Shown piece after piece: positions 1-64,000 of a stretch of DNA of 64,000 nucleotides. A model generated the notes under the pieces. The model worked only from the letters and a program-made list of their open reading frames with translations. It did not search any database and was not told the DNA's origin. Numbering within the stretch: the first letter of the stretch is position 1; the number at the start of each line of letters is the position of its first letter. The DNA comes from Vibrio ruber DSM 16370 (GTDB lineage Bacteria; Pseudomonadota; Gammaproteobacteria; Enterobacterales; Vibrionaceae): positions 1 through 64,000 of the forward strand of contig NZ_FULE01000017.1 of NCBI RefSeq assembly GCF_900163965.1. The letters are read 5' to 3'. The translations under genes were made by a program, and so were the position numbers.

Positions 1-232
1 TTAACGGAAAGTTCCGCGATGAATGTTTAAACGAACATTGGTTTCGGGATCTGAGTCATGCTCGTGAACTCATCAGTAGCTGGCGTATGGATTACAATGA
101 AAATCGTCCTCACTCAGCACTGGATTATCTGACTCCATCTGAGTTTGCAGCAACCACAAGAACAGTAACGAACAATGGTGATTTAATAAGCATTACTAAT
201 GAAATTTTGGATTAATTCTTGGGGGCAGGTCA
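1..232 (+). mobile_element. Right end of an IS3-family insertion sequence
   Basis: The window opens inside an insertion sequence. It holds the C-terminal part of an IS3-type integrase/transposase and ends at 221-232 in GGGGGCAGGTCA, whose reverse complement TGACCTGCCCCC has the TG...CA end and C-run typical of IS3-family (IS407/IS2-like) inverted repeats. The left end and any target duplication lie outside the window. Insertion at 232/233 cut a gene on the opposite strand. Confidence 0.8.
3..215 (+). CDS. IS3-family transposase OrfB, C-terminal fragment
   Basis: The reading frame is open from base 3 to a TAA at 213-215, giving the last 70 residues of a transposase that begins before the window. 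Visible motifs are GKFRDECLNEHWF, a WR.DYN segment, and RPHSALDYLTPSEF. These are the conserved end of the DDE integrase core (rve_3 region) of IS3-family OrfB proteins, whose catalytic Glu lies a little upstream, out of view. The stop lies 17 bases before the terminal inverted repeat, as is usual for these elements. In the family the enzyme cuts and joins element ends as an OrfAB fusion made by frameshifting; OrfA is not visible. Whether the element is intact cannot be judged. Confidence 0.85.
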   Translation, partial: NGKFRDECLNEHWFRDLSHARELISSWRMDYNENRPHSALDYLTPSEFAATTRTVTNNGDLISITNEILD

Positions 233-815
233 TAAAACCTATTGTGAGAATTTTTAGTGCAGTATTAGTCGCACTAAGTCGGAATGCACCAATTTTTACA
301 GGCAAACCTTTGTGTGTAAAATCTAAACCTTGAAAGTTGAGTGTGAAAGAGGGTTTATTTTTCCCCTCATTTAAAGTTGTAGCAGCCGATAACATGGTAG
401 AGGCTGAGGATGTGGATCCAGAGACGACTCTACTCAGCGGCGATACATTGGAGCTATCTGCATCAGGAAAAGGAGCTTGCTGCATTGGAGGCAATATCAA
501 TGTAGTTCCATTTATATCGTGTTCATTCTCAAGTGAAATTGTTGCCGTTTGTTCGACATCTGTATTAGCTACCCAAATCGCCGTAGAGCCGTCTGAATTT
601 ACCTTGCGATAAAATGATACACCACCAGAAGTAATGGGACCGTGGTAAATATTGCCAGAATTAGGGCATGTGTATCGATTTGAACTACTTGGTGATAAAG
701 CTTGGCAAATTTTTCCGATTAACATACCACCTGTAGTGAGTGCACTTAAGAAGCTCATTATTATTCCCCATAGCAAGGTTAGCCGACGTTGACTAATTTG
801 AAGAGTAGAAAACAT
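183..815 (-). pseudogene. Unknown small exported or membrane protein gene, 3' end replaced by the IS
   Basis: This minus-strand frame encodes about 210 residues. I do not recognise the family. The N-terminus has a hydrophobic stretch (about residues 13-35) that could be a signal anchor; an internal ATG at 756-758, preceded by GGGGAATAATA, has a better ribosome site than the first ATG. The middle is rich in Ser, Thr and Asn and looks extracytoplasmic. Native sequence runs only to base 233. The last 15 residues (TCPQELIQNFISNAY) are translated from the IS terminal repeat and the DNA inside it, so the original C-terminus is lost. It may be non-functional, or make a chimeric truncated protein. 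It is transcribed away from cqsS. Confidence 0.55.
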
Positions 816-1358
816 TTATCACATCACAAGACATATCAATTGCATTTTTTACATATGTGCACTATTTCACATTGTCATGTATTATCTGTAGAAGGAAGAA
901 TCGAAGTTATGGCGCATGAATATGAAGCTGACCGAAGAAGAAATACCTTTTATTGATACTGATATAAATACTGTTATGATTCATCCCGCAAGGCAATTAT
1001 CGAGTCTCGAAGGCTCGTTAACTTTGAACGATAGATGAACAGCACAATGATGCTTGAAGAGTCTGACTCGCATTAATAGAACAACCCAAAATAAATTATA
1101 AAATTCAATAACTTTTAATAACAAATAAGATATTAAATACTCAAAAGTCACGACTTGTGATTCACAGATCACTCTGCCATATTCCACAATAGCCATATAA
1201 CGCACTTGCTTAATACAAATGGGCATTTCTCTTCAGTGTAGAATCAGGTAGTCTTAGCGCTATATAAGGTCAAAATTAGACTATCTCACGATTGATATCG
1301 TGACCGTTATCTAACAAACAACAAGAAAACAAATTGTTCGGTTTAGGCTAGAAAATCA
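816..1358. other. Intergenic region upstream of cqsS
   Basis: About 540 AT-rich bases separate the interrupted gene from cqsS. I see no convincing gene. A 40-codon frame at 916-1038 (+) begins with ATG but has no clear ribosome site, and an 81-codon minus frame at 981-1226 looks like chance. The region must hold the cqsS promoter, but no clear -10/-35 pair could be fixed by eye. Confidence 0.4.
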
Positions 1359-3416
1359 ATGAGTGCTATCAAGAAAATATACCAACATATAGAACCTAAC
1401 CTTACATTTATTAGTTGTATGGGGGTCATTGGATTCCCACTCTATTACTATATCTGGAATTACCTCTATCCTCAGCCTTACGAGACTCTGGGGTTGCGTT
1501 TGTTCTGCTCTATTATCTTTATTCCACTCGTATTCAGGAAATACCTGAATCAACGATTAATGCGTTACCTCCCCCATTATTACCTCGTGACGGTCGGAAT
1601 ATCTTTACCCTTCTTTTTCGGGTATATGCTACTCATGAATAATTGGTCCACGATTTGGGTTATGTCTCTGCTGGCATCCATATTTCTGCATATCCTTGTC
1701 GTCTATGAAACCAAGATCATGCTATCTCAAGCCACCATCTCATTCATTTTTGCATATATTGCTGCTTATTATGTTAATGGTCATCAAGTCACGTCCGTGG
1801 TTGAGTGGTCGTATGCTCCGATTATTCTATTTGTTTACATATACGGCAGCATATTCTATGTAAAAGGCAAGAATGTACATGAAACCAAAATTTCAATTGC
1901 TAAATCTTTTGGCGCTGGGATCGCACATGAAATGCGTAATCCTCTCAGCGCGATCAAATCATCTGTAGAAATCATTCAGTCGCTGCTCCATACCAAACAC
2001 CCAACCGATTCGGTTCCTCATTACACCATCGAACAACATGATTATCAGATGGTCAACGAACTGCTTGATAATATGCATAATACGGTTGATTCAGCCAATG
2101 AGACGATCAATCTGCTACTGACTTCGATTGACCAGAATCGGATCCCGACATCAACGTTCAAAATATATTCTGCCGGTGATATTGCACAACATGCCATCCA
2201 ATCTTTCAGTTATAAAAATCCCCTCGATCGGCTGGCCGTCAATCTGACAATTGAAAGTGATTTCAGGTTTTTAGGCAGTGATATTCTATTAAAATATGCT
2301 TTTTATAATTTACTGAAAAATGCATTTTATTATCAAAATAACGAGAATTTTCATATTGATATTTGTATTACGACACAAGAGAAGTGGAACCAGATTACGG
2401 TAAAAGATAATGGTGCGGGAATTGACAAGGAGCATCTTCAAGACATCTTTAAAGATTTTTATACCCATGGAAAGCATGGGGGATACGGTCTGGGGCTGCC
2501 ATTCTGCCGACGCATTATGAAAGCTTTCGCCGGGAACATTGAATGTGCTTCTGTGTTAGGCCATTGGACTGAGTTTACACTGTTATTCCCGACCGAATCC
2601 TCCTCGGAAATGAGAAAACTTAAAGAAGAGCTGGTTAGTACGAAGTCTCTTCTTTACATTGGCAAGGAAGATGATGTTCGTCTTCGACTGAAAAAACAGT
2701 CACAACAGATGGGATTTCACATCGAGACAGTCACATTAAATGAAGCGGTCAAACGCAAGGAGTACGAATTTGAGTTTGATGTGATTATGGTCGATCTCAA
2801 CCAGATTGAGCGTCAATGGGAGCTGCTTACCGTACTCGAATCTCAACTGCACTTCTCTGAAGCACAAATTCATTATCTGTATGATGCCAACAGCCAATAT
2901 CCGATTCATATTGAACGTCACCTTTCAGTCTATCCGCTGGAAACAAACCGTCTACTTGATCAAAGCGCCCCGATTTTATATCAGTTATTTTTTGAGCTGG
3001 CAGAGAAAATTGAAGCGGATAGAAATGTTATTCCGTTCAAACCGGAGCGCACCGAAAAATGCATTCTAATCGTGGATGATAACCATTCAGTTCGAAACCT
3101 GACGGCAATCCTCTTAGAGAAACAAGGCTATCATGTTTTACAGGCATCGAATGGTCAAGAGGCTCTGGGAACAATAGAAACATACGACGTTGATCTGATC
3201 CTGATGGATATTGAGATGCCTGTTCTTGATGGCATCGAAACAACCAGTACGATTCGCAGTTCCCAGAAACCTTATCGCCATATTCCAATTCTTGGCCACA
3301 CGGGTGATACCAATACACCGACACTGAAGCGCATTCGAAATTCAGGCATGAATGATTACATTATTAAGCCAGCAGATAAGAATAACTTACTGGATAAATT
3401 ATCGAACTGGATATAA
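1359..3416 (+). CDS. cqsS: CqsS-like hybrid quorum-sensing histidine kinase
   Basis: A 685-residue membrane hybrid sensor kinase, almost exactly the length of V. cholerae CqsS (686). About six hydrophobic segments fill residues 15-170. A dimerisation/phosphoacceptor domain follows with His190 in AGIAHEMRNPLSAIK, then an HATPase domain (N box LKNAFYY, G boxes DNGAGID and GGYGLGLPF). A receiver domain lies at about 565-685, with Asp617 in LILMDIEMPVLDG. In the family the receptor binds the alpha-hydroxyketone autoinducer CAI-1 and switches from kinase to phosphatase, feeding LuxU/LuxO. The convergent neighbour is cqsA, the CAI-1 synthase, which supports the call. Relative to the phospho-His, the residue at the ligand-tail position is Phe166. 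A small hairpin (3415-3435) overlaps the stop codon. Confidence 0.93.
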   Translation: MSAIKKIYQHIEPNLTFISCMGVIGFPLYYYIWNYLYPQPYETLGLRLFCSIIFIPLVFRKYLNQRLMRYLPHYYLVTVGISLPFFFGYMLLMNNWSTIWVMSLLASIFLHILVVYETKIMLSQATISFIFAYIAAYYVNGHQVTSVVEWSYAPIILFVYIYGSIFYVKGKNVHETKISIAKSFGAGIAHEMRNPLSAIKSSVEIIQSLLHTKHPTDSVPHYTIEQHDYQMVNELLDNMHNTVDSANETINLLLTSIDQNRIPTSTFKIYSAGDIAQHAIQSFSYKNPLDRLAVNLTIESDFRFLGSDILLKYAFYNLLKNAFYYQNNENFHIDICITTQEKWNQITVKDNGAGIDKEHLQDIFKDFYTHGKHGGYGLGLPFCRRIMKAFAGNIECASVLGHWTEFTLLFPTESSSEMRKLKEELVSTKSLLYIGKEDDVRLRLKKQSQQMGFHIETVTLNEAVKRKEYEFEFDVIMVDLNQIERQWELLTVLESQLHFSEAQIHYLYDANSQYPIHIERHLSVYPLETNRLLDQSAPILYQLFFELAEKIEADRNVIPFKPERTEKCILIVDDNHSVRNLTAILLEKQGYHVLQASNGQEALGTIETYDVDLILMDIEMPVLDGIETTSTIRSSQKPYRHIPILGHTGDTNTPTLKRIRNSGMNDYIIKPADKNNLLDKLSNWI

Positions 3417-3473
3417 TGATTACTAGAAAATCATTGCAATATATGGACGATCTAACCTTATATCCAAATCAAC

Positions 3474-4649
3474 CTATTTAAAATATACTTTTTCATCTTC
3501 TACTAATGTGTGGCAGACTGACAATATTTTATCAATATCATTGTCTGTCAGAGAACTATTTAAAGAAAATCGAATTAAATTACTATTTTTAGGTGTAGCT
3601 GGCCGACAAAAAACTGCCCCAAAAACCCCATTATCCTCTAGATAATCACGCACTAATTCTGTATTCTCTTCATCCCCAGTTTCTAGTGATACAATCTGAG
3701 ACTGACTTCTAACTTTAATTCCGATTTTTGTGAGTCCTTTTCTTAATTTATCAGAAAGATAAAAAAGATGATTCCTTTTATCATCTGAATCATATATCGA
3801 ATCCAATATGGCACCGAGTGTATCGATATCATAGGGTAATAGAGCAGAACTAAATATCGCTGGATAACTAACAAAAGGTATACACTGATTAACATTATTA
3901 TTTGCCCATATCGCACCAGCTCTATATGCAAAGGATTTTGCTAAACTCGCAGTCATAAAATCAACCTCTTTTGATAAATTCAACTCCTCAATCAGACCCG
4001 CACCATGTGTGCCATAGATACCAAGAGAATGCGATTCATCAATGACCGTTACACAACCAAACTCTTTTGCAATATCAACCAACTCTCTCAATGGCGCAAT
4101 CGTACCTAATGTACTGTATATCGAATCAACAGCAATAATCCCCGGACCATTTCTTTTAATCAATTTCCGTAAATGTTTCATGTTATTATGCATAAATGGA
4201 TGAACTTTCGCATTCGCATATCGAGCCCCTTCCCATATTGACATATGAGTGAAAAAATCAATATAGACATTGGTCTCTGGTGAACAAATCGCCTGTAATA
4301 ATCCAATATTAGCATTCCACCCTGATTGTGAGAGTAAACAACTATCAAAGTTAGTAAATTCCGAAAGCCGGTGTTCTATAGACGGTTTCGAATCTTCATC
4401 TTGTAAATAAATAGCAGACATCAAAATACTATCATCCATTCTCATAATTGAGTCGATCATTTGACTTTTTATCATGCTATTATTTGCCAAACATAAGTAA
4501 TCATTACTTTGCATCACAATATCTTGATTATTGGGACGCTTTCCTAAAACAAGATGTTTCCCATTATTATTAGATTCAATTAAGTCACGAATATGAAAGT
4601 TTATTTTTGACTGAATGAAATCTGGTAAATTTTTACTAATACTGTTCAT
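3474..4649 (-). CDS. cqsA: CqsA, CAI-1 autoinducer synthase
   Basis: A 391-residue pyridoxal-phosphate enzyme of the alpha-oxoamine synthase family, close in length to V. cholerae CqsA (389). In the family it joins S-adenosylmethionine with an acyl-CoA to make an amino-ketone precursor of CAI-1. Visible motifs are [36 protein letters not shown] and the PLP lysine K238 in [13 protein letters not shown]. The frame could start 22 codons earlier, but ATG 4649 is chosen because it is preceded by AGAGGTGG and matches the family N-terminus (LPDFIQ near residue 8). It converges on cqsS with 57 bases between the stops, so the signal synthase and receptor are adjacent. Codons are more AT-rich than in the following RND operon. 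Confidence 0.95.
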
Positions 4650-5040
4650 AAAACCACCTCTGTATTTTATATATGGGCAGCAACATTTTCTCAGTAAAAA
4701 AATACTTGTCATCATGATAAATAAATTATTTTGCGTATCATTACAGATTCAATTATATTAGATTTATTATTATTTACACATCATTACCATATGGAGGATT
4801 AATTAATATATTCCTTATTTTATATATTTAAATAAAAATAATTTTTTATTTATTTCAAGGTGTTATTTGTTGAATAAGAATAAATTTATAAATTTGTATT
4901 ATTCTTATAGACAATGAAAACGAGTTAAAAACTATATTATTTATCAAAAAATAAAACAGACGCATAATACAACAAGTTGAGTATTAAACGACGACTTAAA
5001 TAAACAAATAATTGCATAAAAAAATATCAAAACACGACTC
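4650..5040. other. AT-rich intergenic region upstream of cqsA
   Basis: Nearly 400 very AT-rich bases separate the cqsA start from the end of the RND operon. No gene is supported. A good ribosome site (AGAGGTGG on the minus strand, about 4657-4664) belongs to cqsA, whose promoter must be here. The A/T runs around 4820-4900 are the kind of DNA bound by H-NS-like proteins, but that is only an inference from composition. Confidence 0.4.
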
Positions 5041-5071
5041 TAAAAAGAACGCTGCCAGTGATAGCAGCGCT
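5041..5071 (-). terminator. Rho-independent terminator of the RND operon
   Basis: On the minus strand a stem CGCTGC/GCAGCG with an 8-base loop is followed by TTCTTTTTA. It lies 20 bases past the stop of the RND pump gene. Confidence 0.75.
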
Positions 5072-5091
5072 GATATATGGTCGCGGGGAAA

Positions 5092-8000
5092 CTACCCCTC
5101 TTTTGGCTGTGTCCCTCGCTTTTCCCACTGTAAAACCAGACTAATCGCAGCCGGTAACACGGTTAACGTAATGACGGTTGCAGCCATTAATCCACCGATA
5201 ATAGCATAGGCCATCGGCCCCCAGAAAACTTGTCTGGCAATTGGAATCATGCCAAGAATAGCGGCAAAAGCGGTGAGCAGAATCGGTCTGGCCCGATGGG
5301 TTGCAGCCATCACGATCGACTGATGAGCGCCATTGCCCCGCGTCAGGTTATCATCCACTTCAGAGATCAGAATCACTGCGTTACGAATAATCATCCCGAC
5401 CAGTGCAATGACCCCAAGCAACGCGACAAAACCGACTGGAGTCCCGGTAGGTAACATCGCGGCGACAATCCCGATCAAACCAAATGGTGCGGTACACAAT
5501 GCCAGCATCATGCTGGAGAAACGTCTGAGCTGAATCATCAGTAATGTCAGCATGACGATAAGCGTCACCGGTAAAACAGCATAAATGGATTCATTCCCTT
5601 TTTCCGATTCGCTGACAGTCCCCTCTTCTGTGACTTCATAACCGGTGGGTAACTGTTGCCTGAATGCTTCGATTCGGGGCGCCAACTCGGAAGAGACTTT
5701 CTCTGCCATAACACCGGGGGCGATGTCGGTCTGGACAGTGATAAAAGGCTCCAACTGGCGTCGCCAGATGATCGGGTCGGTAATGGTATATTCGACGGTC
5801 GCAACCTGTCGCAGTGGAATGACTTTATCCTTCCCGAGCGAAATTTGCAGATTTTCGATCGTTTCAATATCCTGCTGCTCATTCACACCGCCTTTCACAA
5901 CGATACTGACCGGATGAATCCCTTCCCGCAGTGACGTGATGGTCTGACCAGAGAAAATCGTTGCCAGCTGTTCAGCGATTTGTTGGCGGCTCAGCCCGAC
6001 AGCCCGGGCTGCGGTTTGATCGACATCGACACGCAGCAACCGCTGCGGTTCTCCGGAAGTCAGGTTAATATCGCGAGTATCTGCATGATCAGCAACGACA
6101 TTCGCCAGTGACTGAGCATAAGCCCGAACTTTGTTCAGATTCGGCCCGCTGACCCGATAACGCAGCGGCCAGCCGACCGGCGGCCCGAGCTCTAATGGCG
6201 AGACGCGCGTTATCCATTCTCCGAAATCACGCTGCATAATGGTTTGTAACTCTTTGCGTAGCGCTTTACGCTGCTCAATATCTTTTGCAACCACCACCAC
6301 TTGGGCGATATTTTCCTGATTCAGCAAGATATCCATCGGCAGGTAGAATCGGACGGCACCGGACCCGACATAACTTGAAAACAGCGCCACTTTCGGGTTG
6401 TTGGTGAGTTGATTTTCCAGTTTTTTCACCTCAGCCAATGTATCTGACTGAGCAGCATTGGCAGGCAGGCGTAGGCTCACGAGCAGTTCAGGGCGGTCAG
6501 AAGACGGGAAGAACTCAGAGTGCAACTGCTCAGACAGTACACCTGCGGTAACCAACACCGAAATGGCCAAAACAATCGTTTTCCACCGGTGACGGAGAAC
6601 CCCATTAATCAAGTGCTGATATCCGGCAGACAGTCGTCCTTGCTTGGTTTCATGGGCTTTCAGGTTATTCGGTAATAACCACACACCCAATAGCGGTGAG
6701 AACAGAATGGCAACAATCCATGAACTGGCAAGCGAGACCATCACGACCACAAACAGTGAATAGCAGTATTCTCCTGCGCCTGATGCTGCAAATCCGACCG
6801 GAATAAAACCGGCAATTGTCACTAACGTTCCCGTTAACATCGGAAATGCGGTATTTTGATAAGCCCACGCCGCTGCTTTTTTACGCGGCCAGCCGTCTTC
6901 CAGCTTGGAAACCATCGCTTCAATGGTGATCATCGCATCATCAACCAGCAAACCGAGCGAGATGATCAATGCCCCCAGAGAAATGCGCTGAAAACCGATA
7001 CCGGCAATCTCCATACCGGAGAAAGTCATCGCAAGCACAATCGGAATCGATACTGCAACGACCAGACCGGCTCTTGTGCCCAAAGAGACAAACGATACCG
7101 CAAGCACAATCACAACAGCCTCGATCAGGACTTTGACAAATCCCCCCACGGCATCTTGAACCACTGATGACTGATCAGCCACTTTGGTCACGTCAATCCC
7201 ATATGGCAAGTCATGCTCAATCCGCGACATTGCGTCACGTAAATCCTGTCCGAACTTTAACATATTGCCGTCAGGAGACATCGAAATCGCCAGCCCGATA
7301 GCGGCTTTACCGTTAACCCGAAATTGCGGTTTCGGGGGCTGTTCTGTCTGTGTATATATCTCTGCGATGTCGTGCAGTGGAATAAAACGGTCATGAATAT
7401 GCAGGACAATCTCTCGCAGGCTTTCAGCCGAACTGAATGCGCCGCTGACCTGAACAGCAATCCGCTCATCACGGGTCTGAATGACGCCTGCAGGCGTCAC
7501 TGCGTTCTGTGCTTTTAAACTATTAATCACCTCTGTGAGGTTCAGGCCGAGCCCGGCAAGCCGTTTGGATGAGATGGCCAGCACAACCTGTTGCTCCTGT
7601 GCCCCCATCACTTCAATCTTACTCACATAGGGCACCCGCATCAGGGTTGAACGAACGTCATCCACTTTCTGACGCAGCTCTTTCATACTGAATCCGTCGG
7701 CCGTGAATGCGAAAATCGTCCCGTAGGTATCGGCAAATTCATCATTGACGGCCGGGCCGATAACGCCGCTGGGCAGTTCAGATGACAGATCCAACATTTT
7801 TTTGCGGGTCTGATACCAGATATCAGCCACTTTGTCCGGAGGCGTACTGTCACGCAAATTGACAAAGATGACGGTTTCCCCGGCCCGGGTATAACTTCTT
7901 AAATGGTCAAGATAGGGGATTTCCTGCAACTTTTTTTCTAACTTATCGGTCAGAAGTTGCGTGGTTTCTTCGATGGTCGCTCCCGGCCAATGTGCGGAAA

Positions 8001-8166
8001 CCACCGCTATTTTCACAGTAAACTCCGGGTCTTCATTACGCGGTAAATTTTGAAAACTGATGATCCCCATCACAACGATCATCAGCATCAAAAATGAAAC
8101 CATTTGCTGGTTTTCCAATGCCCACGCCGAGAGATTAAAACGCTTTTGGGATGAATCGGATGCCAT
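5092..8166 (-). CDS. RND-family efflux pump, inner-membrane transporter
   Basis: A 1024-residue proton-driven efflux transporter of the AcrB/HAE1 group, of normal length. The N-terminus (NEDPEF near residue 45, then WPGATIEE) fits the AcrB-like fold. Large periplasmic loops lie at about 40-330 and 560-850, with transmembrane helices between and after. The proton-relay pair is visible as the DD of SLGLLVDDAMITIEAM. In the family it exports drugs, bile salts or other amphiphiles through an adaptor and an outer-membrane channel of the TolC type. Its ATG is preceded by GGAGG, which lies in the last codons of the adaptor gene 3 bases upstream, so the two are an operon. No outer-membrane factor or dedicated regulator adjoins, and the substrate cannot be inferred. 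A terminator follows. Confidence 0.93.
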   Translation of the reverse strand: MASDSSQKRFNLSAWALENQQMVSFLMLMIVVMGIISFQNLPRNEDPEFTVKIAVVSAHWPGATIEETTQLLTDKLEKKLQEIPYLDHLRSYTRAGETVIFVNLRDSTPPDKVADIWYQTRKKMLDLSSELPSGVIGPAVNDEFADTYGTIFAFTADGFSMKELRQKVDDVRSTLMRVPYVSKIEVMGAQEQQVVLAISSKRLAGLGLNLTEVINSLKAQNAVTPAGVIQTRDERIAVQVSGAFSSAESLREIVLHIHDRFIPLHDIAEIYTQTEQPPKPQFRVNGKAAIGLAISMSPDGNMLKFGQDLRDAMSRIEHDLPYGIDVTKVADQSSVVQDAVGGFVKVLIEAVVIVLAVSFVSLGTRAGLVVAVSIPIVLAMTFSGMEIAGIGFQRISLGALIISLGLLVDDAMITIEAMVSKLEDGWPRKKAAAWAYQNTAFPMLTGTLVTIAGFIPVGFAASGAGEYCYSLFVVVMVSLASSWIVAILFSPLLGVWLLPNNLKAHETKQGRLSAGYQHLINGVLRHRWKTIVLAISVLVTAGVLSEQLHSEFFPSSDRPELLVSLRLPANAAQSDTLAEVKKLENQLTNNPKVALFSSYVGSGAVRFYLPMDILLNQENIAQVVVVAKDIEQRKALRKELQTIMQRDFGEWITRVSPLELGPPVGWPLRYRVSGPNLNKVRAYAQSLANVVADHADTRDINLTSGEPQRLLRVDVDQTAARAVGLSRQQIAEQLATIFSGQTITSLREGIHPVSIVVKGGVNEQQDIETIENLQISLGKDKVIPLRQVATVEYTITDPIIWRRQLEPFITVQTDIAPGVMAEKVSSELAPRIEAFRQQLPTGYEVTEEGTVSESEKGNESIYAVLPVTLIVMLTLLMIQLRRFSSMMLALCTAPFGLIGIVAAMLPTGTPVGFVALLGVIALVGMIIRNAVILISEVDDNLTRGNGAHQSIVMAATHRARPILLTAFAAILGMIPIARQVFWGPMAYAIIGGLMAATVITLTVLPAAISLVLQWEKRGTQPKEG

Positions 8167-8169
8167 GCA

Positions 8170-9312
8170 TTATCCTCCCGTCATCAGGCGAACTTTCAGC
8201 CCGGGACGCAATTGATTAACACCGGCAATCACAACCTGATCCCCTTCAGCAAGCCCGCCGGAAACATACATCGCATCATCGCTGTAGCGCGTGACCTGAA
8301 TTGACTTCAGTCGTAGCTCATGACTCTGCGCATCCACGATGTAAACCGCCGGCAGGTCGCCTTGACGCGTCAGTGCCGCTTTCGGCACGATCACCTGATC
8401 AATCGTTGGTAGCTGTAGCTGTCCTTTAACGATCGCGCCCAGCCCCATGAGTTCCGGCGGATCAATCAGCGTGACACGCACACGGTACGTTCGGGTATAC
8501 GGATCCGCTTGCGGTGTGACATCACGTAATTTGGCACGCGCTTGAATGTCAGGATTAGAAAGCAGAGAAACCGTGATTTGTGGATCTTCTATCCGGGTTT
8601 GTAAGACCTGCTCCGGCACTTCAAACACAGCGTCCAGATGGCTATTGTATGCCAGTTTAAAGACTTGCTGCCCGGCACTGACAACTTGCCCGGCATTGGC
8701 GCTGGTCTCACTGATTACCCCATCTTGGGGGGCTATCAGGTGGGTAAACTGCAAATTATCTTGTGCATCGATAACGGCTGCCTGAGCGCGTTCAAGCTGT
8801 GAATCTGCAGCCTGCCAGTCAGATTCCGCTTCCTCATAACGAGAGCGGGAAATCGCCCCGGTGGGCAATAATTTTTTCATCCGTCTGAGCGTCTGCCTTG
8901 CCAGATTTGCCGTAGACAGCGCATTGTTGAGTTCAGCTTTGGCTTGTTTGAGCGCATTATTGGCATTACTGGGATCCAAAACCGCTAAAACTTCTCCCTG
9001 CTGCACATGGTCACCGACATCAAACCGCCGCTCCAGAATTCGTCCGGCAATCCGGAACCCAAGCACCGTTTGCTGATAAGCTTCAATATCGCCTACTTGT
9101 GTCACAATCGGTGTGGTTTGCACCGATGAGACGACCATGGTTTTAACCGGGCGAACCGGTTTTGGCGCAACCGTTACCGGACGAGCATCATCGTAACAAG
9201 CGGTTAATCCGCTGATTAAAATCCATAACCCAAGCCACCGCTGCCAAACGCGATATCGAGAAAATCGACCGGTCGCTGCGAGCGATTTTTTCTGACAGAT
9301 GCGAAACGTCAT
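8170..9312 (-). CDS. RND efflux periplasmic adaptor (membrane fusion lipoprotein)
   Basis: A 380-residue adaptor of the AcrA/MexA family. A positively charged N-terminus leads to a hydrophobic stretch and a lipobox ending at Cys39 (SGLTAC), so it is probably a lipoprotein anchored in the inner membrane. A barrel-sandwich half (VGDHVQQGEVLAVLDP, about residues 97-115) precedes a helical hairpin (about 115-190), followed by the second lipoyl half (LIAPQDGVIS) and beta-barrel domains (about 215-375). It bridges the pump encoded just downstream and an outer-membrane channel. The start has AGGGGAA upstream. The gene opens the operon, with its regulatory region at 9313-9537. Confidence 0.92.
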   Translation of the reverse strand: MTFRICQKKSLAATGRFSRYRVWQRWLGLWILISGLTACYDDARPVTVAPKPVRPVKTMVVSSVQTTPIVTQVGDIEAYQQTVLGFRIAGRILERRFDVGDHVQQGEVLAVLDPSNANNALKQAKAELNNALSTANLARQTLRRMKKLLPTGAISRSRYEEAESDWQAADSQLERAQAAVIDAQDNLQFTHLIAPQDGVISETSANAGQVVSAGQQVFKLAYNSHLDAVFEVPEQVLQTRIEDPQITVSLLSNPDIQARAKLRDVTPQADPYTRTYRVRVTLIDPPELMGLGAIVKGQLQLPTIDQVIVPKAALTRQGDLPAVYIVDAQSHELRLKSIQVTRYSDDAMYVSGGLAEGDQVVIAGVNQLRPGLKVRLMTGG

Positions 9313-9537
9313 TAGGATGTTCCCCTACTATTTTTATTTTGAATTCAATCGATATTACCGATTTATGAATCAGAATGAATTGAAAATTCATAGATATCAC
9401 GGTGGTCAGACCGGACAAACAGTCCGGCCATCCAAGTCGGGGTAAATGTTTGGGAGGAGAGTCTCAAAGTGAGTGACAGGGGCTGCTATTGCGATACAAA
9501 TCAATGTGGACTTATTGTAAAGATATCGACATCTTAT
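9313..9537. promoter_or_regulatory. Control region of the RND operon with two palindromes
   Basis: Between the adaptor gene and the YgjV-like gene are two clear inverted repeats: TGAAT-5-ATTCA at 9376-9390 and CCGGAC-5-GTCCGG at 9411-9427. Neither is followed by a T-run, so they look more like operators for a dimeric repressor than terminators. RND operons are commonly repressed by TetR-type proteins, but none is encoded here. A weaker stem (AAGAT/ATCTT near 9520-9535) may end the YgjV transcript. Confidence 0.4.
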
Positions 9538-10056
9538 TTAACATTCCGGTGTTTTTACCAACATATTGGTTGTTTGTCGGTGAATGCGATATATCGTTAA
9601 CAGGTTCATGCTCAATAGCGAGGTTTCCAACATAACCCCGCCAATCGAACCAACGATCATATTATTGGTGAGCCAGCATATACCGCCCAACAGAAAACCG
9701 ATTCGCATCTTAATCCCGGAAAGACAAAAGACTGAATAGGTACCGATAACCGTCCCCACCACGGACCAGAGATCCCACCAATGATTTGCCATCCATAAAC
9801 CGCTGACAAGACTGATCACAATAAATACCACCGCCACACGAACTGAAGAGACGAAAATGGCAGTCGTCGTTCGCGCAGCAGACAACATCATGCTCAGTGC
9901 CGAAACTGTGGAACCCAGTAACAGATAATGAATACAATGATTGAGGTTGAAAATCAGCATCAATATCTTCAGACGCCGATCATTCTTTTGATAAAAAGTT
10001 GAAAGCCCTAAAGCAAAACTAACTAACCCTAATGCTTGTGCCAACGTGTCATCCAC
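9538..10056 (-). CDS. YgjV-family inner-membrane protein
   Basis: A 172-residue protein with about six hydrophobic helices, matching the YgjV family of E. coli (183 residues). The frame is open further upstream to 10134, but I prefer the GTG at 10056. It follows AGGTGAG by nine bases, and its product (DDTLAQALGLVSFALGLSTF) lines up with the start of YgjV. Family-like features include the NDRRLK loop after helix one, WWDLWSVVGTVIGTYSV and a GSIGGVMLE segment near the C-terminus. The function of YgjV is not established. The gene stands alone between the RND operon and the divergent CBS/DUF294 gene. Confidence 0.75.
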   Translation of the reverse strand: MDDTLAQALGLVSFALGLSTFYQKNDRRLKILMLIFNLNHCIHYLLLGSTVSALSMMLSAARTTTAIFVSSVRVAVVFIVISLVSGLWMANHWWDLWSVVGTVIGTYSVFCLSGIKMRIGFLLGGICWLTNNMIVGSIGGVMLETSLLSMNLLTIYRIHRQTTNMLVKTPEC

Positions 10057-10252
10057 AACAATACTCTCACCTGACGGTTTACAGATTAATAAAAATAACC
10101 TTTTGAATAAAAAGATAAAAATAGGAAATATCATCTATTTATTGCGTTATAGTTGCACAGATTCAAATTTTTGAAAAGCTATTTTAAAAATACTATTCAT
10201 CTTGTGATACAACGATATAATGATGCCAACAGCATCAGAGCGGAATGAATAC

Positions 10253-12133
10253 ATGACTACCTCGATCACGCCTAACATCCATGATTTTCTGGTCAGAATC
10301 GATCCGTTCGATAAATTGCCGCCAGAATTGGTTGCTGCAATTGCCAATACGGTCAAAGTCAAATATCTGGTCAAAGGGGAAACAATTGATTTTAGTGCCC
10401 TATGCCAACAGCGCTATCTCTACATTATCAGAACCGGTGCCATTGAGCAGCGAACCCAAACCGGTGAACTGCGCGCCAGACTCGGGCAGGATGATCAATT
10501 TGGCTTTACCTTTCTCAAACCGCTCGTCAATACAGAAGATGGTTATCAGGCGCAGGCGATTGATGACTCGCTGCTGTATTTAATTCCGCATCAGGAGCTG
10601 ACGCTGGTCTGTGAAACCTACCCCGATTTTGCCGACTATTTTGCTGCACAGGCCAATATTCGGCTGACTTCAGCCGTGAATGATGTGTGTAAAAAAGAAG
10701 CTAAAGGACTTTTCTTTCGCACTGTCGGAGAAATCGCCAGTGAAAATATTGCGATCGTCAGCAGTCACGACAGCATCCGCGATGTTGCACGGATGATGTG
10801 TGGCATGATACATGACACACAACGCAGCTCTTGTGCGGTCGTGATGCAAGATCAGGACATTGTCGGTTTGGTGACAGACCGGGATATGACGCAATCAGTG
10901 GTTGCGAGCGGACGAGACATTGACGAGCCAATAGAGACCGTCATGACTCGCAATCCGCATTTGATCGAACATGACGCCAAAGTCATTCAGGCAATCTCGC
11001 TGATGATGCAATATAACATCCGGTGTTTACCCGTCTTGACCGGCAAACGAGTCACCGGGCTGCTGACCACCACTCATTTGGTTCATAATCATCGTACGCA
11101 ATCACTGTTTCTGCTTGAAAAAATCAAATACGCCAGTTCGGTCACGGCATTGACTAACCTGAAAGGCGAACGGGAAACTATCTTTCAGGCGCTGGTTGAA
11201 GGTGGGGTCAGTGCTGAAATCCAAGGTCAGATCATGTCGATGATGATGGATGCTTTTACCCGCCGGATTATTCAGCTCAGTGAAGAAGTCCTCGGCCCGC
11301 CGCCTTGCGAATATGCATGGGTCGTTGCCGGATCCCATGCGCGCAAAGAAGTTCATATGCTGTCCGATCAAGACAGTGCATTGGTACTCTCGGATCATGC
11401 CAGTGATGAACATAAGCTCTATTTTACCCATCTGGCAATGCGGGTCTGCAATGCTTTGGCAGCCTGTGGCTATCCCATTTGTGATGGCCGTTATATGGCG
11501 GCATCTCCCAAATGGTGCCAGCCGGTCTCCCGCTGGAAAGAGTACTATCAGAAATGGGTCTCCAGCCCGGAATATAACCGGCTGCTGAGTATCAGTGTAT
11601 TTCTTGAAGTCCGCGCTATTTATGGGAAACAAGAGCTGGTCGAGCAAATTCAGCACCATTTACATGATTGTATCCAACAAAGCTCCGGATTTATCCCGGC
11701 ACTGGTGCGTGACGCCGTTGAAACACAGCCCCCTCTCGGAATTTTCAATCATCTGGTTCTCGAAAAAAGCGGGCAAAACAGCCATACCCTGAATATCAAA
11801 AAGTATGCGTTGAATCTGATCATCGATCTGGCTCGGATCTTCAGTCTGGCCGCCGGCGGCTCTCTGACCGGAACGGAAGAACGCTTTCGCTATGCGGCAC
11901 AACACGGTGTGTTGTCGCAAGATAGTTGTGAAAATATTATCGGTGCCTATCGGTTTATCACACAGGTTCGCTTTCGCCATCAACTGAATGCAATTCTGGC
12001 CGGGGAGATGCCGGACAATCATATTATTCCCGATCATTTCAGCAGTTTCGAACGTAAACACTTAAAAGATGCCTTTAAGATCATCAGCGAGCTACAAGAT
12101 GTCGCGAAACTGAAATTCGTCAAAGGAAGATAG
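10253..12133 (+). CDS. Cyclic-nucleotide-binding/CBS/DUF294 nucleotidyltransferase-like signalling protein
   Basis: A 626-residue cytoplasmic protein with four parts. A cNMP-binding-like domain (about 10-130) comes first, then paired CBS domains (about 155-275; VVMQDQDIVGLVTDRDM and RCLPVLTGKRVTGLLTT). A DUF294 nucleotidyltransferase-like domain follows (about 310-450) with AGSHARKEVHMLSDQDSALVL, a GlnD-type GSxxRxE...DxD signature. A DUF294 C-terminal helical domain ends the protein. The family is thought to sense nucleotides and possibly modify a partner; its substrate is not known. I prefer the ATG at 10253 over 10220 because a purine-rich GAGCGGAA lies upstream. A DnaQ-like exonuclease follows after 22 bases, almost certainly co-transcribed; this pairing is common in gamma-proteobacteria. 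Confidence 0.88.
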   Translation: MTTSITPNIHDFLVRIDPFDKLPPELVAAIANTVKVKYLVKGETIDFSALCQQRYLYIIRTGAIEQRTQTGELRARLGQDDQFGFTFLKPLVNTEDGYQAQAIDDSLLYLIPHQELTLVCETYPDFADYFAAQANIRLTSAVNDVCKKEAKGLFFRTVGEIASENIAIVSSHDSIRDVARMMCGMIHDTQRSSCAVVMQDQDIVGLVTDRDMTQSVVASGRDIDEPIETVMTRNPHLIEHDAKVIQAISLMMQYNIRCLPVLTGKRVTGLLTTTHLVHNHRTQSLFLLEKIKYASSVTALTNLKGERETIFQALVEGGVSAEIQGQIMSMMMDAFTRRIIQLSEEVLGPPPCEYAWVVAGSHARKEVHMLSDQDSALVLSDHASDEHKLYFTHLAMRVCNALAACGYPICDGRYMAASPKWCQPVSRWKEYYQKWVSSPEYNRLLSISVFLEVRAIYGKQELVEQIQHHLHDCIQQSSGFIPALVRDAVETQPPLGIFNHLVLEKSGQNSHTLNIKKYALNLIIDLARIFSLAAGGSLTGTEERFRYAAQHGVLSQDSCENIIGAYRFITQVRFRHQLNAILAGEMPDNHIIPDHFSSFERKHLKDAFKIISELQDVAKLKFVKGR

Positions 12134-12155
12134 ACGTGACTAAGGAAGAGTGCTC

Positions 12156-12866
12156 ATGCTGACTGACTGGCTGCAACACTGGAAACATCCATCCGATGCA
12201 GAGGCGCAACGGCAGCGGATTCAAATCAATTCGCATTGGTCTGCTGCGTTGCAGGCCTATCTGTCACATCCCTTACCTCATCCCGATACGCCACTTAGCG
12301 ATCTCCGCTTTCTGGCACTCGATTTCGAAACAACAGGGCTGGTACCGGCACATGATCAGATCCTTTCGATTGGTATGGTGGATTTAACCTTGGAAGCCAT
12401 TGATATTGCCGGGCATGAAGAGCTATTGATCAATCATGGTCAGTTCGTCAAGCCGGAAACAGCCCGCATCAACGGGCTGACACCGCACGTTTTGGCGCAA
12501 GGCATTGCTCTGGCAGACGGAATGAACCGACTGTTGGAACGGGCACAAGGAAAAATATTACTCGCCCATCATCACCAGATAGAAAAGTGTTTTATCGCCA
12601 CCTTTCTCCGACAACGCTATCAACTGAAATCGCTCCCCGCTTATTTTGTCGATACGCTCGATCTGGAAAAACGTTTCAGCTACGCAGGCAAAAGCAAGCA
12701 TCACCACAGCTATCAGTTAAATGATTTACGCCGTTATTACCACCTGCCCGATTACTCGACCCATTCGGCAGCCAGTGATGCACTTGCCTGCGGGGAACTT
12801 TTTCTGGTTCAGGTTAAAAAGCTGAACTTACAACAAGCCCCTATCCGGCAGTTACTGACCAGATAG
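12156..12866 (+). CDS. DnaQ/PolC-type 3'-5' exonuclease (DEDDh)
   Basis: A 236-residue nuclease of the DEDDh superfamily. The first two acidic ligands are in LALDFETTGL (ExoI motif, about residues 50-60). A second block sits around LLAHHHQIEKCF, and the last motif is HSAASDALACGELF, with the catalytic His and Asp. Family members trim 3' ends of DNA or RNA; as a free-standing protein its role could be repair or nucleotide turnover. The ATG at 12156 is chosen over a GTG six bases earlier because AAGGAAGAG sits at the right distance. It follows the CBS/DUF294 gene in one operon and ends 26 bases from the convergent nfeD gene. Confidence 0.88.
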   Translation: MLTDWLQHWKHPSDAEAQRQRIQINSHWSAALQAYLSHPLPHPDTPLSDLRFLALDFETTGLVPAHDQILSIGMVDLTLEAIDIAGHEELLINHGQFVKPETARINGLTPHVLAQGIALADGMNRLLERAQGKILLAHHHQIEKCFIATFLRQRYQLKSLPAYFVDTLDLEKRFSYAGKSKHHHSYQLNDLRRYYHLPDYSTHSAASDALACGELFLVQVKKLNLQQAPIRQLLTR

Positions 12867-12892
12867 GGGCTGCAATTAAATCCGCTTTTTGG

Positions 12893-13348
12893 TTACTGTT
12901 TCGCCCGGATGAACAATTCACCGACCTGTAAATGAATCACTTCAACCAACGTGCCTTTGGTGAGCGGTTCTTGCGTGATCAGACGCCACTCAATCCCGGA
13001 AAAACGATACGATGTTGGATTATCCGGTGTGGTATCTTCCGGCAGTACAAAACTATGACCAATCAGATCGCTGTGTACGGTTGTACGTTCAGGCTTTTTC
13101 TGTGCCCGTTTAAAAACCGGCCACAACAGACCGCCCGAGAGCAGCGTGTAGAAAGTCGTGGCCACCAGCGCCCACTGCCATGTGGTGGGGATCCATGCGA
13201 AATACATCGACAGCGAAGCCAGCAATAATCCGATTCCCACCAACAGCAGCACAAACGTACTTGCTCCCAATACTAACACCTCAACGACTAATAGGATCAG
13301 CCCGAGTACCGCCAGTACCTGCACCAAATGCCCGATGATAAAATCCAT
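12893..13348 (-). CDS. NfeD-family membrane protein
   Basis: A 151-residue protein with three or four hydrophobic helices in the first 80 residues (LVQVLAVLGLILLVVEVLVLG is the first) and a small C-terminal OB-like domain (about 90-150) typical of short NfeD proteins. Members pair with SPFH/stomatin proteins and are thought to help assemble their membrane microdomains. Here the ATG overlaps the last base of the upstream SPFH gene, which suggests coupled translation and a shared complex. Confidence 0.88.
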   Translation of the reverse strand: MDFIIGHLVQVLAVLGLILLVVEVLVLGASTFVLLLVGIGLLLASLSMYFAWIPTTWQWALVATTFYTLLSGGLLWPVFKRAQKKPERTTVHSDLIGHSFVLPEDTTPDNPTSYRFSGIEWRLITQEPLTKGTLVEVIHLQVGELFIRAKQ

Positions 13349-14295
13349 TAGCGGCTCTTATTCAACTGATTAATGATTGAGGTCGCCTGTGCGACAAGAG
13401 AGCTGGCGTCAGTTGCACTGTCTGGCAAAATCACCATCGACGATTCTTTCGCAATGGCCTGCTTAGCGGCAATCGCTTTGGTCGCAAGTTCAAGCTGGAT
13501 TGCTTTCTGACCACTTTCGGTATTGGCCGATTCACCGACAGTTTGCAGGGCTTCCGCCTGTGCATTCGCCACTGCAATAATCGCTTGGGCTTCCCCTTCT
13601 GCGCGGAGTATTTGTTCAGCTTTATCGGCTTCCGCTGACAAAACAATCGACTGTTTCTCACCTTCAGCACGGTTAATTGCAGCCTGGCGATCCCCTTCCG
13701 ATTCCAAAATCTGAGCCCGCTTAACCCGCTCGGCTTTCATTTGTGCTTCCATCGCTTCCATCACCGACTGAGGCGGAATAATGTCTTTGATTTCATAGCG
13801 CAGTACCTGAATCCCCCAAGGCCCGGCGGCTTCGTTGATTGCAGATACAATATTGGTGTTCAGCGCATCGCGCTCTTCAAAGGTTTTATCCAATTCCATT
13901 TTACCCAGCTCAGAACGCATCGTGGTCTGGGACAACTGAGTCACCGCAAAAATATAGTCATCAACACCGTAAGTCGCTTTATAGGGGTCAAGTACCCGGA
14001 AATACAACACACCATCGACATGCAGGGAAATATTATCTTTAGTAATCGCACTCTGTTGCGGGACGTCAACAGCCTGTTCTTTTAATGAACGATCCGCAGC
14101 GATTCGGTCAATAAAAGGCACCAAAAAATGTAACCCGGCTTCTTTAGTTGACAGATATTTACCAAAGCGTTCAATCAGATAAGCCCGATTCTGAGGTACA
14201 AAAATGATCGAGGATTTCAGTAAAAAGAACACAAAAATAAGCAGTGCAACCGGCACTGTAAAGACATTATCAAACAGCAGATTCACGATATCCAT
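13348..14295 (-). CDS. qmcA: SPFH/stomatin-like membrane protein (QmcA family)
   Basis: A 315-residue protein with one N-terminal membrane helix (about 10-30) and an SPFH/band-7 domain (IIFVPQNRAYLIERFGKYL through DIIPPQSVMEAM, about 30-190). A long charged coiled-coil follows (ERVKRAQILESEGDRQAAINRAEGEK) with Ala/Glu-rich repeats to the C-terminus. The length and pattern match E. coli QmcA (YbbK). SPFH proteins form large ring-like oligomers at the inner membrane and are linked to protease control and membrane organisation. It forms a two-gene operon with nfeD, the usual arrangement. The exact client in this organism cannot be inferred. Confidence 0.88.
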   Translation of the reverse strand: MDIVNLLFDNVFTVPVALLIFVFFLLKSSIIFVPQNRAYLIERFGKYLSTKEAGLHFLVPFIDRIAADRSLKEQAVDVPQQSAITKDNISLHVDGVLYFRVLDPYKATYGVDDYIFAVTQLSQTTMRSELGKMELDKTFEERDALNTNIVSAINEAAGPWGIQVLRYEIKDIIPPQSVMEAMEAQMKAERVKRAQILESEGDRQAAINRAEGEKQSIVLSAEADKAEQILRAEGEAQAIIAVANAQAEALQTVGESANTESGQKAIQLELATKAIAAKQAIAKESSMVILPDSATDASSLVAQATSIINQLNKSR

Positions 14296-14816
14296 AAGTA
14301 AGTTTGTTCCTCAGTAAGCATATAAGCAGTTTAAAGTTTACTGCCCTCTCATTCTCAAAGGAAGCATTTCCTTGTATTCATATTGCTGACATCAATCCCA
14401 CAGAAATGCAGAAGGAAAAAACTGTGATTTACAGCGCAACACAAAGATGATGATCACAAATTCTACGGGGCAGTTTTGATCTTTCTGTTGGCGACGAACT
14501 ATACCTATAACAAACCATGATGCGTATCACGCTGCCGCCCCCCGGTGGTGATATGTAACGGACAACGATGAGAACAATTAGTATTGACCACAATGGCTCA
14601 TATAACACGGTTCATATGACAAAATGGTTTATATGGCGGAATGGTTTAAATAAAACAATGGCTTATATGAAAGGACACCTATACTGAAGCTGACTTTGAT
14701 ATGGGTGAGAGTCAGTGTTACCGCGGGTAAGCGGAGCAAATTGGACGGTACTTTAACAAACACGCCATGCTCCTATCCATTGGTAAGACGTACAACGGTC
14801 ATCTCCGGAGGCATTG
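14296..14816. other. Intergenic region with five imperfect tandem repeats
   Basis: About 520 bases without a gene separate the SPFH operon from the FIST gene. The second half carries the tandem repeat listed at 14593-14674. A strong ribosome site (CCGGAGG) stands just before the FIST ATG. Confidence 0.5.
14593..14674 (+). repeat. Five tandem 15-17-bp repeats (ATGGYTTATATG type)
   Basis: Five consecutive imperfect copies begin ATGGCTCATAT, CGGTTCATATG, ATGGTTTATATG, ATGGTTTAAATA and ATGGCTTATATG, each followed by A-rich spacers. The period is 15, 16, 17 and 17 bases. They end about 140 bases before the FIST-kinase operon. A row of phased short repeats like this may bind a regulator cooperatively or be a slippage product. 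Confidence 0.7.
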
Positions 14817-16025
14817 ATGGGTAAACCGAATCCAATTCTAACCGGCCATTCTTATGCACCGGATGCAGCAACAGCTGTTTCAGAACTCCGGACGCAAATA
14901 CATCAGCCACAAATGGCACTAGTCATTTTCTTTTGCTCCAGCAACTATGATTTACCGCAACTGACGACAGCAATCAATCAGCATTTTTCTGATGTATTGG
15001 TTGTCGGATGTACGACCGCAGGAGAAATTGGCCCTGCCGGATATCTGGATCACAGTATTACGGGGATCAGCTTTGCTGCGACATGCTGTACCGCTGTGGT
15101 TGGTCATCTGGGACAACTCCAGTCTTTTGACATCGCTCATGGCCGGGCATTTGCACAAGATCTTCTGCGTCAGTTGGAAAGTTGTGCGACTTATACTAAG
15201 ACCAACTGCAACTTTGGATTGTTATTGATCGACGGGCTTTCCGTGCGGGAAGAACCGGTCACTCATGCTTTACAAGATGGTCTCGGTAGTATTCGGATGT
15301 TTGGCGGCTCTGCCGGTGATGAACTGAAATTTGAGCAGACTTGGATCTTTAGCGACGGGCAATTTTATACCGACAGTGCAGCCCTGATACTCATCAATAC
15401 CTCCCTTACATTTCACCTGTTTAAGACCCAACACTTCGTCTCCGGCCGTGAGCGCATGGTCGTGACCGAAGTCGATGAAAAAAACAGAATCGTAAAGGAA
15501 ATCAATGGATTGCCGGCAGCGTTAGAATATGCCCGTCTCGTCAACGTTGACCCGAAGCAACTCACCTCAACCCACTTTGCCGCCTGGCCGGTGGTGGTCA
15601 TGATTGACGGAACGGATTTTGTCCGCTCGATCCAACATGCCAACCCGGATGGCAGCCTGACCTTCTACTGTGCCATTGATGAGGGGGTCGTGTTACGCGT
15701 GGCTCACGGTGAAAACATGCTCGATAAGTTAAGCATGACAATGAAAGCGCTGGAAGAAAACTTAGGGCATATCCAAGGCATGTTAGTCTGCGATTGTATA
15801 TTACGTAATCTGGAAGCCACCCGGGACGGAAGCAAAGCCGCTGTCAGTGAATTGTTTCGTCAATATAACGCTGTAGGATTCAGTACCTATGGCGAACAAT
15901 TTGGTGGTGTCCATATCAATCAAACGCTTACCGGTATTGTGTTCGGCAAAGAGACGAAAGTGGAACATCAGACGGGAGTTGGTAACGAGATGCAACTCGG
16001 TAACGGGGAAAAAACCGATGACTGA
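14817..16025 (+). CDS. FIST-domain sensory protein
   Basis: A 402-residue soluble protein with FIST_N (about 30-220; VVGCTTAGEIGPAGY and FGGSAGDELKF are signature blocks) and FIST_C (about 225-370; ending ... VGFSTYGEQFGGVHINQTL). FIST domains are predicted to bind small ligands, probably amino acids, and to act in signal transduction. The ATG at 14817 follows GGAGG by five bases, so the TTG one codon earlier is unlikely. The histidine kinase gene starts inside the last codons of this gene (ATG at 16018, stop at 16023-16025), so the two are translationally coupled. The likely role is an input module acting in trans on that kinase. Confidence 0.9.
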   Translation: MGKPNPILTGHSYAPDAATAVSELRTQIHQPQMALVIFFCSSNYDLPQLTTAINQHFSDVLVVGCTTAGEIGPAGYLDHSITGISFAATCCTAVVGHLGQLQSFDIAHGRAFAQDLLRQLESCATYTKTNCNFGLLLIDGLSVREEPVTHALQDGLGSIRMFGGSAGDELKFEQTWIFSDGQFYTDSAALILINTSLTFHLFKTQHFVSGRERMVVTEVDEKNRIVKEINGLPAALEYARLVNVDPKQLTSTHFAAWPVVVMIDGTDFVRSIQHANPDGSLTFYCAIDEGVVLRVAHGENMLDKLSMTMKALEENLGHIQGMLVCDCILRNLEATRDGSKAAVSELFRQYNAVGFSTYGEQFGGVHINQTLTGIVFGKETKVEHQTGVGNEMQLGNGEKTDD

Positions 16026-17091
16026 GCCTGAAAAAGATCAAGCATCTCTGCGTCAGGAGATTCATCGCCTCAATAAAATCATTACCTCACTCATGGATCG
16101 GGCAGAACGCGAGGCAAACAAGCAGTCCGGAACCTACGGGTTGTTTCAGGATGCAGTGATGCTGGAGAACCAAGTCCGCCGCCGTACGGTAGAGCTAGAA
16201 TCAGCACTGCGTGAAAATGAGCGGATCAACCGCGACTTAACCCGGGAAAGAGAAGAGCAGCGTAAATTGATCAACAAACTGGAAGATGCCCACAATCAAT
16301 TATTGCAATCAGAAAAACTGGCATCGATAGGTCAACTGGCGGCCGGGGTTGCTCATGAAGTGAACAACCCTATCGGTTTCGTCAACTCTAATCTTGATAT
16401 GCTCAAAAGTTATGTCGAACAATTATTGGCGCTACACGATCAATATGCTCAGTATGAAGCAGACTTACCGCCTGAGGCGATAGCCCAGCTCAATACGTAC
16501 AAACATAATATTGACATCGACTATCTGCGTACTGACATCGTCACATTGGTGAACGAATCCATCGACGGTGTCGCGCGTGTCCGGAGAATTGTGCAAGATT
16601 TACGTGACTTTTCACGCCCCGGTAATAGTGAATGGCAAACTACCGATATTCACACCTGTATCGACAGTACCCTCAATGTGGTCTGGAATGAAATCAAATT
16701 CAAAGCAGAAGTAATCCGCAAATATGGCACGCTTCCTCCGATTGAGTGTCTGCCCTCTCAACTCAATCAGGTTTTTCTCAATCTGCTGGTCAACGCTGTT
16801 CAGGCCATTCCTGAATGGGGCACTATCATTATCCAAACTTCGGTAGAGCAAGAGCAGGTCGTCATCACAGTCGGTGACAACGGCGTCGGCATCGACGAGA
16901 ATATTATCTCCCATATTTTTGATCCATTTTTCACCACCAAACCCGTTGGTAAAGGCACCGGGCTGGGGCTGTCGGTGACTTATGGCATCATTGAAAAACA
17001 CGGCGGGCACATTGAAGTCGATTCGATACCTGGAAAAGGCAGCACATTTATCATTCATCTGCCGATTAAGCGTGCTTGCGTGGCTCCATAA
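16018..17091 (+). CDS. Soluble histidine kinase coupled to the FIST protein
   Basis: A 357-residue kinase without membrane segments. A long N-terminal coiled coil (about 5-100) leads to the HisKA H box ([20 protein letters not shown], about 101-120). The HATPase domain ends the protein: N box [14 protein letters not shown]1 DNGVGID, F box [11 protein letters not shown]2 GKGTGLGL. The start is set at 16018 because it overlaps the stop of the FIST gene and gives a normal N-terminus; the frame extends upstream only as overlap. It has no sensor domain of its own, so the FIST protein is the likely input. No response regulator gene adjoins; the next gene is a diguanylate cyclase on the same strand. 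Confidence 0.9.
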
Positions 17092-17365
17092 TTCTCGCCC
17101 TCCATTTCAGGCAGAGATAACCCATTCAATTCACGCAGTCCCAAACCAGTTTAGACGACACCGTTTACACAAGTACAAGATAAATCATGTAAATTGTATC
17201 GCTATTGAGATAATTAAAAATAACCATCCCGATATCCGGTTAATGCTGTTTTAAACCATGGCATCATATCTGAAAATGATAGTATGACACGTCATCCCAT
17301 TAAAATAATTGATAATTCCAGATGATGTGGCGTTTCCGCCCCCCAATTCTCATATAAGCAAAAAC

Positions 17366-19084
17366 ATGATGGTACGTTTTGTATTGATTATTTTTTTGAT
17401 GGCCGGTTATTGTCAAATTACTTTGGCGGCAACGGATCATCACAATCGCATTCCGTCATTACTGACAGGTATATCATTTTTTCATGAGGAAACGCTAACC
17501 CCGTTATCGCTTGCACAAGCCGAGCAACGTTTTCGGTTCGGAGAGATTCAGCATCCGACTCAAGATTTTATGTCATTCGGCATTCACAGAAACGCTACGT
17601 GGATTAAGTTAGACGTAAACAATCAAACCCAGAATAAGCAATATCGGCGTCTCAATGCGGCGCAAGCATGGGTGGATCATCTGGCAGTTTATTTGGTCAA
17701 TGATCAGGGTTTAATTCAGGCATGGCATACCGGTGATAATCAGGTGGCCGATTCCCATCTATTACCCGGTGTTGGGTTTGTGTTTGATATGAGAATCCCG
17801 CCCGGGAAAAGTGAAATTTTCATCCGTGGTCAGTCTCTCGACCCACTCACCCTTCCCATTGCTTTACTCGACGCCTATCAATCCAGATCTCTCGATGCAC
17901 AAATCCATGTTACATCAGGTATCTTATATGGCGTGTTATTGGCTCTGGTCGGCATGAACCTTGTCTTATACTTTTCCATTAAACAGTTAGATACACTGTT
18001 CTACTCGCTCTATATCAGCTGTTTTATCATCGTCAATATTTCATACAACGGCTATGGCTTCGCTTGGTTGTATCCCAATTCACTGCTGATCGAAAATCAT
18101 CTCACCCTGATTATGATGATTTTTCATGGGGTCTCAGGGTTAGTCTTTGTGTCTAACTTCCTGCGTATTCATCAAACCGCCCCCAGGCTGAATCGGCTGC
18201 TACTGATCTATAGTGGTTTGGGGATCTTAGTGATGCTATTCCTGATCGGCTTCAGTATGCATCTTTGGGCAACCAAATTTGCATTTAAATTTCTCTCACT
18301 GACCACCATGATCATGATCTTACTGGGTGTTTTAAACCTGAATAAAACCAAAGATACCCGGTATTTCCTGATTGCGGTCATATGCAGCATGTTAGGGCTG
18401 CTTATTACCACACTCTCTGTATGGGGCATAATTCCTTATAATTATTATAGCTACAACGGCGCTGTATTTGGTGTGGTTTTGGAGGCGATAATTCTGGCCG
18501 TTATTGTGGCTTATCGCTTGAAAGATGTGGAACAACAAAGAATTACCGCAGAATACCTATCGTCATATGATCCATTAACGAATCTATTCAACAGACGCTC
18601 ATTCATGGCCGCAGGTCATCAATGCATTCAGCAGTCAAACCGAACGCAAAGACCGCTCAGTTTCGTCATGTTAGACATCGATCACTTCAAAAAAATTAAT
18701 GATACACACGGACATCACATTGGTGATCTCGCCTTGATACACATTGCCGGCCTGCTCAAACGCGATACCCGAAAACATGACATTATTGCACGCTGGGGCG
18801 GGGAAGAAATCGTCATATTACTCCCCGATACAAATCCGGAACAGGCGCTCGCCTATACCGAAAATTTACGGCTCATCATCGCACAAACACCATTTCGTCA
18901 TGAAGAACAAGACATTCAGATTACGGCCAGTTTTGGTATTGCGACCCGGCTCAATGACGAATCATTAGAAACACTTTACCGGCTCGCGGATAAACGACTT
19001 TACCAAGCCAAGCAGCAGGGAAGAAACCGGGTCGAGCCGCAAAATAAAGATTTCCCCGCGCTTGAGACTCCCGATTTACATTAA
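17366..19084 (+). CDS. 7TMR-DISM diguanylate cyclase
   Basis: A 572-residue membrane protein. A signal peptide (about 1-21) is followed by a 7TMR-DISM extracellular beta-sandwich domain (about 30-165), seven helices (about 180-385), and a GGDEF domain (about 405-565). The active loop is RWGGEEI, with FVMLDIDHFKKIND upstream. An inhibitory I-site RxxD (RKHD) lies five residues before the loop, so product inhibition by c-di-GMP is expected. The frame is open to a TTG at 17309, but the ATG pair at 17366/17369 starts the signal peptide. It lies 274 bases after the FIST kinase on the same strand and overlaps the convergent astE by 9 bases. Confidence 0.9.
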   Translation: MMVRFVLIIFLMAGYCQITLAATDHHNRIPSLLTGISFFHEETLTPLSLAQAEQRFRFGEIQHPTQDFMSFGIHRNATWIKLDVNNQTQNKQYRRLNAAQAWVDHLAVYLVNDQGLIQAWHTGDNQVADSHLLPGVGFVFDMRIPPGKSEIFIRGQSLDPLTLPIALLDAYQSRSLDAQIHVTSGILYGVLLALVGMNLVLYFSIKQLDTLFYSLYISCFIIVNISYNGYGFAWLYPNSLLIENHLTLIMMIFHGVSGLVFVSNFLRIHQTAPRLNRLLLIYSGLGILVMLFLIGFSMHLWATKFAFKFLSLTTMIMILLGVLNLNKTKDTRYFLIAVICSMLGLLITTLSVWGIIPYNYYSYNGAVFGVVLEAIILAVIVAYRLKDVEQQRITAEYLSSYDPLTNLFNRRSFMAAGHQCIQQSNRTQRPLSFVMLDIDHFKKINDTHGHHIGDLALIHIAGLLKRDTRKHDIIARWGGEEIVILLPDTNPEQALAYTENLRLIIAQTPFRHEEQDIQITASFGIATRLNDESLETLYRLADKRLYQAKQQGRNRVEPQNKDFPALETPDLH

Positions 19085-20065
19085 CGCATCGAGATCGGCC
19101 TCTGCCAGCATCAACCCGGCCCGCAGGCCTGTCTTCACCCCGGCATTGGGGAAAATCAGCCACTCATTGGCACGTTCGACCCGATAGGTCACATTACCGT
19201 CCTGCGCAATGACCGTTCCCTGAGCAAAATTGGTGAAGTTTTTGGCATCATCGCTGACATCAATGAAGTGAAAATCATCCGACAGTTTTTTCAGCTCACG
19301 CGCAACCTGATACACCTTAATCGGTGCCAACATATCGGCAGAAAACGCCTCACCACGGATAAAGCATCCCAATGCCTTATCAGCAGCGGCAAAATGGCTG
19401 AGGTCATTCTCACCGAAAGGGCGGGCTTTGCCTAATTCAAGCGTACAACTCTGAACTTGCAGCGCAGCATGGGTGTAATAGCTGAATGTGCCGCCGGGGA
19501 TCGGGTTAATCACCAACGCTTCCAGCCCCATCCCGATCAAACCGTGGAGAAAATCATCTGAAGCCAGTGTCTTTTGCGGTAATACGCCAAAGCGGAGGTG
19601 AAATGATTCACGGATAGCAGTATGCAGATCGAAATGAAACCGTTCTGTACCGGTATCAGCAAAAAATGTTTCGACAATGTTTTCCAGCTCAACCGCACGC
19701 TCAGTCTCCAGACATACCGGATAATCACGGTGGTAACCATGAAATAGTCGGTTCAGATCAACCGACTGGTAGCGAACCCCGGCACGAATGGCACCGGGAT
19801 TGCCGAGCACCACCAATAAACGCACCGCTAAGGGCATTTCCCCGCTCAGTAAGCGGTTCACATGCCGTGACAGAATTTCAATCGGTGCCGTCTCATTGCC
19901 ATGCACCCCCGCCGACATCAACACATGTTTTACGTCAGTGGGAGCGACTTTCGGCGCCAGCAGCAGAACACCGTCCGCCAGCCACCGCCAGGTTAAATAA
20001 TCGTTTTCTCCGGCGGTTTCAGCCGGTGGTTGCCCCTGTAACGTTGTGTGCAGAAAATCCTTCAT
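19076..20065 (-). CDS. astE: Succinylglutamate desuccinylase
   Basis: A 329-residue zinc hydrolase of the AstE/AspA (M14-like) family. It carries out the last step of the arginine succinyltransferase pathway, N-succinylglutamate to succinate plus glutamate. The HxxE zinc motif is in SAGVHGNETAPIE (about residues 50-62), the third ligand His lies in FHFDLHTAIR (about 155), and a catalytic Glu is near CTLELGKARPFG. It is the last gene of the operon, 21 bases after astB. Its stop overlaps the end of the diguanylate cyclase on the other strand. Confidence 0.93.
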   Translation of the reverse strand: MKDFLHTTLQGQPPAETAGENDYLTWRWLADGVLLLAPKVAPTDVKHVLMSAGVHGNETAPIEILSRHVNRLLSGEMPLAVRLLVVLGNPGAIRAGVRYQSVDLNRLFHGYHRDYPVCLETERAVELENIVETFFADTGTERFHFDLHTAIRESFHLRFGVLPQKTLASDDFLHGLIGMGLEALVINPIPGGTFSYYTHAALQVQSCTLELGKARPFGENDLSHFAAADKALGCFIRGEAFSADMLAPIKVYQVARELKKLSDDFHFIDVSDDAKNFTNFAQGTVIAQDGNVTYRVERANEWLIFPNAGVKTGLRAGLMLAEADLDALM

Positions 20066-20086
20066 CTTTTTCTCCTTTCCTGCCGA

Positions 20087-21457
20087 TTAACGCTGGAACG
20101 GATAGATAGATCCCAAATGCAGAATCCGAGTCAACTCATCCAGCGCGGTCTGGTTTTCGAGCAGCAACTGTGGATCGGCCAAATCAGATTCCGACAGGCG
20201 ATCCCGGTAATGTGTCTCAACCCAGTTCGTAAGCGTCCGGTAAACGTCATCATTCATCATTACATGCGGATTGGTTGCCTGAATTTCAGCGTCATTCAAC
20301 ACAACCCGTAAGCGCAAACAAGCCGGACCGCCGCCATTACGCATACTTTCCCGTAAATTGAAGACCTGCACTTCATCGATCGGACCGCCATGTTGTATCA
20401 GTTCGGAAAGATAGCGCCACACCCCTTCATGTTCCCGGGCTTCCTGCGGGACGACAATCAGCATTTTACCATCGGGTTTGGTCAAAAGCTGGCTATTAAA
20501 CAGATAAGTGTTAACTGCGTCCGCAACTGATACCTGTGACCCCGGAACTTCAATCGGGATAAACGCCCCCCCGACCGCAGCAAGTTTGGCGTGAATCTCT
20601 GCAAATACTGCCGATGAATTGAGAAACGCTTCCTGATGATGAAACAGCACCGGGCCGTTACTGACGGCAATCACATCATTATGGAACACCCCTTGATCAA
20701 TCACACCGGGATTTTGCTGCACAAATACCGTCCTTGCCGGATCCAATTGATGCAGACGAGCAATGGCCTGACTGGCTTCACGGGTCTGACGGGCAGGATA
20801 GCGCTTGGGCTCGGCCCGTCCGCCATAAACCTGACGGCCATAGACGAACACTTCCACCCCGGCCGCACCGTAATGCTGACATAAACGATTATGATTGGCA
20901 GCCCCTTCGTCTCCCATCACCGCTTGCTGTGGTAATGCCGCATGATGGGCAAAATGATCGGGGTCGGGAAAAATACTGCGCAGCGCGTTGCCGGTGGTTT
21001 CTGCTTCAATCGCCCGGTGCAATTTATTGTTCAGATTTGCCACCGTAAAATGTACCCGCCTGTCTTGTGTATCTGCCGACGGAGAAACCGTGGCCGCATT
21101 GGCAACCCACATCGAAGAGGCGGAACTCACGGCAGTCAGAATTTCCGGTGCTTGCTGCGCAGCCTGAGCCAACACTTGTGCATCCGTCCCGGAAAATCCC
21201 AACTGGCGTAACGTCCGGATACAGGGACGCTCCTGTGGGGGCAGAATCCCCTGTTTGAATCCGCTATCCGCCAGCGCCTTCATTTTTTTCAGCCCTTGCA
21301 GTGCAGCCAGCTTCGGATTGGCTGCCTGACTTTTGTTACTGGTTGAGGCGACATTCCCGAATGACAATCCGGCATAGTTATGTGTCAGACCGACTAAACC
21401 GTCAAAATTGACTTCAGCGGCGGACATGGGCGATTGCTTGTCTTGCGTCATTTCCAT
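20087..21457 (-). CDS. astB: N-succinylarginine dihydrolase
   Basis: A 456-residue enzyme of the amidinotransferase/dihydrolase fold that turns N2-succinylarginine into succinylornithine, ammonia and CO2. Signature blocks are [19 protein letters not shown] near the start, [32 protein letters not shown] with the catalytic His, and [14 protein letters not shown] with the catalytic Cys near residue 375. The length is normal for AstB (447 in E. coli). It lies 17 bases after astD in the AST operon. Confidence 0.95.
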
Positions 21458-21474
21458 ACTCCTTTCACAACGGT

Positions 21475-23999
<2,525 letters not shown>

Positions 24000-24041
24000 T
24001 TTTCATTATCCCTGAATGGTTGATGTTCACGATAGACAAGT

Positions 24042-25085
24042 TCAAGCCTTGTCACTGACGGGAAAGCACCAGATCTGTGTTCCCGGCTCAATCTTGTCTT
24101 GATGATTGATTGCCAGCGTCTGCGACGTTTGAGGGTTAAGCAGCAACGTCGATCCTTCCAGCCATCCTTCTCCCATGACCGCCCGGAAGTCCGTCTCATG
24201 ACTGACGCCAATCAGATACTTGCGACTTTGGGGAAGGCTGTCGACAACTTTCACGCGGCACAGCTTGTGATGCTGCCAGATGTCGAGGGTATTGCGGTTG
24301 GCGGTCAGAATCGGACCGGCATCAAAAATTTCGACGTATTTATCCGGTTCAAACCCCTGCTCACTCAACAGCCCGCATTGTAATTCGGCATCCGGATGCA
24401 CCTGCCCCATCACCGCTTGTGCCTCTTCATGAATCAAAGGGACATACAGCGGGTGGTGCGGCATCAGTTCAGCAATAAAAGTTTTATCCCGGGTGCCGTT
24501 GTAGTATTCCACTTGGTTATAGTCGATCCGGAAAAACTTTCTGCCGACATGCTCCCAAAACGGAGCCCGGCCATTTTCATCAGCCACCCCCGGAATCACT
24601 GCCAGCCAGTCGGTAGTAAAACGCTCCGGATGGATCGACATAAACAGTAACCGACCTAAGGTAACCAAGGCGGGATAAAGGCTCTCTCTGAGAGACGGGA
24701 TGATATAGAAAGAACACAGCTGAGAGTGATCACTGAGATCATGAGTCATGGTCAGCGCATGAATGCGACTGTGGACGTTCAGCTCCCGGGAAGAATGGAT
24801 CAGGATATCATTGCGCAGCGCGTAGAAAGGCTCCTGATATCCGGCCAGTGCGTTGATCGCACCGGTGCCGAGAATCTGGCCGGTCAGCGTTTCTTCCAGC
24901 ACAAAGAAGTAGCTCTCCTCCCCCGGAGACAATACCGCTTGCCGAAACGAATCGATCGACCGTTCTACTTTCTTAATCAGATGAGAACGCTGTGCAGGCA
25001 AAGTATAAACCATCGGGCCGCTTTCATGGGCCAGACGTTCAATTTGTTGGATATCACTCAATTGAGCGGGACGGAAAATAATCAT
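24042..25085 (-). CDS. aruF: Arginine/ornithine succinyltransferase, AruF-type subunit
   Basis: A 347-residue paralogue of the next gene, with the same blocks but diverged: ILGTGAINALAGYQEPF, QLCSFYIIPSLRESLYPALV, FIAELMPHHPLYVPLI and EIFDAGPILTANRNTL. It is the first gene of the operon, as aruF is in Pseudomonas. The frame extends to 25106, but ATG 25085 is preferred because AAGGA lies ten bases upstream and the product starts MIIFRPAQ like its paralogue (MMVIRPVAR). Most enteric AST operons have one astA; two adjacent subunit genes point to the heteromeric Pseudomonas-type enzyme. No astC/aruC aminotransferase precedes it. Confidence 0.88.
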   Translation of the reverse strand: MIIFRPAQLSDIQQIERLAHESGPMVYTLPAQRSHLIKKVERSIDSFRQAVLSPGEESYFFVLEETLTGQILGTGAINALAGYQEPFYALRNDILIHSSRELNVHSRIHALTMTHDLSDHSQLCSFYIIPSLRESLYPALVTLGRLLFMSIHPERFTTDWLAVIPGVADENGRAPFWEHVGRKFFRIDYNQVEYYNGTRDKTFIAELMPHHPLYVPLIHEEAQAVMGQVHPDAELQCGLLSEQGFEPDKYVEIFDAGPILTANRNTLDIWQHHKLCRVKVVDSLPQSRKYLIGVSHETDFRAVMGEGWLEGSTLLLNPQTSQTLAINHQDKIEPGTQIWCFPVSDKA

Positions 25086-25477
25086 CAACACGAAATCCTT
25101 GTGCAAAATTATTTCAGTACAGACTTGTCTGAGACTCTTAGATTACGAGACCTGACAGAAAAAAGATTATGAAAATCTGACCTGATTTTATAATTTTACA
25201 CCATGGCGGAGGATAACGTGCCGCGTTCGGCAATTAATGGCAATCACGATTTCTCATCACTATACAATATACGGTGTTGCGGTAACCATACGCCCGGAAT
25301 CATACAACGCCCCCCGAAAATATGTAGCACAACAGACCATTGATAGCCGGCATCCTTTTGCAGAATAATTGACCCCCACAACACATTCACTGACCCAATA
25401 TGCATTAAACTGCTTACTTGATTCCTTGTTACTGCGCTCCGATTGTATCTGTTTAATCAACGTACAGTGAGGCTTTT
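25086..25477. other. Intergenic region between the AST operon and the expansin gene
   Basis: About 390 bases separate two divergent genes, so both promoters must lie here. I see no gene. A small palindrome AGATT-5-AATCT stands at 25164-25178, about 80 bases before the aruF ATG. No clear ARG box was found. Confidence 0.4.
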
Positions 25478-26179
25478 ATGAAAAACACATCTAGTTTATT
25501 GTTTATACTAAGTATTTTACTCTGCGGACCAAGTTTCGCGGATAATTCAATCCATACCGGTGAAGGGACATTTTATGGTTACGGCGGTGGCGGCAACTGT
25601 AGTTTCCCGTTACCGGATGACGCAATCTATACCGCAGCAATGAACGCGACGGACTATGATGGTTCAGCGGCTTGTGGTGCCGTGATTGAAGTGACCAATA
25701 TGAATACCAACCAGACTGTCACCGTGCGTATCGATGACCAATGCCCTGAGTGTAAAAAGGGCGATGTCGATCTGGATCAGGATGCTTTTGCTGAAATTTC
25801 ACCGCTTCAGGCAGGTCGTATTCCCATTTCTTGGAAGTATGTTGCGAACGAACAAGCCGGTAATATGAAGCTGTATTTTAAAGAAGGTTCCAGCCAGTGG
25901 TGGACGGCCATTCAGGTTCGTGATCATAAATATCCGATCGCGGCTATGTCATATCGGGTTTCCGGCTCAGGCAACGACTACACTCAGCTCACGCGTCAAC
26001 CCTATAATTATTTCGTCAAAAATGATGGATTTGGTGTTGGCCCCTATGACTTCCTGATTACTGACTTTTGGGGACAAACCGTCGAAGTAAAATCTGTGTC
26101 ACTTATTCTGAATACTGAGATAGATACAGCAATGCAATTACCGACACATACAAACGTAAACGGTGCATCGCACCGATAA
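25478..26179 (+). CDS. Secreted bacterial expansin (EXLX1-like)
   Basis: A 233-residue protein with a signal peptide (about 1-21) and two expansin domains. The first (about 22-120) is a double-psi beta-barrel with GEGTFYGYGGGGNCSF and an Asp-rich RIDDQCPECKKGDVDL segment matching the active cleft. The second (about 121-215) is a CBM63-like domain with KEGSSQWWTAIQVRDHKYPI, whose paired Trp residues bind cellulose, and a YNYFV block. It closely resembles Bacillus EXLX1. Expansins loosen plant or algal cell-wall polysaccharide without cutting it. Four cysteines (GNC, AAC, and CPEC) probably form disulfides, as in plant and some bacterial expansins; one Cys sits where EXLX1 has Tyr73. It is monocistronic, with a terminator 100 bases downstream. 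Confidence 0.92.
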   Translation: MKNTSSLLFILSILLCGPSFADNSIHTGEGTFYGYGGGGNCSFPLPDDAIYTAAMNATDYDGSAACGAVIEVTNMNTNQTVTVRIDDQCPECKKGDVDLDQDAFAEISPLQAGRIPISWKYVANEQAGNMKLYFKEGSSQWWTAIQVRDHKYPIAAMSYRVSGSGNDYTQLTRQPYNYFVKNDGFGVGPYDFLITDFWGQTVEVKSVSLILNTEIDTAMQLPTHTNVNGASHR

Positions 26180-26280
26180 TCAGGTGCCATCCGTAACAAG
26201 GATTCAATCAAAAAGTAACATTGAAGTTGTGTCAAAATGGTTGATACAGACTCACAAGAGAGCCGATATCATCCACGCAC

Positions 26281-26308
26281 AAAAAATGCACCCGAAGGTG
26301 CATTTTTT
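26281..26308. terminator. Bidirectional rho-independent terminator
   Basis: Stem TGCACC/GGTGCA with a CGAA loop, flanked by AAAAAA on one side and TTTTTT on the other. It lies between the convergent expansin and alcohol dehydrogenase genes and can serve both. Confidence 0.9.
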
Positions 26309-26424
26309 ACGTCATAATTTTTTGCCTTGTCACTCTTTTTGCTCTGTCACTCTTTCTGCCCTGTTACTCAAAGCAACGATAAATCACTGCAAATATGAAT
26401 CACTGACGGCAAATCATCGTCGGG

Positions 26425-27477
26425 TTATGCGCTTTCAGGCATACTTGCCATATCAATGACAAAACGATAGCGAACGTCGGAACGTTCCATACGCTCGTAC
26501 GCATCATTGATTTCATCCATGCGAATCATTTCACACTCAGGCAACACATTATGTTCACCACAGAAATCCAGCATTTCCTGGGTTTCCGGAATCCCCCCGA
26601 TCAACGAACCGGCAATACGGCGACGGCCAAAAATCATCGGAACGGTTGATGGTTCTTCCAACAGGCCGACCTGACCGACGATCACCAGTGTGCCATTCAC
26701 ATCCATCAGCGGAACATAGCCAGTGACATCATGCTTGACCGGAATCGTATCAATAATCAAATCAAAGCTGGACTGCGCTTGCGCCATGGCCGCTTCATCC
26801 GAAGAGATCAAATAATGCTGCGCACCCAATGCTTTCGCATCTTCAAGCTTAGAATCAGTACGGCCCACAACAGTCACCACGGCACCCATTGCGACTGCAA
26901 GTTTCACAGCCATATGACCAAGACCGCCCAATCCCAGCACGGCAACTCTGGTTCCGGGTTTCACATCCCAGGCTTTGAGCGGCGAATAAGTGGTGATACC
27001 GGCACACAACAGTGGCGCCACACGGGAAAGATCCAGCGATTTCGGAATGGATAACACGAATTCTTCACGGACAACAACATGACGCGAGTAACCACCTTGT
27101 GTCGGTTCATGGGTATGACGATCCTGACCAGAATAGGTTGGCGTCATCCCTTCCCGACAGAATTGCTCTTCTCCGGCTTCACACTGATCACAGTGTTGAC
27201 ATGAATCGACCATACAGCCGACACCAACGGTATCACCAACCTGATAGCGCGAGACATCAGACCCGACAGCCGTCACCCGGCCGATAATTTCGTGTCCCGG
27301 AACAAGCGGGTAAGTTGAACCGCCCCAATCATTACGAACCGAATGCAAATCCGAATGGCAAACACCACAGTAGAGAATCTCGATTGCAACATCATTTTCT
27401 CTTAGCTCCCGACGCTCAAATGCATACGGTTTCAAATCTGAACCCTGACTGTATGCTGCGTAGCCAACTGTTTTCAT
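26425..27477 (-). CDS. Zinc-dependent NADP alcohol/aldehyde dehydrogenase (YahK-like)
   Basis: A 350-residue medium-chain dehydrogenase of the cinnamyl-alcohol-dehydrogenase group. Catalytic zinc ligands are in CGVCHSDLH and GHEIIGRV. The structural zinc site is CQHCDQCEAGEEQFC, and the Rossmann glycine motif is VLGLGGLGHMAVKLA followed by VVGRTDSK, which suggests NADPH. It probably reduces aldehydes in the cytosol, like E. coli YahK (349 residues). ATG 27477 is chosen over 27483 because the ribosome site AGGAG abuts the earlier ATG with no spacer. No operon partner is visible. Confidence 0.9.
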   Translation of the reverse strand: MKTVGYAAYSQGSDLKPYAFERRELRENDVAIEILYCGVCHSDLHSVRNDWGGSTYPLVPGHEIIGRVTAVGSDVSRYQVGDTVGVGCMVDSCQHCDQCEAGEEQFCREGMTPTYSGQDRHTHEPTQGGYSRHVVVREEFVLSIPKSLDLSRVAPLLCAGITTYSPLKAWDVKPGTRVAVLGLGGLGHMAVKLAVAMGAVVTVVGRTDSKLEDAKALGAQHYLISSDEAAMAQAQSSFDLIIDTIPVKHDVTGYVPLMDVNGTLVIVGQVGLLEEPSTVPMIFGRRRIAGSLIGGIPETQEMLDFCGEHNVLPECEMIRMDEINDAYERMERSDVRYRFVIDMASMPESA

Positions 27478-28250
27478 GATCATCTCCTGTTTCGTGATGA
27501 ATTTTTGCTAATGACACATAAGGATTACTGTCATTCAGCGTACTAAAAATATTATTCATAAGGGCATAAAAGCATAATACATTATCATTGAATTTCAATC
27601 ATAAAATATATTACCCCAATTAAAATGAGGTAATCGATAAATATAGATCACCTCATATCACTTGATATATTCATTAGCACAACATATGCAATAAAATACG
27701 TTCATCTGTAAACAAGATATATTATTATCTTGAATATATTTATATGTCCCTCCCTTTTTTCATATATTATATTGACAAATATATCACCCCATCATAACTC
27801 TGCACCGATTCCCGACCTGACTTTCTGATCAGCGATTAACAGGCTAATCAAATAAATACCGATATCGGCCCGGCTATTCCCGACTTGATCTTGTGCCACA
27901 GCATCAAGAACGAACTCAACAGACTCAACAAAAAAATCCTGATCTTCTAGTAACATATGCTTCATCTACTCCATAAGTTATGCCGCTTTCATGACAAGCG
28001 GATCTGACAAAAAATAAGCACTACAGAAGCAAACAGGCCACGAACACCCAATCAATCATGTCTTTTGCGACGGAGTACACGACCATTTGGCTGTTCTCCG
28101 GAGCAGGCAATGATATTATTTTTTCACTTGCCCGGCGGGGGAGATATAACCGGCTTGAATCTGTTGTCAGAATCTTAAATCTCTCCTTAAAACAGATAAA
28201 GCTTTCACGGGCAATCTCATACTAAAATCATACTAAAATAGGGCTTCAGG
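27478..28250. other. AT-rich intergenic region
   Basis: About 770 bases lie between two divergent genes. One possible small gene (27792-27965, minus) is listed separately. An AT-rich perfect palindrome CAAGATA-6-TATCTTG stands at 27713-27732 and could be an operator or a weak terminator for the small gene. Nothing else was supported. Confidence 0.4.
27792..27965 (-). CDS. Possible small protein, 57 residues
   Basis: This minus-strand frame runs ATG to TGA with GGAG five bases before the start. The product is mixed and non-repetitive: an acidic N-terminal half (MLLEDQDFFVESVEFVLDAV) and a C-terminal half that looks like a helix (SRADIGIYLISLLIADQKV). Its composition looks more protein-like than chance AT-rich translation, and it sits in an otherwise empty region. 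I do not recognise the family. It would be transcribed away from the HTH regulator gene and toward the alcohol dehydrogenase start. Confidence 0.45.
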   Translation of the reverse strand: MKHMLLEDQDFFVESVEFVLDAVAQDQVGNSRADIGIYLISLLIADQKVRSGIGAEL

Positions 28251-28937
28251 ATGTCAAATGACAATATTAAGACGTTTTCTTACCTTAAAGGAACAGCGTT
28301 TACCAATAATTTAAAATACCAAACTCAGTGTAAAGATTATATTGAATTATCCAATTTGCTGAGTATTCCAAAATCCACTTTCAGTACATGGAATGCGCAT
28401 AACCGTACCTCTCATGAACTGATTGTCCGACTGCATCTCTCACTGGGGATTCCCGTCAAACAACTCGCTTTGCCGAGGGATTATCCACTCAAGGATTTAC
28501 ATCCTTCGCTATGGGAAAGTCATGAATTCATACCGCAAATACAGGATCAGGCCAACTTTTACCAATCTCAGGCAGAAACCCGCCAGATATATCAGCACGC
28601 CACAGTTATCCTGCAACGATTCAGTCTCAGAGATGGGGAATTAATCAGTACCGGAGAGTCACCCTATGCCGCTCAGAGAATGCATGAGCTGCAACTCAAA
28701 GCGGCCTCAACGATCGAAGTTGAAACCACCGATACCATTTATCTGATAGATCAAAAAACTCAGGATATTGTTTCCGGCCGTTATCTGCTGGATATTGATG
28801 GCAGAATGCTGCTTCATACGGCACAACGCTTACCGGAACAGCAGATGCGTATTGTGTTTCCTGATGGTGCGGCGACCATCGATACCAACAAAGTCCGCGT
28901 TCTCGGACGAGTCGTTCTTACAATACAGCGGTCTTGA
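28251..28937 (+). CDS. HTH transcriptional regulator, CI-repressor-like
   Basis: A 228-residue protein with an N-terminal phage-CI-type helix-turn-helix (about 15-75; LSNLLSIPKSTFSTWNAHNR is the recognition region). A linker and a C-terminal beta domain (about 140-225; VSGRYLLDIDGRMLLHTAQR and VRVLGRVVLTIQ) resemble the S24/LexA fold. I do not see the Ser-Lys catalytic pair, so autocleavage is doubtful. Similar free-standing regulators are common in Vibrio chromosomes and are not linked to a prophage here. Targets cannot be inferred. The start at 28251 has AGGGCTTCAGG upstream. Confidence 0.75.
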   Translation: MSNDNIKTFSYLKGTAFTNNLKYQTQCKDYIELSNLLSIPKSTFSTWNAHNRTSHELIVRLHLSLGIPVKQLALPRDYPLKDLHPSLWESHEFIPQIQDQANFYQSQAETRQIYQHATVILQRFSLRDGELISTGESPYAAQRMHELQLKAASTIEVETTDTIYLIDQKTQDIVSGRYLLDIDGRMLLHTAQRLPEQQMRIVFPDGAATIDTNKVRVLGRVVLTIQRS

Positions 28938-29028
28938 CCAGACATGCATTGATTAATGATGACTGACTCCGTCATGATGTTAAACTGTGACAAGTATTAA
29001 ACTCTACGATAGCAAATAGGTGAAGATG

Positions 29029-30066
29029 ATGTCCCAACCCATAAAAACGGCCGTGATTGGCTACGGTTATTCTGCCAAAACGTTTCATATCCCGTTTCTT
29101 GAATCTTTACCTCAGTTCCAGTTTTGCGCCATTAGCAGTCGTCAGCAGGCAGTGATTACAGCGCAATATCCGGCTGTCACCTGCTACGAAAGCGCAGAGC
29201 GCTTGATTAAACAGTCAGATGCAGAGCTGGTGATTATTACCGCCCCTAATGATGTCCATTTCTCTTTGGCAAAAATGGCGCTGGAACATGGTAAACATGT
29301 GGTTGTCGAAAAACCATTTGTTACCCGTGCCCGCGACGGAGAAACACTGATGCGTATCGCACAAGAAAAGCAGCTCACGCTCAGTGTTTACCACAACCGC
29401 CGCTGGGATCACGATTTTCTGACCGTGAAAAAACTACTCGCTGACGGCAAGCTGGGCGAGATCAAGTGGTTTGAGTCCCATTTTGACCGCTACCGGCCAG
29501 AAGCCAGAGATCGCTGGCGCGAGTCTGCGGATGTCGAAGGCTCCGGTATTCTCTATGATCTCGCCCCTCACCTTATCGATCAGGCTCTGGAACTTTTCGG
29601 TATGCCAAAGGCGATCACCGCGCAATGCCGCTCAATGCGGCAAGTTGACGGGGCGACAGATTTCTTCAACGTGTTATTAGACTATTCGGATTTTCTGGTA
29701 CAACTTCATGCCAACCCATATAGTCCCGGTGACAATCTGCGCTATAAGATTTTGGGAACCAAAGCAAAATATATCAAAATAGGGCTTGATCCTCAGGAAG
29801 AACGGCTCAAAGCAGGTAACAAGATTACAGCACGACGGCAAGAAGTCGTCTTCATCGCCGAAGGGAGCCTCTACACTGAAGAATATGTTGAATTGATACC
29901 GACGGAACAAGGCGGCTATGAAAATTACTTTGTTCAGTTAGCCGACTCCATTCGTCACGGAACACCACCACCGGTGACCGCGAAAGAGGCCTTAAACACC
30001 ATTCGCCTGATAGAACTCGCGATAAAAAGCAGCGAAAGCGGGCAAACCATCCGGATAGAATTGTAA
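29029..30066 (+). CDS. Gfo/Idh/MocA-family oxidoreductase (YdgJ-like)
   Basis: A 345-residue NAD(P)-dependent sugar dehydrogenase-like protein. The N-terminal Rossmann domain carries AVIGYGYSAKTFHIPFL, and the family catalytic Lys is in VVEKPFVTRA (EKP motif). The C-terminal domain (about 125-345) has the DLAPHLIDQALELFG block with the conserved Asp and His. The length and blocks fit E. coli YdgJ, whose physiological substrate is uncertain. ATG 29029 is chosen because AGGTGA lies five bases before it; the frame also allows 29026 and a GTG at 29020. It is likely monocistronic. Confidence 0.88.
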   Translation: MSQPIKTAVIGYGYSAKTFHIPFLESLPQFQFCAISSRQQAVITAQYPAVTCYESAERLIKQSDAELVIITAPNDVHFSLAKMALEHGKHVVVEKPFVTRARDGETLMRIAQEKQLTLSVYHNRRWDHDFLTVKKLLADGKLGEIKWFESHFDRYRPEARDRWRESADVEGSGILYDLAPHLIDQALELFGMPKAITAQCRSMRQVDGATDFFNVLLDYSDFLVQLHANPYSPGDNLRYKILGTKAKYIKIGLDPQEERLKAGNKITARRQEVVFIAEGSLYTEEYVELIPTEQGGYENYFVQLADSIRHGTPPPVTAKEALNTIRLIELAIKSSESGQTIRIEL

Positions 30067-30135
30067 TCGGGACAATGCGTTTATTAGTAGCATATGCCAT
30101 AAATAAGGTTTATACTCCCTGAAGGGCTTATGCTT

Positions 30136-30185
30136 GCCGAACCATAAATAGGCTCGGCGACTAACCCCGTCAGCTCTGGCGGGGT
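30136..30185. other. Two adjacent hairpins after the oxidoreductase gene
   Basis: GCCGA-13-TCGGC at 30136-30158 is followed by ACCCCG-10-CGGGGT at 30164-30185. There is no T-run, so this may be a weak terminator or the structured start of the nqrM transcript. Confidence 0.35.
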
Positions 30186-30279
30186 GGTTGTTGCGTTAGC
30201 ATTGTTTTATCAACTACACTTTTATCAAGAGCGTTGTTCGAACCCAATTCACTTTTGAGCCAACGCTAAAGGAGGCTCC

Positions 30280-30483
30280 GTGACTTACCTGCTGACATTT
30301 GTTGTATTTATCATCCTGATACTCGGTATGGCGATTGGTGTACTATTTCATCGCCGCTCGATTCAGGGAAGTTGTGGCGGTTTGTCTTCTATTGGAGTGG
30401 AGCGGGCCTGTAACTGTAAGGACGTTTGTGAAAATCAGGAAAAGACGCTTTATCAAATCCAGGAACCGGATGATAAACGTTAA
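30280..30483 (+). CDS. nqrM: NqrM, Na+-NQR maturation protein (DUF539)
   Basis: A 67-residue protein with one N-terminal membrane helix (about 3-24) and the family's Cys pattern: SIQGSCGGLSSIGVERACNC continuing DVC, four cysteines in all. In Vibrio, NqrM is needed to assemble the iron site between NqrD and NqrE of the Na+-translocating NADH:quinone reductase. The start is GTG, backed by a very strong AAAGGAGG. Normally the gene sits at the end of the nqr-apbE cluster; here neither nqr nor apbE genes are nearby, so this is a relocated or second copy. Confidence 0.85.
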   Translation: MTYLLTFVVFIILILGMAIGVLFHRRSIQGSCGGLSSIGVERACNCKDVCENQEKTLYQIQEPDDKR

Positions 30484-30569
30484 TCTTGTTAGCTGTTCAG
30501 ACTGACCATGTGCGGAGGAACTATCGGAATATTGAACGATGGTTGGATGGTTCTCTTTATGGGGGGTGG

Positions 30570-30609
30570 GTTTCGTTGCTAAGGTCAATCTCACCTTTCG
30601 CAACGAAAC
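30570..30609. repeat. Long perfect hairpin between nqrM and the b562 gene
   Basis: GTTTCGTTGC (30570-30579) and GCAACGAAAC (30600-30609) are exact inverted copies. Inside them AAGGT and ACCTT extend the stem, leaving a seven-base loop (CAATCTC). No T-run follows on either strand. It lies between convergent genes, so it may stop or protect transcripts. Confidence 0.75.
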
Positions 30610-30629
30610 TCGTGTATAACCTGAAAAGA

Positions 30630-30989
30630 TTATCTCACTTTGCTGTGATATTCTGACCGCAATGAATCAATCGTTCTGAGCTTCTCTTTCGCACCTTGTA
30701 AGTTGCCTTGATCGAGTTCAGATTCCACCTGCTTAACGGCAACGGAGAGTTTTTGAAAACCTTCTTGCATTATTTTGCCTCTGTCGCCCTGATACTCCCC
30801 TTGTTTAAGGTCAGTCACGATTTCATCAAGCCGCCCCATGGCACTTTTCATTTCTTCAACACTCGAGGACTGGGCTGCATCTACAAAGGCTTTTTTAATC
30901 TGGCGCATTGATGAATGAACATCACCACTACTCGCCCAAACAGGAGAAAAACACATCACTAGTAATAATACGGTTATCTTTCTTAACAT
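30630..30989 (-). CDS. Cytochrome b562-family periplasmic protein
   Basis: A 119-residue protein with a signal peptide (about 1-19, ending VWA) and a four-helix bundle of about 100 residues. Both haem ligands of E. coli cytochrome b562 appear conserved: a Met seven residues into the mature part (GDVHSSMRQIKKAF) and a His in the C-terminal RSEYHSKVR, which parallels the family ending RNAYHQKYR. It would carry non-covalent b haem and transfer electrons in the periplasm, although the physiological partner of the family is unknown. A haem-less relative is possible. It is monocistronic and convergent with nqrM. Confidence 0.8.
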   Translation of the reverse strand: MLRKITVLLLVMCFSPVWASSGDVHSSMRQIKKAFVDAAQSSSVEEMKSAMGRLDEIVTDLKQGEYQGDRGKIMQEGFQKLSVAVKQVESELDQGNLQGAKEKLRTIDSLRSEYHSKVR

Positions 30990-31191
30990 GGCATTGCTTC
31001 CTTATATATTTATTTTTTGACTGAGTCTTACTTCTGACAAATGGGTATCGCATCATTATCTTAAGATAAACGCTCATTTTGGCAAAGGATATTAATGACC
31101 GGTGATAAAAGCCCTGTAAATCGTTGCCACGCCACAACGTCTGATGCCTTATCCCTGACAACCTGACCTCTCACCGTCTTACACTGGATGC

Positions 31192-31938
31192 TTATTTCAT
31201 ATTCTTAAACTCAGTAATCGCCTCACGTCCGCGCAACGCTAAGAACTGCAAAAATTGGCGGGTACTGTGAGTAATGACCTGTTCCGAAGGGATCTCAAGT
31301 TTTGCAAGCAGCTCCCGGGCAAAGCTTAACTCACCCACCGCATGACAAAAATGAGCATCACTTCCGGTGGTAATCGGTGCGCCATACAACTTGGCAAGAC
31401 GCCCTATCTCGTAGCATCGTTCAACGCTGCCGACACGGCTATGCCCCAGCAAGGTACTATTATTAATCTCAATCGCCACATGGTGCTCTGCTGCACACTG
31501 AATCACGGCATCAAAATCAAAATCATACCTAGGGTTGCCCAAATGCCCCAATGCATCCACTTCACCACGTTCGATCACACTCAACAGCGCTTGGGTATGT
31601 GTTTCTTTGTCCGCAGGTGCAAATACCGGTTCATGAAAACTGCCAATCACCCAGTCAAGTTGTGCCAGCACATGCGGCTGTAAATCAATCTCGCCTTGGG
31701 TATTTAAAATATTGGCTTCCACACCACGCATGATGGCGATCTCATTTAAAAATCTTGGAATGACTCTCTGATTGGCAAAAAACCAAGGGTGAGGTGCGCC
31801 CGGCATCCGTTCTGCATGATCGGTCGTACATAAGATTTTCAGTCCGTTCTCTTTCGCAACGCTGACATTTTCAAGCAATGTACTATAAGCATGACCACTT
31901 GCATAAGTATGCGTATGTGTATCAACAACAATATCCAT
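31192..31938 (-). CDS. PHP-domain phosphatase (YcdX family)
   Basis: A 248-residue metal-dependent phosphoesterase. The first metal motif is [15 protein letters not shown] and the second [13 protein letters not shown] Glu is in MRGVEANI, a His in IGSFHEP, then [10 protein letters not shown], and the last motif is [13 protein letters not shown]. These are the PHP metal-binding blocks in YcdX order, and the length matches (245 in E. coli). ATG 31938 is chosen over 31950 since the product then starts [10 protein letters not shown] as in relatives. The substrate is unknown. Confidence 0.88.
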
Positions 31939-32053
31939 AAAACCTCCCATTTCTCTCCCACACGAAACTATATCAATGCACTTTGTGACTGGCTATCACC
32001 AATTTCAACGGTTTTTTTGCAACCTGACCACATTCGACAATACTTATACCCGA

Positions 32054-32312
32054 GGGGCTGCTGATCTTTCGTGGTTGAATTTTGTTCAATCTGAACGGGT
32101 ATTGATCGCGGGGCATGTCGCTTAGCCATCCTAAGTCAATGACCCGCAACAAAGAGTAAGACTCGTTCAGATGAACCCCTTGGGCAACATTTGTCGCCTA
32201 TTTATCCAGCGTTAGGTCATGGTTCATGTAGAGCGCTACACTTCACATGACCTGCCTTGACTAAATGAACGACAAATTGCTGCAAAAAACATCACGAAAG
32301 ATCAACAGCCCC
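32054..32312 (-). mobile_element. MITE-like element, copy A (259 bp)
   Basis: The element is bounded by terminal inverted repeats GGGGCTGCTGATCTTTCGT and its near-exact complement ACGAAAGATCAACAGCCCC. It contains no gene but has an internal cruciform (AGGTCAT...ATGACCT, 32214-32253). The reverse complement matches copy B at 61384-61646 along its whole length, so the copies are inverted relative to each other. Its end lies 50 bases before the HD-GYP gene. This size, the matched ends and the lack of coding capacity define a MITE; the helper transposase is not in the window. Confidence 0.85.
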
Positions 32313-32361
32313 TATTAACGGATACTTATTTCCTATAAAGGCTCGATTTACGGACAAATTT

Positions 32362-35265
32362 ATGAAATTACGTCGCTATTCTCTTAGTCTTCATATTGGC
32401 AGTTTATTCCTGATTTTAACTTCAATCGTTGGTGGCGTTTTAATCCTGATCAGTTACAACCATGCTCAAGAATTACTCAGCGAAACCGCAAAACAGCTCA
32501 GCTATGAAAACAGCCGTAAAATCGAAACTGAATATAAACAAAGTATCGGCCCGGTCTTAACCACACTGGATTTCCTTGCGTTCAGCACGTTTGTCGAAAA
32601 GGAGCACTCCCCCATTGACGATAAGCGCTGGTTGGCGTCGATGGCATTAGTTTTTCAAAAAAATCCCAATTTGGTAGCAATTTACTTTGCCGACGACAAT
32701 GGCGATTTCACTCTGATAAGATCCCTCTTGAATGAACAGGATATAAGACGTTTCGATGCGCCGGAAAATGCGACATTATATGCCCAACAGACACAAGCTA
32801 ACGGCCAGAATGATATCTTCTTTCTTGATGAACAATTCCAGCAGATTAGTCACCGCCAGACCTTCGATAACCAGTTTGATCCGCGTCAACGCCCTTGGTT
32901 TTTATCGGCTCAGCGCGACGGAAAAATTCGGCTGACGGAGCCCTATTTCTTCTATTTTCTGAAAACCCACGGGGTAACGCTGTCACGCAGATCACCCGAC
33001 GGGCACAAAGTTGTCGGTGCCGATTTCACGCTGGACTCGTTGTCCAGACAAATTGATGCTATCGGCTTTTCTGAAGATACAAAACTCATTCTGTTTGATC
33101 AAAAATATAATGTCTTAGCCCAACATGATGCCGGTGTATCGGTGACTAATACGCAGGCGGAGAACCGCAACAAGCTGGAAGATTCATTATTTACCCCGAT
33201 TCTCCATCGCATCAGTAGTCAGGTCATTTATGAAACCGTCAATGATGGCGAACAAGATTGGTCTCTAACACTAACACCCGTAATTTTAAATCCTTACGTC
33301 ACTTTAATGTTAGCAGAGGCAACACCACACGACGCCTTATTATCTAATTTATTATCGATGCGAGATCACCAACTGAAAGTGGTGATTATTTTACTCATCA
33401 TCTGCTTTCTGACCGTTGCAATTATTGCATCAAGGCTGGCAAGACCGTTAAAAAAACTTGTTCAGCTCTCCGACAACATTACCCGGTTTGAATTTAAGAA
33501 AACCCGTTATCCTAAATCAATCATTAAAGAAGTCGCCAACTTATCTCAGTCGTTGCAATTGATGGAACACACGCTGCATGATTTACTCAAGTTACTCCGC
33601 AATACAGCCAGTAATCATGATTTCAATACGCTGGCCAAAACACTCACTCAGCAAAGCTATCAAATCACCCGGGCCGAAACGATTATTCTGTATATATTCT
33701 CCGGTGAAACGGAATCATTCACGACCCTGACCAACCATGCCATTATTCCATTCAGAATCGATATCAATGACTTACTGAATGAAACACCTTGGCTGAAGGC
33801 ACAGCTACAAAAAGGCGAAGTTGTCCACCTCAGTAAACAAGATAACGCGATCAAAAAATACCGCGAGCAGTTATTCAATACGGATATTTATCTGTTCCCT
33901 CTGCTGAACCGGCGTCATCAGCTAATTGGTATTCTCAACCTCGGTTATGAACGCCCGCTGACTCAGGAACAATCCGATAAACACGCCTTCCTGCGCGAGC
34001 TGATGAGCTTTGCTCAAATCGCAAAAGATAATATTGACACGCTGCAACAACAAAAAGAGGTGTTCTACGCGTTTATCGAGCTGATTGCATCTGCGATTGA
34101 TACCAAATCTCCTCATACACGCGGACATTCCCAGCGCGTGCCGACTTTGGTGCAGTGGCTGGCAGAAGCTACCGTTACCGATACACATTATTATCCTTAT
34201 TTCAAAATGGATGCGTCACAGCGGGAGGAGTTAAACGTCGCATCCTGGCTGCATGACTGTGGAAAAATCACCACGCCGGAATATATCTTCAATAAAGCGA
34301 CCAAGCTGGAAACCATTTATAACCGAATCCATGAAGTCCGGATGCGCTTTGAACTGCTCAAACTTCAGGCTGAAGCAGATTATTGGAAAGGACTGGCGGA
34401 AGGGAAAGATCAGACAACCCTGCTGGCCGAGCTTGAAGCAACCCACCAAACACTGGATGAAGAATTCGTCTTCGTTGCCCAATGTAATGTCAGCGATGCG
34501 CCAATGACCAATGAAAAAATCGAGAAATTACATCAAATTGCCCAACGAAACTGGAAGCGTACATTAGATGATCAGTTAGGTGTCTCCTCAGTTGAACGAC
34601 AGCGGACCGGCAAACCGAAGTCTCTGCCGGTCATGGAGAAATTACTCGATGATAAGCCAAGCCACTGTGTAACATGGGAGTCCGGCAACTATAACTATCC
34701 GCAAGAGACGCCGCAAGAAACATGGCAGGATCGCTTCTCACTCAAACCGGGAGAGCTGCTATACAATCGGGGAGAACTGCATAATTTATCCGTTCGTCAT
34801 GGCACGTTAACTGAAGAAGAACAATTTATCCTCAATTCGCATACCGTGCAGACTCTGATGCTACTGGAACGGTTGCCCTATCCGGAACATCTGAAAAACA
34901 TCCCGAAAATTGCAGCCTGTCATCATGAACGCATGGACGGCCATGGATTTCCCAGAGGATTAAAAGGTGCAGAACTCTCCATTCAGGCCAGAATTATTAC
35001 TGTGGCGGATGCCTTTGAATCACTCATGTTCCGTGAGCGACCGGATCAAAAAGTCAACATGCTGCCAGAAGTCATTGATCGTATGACTGATATGGCCGTC
35101 AACGGCCACTTGGATCCCCGTCTCTATTTACTGTTTCTGGAAAACAAACTGTATCAGCGTTATGCCCATGCATTTATGGCAGAAGAACAGATGATGCAGA
35201 TTGACCCGGACATCCACATCAAACGCGTCAAACAATACCTCAAGACAATGACGCATCAGGCCTGA
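32362..35265 (+). CDS. Cache-GAF-HD-GYP sensor, probable c-di-GMP phosphodiesterase
   Basis: A 967-residue membrane protein. A first helix (about 12-30) and a periplasmic double-Cache domain (about 35-320) precede a second helix (about 338-355) and a HAMP-like segment. A GAF domain follows (about 410-560), then an HD-GYP domain. Metal ligands are in HTRGHSQRVP, WLHDCGK (about 628-633) and HHERMDGHGFPRG (about 854-866). The last motif reads GFP instead of GYP, a tolerated variant. About 150 residues are inserted between the HD dyad and the HHE block. It would hydrolyse c-di-GMP in response to a periplasmic ligand. It seems monocistronic, with its promoter next to or within MITE copy A. Confidence 0.88.
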   Translation: MKLRRYSLSLHIGSLFLILTSIVGGVLILISYNHAQELLSETAKQLSYENSRKIETEYKQSIGPVLTTLDFLAFSTFVEKEHSPIDDKRWLASMALVFQKNPNLVAIYFADDNGDFTLIRSLLNEQDIRRFDAPENATLYAQQTQANGQNDIFFLDEQFQQISHRQTFDNQFDPRQRPWFLSAQRDGKIRLTEPYFFYFLKTHGVTLSRRSPDGHKVVGADFTLDSLSRQIDAIGFSEDTKLILFDQKYNVLAQHDAGVSVTNTQAENRNKLEDSLFTPILHRISSQVIYETVNDGEQDWSLTLTPVILNPYVTLMLAEATPHDALLSNLLSMRDHQLKVVIILLIICFLTVAIIASRLARPLKKLVQLSDNITRFEFKKTRYPKSIIKEVANLSQSLQLMEHTLHDLLKLLRNTASNHDFNTLAKTLTQQSYQITRAETIILYIFSGETESFTTLTNHAIIPFRIDINDLLNETPWLKAQLQKGEVVHLSKQDNAIKKYREQLFNTDIYLFPLLNRRHQLIGILNLGYERPLTQEQSDKHAFLRELMSFAQIAKDNIDTLQQQKEVFYAFIELIASAIDTKSPHTRGHSQRVPTLVQWLAEATVTDTHYYPYFKMDASQREELNVASWLHDCGKITTPEYIFNKATKLETIYNRIHEVRMRFELLKLQAEADYWKGLAEGKDQTTLLAELEATHQTLDEEFVFVAQCNVSDAPMTNEKIEKLHQIAQRNWKRTLDDQLGVSSVERQRTGKPKSLPVMEKLLDDKPSHCVTWESGNYNYPQETPQETWQDRFSLKPGELLYNRGELHNLSVRHGTLTEEEQFILNSHTVQTLMLLERLPYPEHLKNIPKIAACHHERMDGHGFPRGLKGAELSIQARIITVADAFESLMFRERPDQKVNMLPEVIDRMTDMAVNGHLDPRLYLLFLENKLYQRYAHAFMAEEQMMQIDPDIHIKRVKQYLKTMTHQA

Positions 35266-35336
35266 TCACCAAGCCGACATGCGAAACCAACCGAAGATGC
35301 TGGCAGCAAATAACTTGATCAAATCGACACTTTTGG

Positions 35337-35350
35337 TTGATGTAAATCAA
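35337..35350. promoter_or_regulatory. Consensus FNR-type binding site upstream of zwf
   Basis: TTGATGTAAATCAA is an exact match to the FNR consensus TTGAT-N4-ATCAA. It stands about 160 bases before the zwf ATG. A related half-site (TTGATC) lies about 20 bases upstream. Confidence 0.6.
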
Positions 35351-35510
35351 ATTGTCAGAGAGAATAGAGGTCGGTTTTTTGCTCTTGTATGATAGGTGTC
35401 ACGGATATTGATAACACCTATTATTGTTATAGAAAGAGCCAATTTTCTATTTTGGTATTGTGCTGTTACCGTTGGCACACGCTAAATACCTCGTTTTTAA
35501 GGGAAAGATG

Positions 35511-37013
35511 ATGGTAATACCTGAAAACAGCAGCATCGTGATTTTTGGTGCTTCCGGCGATCTCACTTACCGCAAACTTATTCCTGCCTTATATCATCTA
35601 TATGCAAACAATCAACTCCCCAAATCATTTGCAATTTTAGGTGTAAGTCGAACGGAATATAGTGATGATTCCTACCGGGAAAGATTAAAGACAACACTTC
35701 AGGAACTGGAAGAAACCGTTCCTGAAACGCTGGAGGATTTTTGTCAGCACCTTCATTATCAAGCGATTGATACCGCGAATGTCGATGACTATCAGACACT
35801 ATCTGAACGGCTGGAGACACTGGCCGAACAATATCACTTCGAGCAACGCAACACCTTATTCTATCTTGCAACACCGCCGAGTCTGTATGGTGTGATCCCC
35901 GGCTGCCTTGCCGCGCACGGGCTAAACGATGAGAACCAAGGCTGGAAACGTCTGATTATTGAGAAGCCATTTGGTTATGACCTCAAATCAGCGCAAGAAC
36001 TGGATATCGAAATTCACCGCCATTTCAAAGAACATCAAATTTACCGTATCGACCATTATCTGGGCAAAGAAACAGTGCAAAACCTGCTGGTTTTCCGTTT
36101 TGCCAACGGGATGTTTGAGCCGCTCTGGAACCGCAACTTCATTGACTATGTCGAAATCACCGGTGCTGAATTCCTCGGTGTAGAAGAACGTGGCGGATAT
36201 TACGATAACTCCGGTGCCGTGCGGGATATGTTCCAGAACCACTTGCTGCAAGTACTGGCGATGGTCACCATGGAACCGCCGGCCGCGATTAATGCCGACT
36301 CAATCCGTAATGAAGTCAATAAAGCGCTGCAAAGTTTACAACCACTCAGTGACCAAGACCTGAAGCAGAATTTGGTGCTCGGGCAATACACGGAATCTGA
36401 AGTCCGGGGGAAATTCCTGCCGGGCTATCGGAATGAGCATGGGGTCGCTGAAGACTCTCGCACCGAAACCTATGTTGCGCTGAAAATGTTTATCAACAAC
36501 TGGCGTTGGAATGGCGTGCCCTTCTATGTCCGCAGTGGTAAAAGACTACCGACCCGCGTGACCGAAGTCGTGATTCATTTCAAACGTACCCCGCACCCGG
36601 TATTTGCGCAGAATGCGCCGGAAAATAAACTTGTGATCCGCATCCAGCCCGACGAAGGCATTTTGATGTGTTTCGGTCTGAAAGAGCCGGGTGCCGGTTT
36701 CCGCGCCAAAGAAGCATCGATGGACTTCCACTATACCTCTCTGGAAGAGACCAAAATGCTTACTGCGTACGAGCGGTTATTGCTCGATGCCTTAAATGGC
36801 GACGCCACACTATTTGCCCGCACAGATGCGGTTGAGGCTTGTTGGAAATTTGTTCAGCCTATTCTGGACTACAAACAAGACCCGACCTCTTTATATGGAT
36901 ACGCCTGTGGGACATGGGGCCCTAAAGAATCGGACGAACTGCTGCAAAGAGATGGCAGAGAGTGGCGATTCCCCTGTAAAAATTTAACCAATACGGATTA
37001 TTGCGAATTATGA
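35511..37013 (+). CDS. zwf: Glucose-6-phosphate 1-dehydrogenase
   Basis: A 500-residue enzyme that oxidises glucose-6-phosphate to 6-phosphogluconolactone with NADP+, opening the oxidative pentose phosphate pathway. The nucleotide motif is [17 protein letters not shown] and the active-site block is [14 protein letters not shown]. The frame opens at a GTG at 35460, but ATG 35511 gives the usual N-terminus (MVIPENSS) and follows AAGGGAAAG. Its TGA overlaps the ATG of pgl, so the first two pathway enzymes are translationally coupled. An FNR-type site lies upstream. Confidence 0.97.
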
Positions 37014-37726
37014 TCAATCACAAAATTTTTCAAACTGCCGATGACGTTGTGCATTCACTTGCCGACGACTTAAAAGCCTATAGTGAGCAGGGACGCCCTG
37101 TTCATGTCTCTCTGTCCGGTGGTAGCACTCCGAAAATGTTGTTCAAGCTGCTGGCCTCGGCTCCCTATGCGACATCAATCCAGTGGCACAACCTCCATTT
37201 TTGGTGGGGTGATGAACGCTGTGTTGCGCCGGATGATGCCGAAAGCAATTACGGTGAAGCAAACGCACTGTTATTTAGTCAGATTCAAATCCCGGCAGAG
37301 AATATCCACCGGATTTTAGGGGAAAATGACCCGGCAGCAGAAGTTGAACGCTTCGCCCAAGAAATGCTGGATCAAGTCCCGACTCAAGATGGCATTCCGG
37401 TATTTGACTGGATTCTGTTAGGTGTCGGTGGCGACGGTCATACAGCATCACTGTTTCCCGGTGCAACCAATTATCAAGAACCGGCATTAGCCATTGTTGC
37501 GTCTCACCCAGAGTCGGGTCAGTTACGCGTGTCTAAAAGTGCCCGTGTCCTTGAGGCTGCCAAACGAATCAGTTACTTGGTTCTGGGTGCCGGTAAAGCC
37601 GACATCGTTCATGAAATTCACACCACTGCTGCAGATGCATTACCTTATCCTGCGGCTAAAGTTCAGTCGTCTCAGGGAGAGACTGAGTGGTATTTAGATA
37701 AAGATGCAGCAGCAAAGATTGCGTGA
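37010..37726 (+). CDS. pgl: 6-phosphogluconolactonase
   Basis: A 238-residue enzyme of the NagB/DevB fold that hydrolyses 6-phosphogluconolactone to 6-phosphogluconate. Family motifs are [29 protein letters not shown] and [16 protein letters not shown]. The start at 37010 overlaps the zwf stop (ATGA), and gnd starts 13 bases after the stop. It is the second gene of the zwf-pgl-gnd operon. Confidence 0.96.
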
Positions 37727-37739
37727 GGAGATAAATTCA

Positions 37740-39188
37740 ATGAAAGGTGATATAGGTGTTATTGGTCTTGCGGTGATGGGACAAAACCTGATTCTGAACA
37801 TGAACGACCACGGTTTTACCGTCGTTGCACACAACCGCACCACATCCAAAGTCGATGAATTCTTGGCCGGACCTGCCAAAGATACCAATATTATCGGGGC
37901 TTATTCTCTGGAAGAGTTGGTTGAAAAGTTAGAAAAACCACGCAAAGTGATGCTGATGGTTCGCGCCGGTTCAGTCGTAGATGCGTTTATCGACCAGTTA
38001 GCCCCGCTACTCGACGAAGGCGATATTATCATCGATGGTGGGAATACCAACTATCCGGATACCAACCGCCGCGTTGCGTCTTTGAAAGAAAAAGGCATTC
38101 ACTTCATCGGTACCGGTGTATCCGGTGGTGAAGAAGGTGCCCGCTTCGGGCCATCAATTATGCCGGGTGGTTCACCACAAGCATGGCCGGCTGTTAAACC
38201 TATCTTTCAGGCGATTTCAGCCAAAACCGATGCCGGTGAGCCTTGCTGTGACTGGGTTGGTAACGACGGTGCCGGCCACTTCGTGAAAATGGTACACAAC
38301 GGTATCGAATATGGTGACATGCAGCTGATTACTGAAGCGTATCAATTCATGAAAGATGGCCTTGGCCTGAGCCATGAAGAGATGCAACAAACCTTCAGCG
38401 ACTGGAATAAAACCGAGCTGAACAGTTACCTCATCGAGATCACGGCTGACATTCTTGGCTATAAAGATGAAGACGGCAGCCCGCTGGTTGAGAAGATTCT
38501 TGATACGGCAGGCCAGAAAGGCACCGGTAAATGGACTGGTATCAATGCTTTGGATCTTGGCATCCCACTGACTTTAATCAGTGAATCCGTCTTTGCACGT
38601 TGCCTGTCAGCACTCAAAGAGCAACGCGTTGCGGCTGAAGCACAATTTGGCAAGGCTATCGAGAAAGTAAGCGGTGATAAGCAAGAATGGCTGGATGCAC
38701 TGCGTCAGGCACTGCTGGCTTCAAAAATCATCTCTTACGCACAAGGCTTTATGCTGATGCGTGAAGCATCCGATGAGAATGGCTGGGAACTGAACTACGG
38801 TAACGTGGCACTGATGTGGCGCGGTGGCTGTATCATCCGTTCAGCCTTCCTCGGCAATATCCGTGATGCCTATGATGCGAACCCAGAACTCGCGTTCTTA
38901 GGGTCAGATCCTTACTTTAAAGGCATTCTGGATAACTGTCTTGCGGCATGGCGTAAGGTCGCGGCTAAATCTCTGGAAGCGGGTATCCCAATGCCTTGTA
39001 CCACATCGGCGCTGACATTCCTTGACGGCTATACAACGGCTCGTCTCCCGGCCAATCTGCTTCAGGCTCAGCGCGACTACTTTGGTGCGCATACCTATGA
39101 GCGGGTTGATCGTCCGCGTGGTGAGTTCTTCCACACCAACTGGACAGGTACAGGCGGCGATACGGCATCAACAACTTACGATGTTTAA
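37740..39188 (+). CDS. gnd: 6-phosphogluconate dehydrogenase (decarboxylating)
   Basis: A 482-residue enzyme that makes ribulose-5-phosphate, CO2 and NADPH. The NADP motif is IGVIGLAVMGQNL, with GVSGGEEGARFGPSIMPGG and FVKMVHNGIEYGDMQ (catalytic Lys and Glu region) following. The C-terminal tail ends in FHTNWTGTGG. ATG 37740 follows GAGGAG; the in-frame extension back to 37704 overlaps pgl and is not used. It closes the operon, with a strong terminator 66 bases later. Confidence 0.97.
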   Translation: MKGDIGVIGLAVMGQNLILNMNDHGFTVVAHNRTTSKVDEFLAGPAKDTNIIGAYSLEELVEKLEKPRKVMLMVRAGSVVDAFIDQLAPLLDEGDIIIDGGNTNYPDTNRRVASLKEKGIHFIGTGVSGGEEGARFGPSIMPGGSPQAWPAVKPIFQAISAKTDAGEPCCDWVGNDGAGHFVKMVHNGIEYGDMQLITEAYQFMKDGLGLSHEEMQQTFSDWNKTELNSYLIEITADILGYKDEDGSPLVEKILDTAGQKGTGKWTGINALDLGIPLTLISESVFARCLSALKEQRVAAEAQFGKAIEKVSGDKQEWLDALRQALLASKIISYAQGFMLMREASDENGWELNYGNVALMWRGGCIIRSAFLGNIRDAYDANPELAFLGSDPYFKGILDNCLAAWRKVAAKSLEAGIPMPCTTSALTFLDGYTTARLPANLLQAQRDYFGAHTYERVDRPRGEFFHTNWTGTGGDTASTTYDV

Positions 39189-39254
39189 GGCTCACAAATT
39201 AACAAACAAATCGTTCGATTATTAATAGATTTGTGATTAAAATTTGACCTTTAT

Positions 39255-39290
39255 AAAGATGCTGCTTAAAATCAAGCAGCATCTTTTTTT
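39255..39290 (+). terminator. Terminator of the zwf-pgl-gnd operon
   Basis: A perfect stem AAGATGCTGCTT/AAGCAGCATCTT with a short A-rich loop, running into a tract of seven or more T. Confidence 0.95.
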
Positions 39291-39329
39291 ACCTGTAACA
39301 CCCAATCAGCATCATAGAGAGATCGAAAA

Positions 39330-39497
39330 ATGTTCAATAAACATTATGTCTTTGTTCCTTCAGAACTTGATATCGAAACGTTTCGCTCACCAGAGGAAAC
39401 AGAAACTGTGACGACAGAAAGAGAAGAACTGGTTCGTCAGGCTCAGGAAGCCGGAATGCAACAATGCGTAAACAATGACTATAAAAAATGTGCCTGA
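39330..39497 (+). CDS. Possible small protein, 55 residues
   Basis: The frame starts at ATG with GAGAGA upstream and ends in TGA. The product begins MFNKHYVFVPSELDIETF and continues with a strongly acidic, Glu/Thr-rich middle (PEETETVTTEREELVRQAQE), then two cysteines near the end. The balanced, charged composition suggests a real gene, probably a soluble helical protein. I do not recognise the family. It follows the gnd terminator and faces the convergent GNAT/C39 gene, so it needs its own promoter. Confidence 0.5.
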   Translation: MFNKHYVFVPSELDIETFRSPEETETVTTEREELVRQAQEAGMQQCVNNDYKKCA

Positions 39498-39603
39498 ATA
39501 TATTGCTGTTCAGCATCTATACACGGCACATCGGTACAAAACCCATTGTCTGACCTAACACGTTACGGATGCTCGTGTTAGGCGTTCCTATCGATTCAAT
39601 CGT

Positions 39604-40716
39604 TTAATCAGCTCTCTCGAGCGCTTTCTTTTTGCGTATCACCACACAAGATGTCTGCTTCTGTTTGCCGTAGCCAATAATTTGCGTGAGAACTGCTTTC
39701 CCGACCGGGATATAAGCAGCGGCGACCACATCAGCCTGATCATCCACATGCGGATCGTGAATAAAGAAAAAGTGTTCGCTCATCCCGCTGAGTAAAATCC
39801 AGTGTGGCTCTTTGTTACCGGTAAATCGATATGTGCTGATCATCAGTAACACACTCGCCCCCTGCTCCAGCCAGTGTTCAAACTCAGCCTGTGTCGGTGG
39901 CAAATCTGTGACGGTGACATTTGAATGGGCAGTCAGTTGTTGACAAAAGTCCTGATGAACTAATTCAATCACCGATTTTTTATTCGGATCCCGCACCCCG
40001 TCGATGAAAGGTACCGTTGAAGAACGGCTCCACAGTTCCACCTCAAATCCGCGCCGCGCCGCAGCCAGCGCCAGCCCATGTCCGCTACATCCGCCATGCC
40101 CTGATGTCATATAGATTGTTGTTGCCTCACGCCATAGCTGTAGCTCATGGGTACGGCTCAGCTCGGTATCCGGTTCAAAGCGTGCAAAACTCATCAACAA
40201 ACAGGCGGCACCGCAGGTAAACGGAGTCGTCTGGACATAAAGCGGAACCGGAATCTCTAAACGAGGCTCATGTGGATCAAGCCGTTTTTGCATCCGGATC
40301 CCGTCACACTGGTCATCATAATAATGCATCAGTATTTTGAGCCGTTTATAGCCCATTTTTTCATATAATTTTAACGCTGCCCTATTGTCATCACGGACTT
40401 CTAGCCGTAATGTACAAGCACCTTGATCAAGAGCTGCACGCTCACATTGCTCCATCAGTTGTTGAGCAATGCCTCGTCCTCTGAAGTCAGGGTTTACGGC
40501 AATCGAATACAACCTTGATAGCTGTGTACCTTGGTGAAACAGAAGTAAAGCATAGCCTGCCAGTTGGCTGTCGGATTCGGCAACAAACATGGCCGCGTGT
40601 GCCGATTTCAAAAACCGCCGCATTTGACGTGGTGAGATTTTGTCTCCGGTGAAAAGCTGTTGCTCTAGTGCATTTAGCGCAGAAAGATCAGTGTGGTTCG
40701 CATGACGAATGTCCAT
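39604..40716 (-). CDS. GNAT acetyltransferase fused to a C39-like peptidase domain
   Basis: A 370-residue two-domain protein. The N-terminal half (about 1-145) is a GNAT domain with the acetyl-CoA loop VNPDFRGRGIAQQLME and LRLEVRDDNRAALKLYEKMGYK. The C-terminal half (about 160-365) is a papain-like C39-type domain with QTTPFTCGAACLLMS (Cys) and EPHWILLSGMSEHFFFIHDP (His and Asp). ATG 40716 is chosen over 40728 because GAGG lies six bases before it. It is divergent from the RimK-like ATP-grasp gene; the two genes are neighbours in many gamma-proteobacteria. Such sets have been predicted to make or modify peptides, but no activity is established. Confidence 0.88.
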   Translation of the reverse strand: MDIRHANHTDLSALNALEQQLFTGDKISPRQMRRFLKSAHAAMFVAESDSQLAGYALLLFHQGTQLSRLYSIAVNPDFRGRGIAQQLMEQCERAALDQGACTLRLEVRDDNRAALKLYEKMGYKRLKILMHYYDDQCDGIRMQKRLDPHEPRLEIPVPLYVQTTPFTCGAACLLMSFARFEPDTELSRTHELQLWREATTIYMTSGHGGCSGHGLALAAARRGFEVELWSRSSTVPFIDGVRDPNKKSVIELVHQDFCQQLTAHSNVTVTDLPPTQAEFEHWLEQGASVLLMISTYRFTGNKEPHWILLSGMSEHFFFIHDPHVDDQADVVAAAYIPVGKAVLTQIIGYGKQKQTSCVVIRKKKALERAD

Positions 40717-40847
40717 ACGATGCCTCAAAAGGTTAGAAGATTGCGATGCAATATTATGTCGATACGTTCATCTCTACAAGCGACTTATCCTGATCAAGGA
40801 TGACGCTTGATAAGAGATAAACGATCATGCAACCGGAATCATAAAAC

Positions 40848-42299
40848 ATGGCAAATCTTTTCATTGTGACCGATCATACCGATGACTGGCACCAATATTT
40901 CCCTTCCGATCAAGTCATCAGTGTTCAGAACTATCTGAACGCCGACTGGAAACCCACCCACAAATCGATTCAGGTTGTGAACTTATGTCGCAGCTATGAC
41001 TATATGAGTAGCGGTTACTACTGCTCACTCATGGCTGAAGCAAGAGGACACCGGGTGATTCCCCGGGTGATGGCGATTAACGACATCCATCAGCCGTTTC
41101 TGCACTCTTCAAATCTGCTCAAACTAAACAAACTCTATCCGTCAGAGCATGAACTAGCGTGCAAAATCTACTTTGGCCGCACCCCGCAAAAAGGGCTGGA
41201 GAAGCTGGCGCGTCATTTGTTCGAACAATTCATGATTCCGGTGATCCATCTTGAGCTGTCCAGACATAATCAGCAATGGCACATCAAATCGATTCAGCCA
41301 TTCCCGTTTCAGGATTTGACTGACCCGGAGCAGGACTTCTTTATTGAATCGCTGGAAAAATTCTCCCAAAAAGTCTGGAAAAATCCGAAGCAGAATAAAG
41401 CATCCCGCTATGATCTTGCGATGTTAGTCGATCCGGATGAAAAAATGCCCCCGTCAGATAAGGCAGCTCTGAAACGTTTTCAGAAAGCAGCACAACGCTT
41501 AGGCATGAATCTCGAAACGATTACCGCAGAACATCTCTCTCGTTTGGGTGAGTTTGACGGACTCTTTATCCGTGCCACCACCAATATCAGTAACGAGACC
41601 TACCGTTTTGCGAAAACAGCCGAGAAAATGGGGCTGGTGGTGATGGATGATTCCGAATCCATTATGAAATGTACCAATAAAGTCTTTCTGACCGAGTTAC
41701 TGAAACGCAATCACATTCCGGCTCCCAAAAGTGTGATTGTGCAAAGCTTTGACCCGGACTGGCAAGAAAAGCTGCTCTCTGAGCTGTCATTTCCGATGGT
41801 GCTCAAAATTCCTGACGGTGCCTTCTCACGCGGGGTGATTAAAGTGACAGATATTGACTCACTCAATCAAGAAGCAGCTTTGCTATTCGAGAAAAGTGCA
41901 CTGATTCTGGCTCAGGCATTTATGCCGACAGACTTTGACTGGCGGATCGGGATTCTCAACCGACAGGCAATCTTTTCGTGTAAATACATGATGAGCCGCG
42001 GCCACTGGCAGATTTACCATCACCATAACAATGGCAGAACCACCTCTGGCAGTTTTGAAACACTGGATCTCAAACAAGTGCCTAAAAATGTCATCGACAC
42101 CGCGCTGAAAGCCGCCAATTTAATCGGCAATGGCCTATATGGTGTGGATTTAAAAGAGGTTGATGGTCAGGTCTATGTCATTGAAGTCAATGATAATCCG
42201 AGTATCGACCACCATGTGGAAGATGCTTTCTTAGGTGACCTTCTTTACGACCGGATTATGACCGAGTTTCTCCGCCGGATTCAGATGCGCGGCTTCTAG
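40848..42299 (+). CDS. RimK-family ATP-grasp ligase with N-terminal extension
   Basis: A 483-residue protein. About 190 N-terminal residues form the RimK-like leader domain (NLCRSYDYMSSGYYCSLMAEARG). A pre-ATP-grasp region follows, then an ATP-grasp domain (about 285-480; FPMVLKIPDGAFSRGVIKV for ATP binding, and VYVIEVNDNPSIDHHVED for Mg2+ and ATP). RimK itself adds glutamates to ribosomal protein S6, but this longer group has unknown substrates. ATP-grasp ligases join a carboxylate to an amine through an acyl phosphate, so it may add amino acids to a peptide or metabolite. It is divergent from the GNAT/C39 gene, a recurring partner. Confidence 0.85.
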   Translation: MANLFIVTDHTDDWHQYFPSDQVISVQNYLNADWKPTHKSIQVVNLCRSYDYMSSGYYCSLMAEARGHRVIPRVMAINDIHQPFLHSSNLLKLNKLYPSEHELACKIYFGRTPQKGLEKLARHLFEQFMIPVIHLELSRHNQQWHIKSIQPFPFQDLTDPEQDFFIESLEKFSQKVWKNPKQNKASRYDLAMLVDPDEKMPPSDKAALKRFQKAAQRLGMNLETITAEHLSRLGEFDGLFIRATTNISNETYRFAKTAEKMGLVVMDDSESIMKCTNKVFLTELLKRNHIPAPKSVIVQSFDPDWQEKLLSELSFPMVLKIPDGAFSRGVIKVTDIDSLNQEAALLFEKSALILAQAFMPTDFDWRIGILNRQAIFSCKYMMSRGHWQIYHHHNNGRTTSGSFETLDLKQVPKNVIDTALKAANLIGNGLYGVDLKEVDGQVYVIEVNDNPSIDHHVEDAFLGDLLYDRIMTEFLRRIQMRGF

Positions 42300-42311
42300 A
42301 CCCATATCCCC

Positions 42312-42360
42312 GTGCTGTGAGCCACTCACAGCACTTCTTAAGCCACCGTCACGCGGTGGC
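42312..42360 (+). terminator. Two consecutive hairpins after the RimK-like gene
   Basis: GTGCTGTGA-5-TCACAGCAC (42312-42334) is followed by TTCTT, and a second stem GCCACCG-5-CGGTGGC lies at 42342-42360. The first is the likely terminator. Confidence 0.65.
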
Positions 42361-42603
42361 GAAAGCCTCTTCAGTAAAATGCTGTTGCATATAACGATGT
42401 GACACATATCAATTTATTGATGCTATTTATGCGACTCACATCTCAAGTTCATTGAAATGTATTTTTAGTTTCATATTAAAAAGTAAAACTAAACCGTGAA
42501 AATAGTTAGTAATTTTGGTAGTGAGTCATCAATTTTGATGAGTTGATTATTCACGAACTAACTCTCACATAATCATGGAAAAACAACGTCAAGTGGGTCA
42601 GAA

Positions 42604-45201
42604 ATGAAAGTCAAAAGCTCGTTATCATGCCTTTCGATTGCCATCGGAAGCATCCTCTCGTTATCGGCACATGCCGATATTTTGCTGTCACAATATGTCG
42701 AAGGCTCGGGATTCAATAAAGCCATCGAAATTGCCAATACCAGCGATCAATCCAGCTCTCTGGACGGTTATACGTTGGCGAAGTCAGTCAACGGTAATGG
42801 CGAATGGGGCAATAAACTCCCTCTCGACGGGCGGACAATTCCGGCCCATGGCGTACTCGTCATTGCCAATAGTCAGGCCAACAGTGACATTCTGGCGGTC
42901 AGTCAAGAGACCAATACAACGGTTCTGAATTTTAACGGCAATGACCCGGTTGCCCTACTACGCAACGGTTCAGTGCACGATATGATCGGCACCATGGGGG
43001 GCAGCTATTTTGCCAAAGACACCACATTGGTACGTCAATCCAATGCGTTAACCCCTTCGTCATCCTATGTTGAATCGCAATGGACTTCTGCCGCAAAAGA
43101 CAATATCGACGGGCTCGGCGCTATCGACATCGGTAGTTCTGGCTCAACCTTTACTTGTGAGGGTGAGTCTTTCATCTCAATTCAACAAATTCAGGGAGAA
43201 GGTGCCCGCTCGCCCCTGCTTAGTGGTTCAGATAACACCACCGATCAGGAATATACCGTGAAAGGCGTCGTCAGTGCCGTGACCACTGGGCTCACCAAAG
43301 GGTTCTATCTGCAAGCACTGCAAGATGACTACAATAGCAATACCTCTGAGGGGCTGTTTATTTACACGGGTCAGTCAGCATCAGCTCTCAAACCCGGTGA
43401 TGTGGTATGTGCCAAAGGAAAAGTCAAAGAATATTATGATCTGACTGAACTCTCAGCGGACAACAGTCAGTGGATCAAACTGGGAGAACAGCAACCGCCA
43501 CAAGCGACCGATATTACCCAGACCGAAGGCGATGATAATTTTGCCCAGACGCTGGAACGCTATGAAGGCATGTTAGTCAATCTCCCGGCCAAACTCGACA
43601 TGCGTGTGACTCGCACATTCAGTTACGACTATGATGCCAGACGCAACAATATGGTACTCGCTCAGGGACGGTTGAATGTTCAGCCTAACCAAAACTTTGC
43701 AGCTGGCTCAGAGCAAGCCAAACAGCAAAGCCGGGAGAATGCCCAACATCGTCTGTTTGTAGAATCGGATCAGGTTGCTGATGATGGGCAAATCCCTTAC
43801 TACCCTCAATTTGGCCGCAGCGATATTGATCAGGACGGCTCTACCGAAGACTATATCCGCATCAATGACACCCTCAGCGGCGCTCAAGGCATACTCACAT
43901 ACAGTTATGGTGAATATCGTCTGATCATGACCAATACCCTGACTCAGGATAATTTCGTTCACAATTCTCCGCGCCGCGCTTCTCCACAACTGAAAGACGG
44001 TGGTGATCTGCGTATTGCGACATTCAACGTCCTCAATTACTTCAATTCTCCGTTTGGCGGGGATGCGAACATGCATGGCAGCAACCGCGGTGCAAAAACT
44101 GCCGCTGAATTTGAAATCCAGCAACAGAAAATCGTGCGTGCTATCTTGCAGCTCGATGCGGATATTGTCGGTCTGATGGAAATCGAAAATAACGGTTTCG
44201 GCGACGGTGGCGCGATTCATCAGTTGGTCGAACAGCTCAATCAACAGATCAGCAAACCGGAAAATCGCTATCAATATGTGGCCATCGATACCAATCAGGA
44301 CGGCACCATCGATTCACGGGATTCCATCGGTACCGATGCGATTACCACCGGCCTCATCTATCGTAACCAGCGTGTCACACTGACCACCCCACGGATTATC
44401 CACATGCCTTCGCAACAAGCACCGGCTGTGTATGATAAAGACGGCAATCTGATCGAAGATGGTAAGAACTACCAGCGTGATTCTCTCGCACCGACCTTTA
44501 CAGTTCGTAGTAATCAAGGTGGCGAGCAAGCACTGACCATCGCCGTGAACCACTTTAAATCCAAAGGCTCAACCTGTTGGGAAGATGCCGCATCGGTTGA
44601 AAATGGCGGACAAGGCCAGCAAGATCCGGATTTCCAAGGCTCATGTGAGAACTTCCGCGTTGCCGCAGCCGTAGCTCTTGGCGAAGCACTGAAAAAGATC
44701 CCGGGCCATCAGGTGATTCTCGGCGACCTCAACGCATACGGTAAGGAAGATCCACTCCTGGTTCTGACCGATTACACCCCGGCGAAATATGGCAAAACCA
44801 TTCATGCCGCCAGAAATACCTTCATCAACGGCAAACCGCAGTTTGGCGATCAAGGTGCTGACATCACGCAGGGTTATGGTTACATCAGTGCGGTCAGTAT
44901 GATTCATCCTGACAACTGGAGTTACTCATACAATGATGAAGTGGGTTCTTTAGACCACATTCTGATTAGCCCGAGTCTGAAAATGCATGTCATTGATGCC
45001 ACCGACTGGCATATCAATGCAGCTGAGTCTTCTCTGTTTGACTACAGCAACAAATATAAGGGCGACCTGCCTAAATACCGCGACCAATACCGCGCATCAG
45101 ACCATGATCCTGCGGTGCTGGAGCTGAAAATGGGCGGCTCAGTCAACGGCATACTTTTAATATCTTTATTCGGGCTACTGGCAATCCGACGCTACGCCTA
45201 A
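42604..45201 (+). CDS. ExeM/NucH-family extracellular endonuclease with GlyGly-CTERM tail
   Basis: An 865-residue secreted nuclease. A signal peptide (about 1-24) is followed by a lamin-tail domain (about 25-140), an OB-fold region (about 200-450) and an endonuclease/exonuclease/phosphatase domain (about 470-840). The catalytic blocks are RIATFNVLNYF, IVGLMEIENNG, AVNHFKSKGS, VILGDLNAYGKEDP, GSLDHILISP and RASDHDPAVLEL. The C-terminus (GGSVNGILLISLFGLLAIRR) is a GlyGly-CTERM: a GG motif, one membrane helix and a basic end. In Vibrio and Shewanella such tails are cut by rhombosortase after type II secretion. The enzyme probably degrades extracellular DNA in biofilms or for phosphate. A weak CRP/FNR-like site (TGTGA-6-TCAAT) is at 42398-42413. 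Confidence 0.92.
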   Translation: MKVKSSLSCLSIAIGSILSLSAHADILLSQYVEGSGFNKAIEIANTSDQSSSLDGYTLAKSVNGNGEWGNKLPLDGRTIPAHGVLVIANSQANSDILAVSQETNTTVLNFNGNDPVALLRNGSVHDMIGTMGGSYFAKDTTLVRQSNALTPSSSYVESQWTSAAKDNIDGLGAIDIGSSGSTFTCEGESFISIQQIQGEGARSPLLSGSDNTTDQEYTVKGVVSAVTTGLTKGFYLQALQDDYNSNTSEGLFIYTGQSASALKPGDVVCAKGKVKEYYDLTELSADNSQWIKLGEQQPPQATDITQTEGDDNFAQTLERYEGMLVNLPAKLDMRVTRTFSYDYDARRNNMVLAQGRLNVQPNQNFAAGSEQAKQQSRENAQHRLFVESDQVADDGQIPYYPQFGRSDIDQDGSTEDYIRINDTLSGAQGILTYSYGEYRLIMTNTLTQDNFVHNSPRRASPQLKDGGDLRIATFNVLNYFNSPFGGDANMHGSNRGAKTAAEFEIQQQKIVRAILQLDADIVGLMEIENNGFGDGGAIHQLVEQLNQQISKPENRYQYVAIDTNQDGTIDSRDSIGTDAITTGLIYRNQRVTLTTPRIIHMPSQQAPAVYDKDGNLIEDGKNYQRDSLAPTFTVRSNQGGEQALTIAVNHFKSKGSTCWEDAASVENGGQGQQDPDFQGSCENFRVAAAVALGEALKKIPGHQVILGDLNAYGKEDPLLVLTDYTPAKYGKTIHAARNTFINGKPQFGDQGADITQGYGYISAVSMIHPDNWSYSYNDEVGSLDHILISPSLKMHVIDATDWHINAAESSLFDYSNKYKGDLPKYRDQYRASDHDPAVLELKMGGSVNGILLISLFGLLAIRRYA

Positions 45202-45220
45202 TCAACACCTTTCTTCAATC

Positions 45221-45241
45221 AGGGGACGCTTGTCGTCCCCT
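45221..45241 (+). terminator. Terminator after the nuclease gene
   Basis: A perfect stem AGGGGACG/CGTCCCCT with a five-base loop; a T-run follows after a short gap (GTCATTGTTTT). Confidence 0.75.
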
Positions 45242-45300
45242 GTCATTGTTTTGCGACTGGCATTCGCCTGAACCTGAACGTGTCAAACGACACATCTCCA

Positions 45301-46505
45301 TTTTTATCTTTTCTGCCTTTGGCTCCCAGATTTGACGCACAATTGCGTTTCTCAATTTCAGAGACATCGTTACTCAGTGCGCCAGTTCATCTTTCAAAGA
45401 TGAAAGACGAACCAGAACATCTTTTTTTGTTTGGCTTGGTCACTCGTTGTCCAGAACCAGCTTTTACGGGCGTCCTGCCCGGAAAAGCTTAACCATTCTT
45501 CCGTGAATGGTTTTCTTGGTTGGGTGGTTTGTTTGAATAAAGTGAAACATTGAATCAACAAAGCTCAATTGAACAATGCTCTCAGGGTGAAAAATCATGG
45601 ACGATTTTTCAGGATTGCTTGAGCAGGATGCGAATCAATCCGACCCTGATTATGTGCGCTAAACTCAACCCCGCGGCCTTTTGGGGTACTTTTTCGGCCT
45701 TGAAAAAGTATCTGGGGCGCAGTCGGAGATGCTAATGAAATCGCGTAATGGGATTGCGCACCAAACCGCAGAGTCACAATTTTATCTTCCCAGCCTCAGG
45801 CTCCCAGATTTGACGCACAATTGCGTTTCTCAATTTCAGAGACATAGTTACTCAGTGCGCCAGTTCATCTTTCAGAGATGAAAGACGAACCAGAAAATCT
45901 TTTTTGTTGAGCTTGGGAGTGCGCTTTCCAGAACCAGCTTTTACGGGCGTCCTGCCCGGAAAAGCTTAACCATTCTTCCGTGAATGGTTTTCTTGGTTGG
46001 GTGGTTTGTTTGAATAAAGTGAAACATTGAATCAACAAAGCTCAATTGAACGATGCTCTCAGGGTGAAAAATCATGGACGATTTTTCAGGATTGCTTGAG
46101 CAGGATGCGAATCAATCCGACCCTGATTATGTGCGCTAAACTCAACCCCGCGGCCTTTTGGGGTACTTTTTCGGCCTTGAAAAAGTATCTGGGGCGCAGT
46201 CGGAGATGCTAATGAAATCGCGTAATGGGATTGCGCACCAAACCGCAGAGTCACAATTTTATTTTCCCAGCCTCAGGCTCCCAGATTTGACGCACAATTG
46301 CGTTTCTCAATTTCAGAGACATAGTTACTCAGTGCGCCAGTTCATCTTTCAGAGATGAAAGACGAACCAGAAAATCTTTTTTGTTGAGCTTGGGTGTGCG
46401 CTTTCCAGAACCAGCTTTTACGGGCGTCCTGCCCGGAAAAGCCTAACCATTCTTCCGTGAATGGTTTTCTTGGTGGAGTGGTTTGTTTGAATTTAGTGAA
46501 ACATT
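45301..46505. repeat. Tandem duplication of a 477-bp repetitive element (2.5 copies)
   Basis: Copy 1 spans about 45321-45798, copy 2 45799-46275, and a partial copy 3 46276-46505. The first two are nearly identical, differing at a handful of bases; the third stops at GAAACATT, after which unique sequence begins. Each copy has small hairpins (CGGGC-5-GCCCG; TTCATCTTTC...GATGAAAG). Short frames of 60-70 codons inside are identical between copies and look non-genic; very similar short hypothetical proteins are, from memory, annotated many times in Vibrio genomes, so this is probably a dispersed intergenic repeat. A diverged fragment recurs at 52381-52470. Confidence 0.9.
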
Positions 46506-46897
46506 TCTAACAAACCAACTTCCTGATAATAAAAACGCTGCAATTTTGTACAAAACCTATCTGCATCAAAAAATGTCATGTTTGTGTCAATTTTTTCTGG
46601 CGATTTTCTGTAACATATTTAATGCTATGCAGAGTGTTCAGATGCTTACTTGCGAACCAATAGCGCTTATCTGAGATGTTTATGGTGGGTGGAGACGTTA
46701 GTCAATCATTTGTGAGTGAGTTAGACAGTGTTGTGCTGTGATTTCTGTTCTGACGCAGTGACATTTTTTACTGGTATTTTGTCTGTGTTTTCATGCGATT
46801 AGGACATAAATTTCATCAAATATCAGTAAATTATACAGAAGTATTCCTATAGAGGCTTCTGTATAATAAGCTGTTACAAGTCAAAGAGTGCCAAGAA
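46506..46897. other. Leader region before the first cassette gene
   Basis: About 390 bases of AT-rich DNA follow the repeat array. No gene and no recognisable attI site were found. The only strong structure is the palindrome at 46832-46865. Confidence 0.4.
46832..46865. promoter_or_regulatory. Ten-base perfect inverted repeat upstream of the first cassette gene
   Basis: TATACAGAAG and CTTCTGTATA are exact inverted copies around a 14-base spacer. They end 32 bases before the TTG start at 46898, a suitable place for an operator or a leader hairpin. Confidence 0.5.
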
Positions 46898-47713
46898 TTG
46901 AAGCAAACTAGAAACTTAGAAATTGAAGAAAAAGTATTTGAGATAGCTGATTTAAAGCGTTTCTCGGAGATATTTGATAAACAAAAGCAACTTGCCGAAA
47001 AATCAGATCACCATTATCAACTTGAATACTCAATCAGCTTTGAAGACAAAACATCTTTCGATAGTGATTCTTCATCTATTTTTGATGAAAGTTCAATTAT
47101 CGACACGAAGCGGCCTTTGGATGTGAGGTTCGGTTTTTATAATTACACTCTAGGCAGAAGAATAGATCTTCGGTTAACTCATGGTATGTCAAGCTATGGA
47201 AATAATTTAACTGTATCCGGGCAGGAATCTGCGTGGGTTAATGATCAGTTTATGATTTTGAAGGAGCGGATTGATGCCGTTAAACCACAAGGAACATGGT
47301 TCTCCAAACATCCTCTTGTTTTAATAAACATAGTCGCGCTTGGTATTGGCAGCTTGGTTATGCTTATCATAGGTGCGCTTGTTAACTTAATGCTACCAGA
47401 AACGCCTCTGACTCAAAGTTTATCACCTGAAGCTGTAGAAAAGCTTAAGGGTATTGTTGAGCACTTATCATCTTATAGTGCCGCATTTTATATATTTGGG
47501 TGGTTTTGCCGATGGTTTCTTGGCTACATGTGGGGGGCATATGAGATTTCAAAGTGGTTTCTTAAGGCGTGGCCAAGTATAGAGTTAGACTTTGGCGCAG
47601 AACATTTGAAAAAGGAAAAGAAAATTCGAGCGAGACTTGCGGCACTAATTTCACTAGTTGTGATTCCATTATTAGTGACCATTGGTCTTGATTTGATTAA
47701 AAACCATTTGTAA
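46898..47713 (+). CDS. Cassette-encoded membrane protein of unknown function
   Basis: A 271-residue protein I do not recognise. The first 135 residues are soluble and charged, with a Ser/Asp-rich stretch (DSDSSSIFDESS). Three or four hydrophobic helices follow: HPLVLINIVALGIGSLVMLI at about 142-165, another at about 190-215, and a last one at about 248-266. The likely start is TTG, since no early ATG is in frame; the ribosome site is weak. The stop codon TAA at 47711-47713 is the first part of an attC site, the typical end of an integron cassette. It lies upstream of and on the same strand as the DUF4297/SMC pair but in a separate cassette, so a functional link is unproven. Confidence 0.65.
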   Translation: MKQTRNLEIEEKVFEIADLKRFSEIFDKQKQLAEKSDHHYQLEYSISFEDKTSFDSDSSSIFDESSIIDTKRPLDVRFGFYNYTLGRRIDLRLTHGMSSYGNNLTVSGQESAWVNDQFMILKERIDAVKPQGTWFSKHPLVLINIVALGIGSLVMLIIGALVNLMLPETPLTQSLSPEAVEKLKGIVEHLSSYSAAFYIFGWFCRWFLGYMWGAYEISKWFLKAWPSIELDFGAEHLKKEKKIRARLAALISLVVIPLLVTIGLDLIKNHL

Positions 47714-47778
47714 CAAGCGCATGTTGTCGGACTGGTTTTCCGCTACGCTCCAAACCAGCCACAAATGCGTGAGTTAGC
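47710..47778 (+). other. attC site 1 (integron recombination site)
   Basis: The site opens with GTAACAAGCGCAT and closes with ATGCGTGAGTTAGC, which are imperfect inverted copies with R''-like TAAC and R'-like GTTAGC core boxes. An inner palindrome GGACTGGTTT/AAACCAGCC surrounds a short centre. The size (about 69 bases), imperfect dyad and overlap with a stop codon fit a Vibrio cassette attC. Confidence 0.75.
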
Positions 47779-47833
47779 TTTCTTTCGCTATATTTAAAAA
47801 TGGTAAATAGAAAAACAATCATGGAAGTAATTT

Positions 47834-48910
47834 ATGGTAAATAGTAATGCAGGTGTAGAGGGTAGCTCTGGCTATTCGTTTCAGCGCTGCTGTGTTGTCT
47901 TTCTTTTATTTGAAGACTATGAAGAGATCAACTCAAATAATTACTTCATTTGCTTGGAGCACCATGAAGATTTTCTATTCGCATTTTTGGATGACAATGG
48001 ACAGTTAAAAAAAGTTGATACATACCAAGCGAAGAAATCAAGAGATGACTGGAGAACAGACGACGACCTTTGCGAAATTATTGGTAAAATGACGATGGTA
48101 GGAAAGGAGCTTGTCAGTGACCCTATTGAAAAGTCTAACGATTATCAACATACATTAAACTTTCTTACCAATCGAAGCATATTATTAACAAGTAAGAAAG
48201 AAAAGGGTGAGAAACAAGATAAAGTCAAAGTCCAAGTTTCAAATAAAAGAAAAAAATATTCTGATCTATCGGAAAAAATTAAGAGTAACATTGAATCTCG
48301 GATTTGCCAATCAATACATGAAATCACTCAATTAGAGCACGTTTATTTTCAATATATTGATTTTGCTCAAAGCCACAAAAGCTGGCAAAGAGAACTAAAA
48401 GGCTTGGCCATTGAGCACTTTGGTCACGAGGTTAACGACCACGAAGCTGTTATTTCTACATTAATGCAATTATTAGAAGATGTAGCGCAAACGTATAATG
48501 ATGATAATAAAGTTCTTTTGTCTGATCGCAGCAAAAGAGTTACCAAAAATAAATTAGATGAAACATTCAAAATGTTCACTGAAAGTAGAAAATCGTTTGA
48601 TTTTTGGAGGCAGTATTCAGAGCAAATTTCAGCTCAACTGAATTTAAAACTCCCAATACGTCGAAGAGCCAAAGAGTTGCTTGAAAATTGCTTTGATTAT
48701 TTTAAAGACATTCAACAAATTGAATATCGAAAGATTTATAAATTTGTTGAAGAAAGAACGGATATCGATGAATTGCACGTAAGTGAAGCTGATTGTATTG
48801 TGGATTTATATCACCGCTATCAAGAAGAATTTCAACCTAGATTAGAAAATCATATGGTTTCATTTGCAGTAATTGCAGCGTATGTTGAGACAAGAGGAAT
48901 GCATGTCTAA
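47834..48910 (+). CDS. DUF4297 (Cap4-type) nuclease, Lamassu LmuA-like
   Basis: A 358-residue protein with an N-terminal PD-(D/E)XK-type nuclease domain (about 5-130). SSGYSFQRC at the start, the acidic pair in CLEHHEDFLF, and the VDTYQAKK motif (D...QxK) are the pattern of DUF4297/Cap4 endonucleases. The remaining 230 residues are helical, with no known domain seen. In Lamassu (Ddm) systems a Cap4-type LmuA is held inactive by an SMC-like LmuB until foreign DNA is sensed. Here the next gene encodes an SMC/Rad50-like ATPase and overlaps the last eight bases. The ATG at 47834 follows GGAAG. The gene is more AT-rich than the chromosomal flanks, as expected of acquired DNA. Confidence 0.72.
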   Translation: MVNSNAGVEGSSGYSFQRCCVVFLLFEDYEEINSNNYFICLEHHEDFLFAFLDDNGQLKKVDTYQAKKSRDDWRTDDDLCEIIGKMTMVGKELVSDPIEKSNDYQHTLNFLTNRSILLTSKKEKGEKQDKVKVQVSNKRKKYSDLSEKIKSNIESRICQSIHEITQLEHVYFQYIDFAQSHKSWQRELKGLAIEHFGHEVNDHEAVISTLMQLLEDVAQTYNDDNKVLLSDRSKRVTKNKLDETFKMFTESRKSFDFWRQYSEQISAQLNLKLPIRRRAKELLENCFDYFKDIQQIEYRKIYKFVEERTDIDELHVSEADCIVDLYHRYQEEFQPRLENHMVSFAVIAAYVETRGMHV

Positions 48911-50648
48911 TTTAATTTTGAAAAGTTTATTGGTTTACTCACCAAGTGACGAGAAAGGCTTTTACACAGATTTCAGTGAATCAGTAAATATCGTTCACGG
49001 TCGAAATACTTCAGGAAAAAGCACTCTTATTCAGTCAGTTATTTATGCCATGGGAATAAATTATTCAAAAGATCATTTAAGTGATATTAATAATGATGGT
49101 GTTTTTTTTCGTCTTGATTGCGTTCTAAAAGATAATGAAGAATATTATGAACTGGTGTTTGTTCGCTCAGATGACACGTTAGTTTTAAAAAAAGGAAGTG
49201 AGCCACCTATAAGGTTTGATGGTATTAATAGTAATAATTCTTTTGAATATGGTAGGTATAAAGATATTTTTTCAAAATTAATTGGTTTTGATTTGGTCTT
49301 GCAAAAGCAATCAGAGTTAATCGGCGCACCATTAGAAGCAGCACTGTTACCCTATTATGTGTCTCAATCAGTAGGCTGGGTTTATATACGTGAATCAATT
49401 GGAGATTATAGGTTTTATAAGGATTTTAAATTCGATTATTTGGATTATTATCTAGGCATTGAAAATGGTCATGAGAGAATAAATAAATATAATCTTGAGA
49501 AAGAGAAAAAGGAACTGAAATTTGAGCTGAGTCAACTTAACTCTTATGAAGATAAAAAAGAAGATTTTAAAGTATCAAAACTACTTGATGATCGTTTTAA
49601 AGGCGAAGCTGAAAGCTACTTAGAAAACTATCAACATTTAAATAAAGACTTATCTGAAAAAGAAACTGAACACACAAAGTTATGCAATAAGTTGAGTTTG
49701 TTGAGAGGTCGACAAAAGGTATTGACTCAAATAATAGCCAACATCAAGAATCAAAAACCAAAAATTGATCAATGCCCTACATGCAATCAAAGCCTTCCTG
49801 GGGATTTGGAAGAATTCTATCTTTATAGCCAAGATATTAATGACGCTTTGAAAGAAAAGGATAATGTAAAAGAACAAATTAAAAAAATCGCAGCGAAATT
49901 GAATTCAGTCGAAAATGCTATATCGATATCTAGAACAAAAATAGAGAAAGATTATGCTTTATTACGAAATTTAAAGGCGAGCGATATTACATTTGACTCT
50001 TGGCTAGATCACAACGCAAATCTAAGAATGTTAAAAAATATCGCAACCAAGAAAACATCTTGTAAAAAAAGAATTGATGAGATAGATGATGATATAGGAA
50101 AAATTGGAAATGGCATTGATATAGATGTTTTGAGGCGTGTCAAGGAAAAAGAGTTTTTTTCTATATTTAAACGCAATGTCTTAGCTTTAGGTGCTCAACT
50201 TCCAAAAGAAAACAAATATCATAACTTGTATTCTTTAAGCTCATTTCCCTGTCAAGGTGTTGAACTGCATAAACTATTAATGGCTTATAATTTTTCGTTT
50301 TACGAAATGGTCATGAAAAACCAGAACGTTCATAGTTTCCCATTTCTTCTTGATGCTATTTTTAAAGAAGACATTGATACAGAGAGTCGAGGTAATATAT
50401 TCAATTTCCTTTCTCATGAAACTAAATCCAGTGGGCAGATTATTTTTTCTGTCGCAGAATACAAGGGGGATGAAACTTCATTAGTTCCACTTTTTGATGT
50501 TGAGGCTATTAAGAGCCAATATTTTACTGCAGATACAAAATTAATATGTATTGGAGATAGCAAAACAAAGCGCTCATTTCTATCCAAATCAGCTGTTATA
50601 GATAGTGAATTAATTAACGATACAATAAGTTTTTTGGAAGTTGTCTGA
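48903..50648 (+). CDS. SMC/Rad50-like ATPase, Lamassu LmuB-like
   Basis: A 581-residue ATPase. The Walker A is VHGRNTSGKSTLIQ (about residues 29-42). Coiled-coil arms (about 190-380) flank a Rad50-type zinc hook CPTC (about 300). The C-terminal head has FPFLLDAIFKEDI as a probable Walker B with Asp-Ala. The ABC signature is poorly recognisable (FPCQGVELHKLL). The start at 48903 overlaps the nuclease gene stop; an upstream in-frame ATG (48873) lies deeper within it and is less likely. In Lamassu, the SMC subunit recognises DNA ends or structures and releases the nuclease. The protein is short for an SMC but in the size range of V. cholerae DdmC-type proteins. Together with the upstream nuclease it makes a compact two-gene unit. 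Confidence 0.75.
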   Translation: MSNLILKSLLVYSPSDEKGFYTDFSESVNIVHGRNTSGKSTLIQSVIYAMGINYSKDHLSDINNDGVFFRLDCVLKDNEEYYELVFVRSDDTLVLKKGSEPPIRFDGINSNNSFEYGRYKDIFSKLIGFDLVLQKQSELIGAPLEAALLPYYVSQSVGWVYIRESIGDYRFYKDFKFDYLDYYLGIENGHERINKYNLEKEKKELKFELSQLNSYEDKKEDFKVSKLLDDRFKGEAESYLENYQHLNKDLSEKETEHTKLCNKLSLLRGRQKVLTQIIANIKNQKPKIDQCPTCNQSLPGDLEEFYLYSQDINDALKEKDNVKEQIKKIAAKLNSVENAISISRTKIEKDYALLRNLKASDITFDSWLDHNANLRMLKNIATKKTSCKKRIDEIDDDIGKIGNGIDIDVLRRVKEKEFFSIFKRNVLALGAQLPKENKYHNLYSLSSFPCQGVELHKLLMAYNFSFYEMVMKNQNVHSFPFLLDAIFKEDIDTESRGNIFNFLSHETKSSGQIIFSVAEYKGDETSLVPLFDVEAIKSQYFTADTKLICIGDSKTKRSFLSKSAVIDSELINDTISFLEVV

Positions 50649-50755
50649 TGTCTAGTCACATTATCCATACAAGACGCTCCAATTGACACAGCGGTCTACG
50701 CTCGTTTATGTGCATTTGATGCACTCATTGTTGCACAACACTCACTACAACCGCG

Positions 50756-50899
50756 GTGCAAATTACACTCACTGAGGATGAAGCGTGGGTTCTATTGGAA
50801 TTTATGCTGTGTCTTTGAAAGGCTCTACATCAAGATTCTGATCTTAAATATATGGACTTTATTGCTGCATGCAGAGATAGGCTTCGTGATGAAGAGTAA
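50756..50899 (+). pseudogene. Decayed cassette ORF with internal stop
   Basis: One reading frame gives VQITLTEDEAWVLLEFMLCL, then a stop (TGA), then KALHQDSDLKYMDFIAACRD and a charged end RLRDEE with TAA just before attC2. Both halves are in the same frame and look like the two ends of the small LTEDEAW...RDRLRD-type proteins often seen in Vibrio cassettes. The middle seems deleted. Its position directly before attC2 is where a cassette gene should end. Confidence 0.5.
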
Positions 50900-50907
50900 T
50901 AAGCAAC

Positions 50908-50977
50908 ACATAACAAACAAAGGCAGCCTCGCCCTGCGGGCTGGACGCGCTAACGCGCGACGCTGCTTTGGGCGTTC
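50908..50977 (+). other. attC site 2 (integron recombination site)
   Basis: ACATAACAAACAAAGGCAGC pairs with GCTGCTTTGGGCGTT around a GC-rich centre that is itself palindromic (GACGCGC/GCGCGAC-like). The left arm has one unpaired extra G, the extrahelical base that sets attC polarity. The R' end reads GTTCCGG instead of the usual GTTAGRY, so the site may be partly worn. Confidence 0.75.
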
Positions 50978-51056
50978 CGGTCATAAAAAGCGAGGCCTAT
51001 ACCGAACTTGCTAACGCTCACCGTTTAGCGAAGCGTTACGCATCACAAGGAAATAC

Positions 51057-51332
51057 ATGTCAAAAGTAACATTGAAAAGCTTTATTTTAGTTCCTGAGTC
51101 AGAGCTTAAATTAGTAAAAAGTGAGCTGGTAAACCATAAACGTCTTACCCTCGAAGAGACAGGTTGCATCACGTTTAGCGTCATCCAAAATTCGGAAAAC
51201 CCTCTTCGTTTTGACGTTTACGAAGAGTTTACGGATAAAGCGTCTTTTGAACAACATCAGAAAAGAGTCAAAGCATCTCATTGGGGTAAAGTGACCGTCA
51301 ACGTAGAACGTCACTATGAGATCTTTGAGTAA
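51057..51332 (+). CDS. ABM-domain monooxygenase-like protein
   Basis: A 91-residue protein of the antibiotic-biosynthesis-monooxygenase (ABM) superfamily, a small ferredoxin-like fold. The blocks are LVNHKRLTLEETGCITFSV, RFDVYEEFTDKASFEQHQKR and HWGKVTVNVERHYEIFE. Relatives such as YgiN act on quinols or reactive aldehydes without a cofactor. ABM genes are frequent cargo of Vibrio integron cassettes, and here the gene follows attC2 and ends at another attC-like half. AAGGAAAT gives its ribosome site. Confidence 0.85.
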   Translation: MSKVTLKSFILVPESELKLVKSELVNHKRLTLEETGCITFSVIQNSENPLRFDVYEEFTDKASFEQHQKRVKASHWGKVTVNVERHYEIFE

Positions 51333-51335
51333 ACA

Positions 51336-51357
51336 CATAACAAACACCATAGCTTTG
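51336..51357 (+). other. Half attC site (broken)
   Basis: CATAACAAACACCATAGC directly after the ABM stop matches the left arm of Vibrio attC sites. No matching right arm was found in the next 100 bases, so the cassette boundary seems truncated here. Confidence 0.5.
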
Positions 51358-51467
51358 AATTGAATCGCATTTTTCTCAGTAATACGCATAAATTAGGGTG
51401 TGATGGTATTCTTTGCCTGCACCCTCTTTTATGCTAAAGCCATTCATCACTGACCAAATGTTGCTTT

Positions 51468-52349
51468 ATGAAAACCTCCCTCGATCATCTGCCTGAATTC
51501 AAACAGCAAGAGCTTGCCACGATCTCGACTATTTTGCGTGATACGTTGGAAGGCTATCTTGAGGGCAAAACCGGGAGTAAAAGTGAGTTTCGTATCCTGA
51601 AAATCATCCTGTTCGGCAGCCACGCCAAAGGGAATTGGGTCAGCGATCCGGTCAATGGTTACATCAGTGATTACGATATTCTGGTGATCGTCAATAAGGC
51701 TGCCTTGGTGGAAGATTATGTCGTCTGGCAGCGGGCTGAAGAGCAAATTGATCGCAAAGTGAAATCCGCGCCGTTGGGTTTGATTGTTCACGATTTGCAG
51801 GAAGTGAATGAACGATTGCAGCAGGGGCACTACTTTTTCCGGGATATCCGTGAAGAAGGGATTGAACTGTTTACCGCGACACCGAAGCCGCTGATGGAGC
51901 CGGGGGATTTAACCGAGGCCGAAAAACGGGAAATTGCCCGTAAACATTATGCACAGTGGTTTAAAAGCGCGAATGCCTTTATCTCCGGTTATCATCACTA
52001 TTTAAATCAAAAAGAGTTATCGATCGCTGCTTTTGAATTACATCAATCGACGGAACGTTTTTTGGCCTGTGTATTACTCACATGCACCAACTATTTACCC
52101 AAATCCCACAATATCGAGAAGCTGAGTAAACTGTGTGCGCAAATCGAGCCTGAGTTTAAGACGATTTTCCTGCTCGACAATAAATTCCACCGCCGCAGCT
52201 TCCGTCGCCTGCAACGCGCCTATATCGAAGCCCGTTATTCAGAACATTATGAAATTACCGCAGAAGAGCTGGCTTATCTCGAAGGGAGAGTGTTGCAGTT
52301 AAAAGCAGTGGTTGAACGGGTTTGTTTAGCGCGGATTAACGGGGCTTGA
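51468..52349 (+). CDS. MNT-HEPN fusion protein
   Basis: A 293-residue protein. An N-terminal minimal nucleotidyltransferase (about 40-130; LFGSHAKGNWVSDP and YISDYDILVIV give the GS...DxD site) is fused to a C-terminal HEPN domain (about 150-285; RKHYAQWFKSANAFISG, HQSTERFLACVL). MNT and HEPN proteins form type VII toxin-antitoxin pairs, where MNT AMPylates the HEPN RNase. Fused forms are widespread but poorly characterised. An RxxxxH-type RNase motif could be RYSEHYE near residue 265, but it is not clearly canonical. The gene lies between the broken attC and the diverged repeat fragment. GC content is closer to the core genome than the defence cassette. Confidence 0.8.
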   Translation: MKTSLDHLPEFKQQELATISTILRDTLEGYLEGKTGSKSEFRILKIILFGSHAKGNWVSDPVNGYISDYDILVIVNKAALVEDYVVWQRAEEQIDRKVKSAPLGLIVHDLQEVNERLQQGHYFFRDIREEGIELFTATPKPLMEPGDLTEAEKREIARKHYAQWFKSANAFISGYHHYLNQKELSIAAFELHQSTERFLACVLLTCTNYLPKSHNIEKLSKLCAQIEPEFKTIFLLDNKFHRRSFRRLQRAYIEARYSEHYEITAEELAYLEGRVLQLKAVVERVCLARINGA

Positions 52350-52380
52350 GGACACAAAACCACCATTGTTTAACTTTCGT

Positions 52381-52470
52381 AATTCCCAGCCTTAGGCCCC
52401 CAAAACTTGACGCACTATTGTATTTTTCGATTTCAGAGGCATTGATGCCTGTGCGCCAGTTACTATTTTG
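52381..52470 (+). repeat. Diverged fragment of the 477-bp repeat
   Basis: CCCAGCCTTAGGCCCCCAAA and the following ACTTGACGCACTATTG through GTGCGCCAGTT match the start of the repeat units at 45.8 and 46.3 kb with scattered changes. It lies on the far side of the accessory island. Confidence 0.75.
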
Positions 52471-52474
52471 AACA

Positions 52475-52759
52475 CTAGCGCCGTTTCATCGCCTTACGGT
52501 AAACATCACTACGCTCGCGCTTGCCGACGGCTAAGACGGTGACAATAATGACATCGTCTTCGACTTTGTAGACTAAGCGGTAACCCGATTGGCGCAATTT
52601 TATTTTGTACATATTGTCAGCGCCAGAAAGTTTTGAGGCTGGCACATGCGGGTTCTCTAATCGCTCAATCAGCTTTTTCTTAAATTGCTGTTGCAGCGTT
52701 GAACCAAGCTTTTCCCACTCTTTGAGTGCACTCTTTTTGAATTCAAGTTTATAGGTCAT
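52475..52759 (-). CDS. relE: RelE-family toxin
   Basis: A 94-residue toxin very like E. coli RelE: ALKEWEKLGSTLQQQFKKKL, YKIKLRQSGYRLVYKV and AVGKRERSDVY keep the basic residues that cut mRNA in the ribosomal A site. The true start is ATG 52759, which overlaps the antitoxin gene by 11 bases, the usual toxin-antitoxin arrangement. Longer in-frame starts inside the antitoxin gene are unlikely. Near-identical modules sit in the V. cholerae superintegron and stabilise cassette arrays. Confidence 0.93.
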   Translation of the reverse strand: MTYKLEFKKSALKEWEKLGSTLQQQFKKKLIERLENPHVPASKLSGADNMYKIKLRQSGYRLVYKVEDDVIIVTVLAVGKRERSDVYRKAMKRR

Positions 52760-52997
52760 CAATATGAACCGAAATGCTCTCTTCAGATTCACGCTCTTTC
52801 GCAATAGCAAGTAGCTCAAGATCTTCGAGTTTATCCATCATCATTTCGTACGCTTCAGCGGGTACGCAATAAAATACTGGCTCATTTCGGTTGAGTACAG
52901 CGACCGGTTCACCGTAAGCACTTGTTGCAACTTTCATCGGGTTTGCTTTTAACTCAGTAATACTGGCAGCAACATCAGCCAAAATTTTAGAGGTCAT
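52749..52997 (-). CDS. relB: RelB-family (Phd/YefM-like) antitoxin
   Basis: An 82-residue antitoxin. The N-terminal DNA-binding part (ILADVAASITELKANPMKVA) has the Phd/YefM-like fold. The acidic C-terminus (LLAIAKERESEESISVHIDD) wraps the toxin. It resembles the RelB proteins of the V. cholerae superintegron. The pair should repress its own promoter, upstream of 52997. It is the last element of the accessory island before core genes resume. Confidence 0.92.
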   Translation of the reverse strand: MTSKILADVAASITELKANPMKVATSAYGEPVAVLNRNEPVFYCVPAEAYEMMMDKLEDLELLAIAKERESEESISVHIDDL

Positions 52998-53304
52998 AAA
53001 CAGGTCTCTTAAATGGTCTTTATATTGGTCATTCTAGTCTCAAGCAAGCGGTATAACAAGAGGTCATCGCATCTATCATTCATTCTCACTCACCTTATGA
53101 TGAACATGAAAAAGTTGCTCAATAATCCTCCAATTGCTGAACGTGATTCATCAATCAGAAATCGGTTCATGCACTGTCAAACATAAGAATTAGCTCACAC
53201 CTTCACCAATTTGCATTTGATCCTGAATGGTGAGTTTGTATGTTATTAGCTGAATCGATTCAGTAGAACAACAAATCAAACTCACTATCAAGGAATCAAA
53301 CGTC
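52998..53304. other. Intergenic region, relBE promoter side
   Basis: About 300 bases between divergent genes. The relBE promoter and that of the DUF4432 gene must be here. I see no further structure. Confidence 0.3.
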
Positions 53305-54525
53305 ATGAAGATCAAACCACTCGTCGCTGCCCTACTTATTGCTGCTCCCGGTCTTGTCAACGCTGCGGAGTTTGTTTTAACTGATGCTGCCGCCAATATT
53401 GATGTCGGTGCCTGGAAAATCACCAATAAAGATTTAGGCATTCAACAGCCTTTCTCCGTCGAAAAACGCCAGCTACATGGCGGCAAACAGATGGGAGTTG
53501 AAACGTTAGTGATCAACAACGGTGAGTTAGAAATCACCCTGGTCCCCACCCGTGGCATGGGAATATTTAACGTTAAGAAAGATGGCAAACGCATTCTCGG
53601 CTGGGATTCGCCGGTCAAAGAGATCGTCAATCCTGCATTTATTGATCTGGAAAGCCGCAATGGTCTGGGCTGGTTAGATGGATTCAATGAGATGATGGTG
53701 CGCTGCGGTTATGAGTGGACCGGTCACCCGGGAGTGGACGATAACGGTCAGCTCCTCAGTTTACATGGCCGCCTTCAAAATACCCCGGCTTCAACGGTTA
53801 AAGTGACTATCGACGATCAACCGCCTTATACCATTACCGTCGAAGGGGAAGTTTCTGAAAGAACGTTCAAAAAAGCAGAGCTCGTGACGCTTACTTCATT
53901 CTCGGTCACTCCCGGCAGCAATCAGTTTGCCGTTCATGACACTCTGACCAATAAAGCCGATTATCAAGATGAATATCAGATCATCTACCACTCTAACTTT
54001 GGCCGTCCGATTCTGGAAAAAGGCGCCAAAATTACCGCAGCGGCCAGTGAGATTTCTCCCTTTAACGATTACGCGAAAAAAGGCCTGAAAAACTGGCAAA
54101 CCTACCTTGGCCCAACCAAAGGCTATGATGAAATGGTTTATAACCTGAAGCCAATCGGTGATAAACAGGGTAACACGCTGGCGGTACTGCATAATCAGGC
54201 CGGAAACCTCGGCGTCTCCGTCGGTTACAACATCAAACAGCTACCGGTTCTGACCATCTGGAAGAATACTGATACGCTGCAACAGGGCTATGTCACCGGA
54301 ATCGAACCGGGCACCAGTTATGCTTATAACACCAAATATCAACGCCCACTGGGGTTAGTCCCTAAAATTGAGGCCGGTGCATCCAAACATTTTGATGTTA
54401 CATACACAGTATTACGCAACACCGGAGAAGTGGAACAGGCTTTGGCCACTGTGGCAGACATTCAGGGCAAACGTCGCGTCAAGCAGGTGAAAAAACCACT
54501 GGTTGATTTAACCAAAGTTCACTGA
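53305..54525 (+). CDS. Periplasmic aldose-1-epimerase-like protein (DUF4432)
   Basis: A 406-residue protein with a signal peptide (about 1-20, ending VNA). Its body is galactose-mutarotase-like, of the DUF4432 type: ITLVPTRGMGIFNV, GWDSPVKEIVNP, LDGFNEMMVRCGYEWTGHPG, LLSLHGRLQNTPAS and VTGIEPGTSYAYN. Cytosolic relatives are thought to act on sugar anomers; an exported version may process sugars in the periplasm. The catalytic Glu/His pair is plausible in GIEPG and LHGR but not proven. It is monocistronic with a bidirectional terminator after it. Confidence 0.85.
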   Translation: MKIKPLVAALLIAAPGLVNAAEFVLTDAAANIDVGAWKITNKDLGIQQPFSVEKRQLHGGKQMGVETLVINNGELEITLVPTRGMGIFNVKKDGKRILGWDSPVKEIVNPAFIDLESRNGLGWLDGFNEMMVRCGYEWTGHPGVDDNGQLLSLHGRLQNTPASTVKVTIDDQPPYTITVEGEVSERTFKKAELVTLTSFSVTPGSNQFAVHDTLTNKADYQDEYQIIYHSNFGRPILEKGAKITAAASEISPFNDYAKKGLKNWQTYLGPTKGYDEMVYNLKPIGDKQGNTLAVLHNQAGNLGVSVGYNIKQLPVLTIWKNTDTLQQGYVTGIEPGTSYAYNTKYQRPLGLVPKIEAGASKHFDVTYTVLRNTGEVEQALATVADIQGKRRVKQVKKPLVDLTKVH

Positions 54526-54598
54526 TGATGTTCCTATACTTAATTTGCAATCTCTGATGCGTCATCGACAGAGTGACCAAATATGGTCAAGAGTACAT

Positions 54599-54630
54599 AA
54601 CAAAAAGACCCGAACGGGTCTTTTTGTTTG
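54599..54630. terminator. Bidirectional terminator
   Basis: AAAAAGACCCG and CGGGTCTTTTT form a perfect stem with A and T runs on both sides, between convergent genes. Confidence 0.95.
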
Positions 54631-54696
54631 TCAGCGAAGATATCAATAATGTGATTCGTGGTGACGCAACGACAACTCTTGCTCAACATTCCTCCT

Positions 54697-56181
54697 CTAT
54701 TGGTTGTGATGCTTTTCCCTGACCATTTCAGATACATATTCGATCACCCGGTTACTGGCATGTTCAGCTTTATCGACCACGTCAACCAGACGATGCAATA
54801 CATCATCATCTGCCAACCAGTCTTCACGCACCAATTTCAGTGCTTCTTGCATATTTTGATGCACCGCTTGATGATGCTCTTCTAAACGGTGGTAGGCGCT
54901 TGTCTGACTGAAGGCCTCATAACCTTCACCTTCGTAATACCATTTACCCATCCGACAATTGAAATGATCAACCTGAACTTCTTTCGCTTCAGCACCTTCT
55001 CCGTTTGATTCCAGTGCGATATAGCCGTTTTGTTTATAGATGACATGATCCAGTTTAATCAACGACGCAAAAGAGCAGTCTTTGGCCTGATTCATGAGTG
55101 AGATAGTTTGTTGTGAGGCATTGGCAACCTTGTCAAAGTTGCTATGAAAATTAGTGACTTCATCGCCGACATTTTTCATTTGTTGCCCGACGGCCAACGT
55201 CTGAGACACCATCTCTTCAATCGGGCCAATCAATGAGTTAATAATTTCGCTGATATCCGCGGTTGATCTTCTGGTGCGATCAGCCAGCGAGCGCACCTCA
55301 TCGGCAACCACCGCAAAACCGCGTCCGACATCCCCGGCACGAGCCGCTTCAATGGCAGCATTTAAAGCCAGCAAATTGGTTTGTTCGGCAATACCGGTAA
55401 TCACCTTGATGGTATCGGCAATCCGGACACTCTCCTGACCCAACCTTTGTGCAGTCTGTTCCATGCTCACCATCCGCACATTAACATCATCAAGCGCGTG
55501 GCGGATATCCCCCACCACTTCACGGCTTTGTACTGCGCCATCGCGACTTTCCGTCGCAATCGTCAGCACATCATCCATCTGATTCGACAAGGTCACCAGT
55601 TCTTCCTGATTATTTTTTAGATTGACGATCAAATTGGTGGTATTGAGGTGATGCAATTCACTTTTTAAACGGTTTTTTCGAGAAAAAATATGTGCTTGCT
55701 GCATCGATTCAATTGCTTCGTTGATACTGCGCATGGTTTCGAAAAATTCACCGGGCATACCGTCCACCAACCCGCGGCGGTAGAACACCCCCTTACTTGT
55801 GCGCTGAAAAGTGTTCGACAACTCTTTAAAATTGGTTTCAACAATATCCAGAAAATCATTCAATGCCCATGCCACATGTCCGACTTCTCCCAGCCCTTTG
55901 GTATCGGTAATACGGATATGAACATTACCTTTTTTGGCCTCATTCAAAGTATCACGAATCCGTTTCAGCACCATCAATGGTTGTAGTTGATCCCAATAAG
56001 CATAAACCGAAAAAACGATGGTAAATAACGGTAAGAGGCTATTAAAATAGTTGAAGCCGTGATCGTAAATATTGGCAATCGACAACCCGATAATGACGAT
56101 GGTGAACACTGAACAGACAATCAAAAACTTCTGGCGCTGAAATAAAATATTGCTACTGACCTGACTCGTACTGCGCATCAT
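54697..56181 (-). CDS. Methyl-accepting chemotaxis protein with C-terminal CZB zinc domain
   Basis: A 494-residue chemoreceptor. Two membrane helices (about 18-38 and 48-65) with almost no periplasmic loop lead to a HAMP-like segment (about 70-125). The signalling domain has the tip [20 protein letters not shown] (about 260-290). A C-terminal CZB domain (about 370-460) shows [32 protein letters not shown], the 3His-1Cys zinc site. CZB domains sense zinc or hypochlorous acid. It follows the PAS-only gene after 9 bases, and the two look like a split Aer. The start has AAGGAG. Confidence 0.92.
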
Positions 56182-56190
56182 TCACTCCTT

Positions 56191-56718
56191 CTAATCTGAA
56201 CGATGTTGCTGGTAAAGGTCGATGATGTATTCTTCATACTCCATATGATATTGCTGATGAATCAAATCAACCAGCCATCGCCACGAAACTTCAGGCGCTT
56301 GTTTTCTTTCAGTGGCCTGTTCCAATTCACGCATTTTTTGATAGATGCCTTCAATGGTTTGTACCGCATCTTTGGGGGCGACCCGGCGTACTGAATAAAA
56401 ACCAACGACATCTGTGCCGATACGATCCGGCGTGATATTGGCAAAAACCCAGTAGTAATTTTTATCTGAGGTATAGTTTTTCACAAAACCGAAAAACTCT
56501 GTTCCTGATTTCAGGGCGTGCCATAAACCATAGAAGACACCTCGCGGCATTGAAGGATGGCGGATCAGATTATGATCCCGCCCCAGCAGATCTGCTTCTA
56601 CATAGTTTGCGACGCGCATAAATGTGCGGTTTGCGTAGGTGATTTTCCCCTGCAAATCCGTTTTGGTGATAATCAGTTCATTCCGGTCGAATGATACTTC
56701 CTGTTCTGTAGCCGCCAT
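56191..56718 (-). CDS. Aer-like PAS-domain protein
   Basis: A 175-residue soluble PAS protein. The PAS core (about 10-120) has ITKTDLQGKITYANRTFMRV, GRDHNLIRHPSMPRGVFYGL and GFVKNYTSDKNYYWVFANIT, which are the blocks of Aer-type, FAD-binding PAS domains. A helical tail follows. In one-piece Aer the PAS domain is joined to a HAMP and signalling domain; here the next gene supplies the membrane and signalling parts, so the two products probably work together in energy taxis. A consensus FNR-type site lies 74 bases before the start. Confidence 0.88.
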   Translation of the reverse strand: MAATEQEVSFDRNELIITKTDLQGKITYANRTFMRVANYVEADLLGRDHNLIRHPSMPRGVFYGLWHALKSGTEFFGFVKNYTSDKNYYWVFANITPDRIGTDVVGFYSVRRVAPKDAVQTIEGIYQKMRELEQATERKQAPEVSWRWLVDLIHQQYHMEYEEYIIDLYQQHRSD

Positions 56719-56791
56719 ACCTCTCCCTAGACAATGCTCGATCCTCTTAAGAAACTATATGCTATGGCTAAAATATGGCAAAGTTTATAGC

Positions 56792-56805
56792 TTGATACAT
56801 ATCAA
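56792..56805. promoter_or_regulatory. Consensus FNR-type binding site
   Basis: TTGATACATATCAA matches TTGAT-N4-ATCAA exactly. It lies between the divergent PAS/chemoreceptor operon (start 56718) and the homocysteine methyltransferase gene (start 56956), and could control either. Confidence 0.65.
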
Positions 56806-56955
56806 CTTTCTATGATTCATTTTCTTTACGCTCAAGCCGGAAAATCACAGAATCTATTGCATCGCGATTCGATTACGATAAACTGCTCGCGGACATCTAC
56901 ACTGCCAGACGTATATTTAATTTTTCTTGGTCATCAATCAACACAGAGGTATCTC

Positions 56956-57870
56956 ATGTCAGAACATCAAGTCACCCTCCTCGACGGCGGAATGAGCCGG
57001 GAACTGGAACGTCTCGGGGCGCCCTTTCGCCAACCCGAATGGTCTGCTCTTGCTTTGATTGAAACTCCGGAAATTGTCCAACAGGCACATGAAGTTTTTA
57101 TTCGCAGTGGCTCAGAGGTGATTACCACCAATAGCTACGCCTTGGTGCCCTTTCATATCGGTGAGACCCGTTTTAAACATGAAGCACTGACGCTGGCACA
57201 AAAAGCGGGGCAGATGGCTCGTCAGGCTGTTGAAGCCACTCAGACTCACGCTCAGGTTGCCGGCTCGCTACCGCCTTTATTCGGCTCTTATCGTCCGGAT
57301 TTATATCAAGCAGATCGGGTGGATGAAATTGCTGCGCCGCTGATTCAGGGGCTCAGCGCTTTTGTTGATTTCTGGCTAATCGAAACCCAAAGCCTGATCG
57401 CTGAAGCAACCGCAATCAAAGCATCAATTGACCGCTTTAGCGACCGCTCAAAACCGGTTTGGGTTTCATTTACGCTGGAAGATTCAGAGCCGGTTGAGCA
57501 ACCCGTCATCCGTTCCGGCGAAACCGTCGCACAAGCAGTGCGAGCCTTGGCCGAGCAAAACGTCGGGGCGATTCTGTTCAACTGCTGTCAACCGGAAACC
57601 ATCGAAGATGCAATTGATGTGGCTCGTAACACCCTTGCTGAGCTCGGCAAAAGTGACATTCAGCTTGGCGCTTATGCCAATGCATTTGCGCCACAGAAAA
57701 AAGATGCGGCTGCCAATGAAGAGATTGACGAAATCAGAGCAGATATGACCCCACCAGCGTATGTCGCGTGGGCACAAAAATGGTGTCGCCAAGGCGCTTC
57801 ACTGATTGGGGGTTGTTGCGGTATCGGCGCGGCACATATTAGTGAACTTCATCAGCATTTGAAATCGTAA
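56956..57870 (+). CDS. Homocysteine S-methyltransferase family protein
   Basis: A 304-residue barrel enzyme. The zinc-binding cysteines are visible in ILFNCCQPE (about 205) and SLIGGCCGIGAAHI (about 285). The N-terminal LLDGGMSRELERLG is the family start. It probably transfers a methyl group from S-methylmethionine or a related donor to homocysteine, as MmuM does. The frame opens 48 codons earlier at 56812, but ATG 56956 is chosen since AGGTATCTC lies just before it and the family begins here. Confidence 0.88.
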   Translation: MSEHQVTLLDGGMSRELERLGAPFRQPEWSALALIETPEIVQQAHEVFIRSGSEVITTNSYALVPFHIGETRFKHEALTLAQKAGQMARQAVEATQTHAQVAGSLPPLFGSYRPDLYQADRVDEIAAPLIQGLSAFVDFWLIETQSLIAEATAIKASIDRFSDRSKPVWVSFTLEDSEPVEQPVIRSGETVAQAVRALAEQNVGAILFNCCQPETIEDAIDVARNTLAELGKSDIQLGAYANAFAPQKKDAAANEEIDEIRADMTPPAYVAWAQKWCRQGASLIGGCCGIGAAHISELHQHLKS

Positions 57871-58222
57871 ACAAGCTCATAAACGAGTCATCACAGACCA
57901 TCCCTTCCACAACCGACAACCCGAAACCGGGCTGAACAGATTGTCCTCACCACGGATTCAGCACTAAGTGCTGAATCCACATCCACAATTACGTGATATT
58001 CGTTCAAAAACTGTCGTCAAATAAGAATCATCATGCACGAAAAAGCATCGATATGATGCGATCGTGTCAATGTCTATTTATTTCGTACAAACGACGCTAA
58101 TTGTTAATCCAAATCAATGTGCTACTACATGAGATCACGCAATATTGACACCTCAGTAAATAACTCACTCAAAAATGAAACTCTATAGACGTTGGCTCAT
58201 TCATTTTTACTATAGGACGCCT
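57871..58222. other. Intergenic region upstream of a chemoreceptor
   Basis: About 350 bases without a gene. A near-consensus FNR-like site TTAATCCAAATCAA (one mismatch) lies at 58104-58117, about 105 bases before the chemoreceptor ATG. Confidence 0.4.
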
Positions 58223-60256
58223 ATGATTCGTTACTACCAAAACAAGAGTATTAACACTCAATTACGAACGATTATGCTCTTTTGCTTAATCATCTCTTTC
58301 TCAACCATTGCATTACTCGTATATCGCAGCGCTGCGGGTATTCTTTTAAACGCCACACTCGGTGATCACCAATCCAAAGTTGAAGGGATCGCCCAATCGA
58401 TATCACAACAGTTTTTCACTTACCTTGATACCACCAAAACACTGGAATCAACATTCCAGAACAGTTATCTGAAAGGATTAATCTGGCAGGATCAGGTCGT
58501 TGATTTCCGCGGATATCCGGTGACGGATGTCACCCTCAACGGTAAAAGCGTCATTGGCTCAACAGATGTTGTCGATCAATTCACGCGAGACACCGGTGCC
58601 ATTGCCACCTTATTTCTGCCTACAGGTCAGGACTGGGTGCGCGTTTCGACCTCACTGAAAAATAAGCAAGGTGCAAGAGCCGTCGGGACTTTGCTGGGTC
58701 AATCACACCCAGGGTATGAAAAACTTAGCCGCGGTGAACCCTACTATGCACAAGTGAATCTGTTCGGGACGCATTATCTCACTTACTATAATCCGCTCAA
58801 AAACCGTCAGCAGCAGGTTGTCGCGATCTCATTTATCGGTGTCCCTGTGGAAGAAGCGACCACTAAGCTCTTGCGTAATCTCAATCATGTTAAGTGGGGG
58901 GAGACCGGGAGTACCATGGTTGTGGATGCACGGGAAAACTCTCAGGGCAAATATTTGCTGAGCGGTGAAAGTACTCAAGCAGACTCAATTCTTGAAGAAA
59001 GAGATAGCAACGGGAACATTATTTTTAACGATATTTTCAAGCACGACAATGGCTTGATTCGTTACCAGCATTCAGGCCGTGATGGGATGCAAGAACGCTA
59101 TCTTGTCTATACCGATATCCCCGGCTGGGAATGGAAACTACTCGGTGGTACTTCGATTGATGAGATCACCGCAGGCAGTCAGGAACTGTTACAACTGATT
59201 GTCCTGATTTCATCGCTGGTCGGCGGTGCGACATTTGTCATCATTGCCCTCTTCCTCAGCCATACCATCAAACCGCTGATCAATTTAAGCCACATTATGG
59301 AGCGGTTAGGTCAAGGGGAAATCAGCCTGAGTATCAAGACAGGCGCGAAAGAAACCAAGAATGAGATTATCCGGCTGTACAATAGTGCGGCAGCCACAAT
59401 GACTCAGCTAAGCCAGTTGGTCGGCAATATCCGTTCCACCAGTGATCAGGTTCAGGAGCAATCCGCAGACGTACTGAGTGACGCCAATATCGGACTCACC
59501 CAGTCTGAGCGTCAACATGAACAAGTTGAACAGGTCGTCACCGCCATTGAAGAAATGGCAACTTCAGCCAAAGATGTGGCCATGCAGGTCGAAGCGATTG
59601 CCGAGAATGTCCGGCAAGCCAATGACAATACGCAATCGGGTCTGAATTTGGTTGAAGATGTTTGTATCGATGTGGCGCAATTGAATGACCAGTTGGCACA
59701 ATCCTCTCAGGCCATCGATCAACTCAGAACCGACAGTGAAAGCATTCAGACGGTAACGGAAATGATCGATGCAATTGCTGAACAGACCAACCTACTGGCG
59801 CTCAACGCGGCAATTGAAGCAGCACGAGCCGGTGATCAGGGACGTGGTTTTGCAGTCGTAGCGGATGAAGTCAGAACCTTGGCTCAGAGAACACAAACGT
59901 CAGTTCAGAGTGTGGTCACCATTATCGACAAGCTCAAGCATTCAACCAAAAATGCGGTGCAGATGATGCAACATAGTCAAAATCATGCGGATAACATGCT
60001 GACGAAATCTCAAGATGCCGGGACATCACTCGAAACTATCGCGGAGCAGATTCATTCAATTGCATCTCAAGCCCAAACGATCGCAACCACTGCAGAGCAG
60101 CAGGCGCAAGTCTCCGCAGATGTCGCCCAAAGTGCTTCAGAAATTAGTCAGTTGAACCAGCAAGGCCAAAAAACCAATGCGAAAACAGCCGAAAGCGCCT
60201 CAGCACTGCAATCTCTGGCTGAACACTTGAAACATCAGGTCGATTTTTTCCGTTAA
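58223..60256 (+). CDS. Methyl-accepting chemotaxis protein with Cache sensor
   Basis: A 677-residue receptor. A first helix (about 16-36) and a long periplasmic Cache_3-Cache_2-type domain (about 40-320; [18 protein letters not shown] and [20 protein letters not shown]) precede a second helix (about 325-350). HAMP and signalling domains follow, with the tip [20 protein letters not shown]. Ligands of this sensor type are usually small carboxylates or amino acids, but none is evident. ATG 58223 is chosen over 58175 since AGGACG lies before it. The gene is single, with a terminator after it. Confidence 0.93.
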
Positions 60257-60348
60257 CTCGTTTTTCACTCTGAGAGGAAATCAATATCGTTCATGAGTCG
60301 TTGCATCGACGACCACCGCCCAAGGCAGTTTAGTGATGACAACAAAAG

Positions 60349-60376
60349 AAAAGGGCTGCCAAGCAGCCCTTTTCTT
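60349..60376. terminator. Bidirectional terminator
   Basis: AAAAGGGCTGC-CAA-GCAGCCCTTTT, with a T-rich end on + and A-rich flank for the minus strand. It separates the chemoreceptor and luxT. Confidence 0.9.
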
Positions 60377-60398
60377 CATCCGCCTGATATTGACCCGG

Positions 60399-60887
60399 CT
60401 AAACAGGCTCCGGTTCAAAGATTTCATGATTACTCATCGCCACGAGAGATTTACCCAATAACCATTCCAGCTCTTTCTCTGCATCGGTACCTAATTTCTC
60501 TTCGATCAGATGATACATACGTTCCAGCCCCTGACGAGAGACATCAACCGAGCGCTCTGCAGAAATAATATGGTGGAAAAGGAATCTTAAAATCGCGACA
60601 AACTGACTGTGTTCCAATGCTTGAATCCAGCTCCGGCGAAACGCAACAACACCATTTTCTAACTCAAGGTAAGAGGTGAAAAGCAGGAAAATCCGGCTAT
60701 TCAATGCGGTGGCAAAGTCAGTCTTTTTCGGAAAGTGATGGCTGATCCCCGTTCGGGAAATTCCTGTCTGCTGACTGAGTGTCGTATATGACATGCGGTC
60801 ATAGCCAAGATTCAGCACCTGATAGACGACCGCATCTAAAATTGTCTGAATCGTGACTTCTGTTTCTTCTCTGCTACGCTTAGGCAT
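60399..60887 (-). CDS. luxT: LuxT/SwrT-type TetR regulator
   Basis: A 162-residue TetR-family regulator. The N-terminal HTH (about 12-60) contains GYDRMSYTTLSQQTGISRTG and SHHFPKKTDFATAL, which closely match my memory of V. harveyi LuxT. A short helical ligand domain follows. LuxT/SwrT proteins regulate a quorum-sensing small RNA, siderophore and secretion genes, and lateral flagella in other vibrios. The length is slightly above LuxT (about 153). It is single, with a terminator shared with the upstream chemoreceptor. With cqsA/cqsS it is the second quorum-sensing-linked gene in the window. Confidence 0.82.
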   Translation of the reverse strand: MPKRSREETEVTIQTILDAVVYQVLNLGYDRMSYTTLSQQTGISRTGISHHFPKKTDFATALNSRIFLLFTSYLELENGVVAFRRSWIQALEHSQFVAILRFLFHHIISAERSVDVSRQGLERMYHLIEEKLGTDAEKELEWLLGKSLVAMSNHEIFEPEPV

Positions 60888-61383
60888 AATGTAACTCTCT
60901 TAAAATTAGGCGAGCCTCACCTTTTCGTAAACACGTTATGCCAAGGTAAGAGGCACTTCACCATGATGATCCATTCAAAAATATGGGAAGCCAAATTGCC
61001 TCTCTCCGTTATTTCGGCAATATCGGGGGTCCCAACGTTCAATCAAAAATGAATAAACACCATTCATGCATTTCTCAAGTTACATTCTCGCCACTTCTGC
61101 ACAGCCACAATATGACTCTCAGTTTATGCGCTGGTATCGTCACCTGACTCTCTCCGATCAGGTCACCGAATTGGAATAGAATGGTGCTCACTCAAGCGCT
61201 TGGAATATGACAGCGTCTGAATATAAAGCTCATCATCTCAGATTCATTGATAGGAACAATCATATCACCCGAATTCTGTTACCCCCTTGGCATGAATCCT
61301 GATGATTATGAGAGTTGAATCACATATAAATATTTCTGATGCGTCATACATCACCATTGTCACACAAAATCAACGTGTTACTA
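60888..61383. other. Intergenic region upstream of luxT
   Basis: About 500 bases without a supportable gene, continuing past the MITE copy to 61906. The luxT promoter must lie at its left edge. No operator-like repeat stood out. Confidence 0.4.
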
Positions 61384-61646
61384 GGGGCTGTTGACCTTTC
61401 GTAATGGTTTTTGCAGCAATTTGTCGTGCATTTAGTCAAGGCAGGTCATGTGAAGTGTAGCGATCTACATGAATCATGACCTAACGCTGGATAAATGAGC
61501 GACAAATGCTGCCCAGAGGGTTCATCTGAACGTGTCTTGCTCTTTGTTGCGGGTCATTTGCTTAGGATACTAAGCGGCATGCCCCGCGCCGCGATCAATA
61601 CCCGTTCAGATTGAACAAAATTCAACCACGAAAGGTCAACAACCCC
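61384..61646 (+). mobile_element. MITE-like element, copy B (263 bp)
   Basis: Ends are GGGGCTGTTGACCTTTCGT and ACGAAAGGTCAACAACCCC. The body matches copy A (32054-32312) in reverse complement. It carries the same internal cruciform (CAGGTCATG...CATGACCT). TA flanks both ends (CTA|GGGG and CCCC|TAA), a possible 2-bp target duplication. No gene is inside. Confidence 0.85.
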
Positions 61647-61906
61647 TAAACAACCCGCATTTCATCGAACTATCAATTCCCCCGCTGGGACAAAATACGA
61701 GTCAGGAGCAAAAACTGGTGGTGATACCAACATCACTGCAATACAATTTAAAATCCGACGCTTCAAGAAGCGTGTCATGCACAGGACGCTTATCCATTGT
61801 GATAAATCAACTTGTTGGCAGTGATTCAGGTATATACTCGGGCAATGGTGTGCCTGCCACACAATCGGACACTCGGGTACCAGTTCCTGAATAATGGGGT
61901 AACTTT

Positions 61907-62212
61907 ATGAATACAAATGACAATATAGAAAACGAAATCTGCGAAGCCTGTGGAACATTCGGTGAAATTGGCTACATCATCAAAGAAGGTGACGATGTTG
62001 CTGAAGTCACTGTACTCGCCAATGGCGCGGCAGCACTTCAGGCTGAACTTGACCAATATATTGCGCTGGCAAAACAGGTCTGTGCTGATGTGAAATATGA
62101 AACTACACCGATTACGGAAGATGCCCAAGAGCTCCATGCCCGTTTTCAGTTTGAAGTCAGTGCCGAAAAACTGATTTTCGAACTCAAATCCCGCTCACTT
62201 GCCCGCGGATAA
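61907..62212 (+). CDS. YfcZ/YiiS-family protein (DUF406)
   Basis: A 101-residue small soluble protein. CEACGTFGEIGYIIKEGDDV at the start and the RFQFEVSAEKLIFELKSRSL end match the YfcZ/YiiS family of enterobacteria and vibrios. The function is unknown; two cysteines (CEAC) are conserved in the family. The frame begins at ATG 61907 with GGGGTAA upstream. It has a good terminator downstream and looks monocistronic. Confidence 0.88.
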   Translation: MNTNDNIENEICEACGTFGEIGYIIKEGDDVAEVTVLANGAAALQAELDQYIALAKQVCADVKYETTPITEDAQELHARFQFEVSAEKLIFELKSRSLARG

Positions 62213-62277
62213 CTGATCCATATCGTCTGACAACGAAGAATCTCCGTCACTGAACATTATCGAGTTTTGTGAGTAAT

Positions 62278-62319
62278 GACCACAGATACAGATACCTTGT
62301 GTCTGTGGTCAATTTTTTG
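62278..62319 (+). terminator. Terminator after the YfcZ-like gene
   Basis: GACCACAGATACA and TGTGTCTGTGGTC pair at 12 of 13 bases, followed by AATTTTTTG. Confidence 0.9.
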
Positions 62320-62495
62320 ATATATCCTCCCCGAAGAGGTCTCTCAGCCAGTCACTTCCACTGTGATTTTGTACGCATCTTCCAGCATTGCAAGCCCCCC
62401 ATCAATCGGCCATACTGCATCTATAGATCCTTTTCATATTCCGCATTTTTATGTTCAGTATTTTTATATCCAACTTTTCTATCCCTAGATACAGA

Positions 62496-63104
62496 ATGCG
62501 TACGCTTCTGACTTTATTGATTGGATTACTGAGTCTCGGTTTGCACCAAATCGCTACGGCTCAAGGGCTGAATCATCACCAGATCCTCAATTATCTGGAT
62601 AACTACGGTAATTTAGATCTCAGCGGCAAACCAATTACTGAATTACCGTCCGGTATGGTGATTAAACGGGATCTGAATATTTCCCGAACCCCGATTCGTG
62701 CGCTGCCAAGAGGTATTGATATTCAAGGGGGGCTGATTGCAACCAACTGCCAGTTAGAAACCGTGTATCCCGGCACCAAAATTAAAGGCTATGCCAGTTT
62801 CCTCGGCTCCAAAATCAAACGTTGGCCACGTGGCGTGCAGGCCGGTGGTTATCTCAATTTTACCGATACACCTCTAGAAAAACTACCAGCCAGGCTCAGA
62901 GTCAAAGGAGATTTGAGTGTGATCCGCACACCGTTAACCGAGCTACCTGACGGCCTGATTGTCGAGGGGAATTTATATATTGGCGGCTCGGGCATTCATG
63001 CATTCCCGGAAACAATGACCGTGAAAGGCAATATCTATCTGGGGGGAAACGCTATTCAGAAATGGCCGAAGAATCTGACCCTCGGTGGTGCCGTAGCAAG
63101 ATAA
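62496..63104 (+). CDS. Secreted protein of tandem 20-residue repeats
   Basis: A 202-residue protein. A signal peptide (about 1-22, ending ATA) is followed by about eight copies of a 20-residue repeat of the form LPxGLxVxGxLxIxxTxIxx. Units start at LPSGMVIK, LPRGIDIQ, VYPGTKIK, WPRGVQAG, LPARLRVK, LPDGLIVE, FPETMTVK and WPKNLTLG. Such repeats stack as a beta-solenoid, related to leucine-rich repeats. The likely place is periplasm or outside the cell, and the role may be binding. ATG 62496 is chosen over 62451 because it begins the signal peptide. No partner is evident. Confidence 0.75.
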   Translation: MRTLLTLLIGLLSLGLHQIATAQGLNHHQILNYLDNYGNLDLSGKPITELPSGMVIKRDLNISRTPIRALPRGIDIQGGLIATNCQLETVYPGTKIKGYASFLGSKIKRWPRGVQAGGYLNFTDTPLEKLPARLRVKGDLSVIRTPLTELPDGLIVEGNLYIGGSGIHAFPETMTVKGNIYLGGNAIQKWPKNLTLGGAVAR

Positions 63105-63184
63105 TCTTGCTACGGTCAATCACCAGTCTATTGTGGCTCATTCACGTGGTCTGAAGCACTTTGAGTGGCGGTTAAGTCTGGCTG

Positions 63185-64000
63185 TCACTCAGCTTGTGAC
63201 TTGTTTTTCACCGGGTTGGCATAACTGGCAAGCAGATACTCATGCGCACCTTCCGGCAAACATGCGAGTTTTTGGCTGAGTATCTCCCGGGTCACTTGAG
63301 TCACTTCATCACTTTCGCATCCCGCGGCCAAGAGATTAATGGGAAATAACTGATAGTGCTGATGAATCTGCCGATCAATCTCACTGGCCAAAGCATCCGG
63401 TGTCGCGAAATCTTGGTCGATCACTTCGCCAAATGCGACATGAATACGGCCTTTTTCACCGATAATTCCCTGAATGATGCTCTCAATATCTTCAAATTCC
63501 CGTTTTTCATAAGCCCCTAGCGTCGCTTTTTCATACAACTCTTTGGCTTTGGCCAGATCACAAGGATCATTTTCGTAAGCAATCGCAACCGGCACAATTT
63601 TCAGCGACTTGATATAAGTTGCAAAATCGATTTTTTTACTGCGCCCTTCCACATGGAACATCTTCAGAATAGCCGGATCGGTAAAATCATTGCCGTCTTT
63701 TGCCCGGCCTTCACGTTGGGCAATCCATATGGAATGACCTGTTTCCAACGAATTTTTGATATAACCGGACAATGTTGCCAGCGCTTTCATCATTTCGCGT
63801 GGCCCTTTGGCAGAACGTTTCACAATAAAACTTTTATTCAGTTTCATCAGTTCGGTGGCACACGGTTTACGTAATAGGTTGTCACCAATCGCGATTCTCA
63901 CCGTCTGATGCCCGGAAACATGTAAACCATAGTTAACCAGTGCCGGATCCATCGCAATGTCACGGTGATTCGACACAAACAGATACGCCTGATTTTTATC
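63185..64000 (-). CDS. PlsC-like acyltransferase, 5' end beyond the window
   Basis: At least 271 residues are encoded and the frame stays open to the right edge (DKNQAYLF precedes VSNHRDIAMDP), so the start lies outside. The NHxxxxD motif (SNHRDIAMD) and the EGRAKDG block fit lysophospholipid acyltransferases. An in-frame GTG at 63976 is not the start because the motif would then sit at residue 3. The C-terminal 120 residues are charged and helical. In the family it acylates a glycerophospholipid or an ornithine-lipid precursor at the inner membrane. Confidence 0.82.
   Translation of the reverse strand, partial: DKNQAYLFVSNHRDIAMDPALVNYGLHVSGHQTVRIAIGDNLLRKPCATELMKLNKSFIVKRSAKGPREMMKALATLSGYIKNSLETGHSIWIAQREGRAKDGNDFTDPAILKMFHVEGRSKKIDFATYIKSLKIVPVAIAYENDPCDLAKAKELYEKATLGAYEKREFEDIESIIQGIIGEKGRIHVAFGEVIDQDFATPDALASEIDRQIHQHYQLFPINLLAAGCESDEVTQVTREILSQKLACLPEGAHEYLLASYANPVKNKSQAE

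Follow-up and report, generated by a model that had tools for sequence, protein, structure and literature searches.

A 64,000-nucleotide stretch of the Vibrio ruber DSM 16370 genome (assembly GCF_900163965.1, contig NZ_FULE01000017.1, positions 1 to 64,000 of the forward strand; below, the window) encodes a type I Lamassu system, lmuAB, that is very probably cassette-borne, apparently was fused to its neighbour at 50755/50756 after the loss of its own attC site, and now seems essentially fixed, with no integrase found. The pair belongs to two known kinds of system, Lamassu and the integron defence cassettes. Comparison among genera shows that the predicted system has spread as a cassette of integrons, about 2.95 kb long, between marine Gammaproteobacteria. 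The relevant features of the window are as follows.

46898..47713, + strand: upstream cassette gene (271 aa; PADLOC gave no match and Pfam none above its cut-off), whose attC is site A
47708..47779, + strand: site A, attC (25 bits with the covariance model, E 0.00069 across the window), with its border at 47773/47774 (G^TTAGCT)
47774..47833, + strand: cassette leader, common to the relatives L006 and L007, in which GGAAG before the start codon resembles a ribosome-binding site (by eye)
47834..48910, + strand: lmuA, 358 aa, predicted Cap4/PD-(D/E)xK-type nuclease effector (PADLOC PDLC00244 LmuA, E 1.8e-143)
48903..50648, + strand: lmuB, 581 aa, Rad50/SMC-like ATPase (PADLOC PDLC00250 LmuB, E 8.4e-236)
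50649..50755, + strand: the 107 bases between LmuB and the fusion point, with no attC right arm seen
50756..50907, + strand: small ORF of the resident cassette, broken here, its start absent (ORF read by eye; the same DNA stands behind a start codon in the sister species G187)
50908..50980, + strand: site B, predicted attC of the resident small cassette (13.4 bits, E 0.49), with its border at 50974/50975
51057..51332, + strand: third cassette, antibiotic-biosynthesis-monooxygenase-like gene, 91 aa (Pfam ABM, E 3.7e-8)
51335..51351, + strand: possible left arm only of a third attC (by eye), joined directly to chromosomal sequence

The lmuAB genes and their products

In a PADLOC profile search, PDLC00244 covers residues 3-356 of the 358 residues of LmuA and PDLC00250 covers residues 2-580 of the 581 of LmuB, whose gene adjoins lmuA. 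With the E values listed above, the Lamassu-like character that the first-pass annotation had ascribed to the pair is strongly supported, and the two ORFs, their + orientation and their overlap of 8 bases (48903-48910) were all confirmed. The DUF4297 label that had been given to LmuA was not confirmed by Pfam, which yields no significant match to this protein; 'DUF4297' is the PADLOC description of PDLC00244. Likewise, phmmer found no match to LmuA in the PDB, and a profile search found a single one, to a surface glycoprotein (E 0.12). For LmuB, Pfam gave SMC/AAA signals only, all of them sub-threshold, the Rad50 and SMC models staying below their cut-offs. AlphaFold models built on six-sequence alignments were poor, with pLDDT of 41 for LmuA and 54 for LmuB. 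No LmuC-type middle gene is present between lmuA and lmuB in the ORF list of the window, and because of this lack the system is of the two-gene form; we confidently predict a type I Lamassu.

The residues E42, H43, D46, Q65 and K67 of LmuA are invariant in all 12 of 12 aligned sequences, so that acidic residues and a QxK motif are present. We take E42, D46, Q65 and K67 to be the catalytic residues of a Cap4-like active site, a motif presumably shared with Lamassu type I, and the invariant residues fit such a predicted site. LmuB has a Walker A motif (GRNTSGKST) and a CPTC hook, that is, the zinc-hook features of SMC/Rad50-like proteins, together with FPCQGVEL in the signature region and a Walker B motif, LLDA, that is devoid of Glu. 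Two alignments recover the same set, one of six close LmuBs and the other combining the window protein with those of seven additional loci, a Paenibacillus plasmid among them: Walker A G[RK]NTSGKS, hook CP[TA]C, FPxQGVEL and a Walker B ending in D-A. The classical ABC signature is LSGGE, and LmuB has FPxQGVEL at that place. Because these motifs recur in every LmuB aligned, the odd signature is a family trait, and the earlier suggestion that its departure from the classical form may mark a distinct subtype is not supported. In all LmuBs aligned, D-A also occupies the position of the catalytic glutamate, which differs from the Glu-to-Gln change in Walker B that section 9 of PMC10586767 describes for LmuB in general, together with possibly poor ATP hydrolysis.

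The gene order A-B and the short Rad50-like LmuB with its zinc hook are those of Lamassu type I; carriage as an integron cassette is a difference. The earlier view of a two-gene unit as unusual is not upheld, since the available sections of PMC12409362 describe two genes as the original, type I form and the three-gene DdmABC as type II. DdmABC of V. cholerae, a plasmid and phage defence system, similarly combines a nuclease effector with an SMC-like sensor, but according to the same sections it has three genes with a middle component and resides in a core genomic island. The G+C content of lmuAB is 32%, versus 46% for the flanks. Both genes are under purifying selection (dN/dS 0.05-0.19 against L006, L007 and L008). 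A promoter scan of 46500-51600 gave 14 sites against a shuffle mean of 17.0, that is, no excess.

Cassette borders, relatives and the fusion point

The covariance model used for scoring was built from 32 attC-like sites, taken from L007 and from integron arrays in related genomes but not from the window. A structural attC scanner, which gave 4 and 8 matches in two shuffled windows, was used to collect candidates and, for the Thalassolituus repeats described below, as a second line of evidence; in the window it found site A, missed site B and also returned several likely chance sites, one of them inside lmuA. All shuffles in the attC and repeat tests were plain base shuffles. Rfam at gathering scores gave nothing in the window, L104, L103 or L006.

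The proposal of two attC-like sites in the same orientation held clearly for site A and less so for site B. Aligned locally with the 32 attC-like sites, site A scores 97 at best, and none of 200 shuffles exceeded 29; over 66 bases it shares 89.4% identity with the terminal attC of the Lamassu cassette of L007. The left border of the Lamassu cassette falls exactly on the attC crossover, 47773/47774. The sequence score of the weaker site B was reached by 4 of 200 shuffles, and we accept it as an attC because its relatives in G065 and G152 lie among same-strand attC sites. The relative in G065 (L058 8104-8176) is 86% identical and, at 21.2 bits (E 0.015), is itself a model match, lying in a series of attC sites that are all on one strand; the shorter one in G152 (L059 7688-7766), 82% identical and not a model match, sits between two same-strand model matches, at 7208-7324 and 8147-8242. 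The upstream 271-aa gene occurs in 1 of 227 genomes of the genus, the own one, and 51018-51345 is 83.8% identical to a cassette in an attC array of a V. parahaemolyticus plasmid. The possible arm at 51335..51351 has no covariance-model match as an attC, and 68 of 200 shuffles reach its score.

Among 84,980 species genomes searched with a pattern scan, five close relatives (L006-L010) were found, none of which has a gene between lmuA and lmuB. The proteins of Marinospirillum minutulum (L007) are 93% (LmuA) and 90% (LmuB) identical to those of the window, and the DNA is 92.5% identical over 2,877 bases, starting from 47773. This locus consists of an attC (3081-3152), lmuAB and a second attC (6034-6105) in the same orientation, which together delimit a cassette of 2,953 bases whose attC starts 12 bases after the lmuB stop. 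The 7.7 kb contig has two further attC sites, including one at 6611-6738 that scores 74.7 bits; three of the four L007 sites are in the training set of the model, but were first found by the structural scan, and 6611-6738 is not in the set. The cassette preceding the Lamassu cassette of L007 encodes a C5 DNA methyltransferase, a helix-turn-helix protein similar to the control proteins of restriction systems and a product of up to 377 aa with no family match. The Marinospirillum genome also has a C-terminal piece of an IntI-like gene, scoring 75.8 bits over profile positions 258-315 and with one internal stop.

The pair of Thalassolituus alkanivorans (L006) is 94% identical, and its DNA is 90.2% identical over 2,879 bases from the crossover base, 47774; neither the covariance model, nor the structural scan, nor the sequence test found an attC behind LmuB there. 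A Methylococcaceae MAG (L009; 71% identity) has an attC-like site after LmuB whose score is reached by 0 of 200 shuffles, with no covariance-model match (E up to 10). No attC was detected in L008 (Marinifaba), L010 (Psychrobacter) and L043 (genome G058), the last of which has an interrupted lmuA. The six relatives above 55% identity thus comprise one complete cassette, two loci with one cassette border and three with none. Because L008, L010 and L043 have the pair with no detected attC, the Lamassu family is not tied to cassettes; these three loci present in part what the first-pass annotation had named as evidence against a cassette, namely the pair outside integrons and with no attC.

Within the genus, LmuA was found in 7 of 227 genomes: the own one, five with distant forms and one with a fragment containing stops. 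The close Lamassu subfamily is confined to 1 of the 227, the own genome. The five distant pairs have 28-32% LmuA identity in our alignment (29-35% in the genus search) and no attC model match in their loci at E up to 1; one of these loci, L045, has a weak match of 12.7 bits (E 1.9). Elsewhere, LmuA occurs in 4 of 61 relatives, own genome included, in 1 of 369 class-sample genomes (the own one) and in 1 plasmid record; phage records contained 0.

These distant pairs, along with L008, L010 and L043, are what one would expect of an ordinary chromosomal defence insertion with attC sites as incidental neighbours. We find this barely credible, given that the homology border is the attC crossover base in comparisons with two other genera and that attC sites stand on both sides of the pair in L007. 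It is also very improbable that the pair serves a non-defence role, e.g. in DNA repair or plasmid maintenance, as the likeness of LmuB to Rad50 might suggest: the full-length profile matches of both proteins are to Lamassu, with the Rad50/SMC models below cut-offs, the distribution in the genus is patchy, and the neighbouring cassette in L007 includes the methyltransferase and the control-protein-like gene.

The right-hand side of the pair is clarified by the sister species G187 (three contigs), 59.7 kb of which were compared with the window. G187 is collinear with the window over two spans, 1176-45226 (in pieces) and 50756-61310; window positions 45227-50755 have no match in the stretch compared. 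The block 50756-61310, site B included, is present in G187 at 89% identity with no Lamassu. Immediately to the left of the counterpart of 50756, G187 has the start of the small cassette ORF, preceded by a possible attC (19 of 200 shuffles reach its score, which is not clearly above them), and in the window this ORF start is replaced by lmuAB and 107 bases. Furthermore, the DNA homology of lmuAB ends at the LmuB stop codon, at 50651 with L006 and at 50649 with L007. Judged from these comparisons, the predicted site B belongs to the resident cassette and not to the Lamassu cassette, and the description of the unit as 'ended by its own attC' is not borne out. The pair seems to have been fused at 50755/50756 to the resident cassette, with loss of its own attC.

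Sites A and B, with their common orientation, still frame a composite of 3,201 bases. That arrangement is what a single intact two-gene cassette, ended by site B as its own attC and still mobile, would display. Such a cassette is nevertheless unlikely here: site B and the sequence from 50756 stand in G187 behind other DNA with no Lamassu, the homology to L006 and L007 ends at the stop codon, and the cassette of L007 is shorter, its attC following so soon after the stop. Fusion to the resident cassette remains our preferred account. Within the 107 bases, 50660-50687 matches 26 of 28 bases of the left arm of an attC-like site in an attC array of G242; as a whole, 50649..50755 is not above shuffles, of which 152 of 200 reach its score against the attC set. 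Because the 107 bases do not score as an attC, we infer the loss from L007 and L009, not from a visible scar. The claim of carriage as an integron cassette stands on the exact left attC border, the complete cassette of L007, the attC-like site of L009 and the attI-like border of L006 (see below), although the copy in the window is not intact.

Integrase search and proposed function

With TIGR02249, no IntI was found in the own genome at E <= 1e-60; 36 of the 61 genomes searched have one. With the threshold loosened, neither the own genome nor G187 gave a match above 74 bits (cut-off 265), and 13 of 14 control genomes also had matches at that setting. Matches to NF011946 in the own genome were rejected as IntI, the best scoring 60.8 bits against a cut-off of 435 and all 14 control genomes matching as well. 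Because the own genome is a 103-contig draft, an integrase could be absent from the assembly; no integrase was found in the three-contig G187 either. The pair appears to be essentially fixed now because no integrase gene was found in the genome.

Integron arrays of the genus presumably hold VCR-like attC sites. Elsewhere in the own genome, five other contigs carry at least five more attC-like sites scoring 28 bits or higher; this search scored 150 of 742 candidates, and its 7 matches, which do not include the window's own sites, set a lower bound. The cluster in the window has two or more attC sites according to our covariance model (site B being weak) and no IntI was found, so that it corresponds to a CALIN, a cluster of attC sites lacking an integrase in the IntegronFinder 2 definition (PMC9024848, in the excerpt available). 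It differs from a CALIN in its position between chromosomal genes conserved in a sister species and in the further attC-like sites on other contigs.

According to the accessible parts of PMC10586767 and PMC12904381, LmuB recognises ends or hairpins in phage or plasmid DNA and switches on the LmuA nuclease, leading to killing or abortive infection. By analogy with this family, LmuB would detect abnormal DNA of phages or plasmids (ends, hairpins or stalled forks), its ATPase probably binding ATP and hardly hydrolysing it, and would unleash LmuA, a Cap4-like nuclease that would cut DNA and abort infection. The module probably came into a small group of cassettes flanked by conserved chromosomal genes, and its own attC was then probably lost by deletion or illegitimate joining, producing the fusion inside the resident small cassette, as the comparisons with G187, L006 and L007 suggest. 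An integrase supplied in trans could still excise the 3,201-base composite between sites A and B.

Antiphage cassettes have been described in the chromosomal integrons of V. cholerae and V. parahaemolyticus and in mobile integrons (Darracq 2025, Getz 2025 and Kieffer 2025, via the available sections of PMC12409362), and lmuAB resembles them in consisting of defence genes carried as an attC-bounded cassette. The same sections state that systems of more than two genes are absent from integrons, with which a two-gene Lamassu agrees, and name no Lamassu among the integron antiphage cassettes. In the part of PMC12753305 available, Lamassu is named on Vibrionaceae plasmids, not in integrons. Outside the primary integron-defence papers, we found no report of a Lamassu integron cassette in the literature covered, including the accessible parts of PMC12409362, PMC12342005 and PMC12753305. 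A two-gene SMC/nuclease immune system would join the goods that integrons move between genera, here with a base-exact cassette border common to three of them. The fusion suggests a route by which a cassette may become a fixed chromosomal gene, through loss of its attC beside a resident cassette.

Dispersed attI-like repeats in Thalassolituus

In L006, the 120 bases directly to the left of lmuAB are part of a dispersed repeat. This repeat is seen in six of nine Thalassolituus genomes (G617, G620, G621, G622, G623 and G625), with 4 to 7 copies per genome among the matches listed; G626 has a 41-base partial match, and G619 and G624 have none among the matches listed. In some genomes this search scored only 40 candidates. 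Most copies end in variants of ...CACACTAATAAGCTG|TTA, after which unrelated DNA begins and an ORF starts 11-50 bases on. The base before TTA is T at the lmuAB copy and A in L103, and L117 and L118 have no such ending.

We examined 16 distinct copies in addition to that at lmuAB, of which 15 have more than 1 kb of downstream DNA. An attC in the same orientation lies downstream in 13 of these 15, ten of them being detected by the model (E <=0.00043) and three by the cruder structural scanner only. No attC was found downstream of the L107, L117 and lmuAB copies, and no opposite-strand model match was found in the repeat loci.

On the simplest reading, the repeats are putative dispersed attI-like sites, each with one or few cassettes, and lmuAB would be the first cassette of one of them. 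We found no description of dispersed attI-like repeats of Thalassolituus among open papers. A broader scheme can be offered tentatively, and we hold it to be somewhat doubtful: this type I Lamassu branch might spread as a cassette, repeatedly lose its attC, both here and in Thalassolituus, and thereby become locked, with the repeats being served in trans by a single integrase. If so, the Thalassolituus genomes would contain a genome-wide distributed integron, not one array, and if the repeats were true attI sites they would call into question the rule of one attI beside the integrase. The Thalassolituus integron integrase itself scores 365 bits. The region before it resembles the repeat, with a local score of 56 where none of 200 shuffles exceeded 44, and ends in ...GAGCACGCCTACGAATAAACTGTTATGC.

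Repeat copies in Thalassolituus and the sequence left of the Methylococcaceae pair

We identified a repeat of ~130 bases that occurs in several copies per genome in Thalassolituus, including one at the Lamassu locus of T. alkanivorans (L006, 6821-6940) and others in Thalassolituus loci L101-L118; the stretch of L106 near 11727-11854 belongs to this observation as well. This repeat resembles the region in front of the Thalassolituus integron integrase. Most of the copies end at G^TTA and are followed by a gene, and an attC site in the same orientation lies downstream in 13 of the 15 copies that could be tested. These repeats may represent dispersed attI sites. To the left of the Lamassu pair in a Methylococcaceae MAG (L009, 4543-4560), the sequence ...ACATAATAACTTGTTAGC resembles, by eye only, the ends of the attI-like repeat; its score against the attC set was not above that of shuffled sequences.

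Related loci in other genomes

In Marinospirillum minutulum, the cassette immediately preceding the Lamassu cassette (L007, 509-3152) carries genes for a C5 DNA methyltransferase and a control-protein-like product, together with a gene whose product, up to 377 aa long, matched no family; it is probably a restriction-modification cassette adjoining the Lamassu cassette. In genome G058, the Lamassu pair (L043, 7192-11679) has its lmuA gene split by an insert of ~1.6 kb; identities are 56% and 71% for the two LmuA pieces and 59% for LmuB. By eye, the insert contains ORFs resembling transposase genes.

Surroundings of the cassette cluster in V. ruber

In the V. ruber genome itself, attC-like sites are found on five separate contigs (C82, C5, C97, C27 and C58), and no integron integrase was detected in this genome. 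The following features surround the cassette cluster in the window.

Features around the cassette cluster
45284-46505: long repeat, three copies spaced 477-478 bases, left of the cassettes
51468-52349: 293 aa protein combining a nucleotidyltransferase-like N-terminal part with a HEPN domain, adjoining the cassette cluster
52400-52442: 43-base piece related to the long repeat at 45284-46505
52475-52997, minus strand: two short overlapping genes, putative toxin-antitoxin pair (by eye)

The nucleotidyltransferase-like/HEPN protein is also present in G187, a sister species that shares DNA of the window on both sides of the Lamassu pair without the pair itself. The two overlapping genes are RelE-like and Phd-like in appearance, by eye only.
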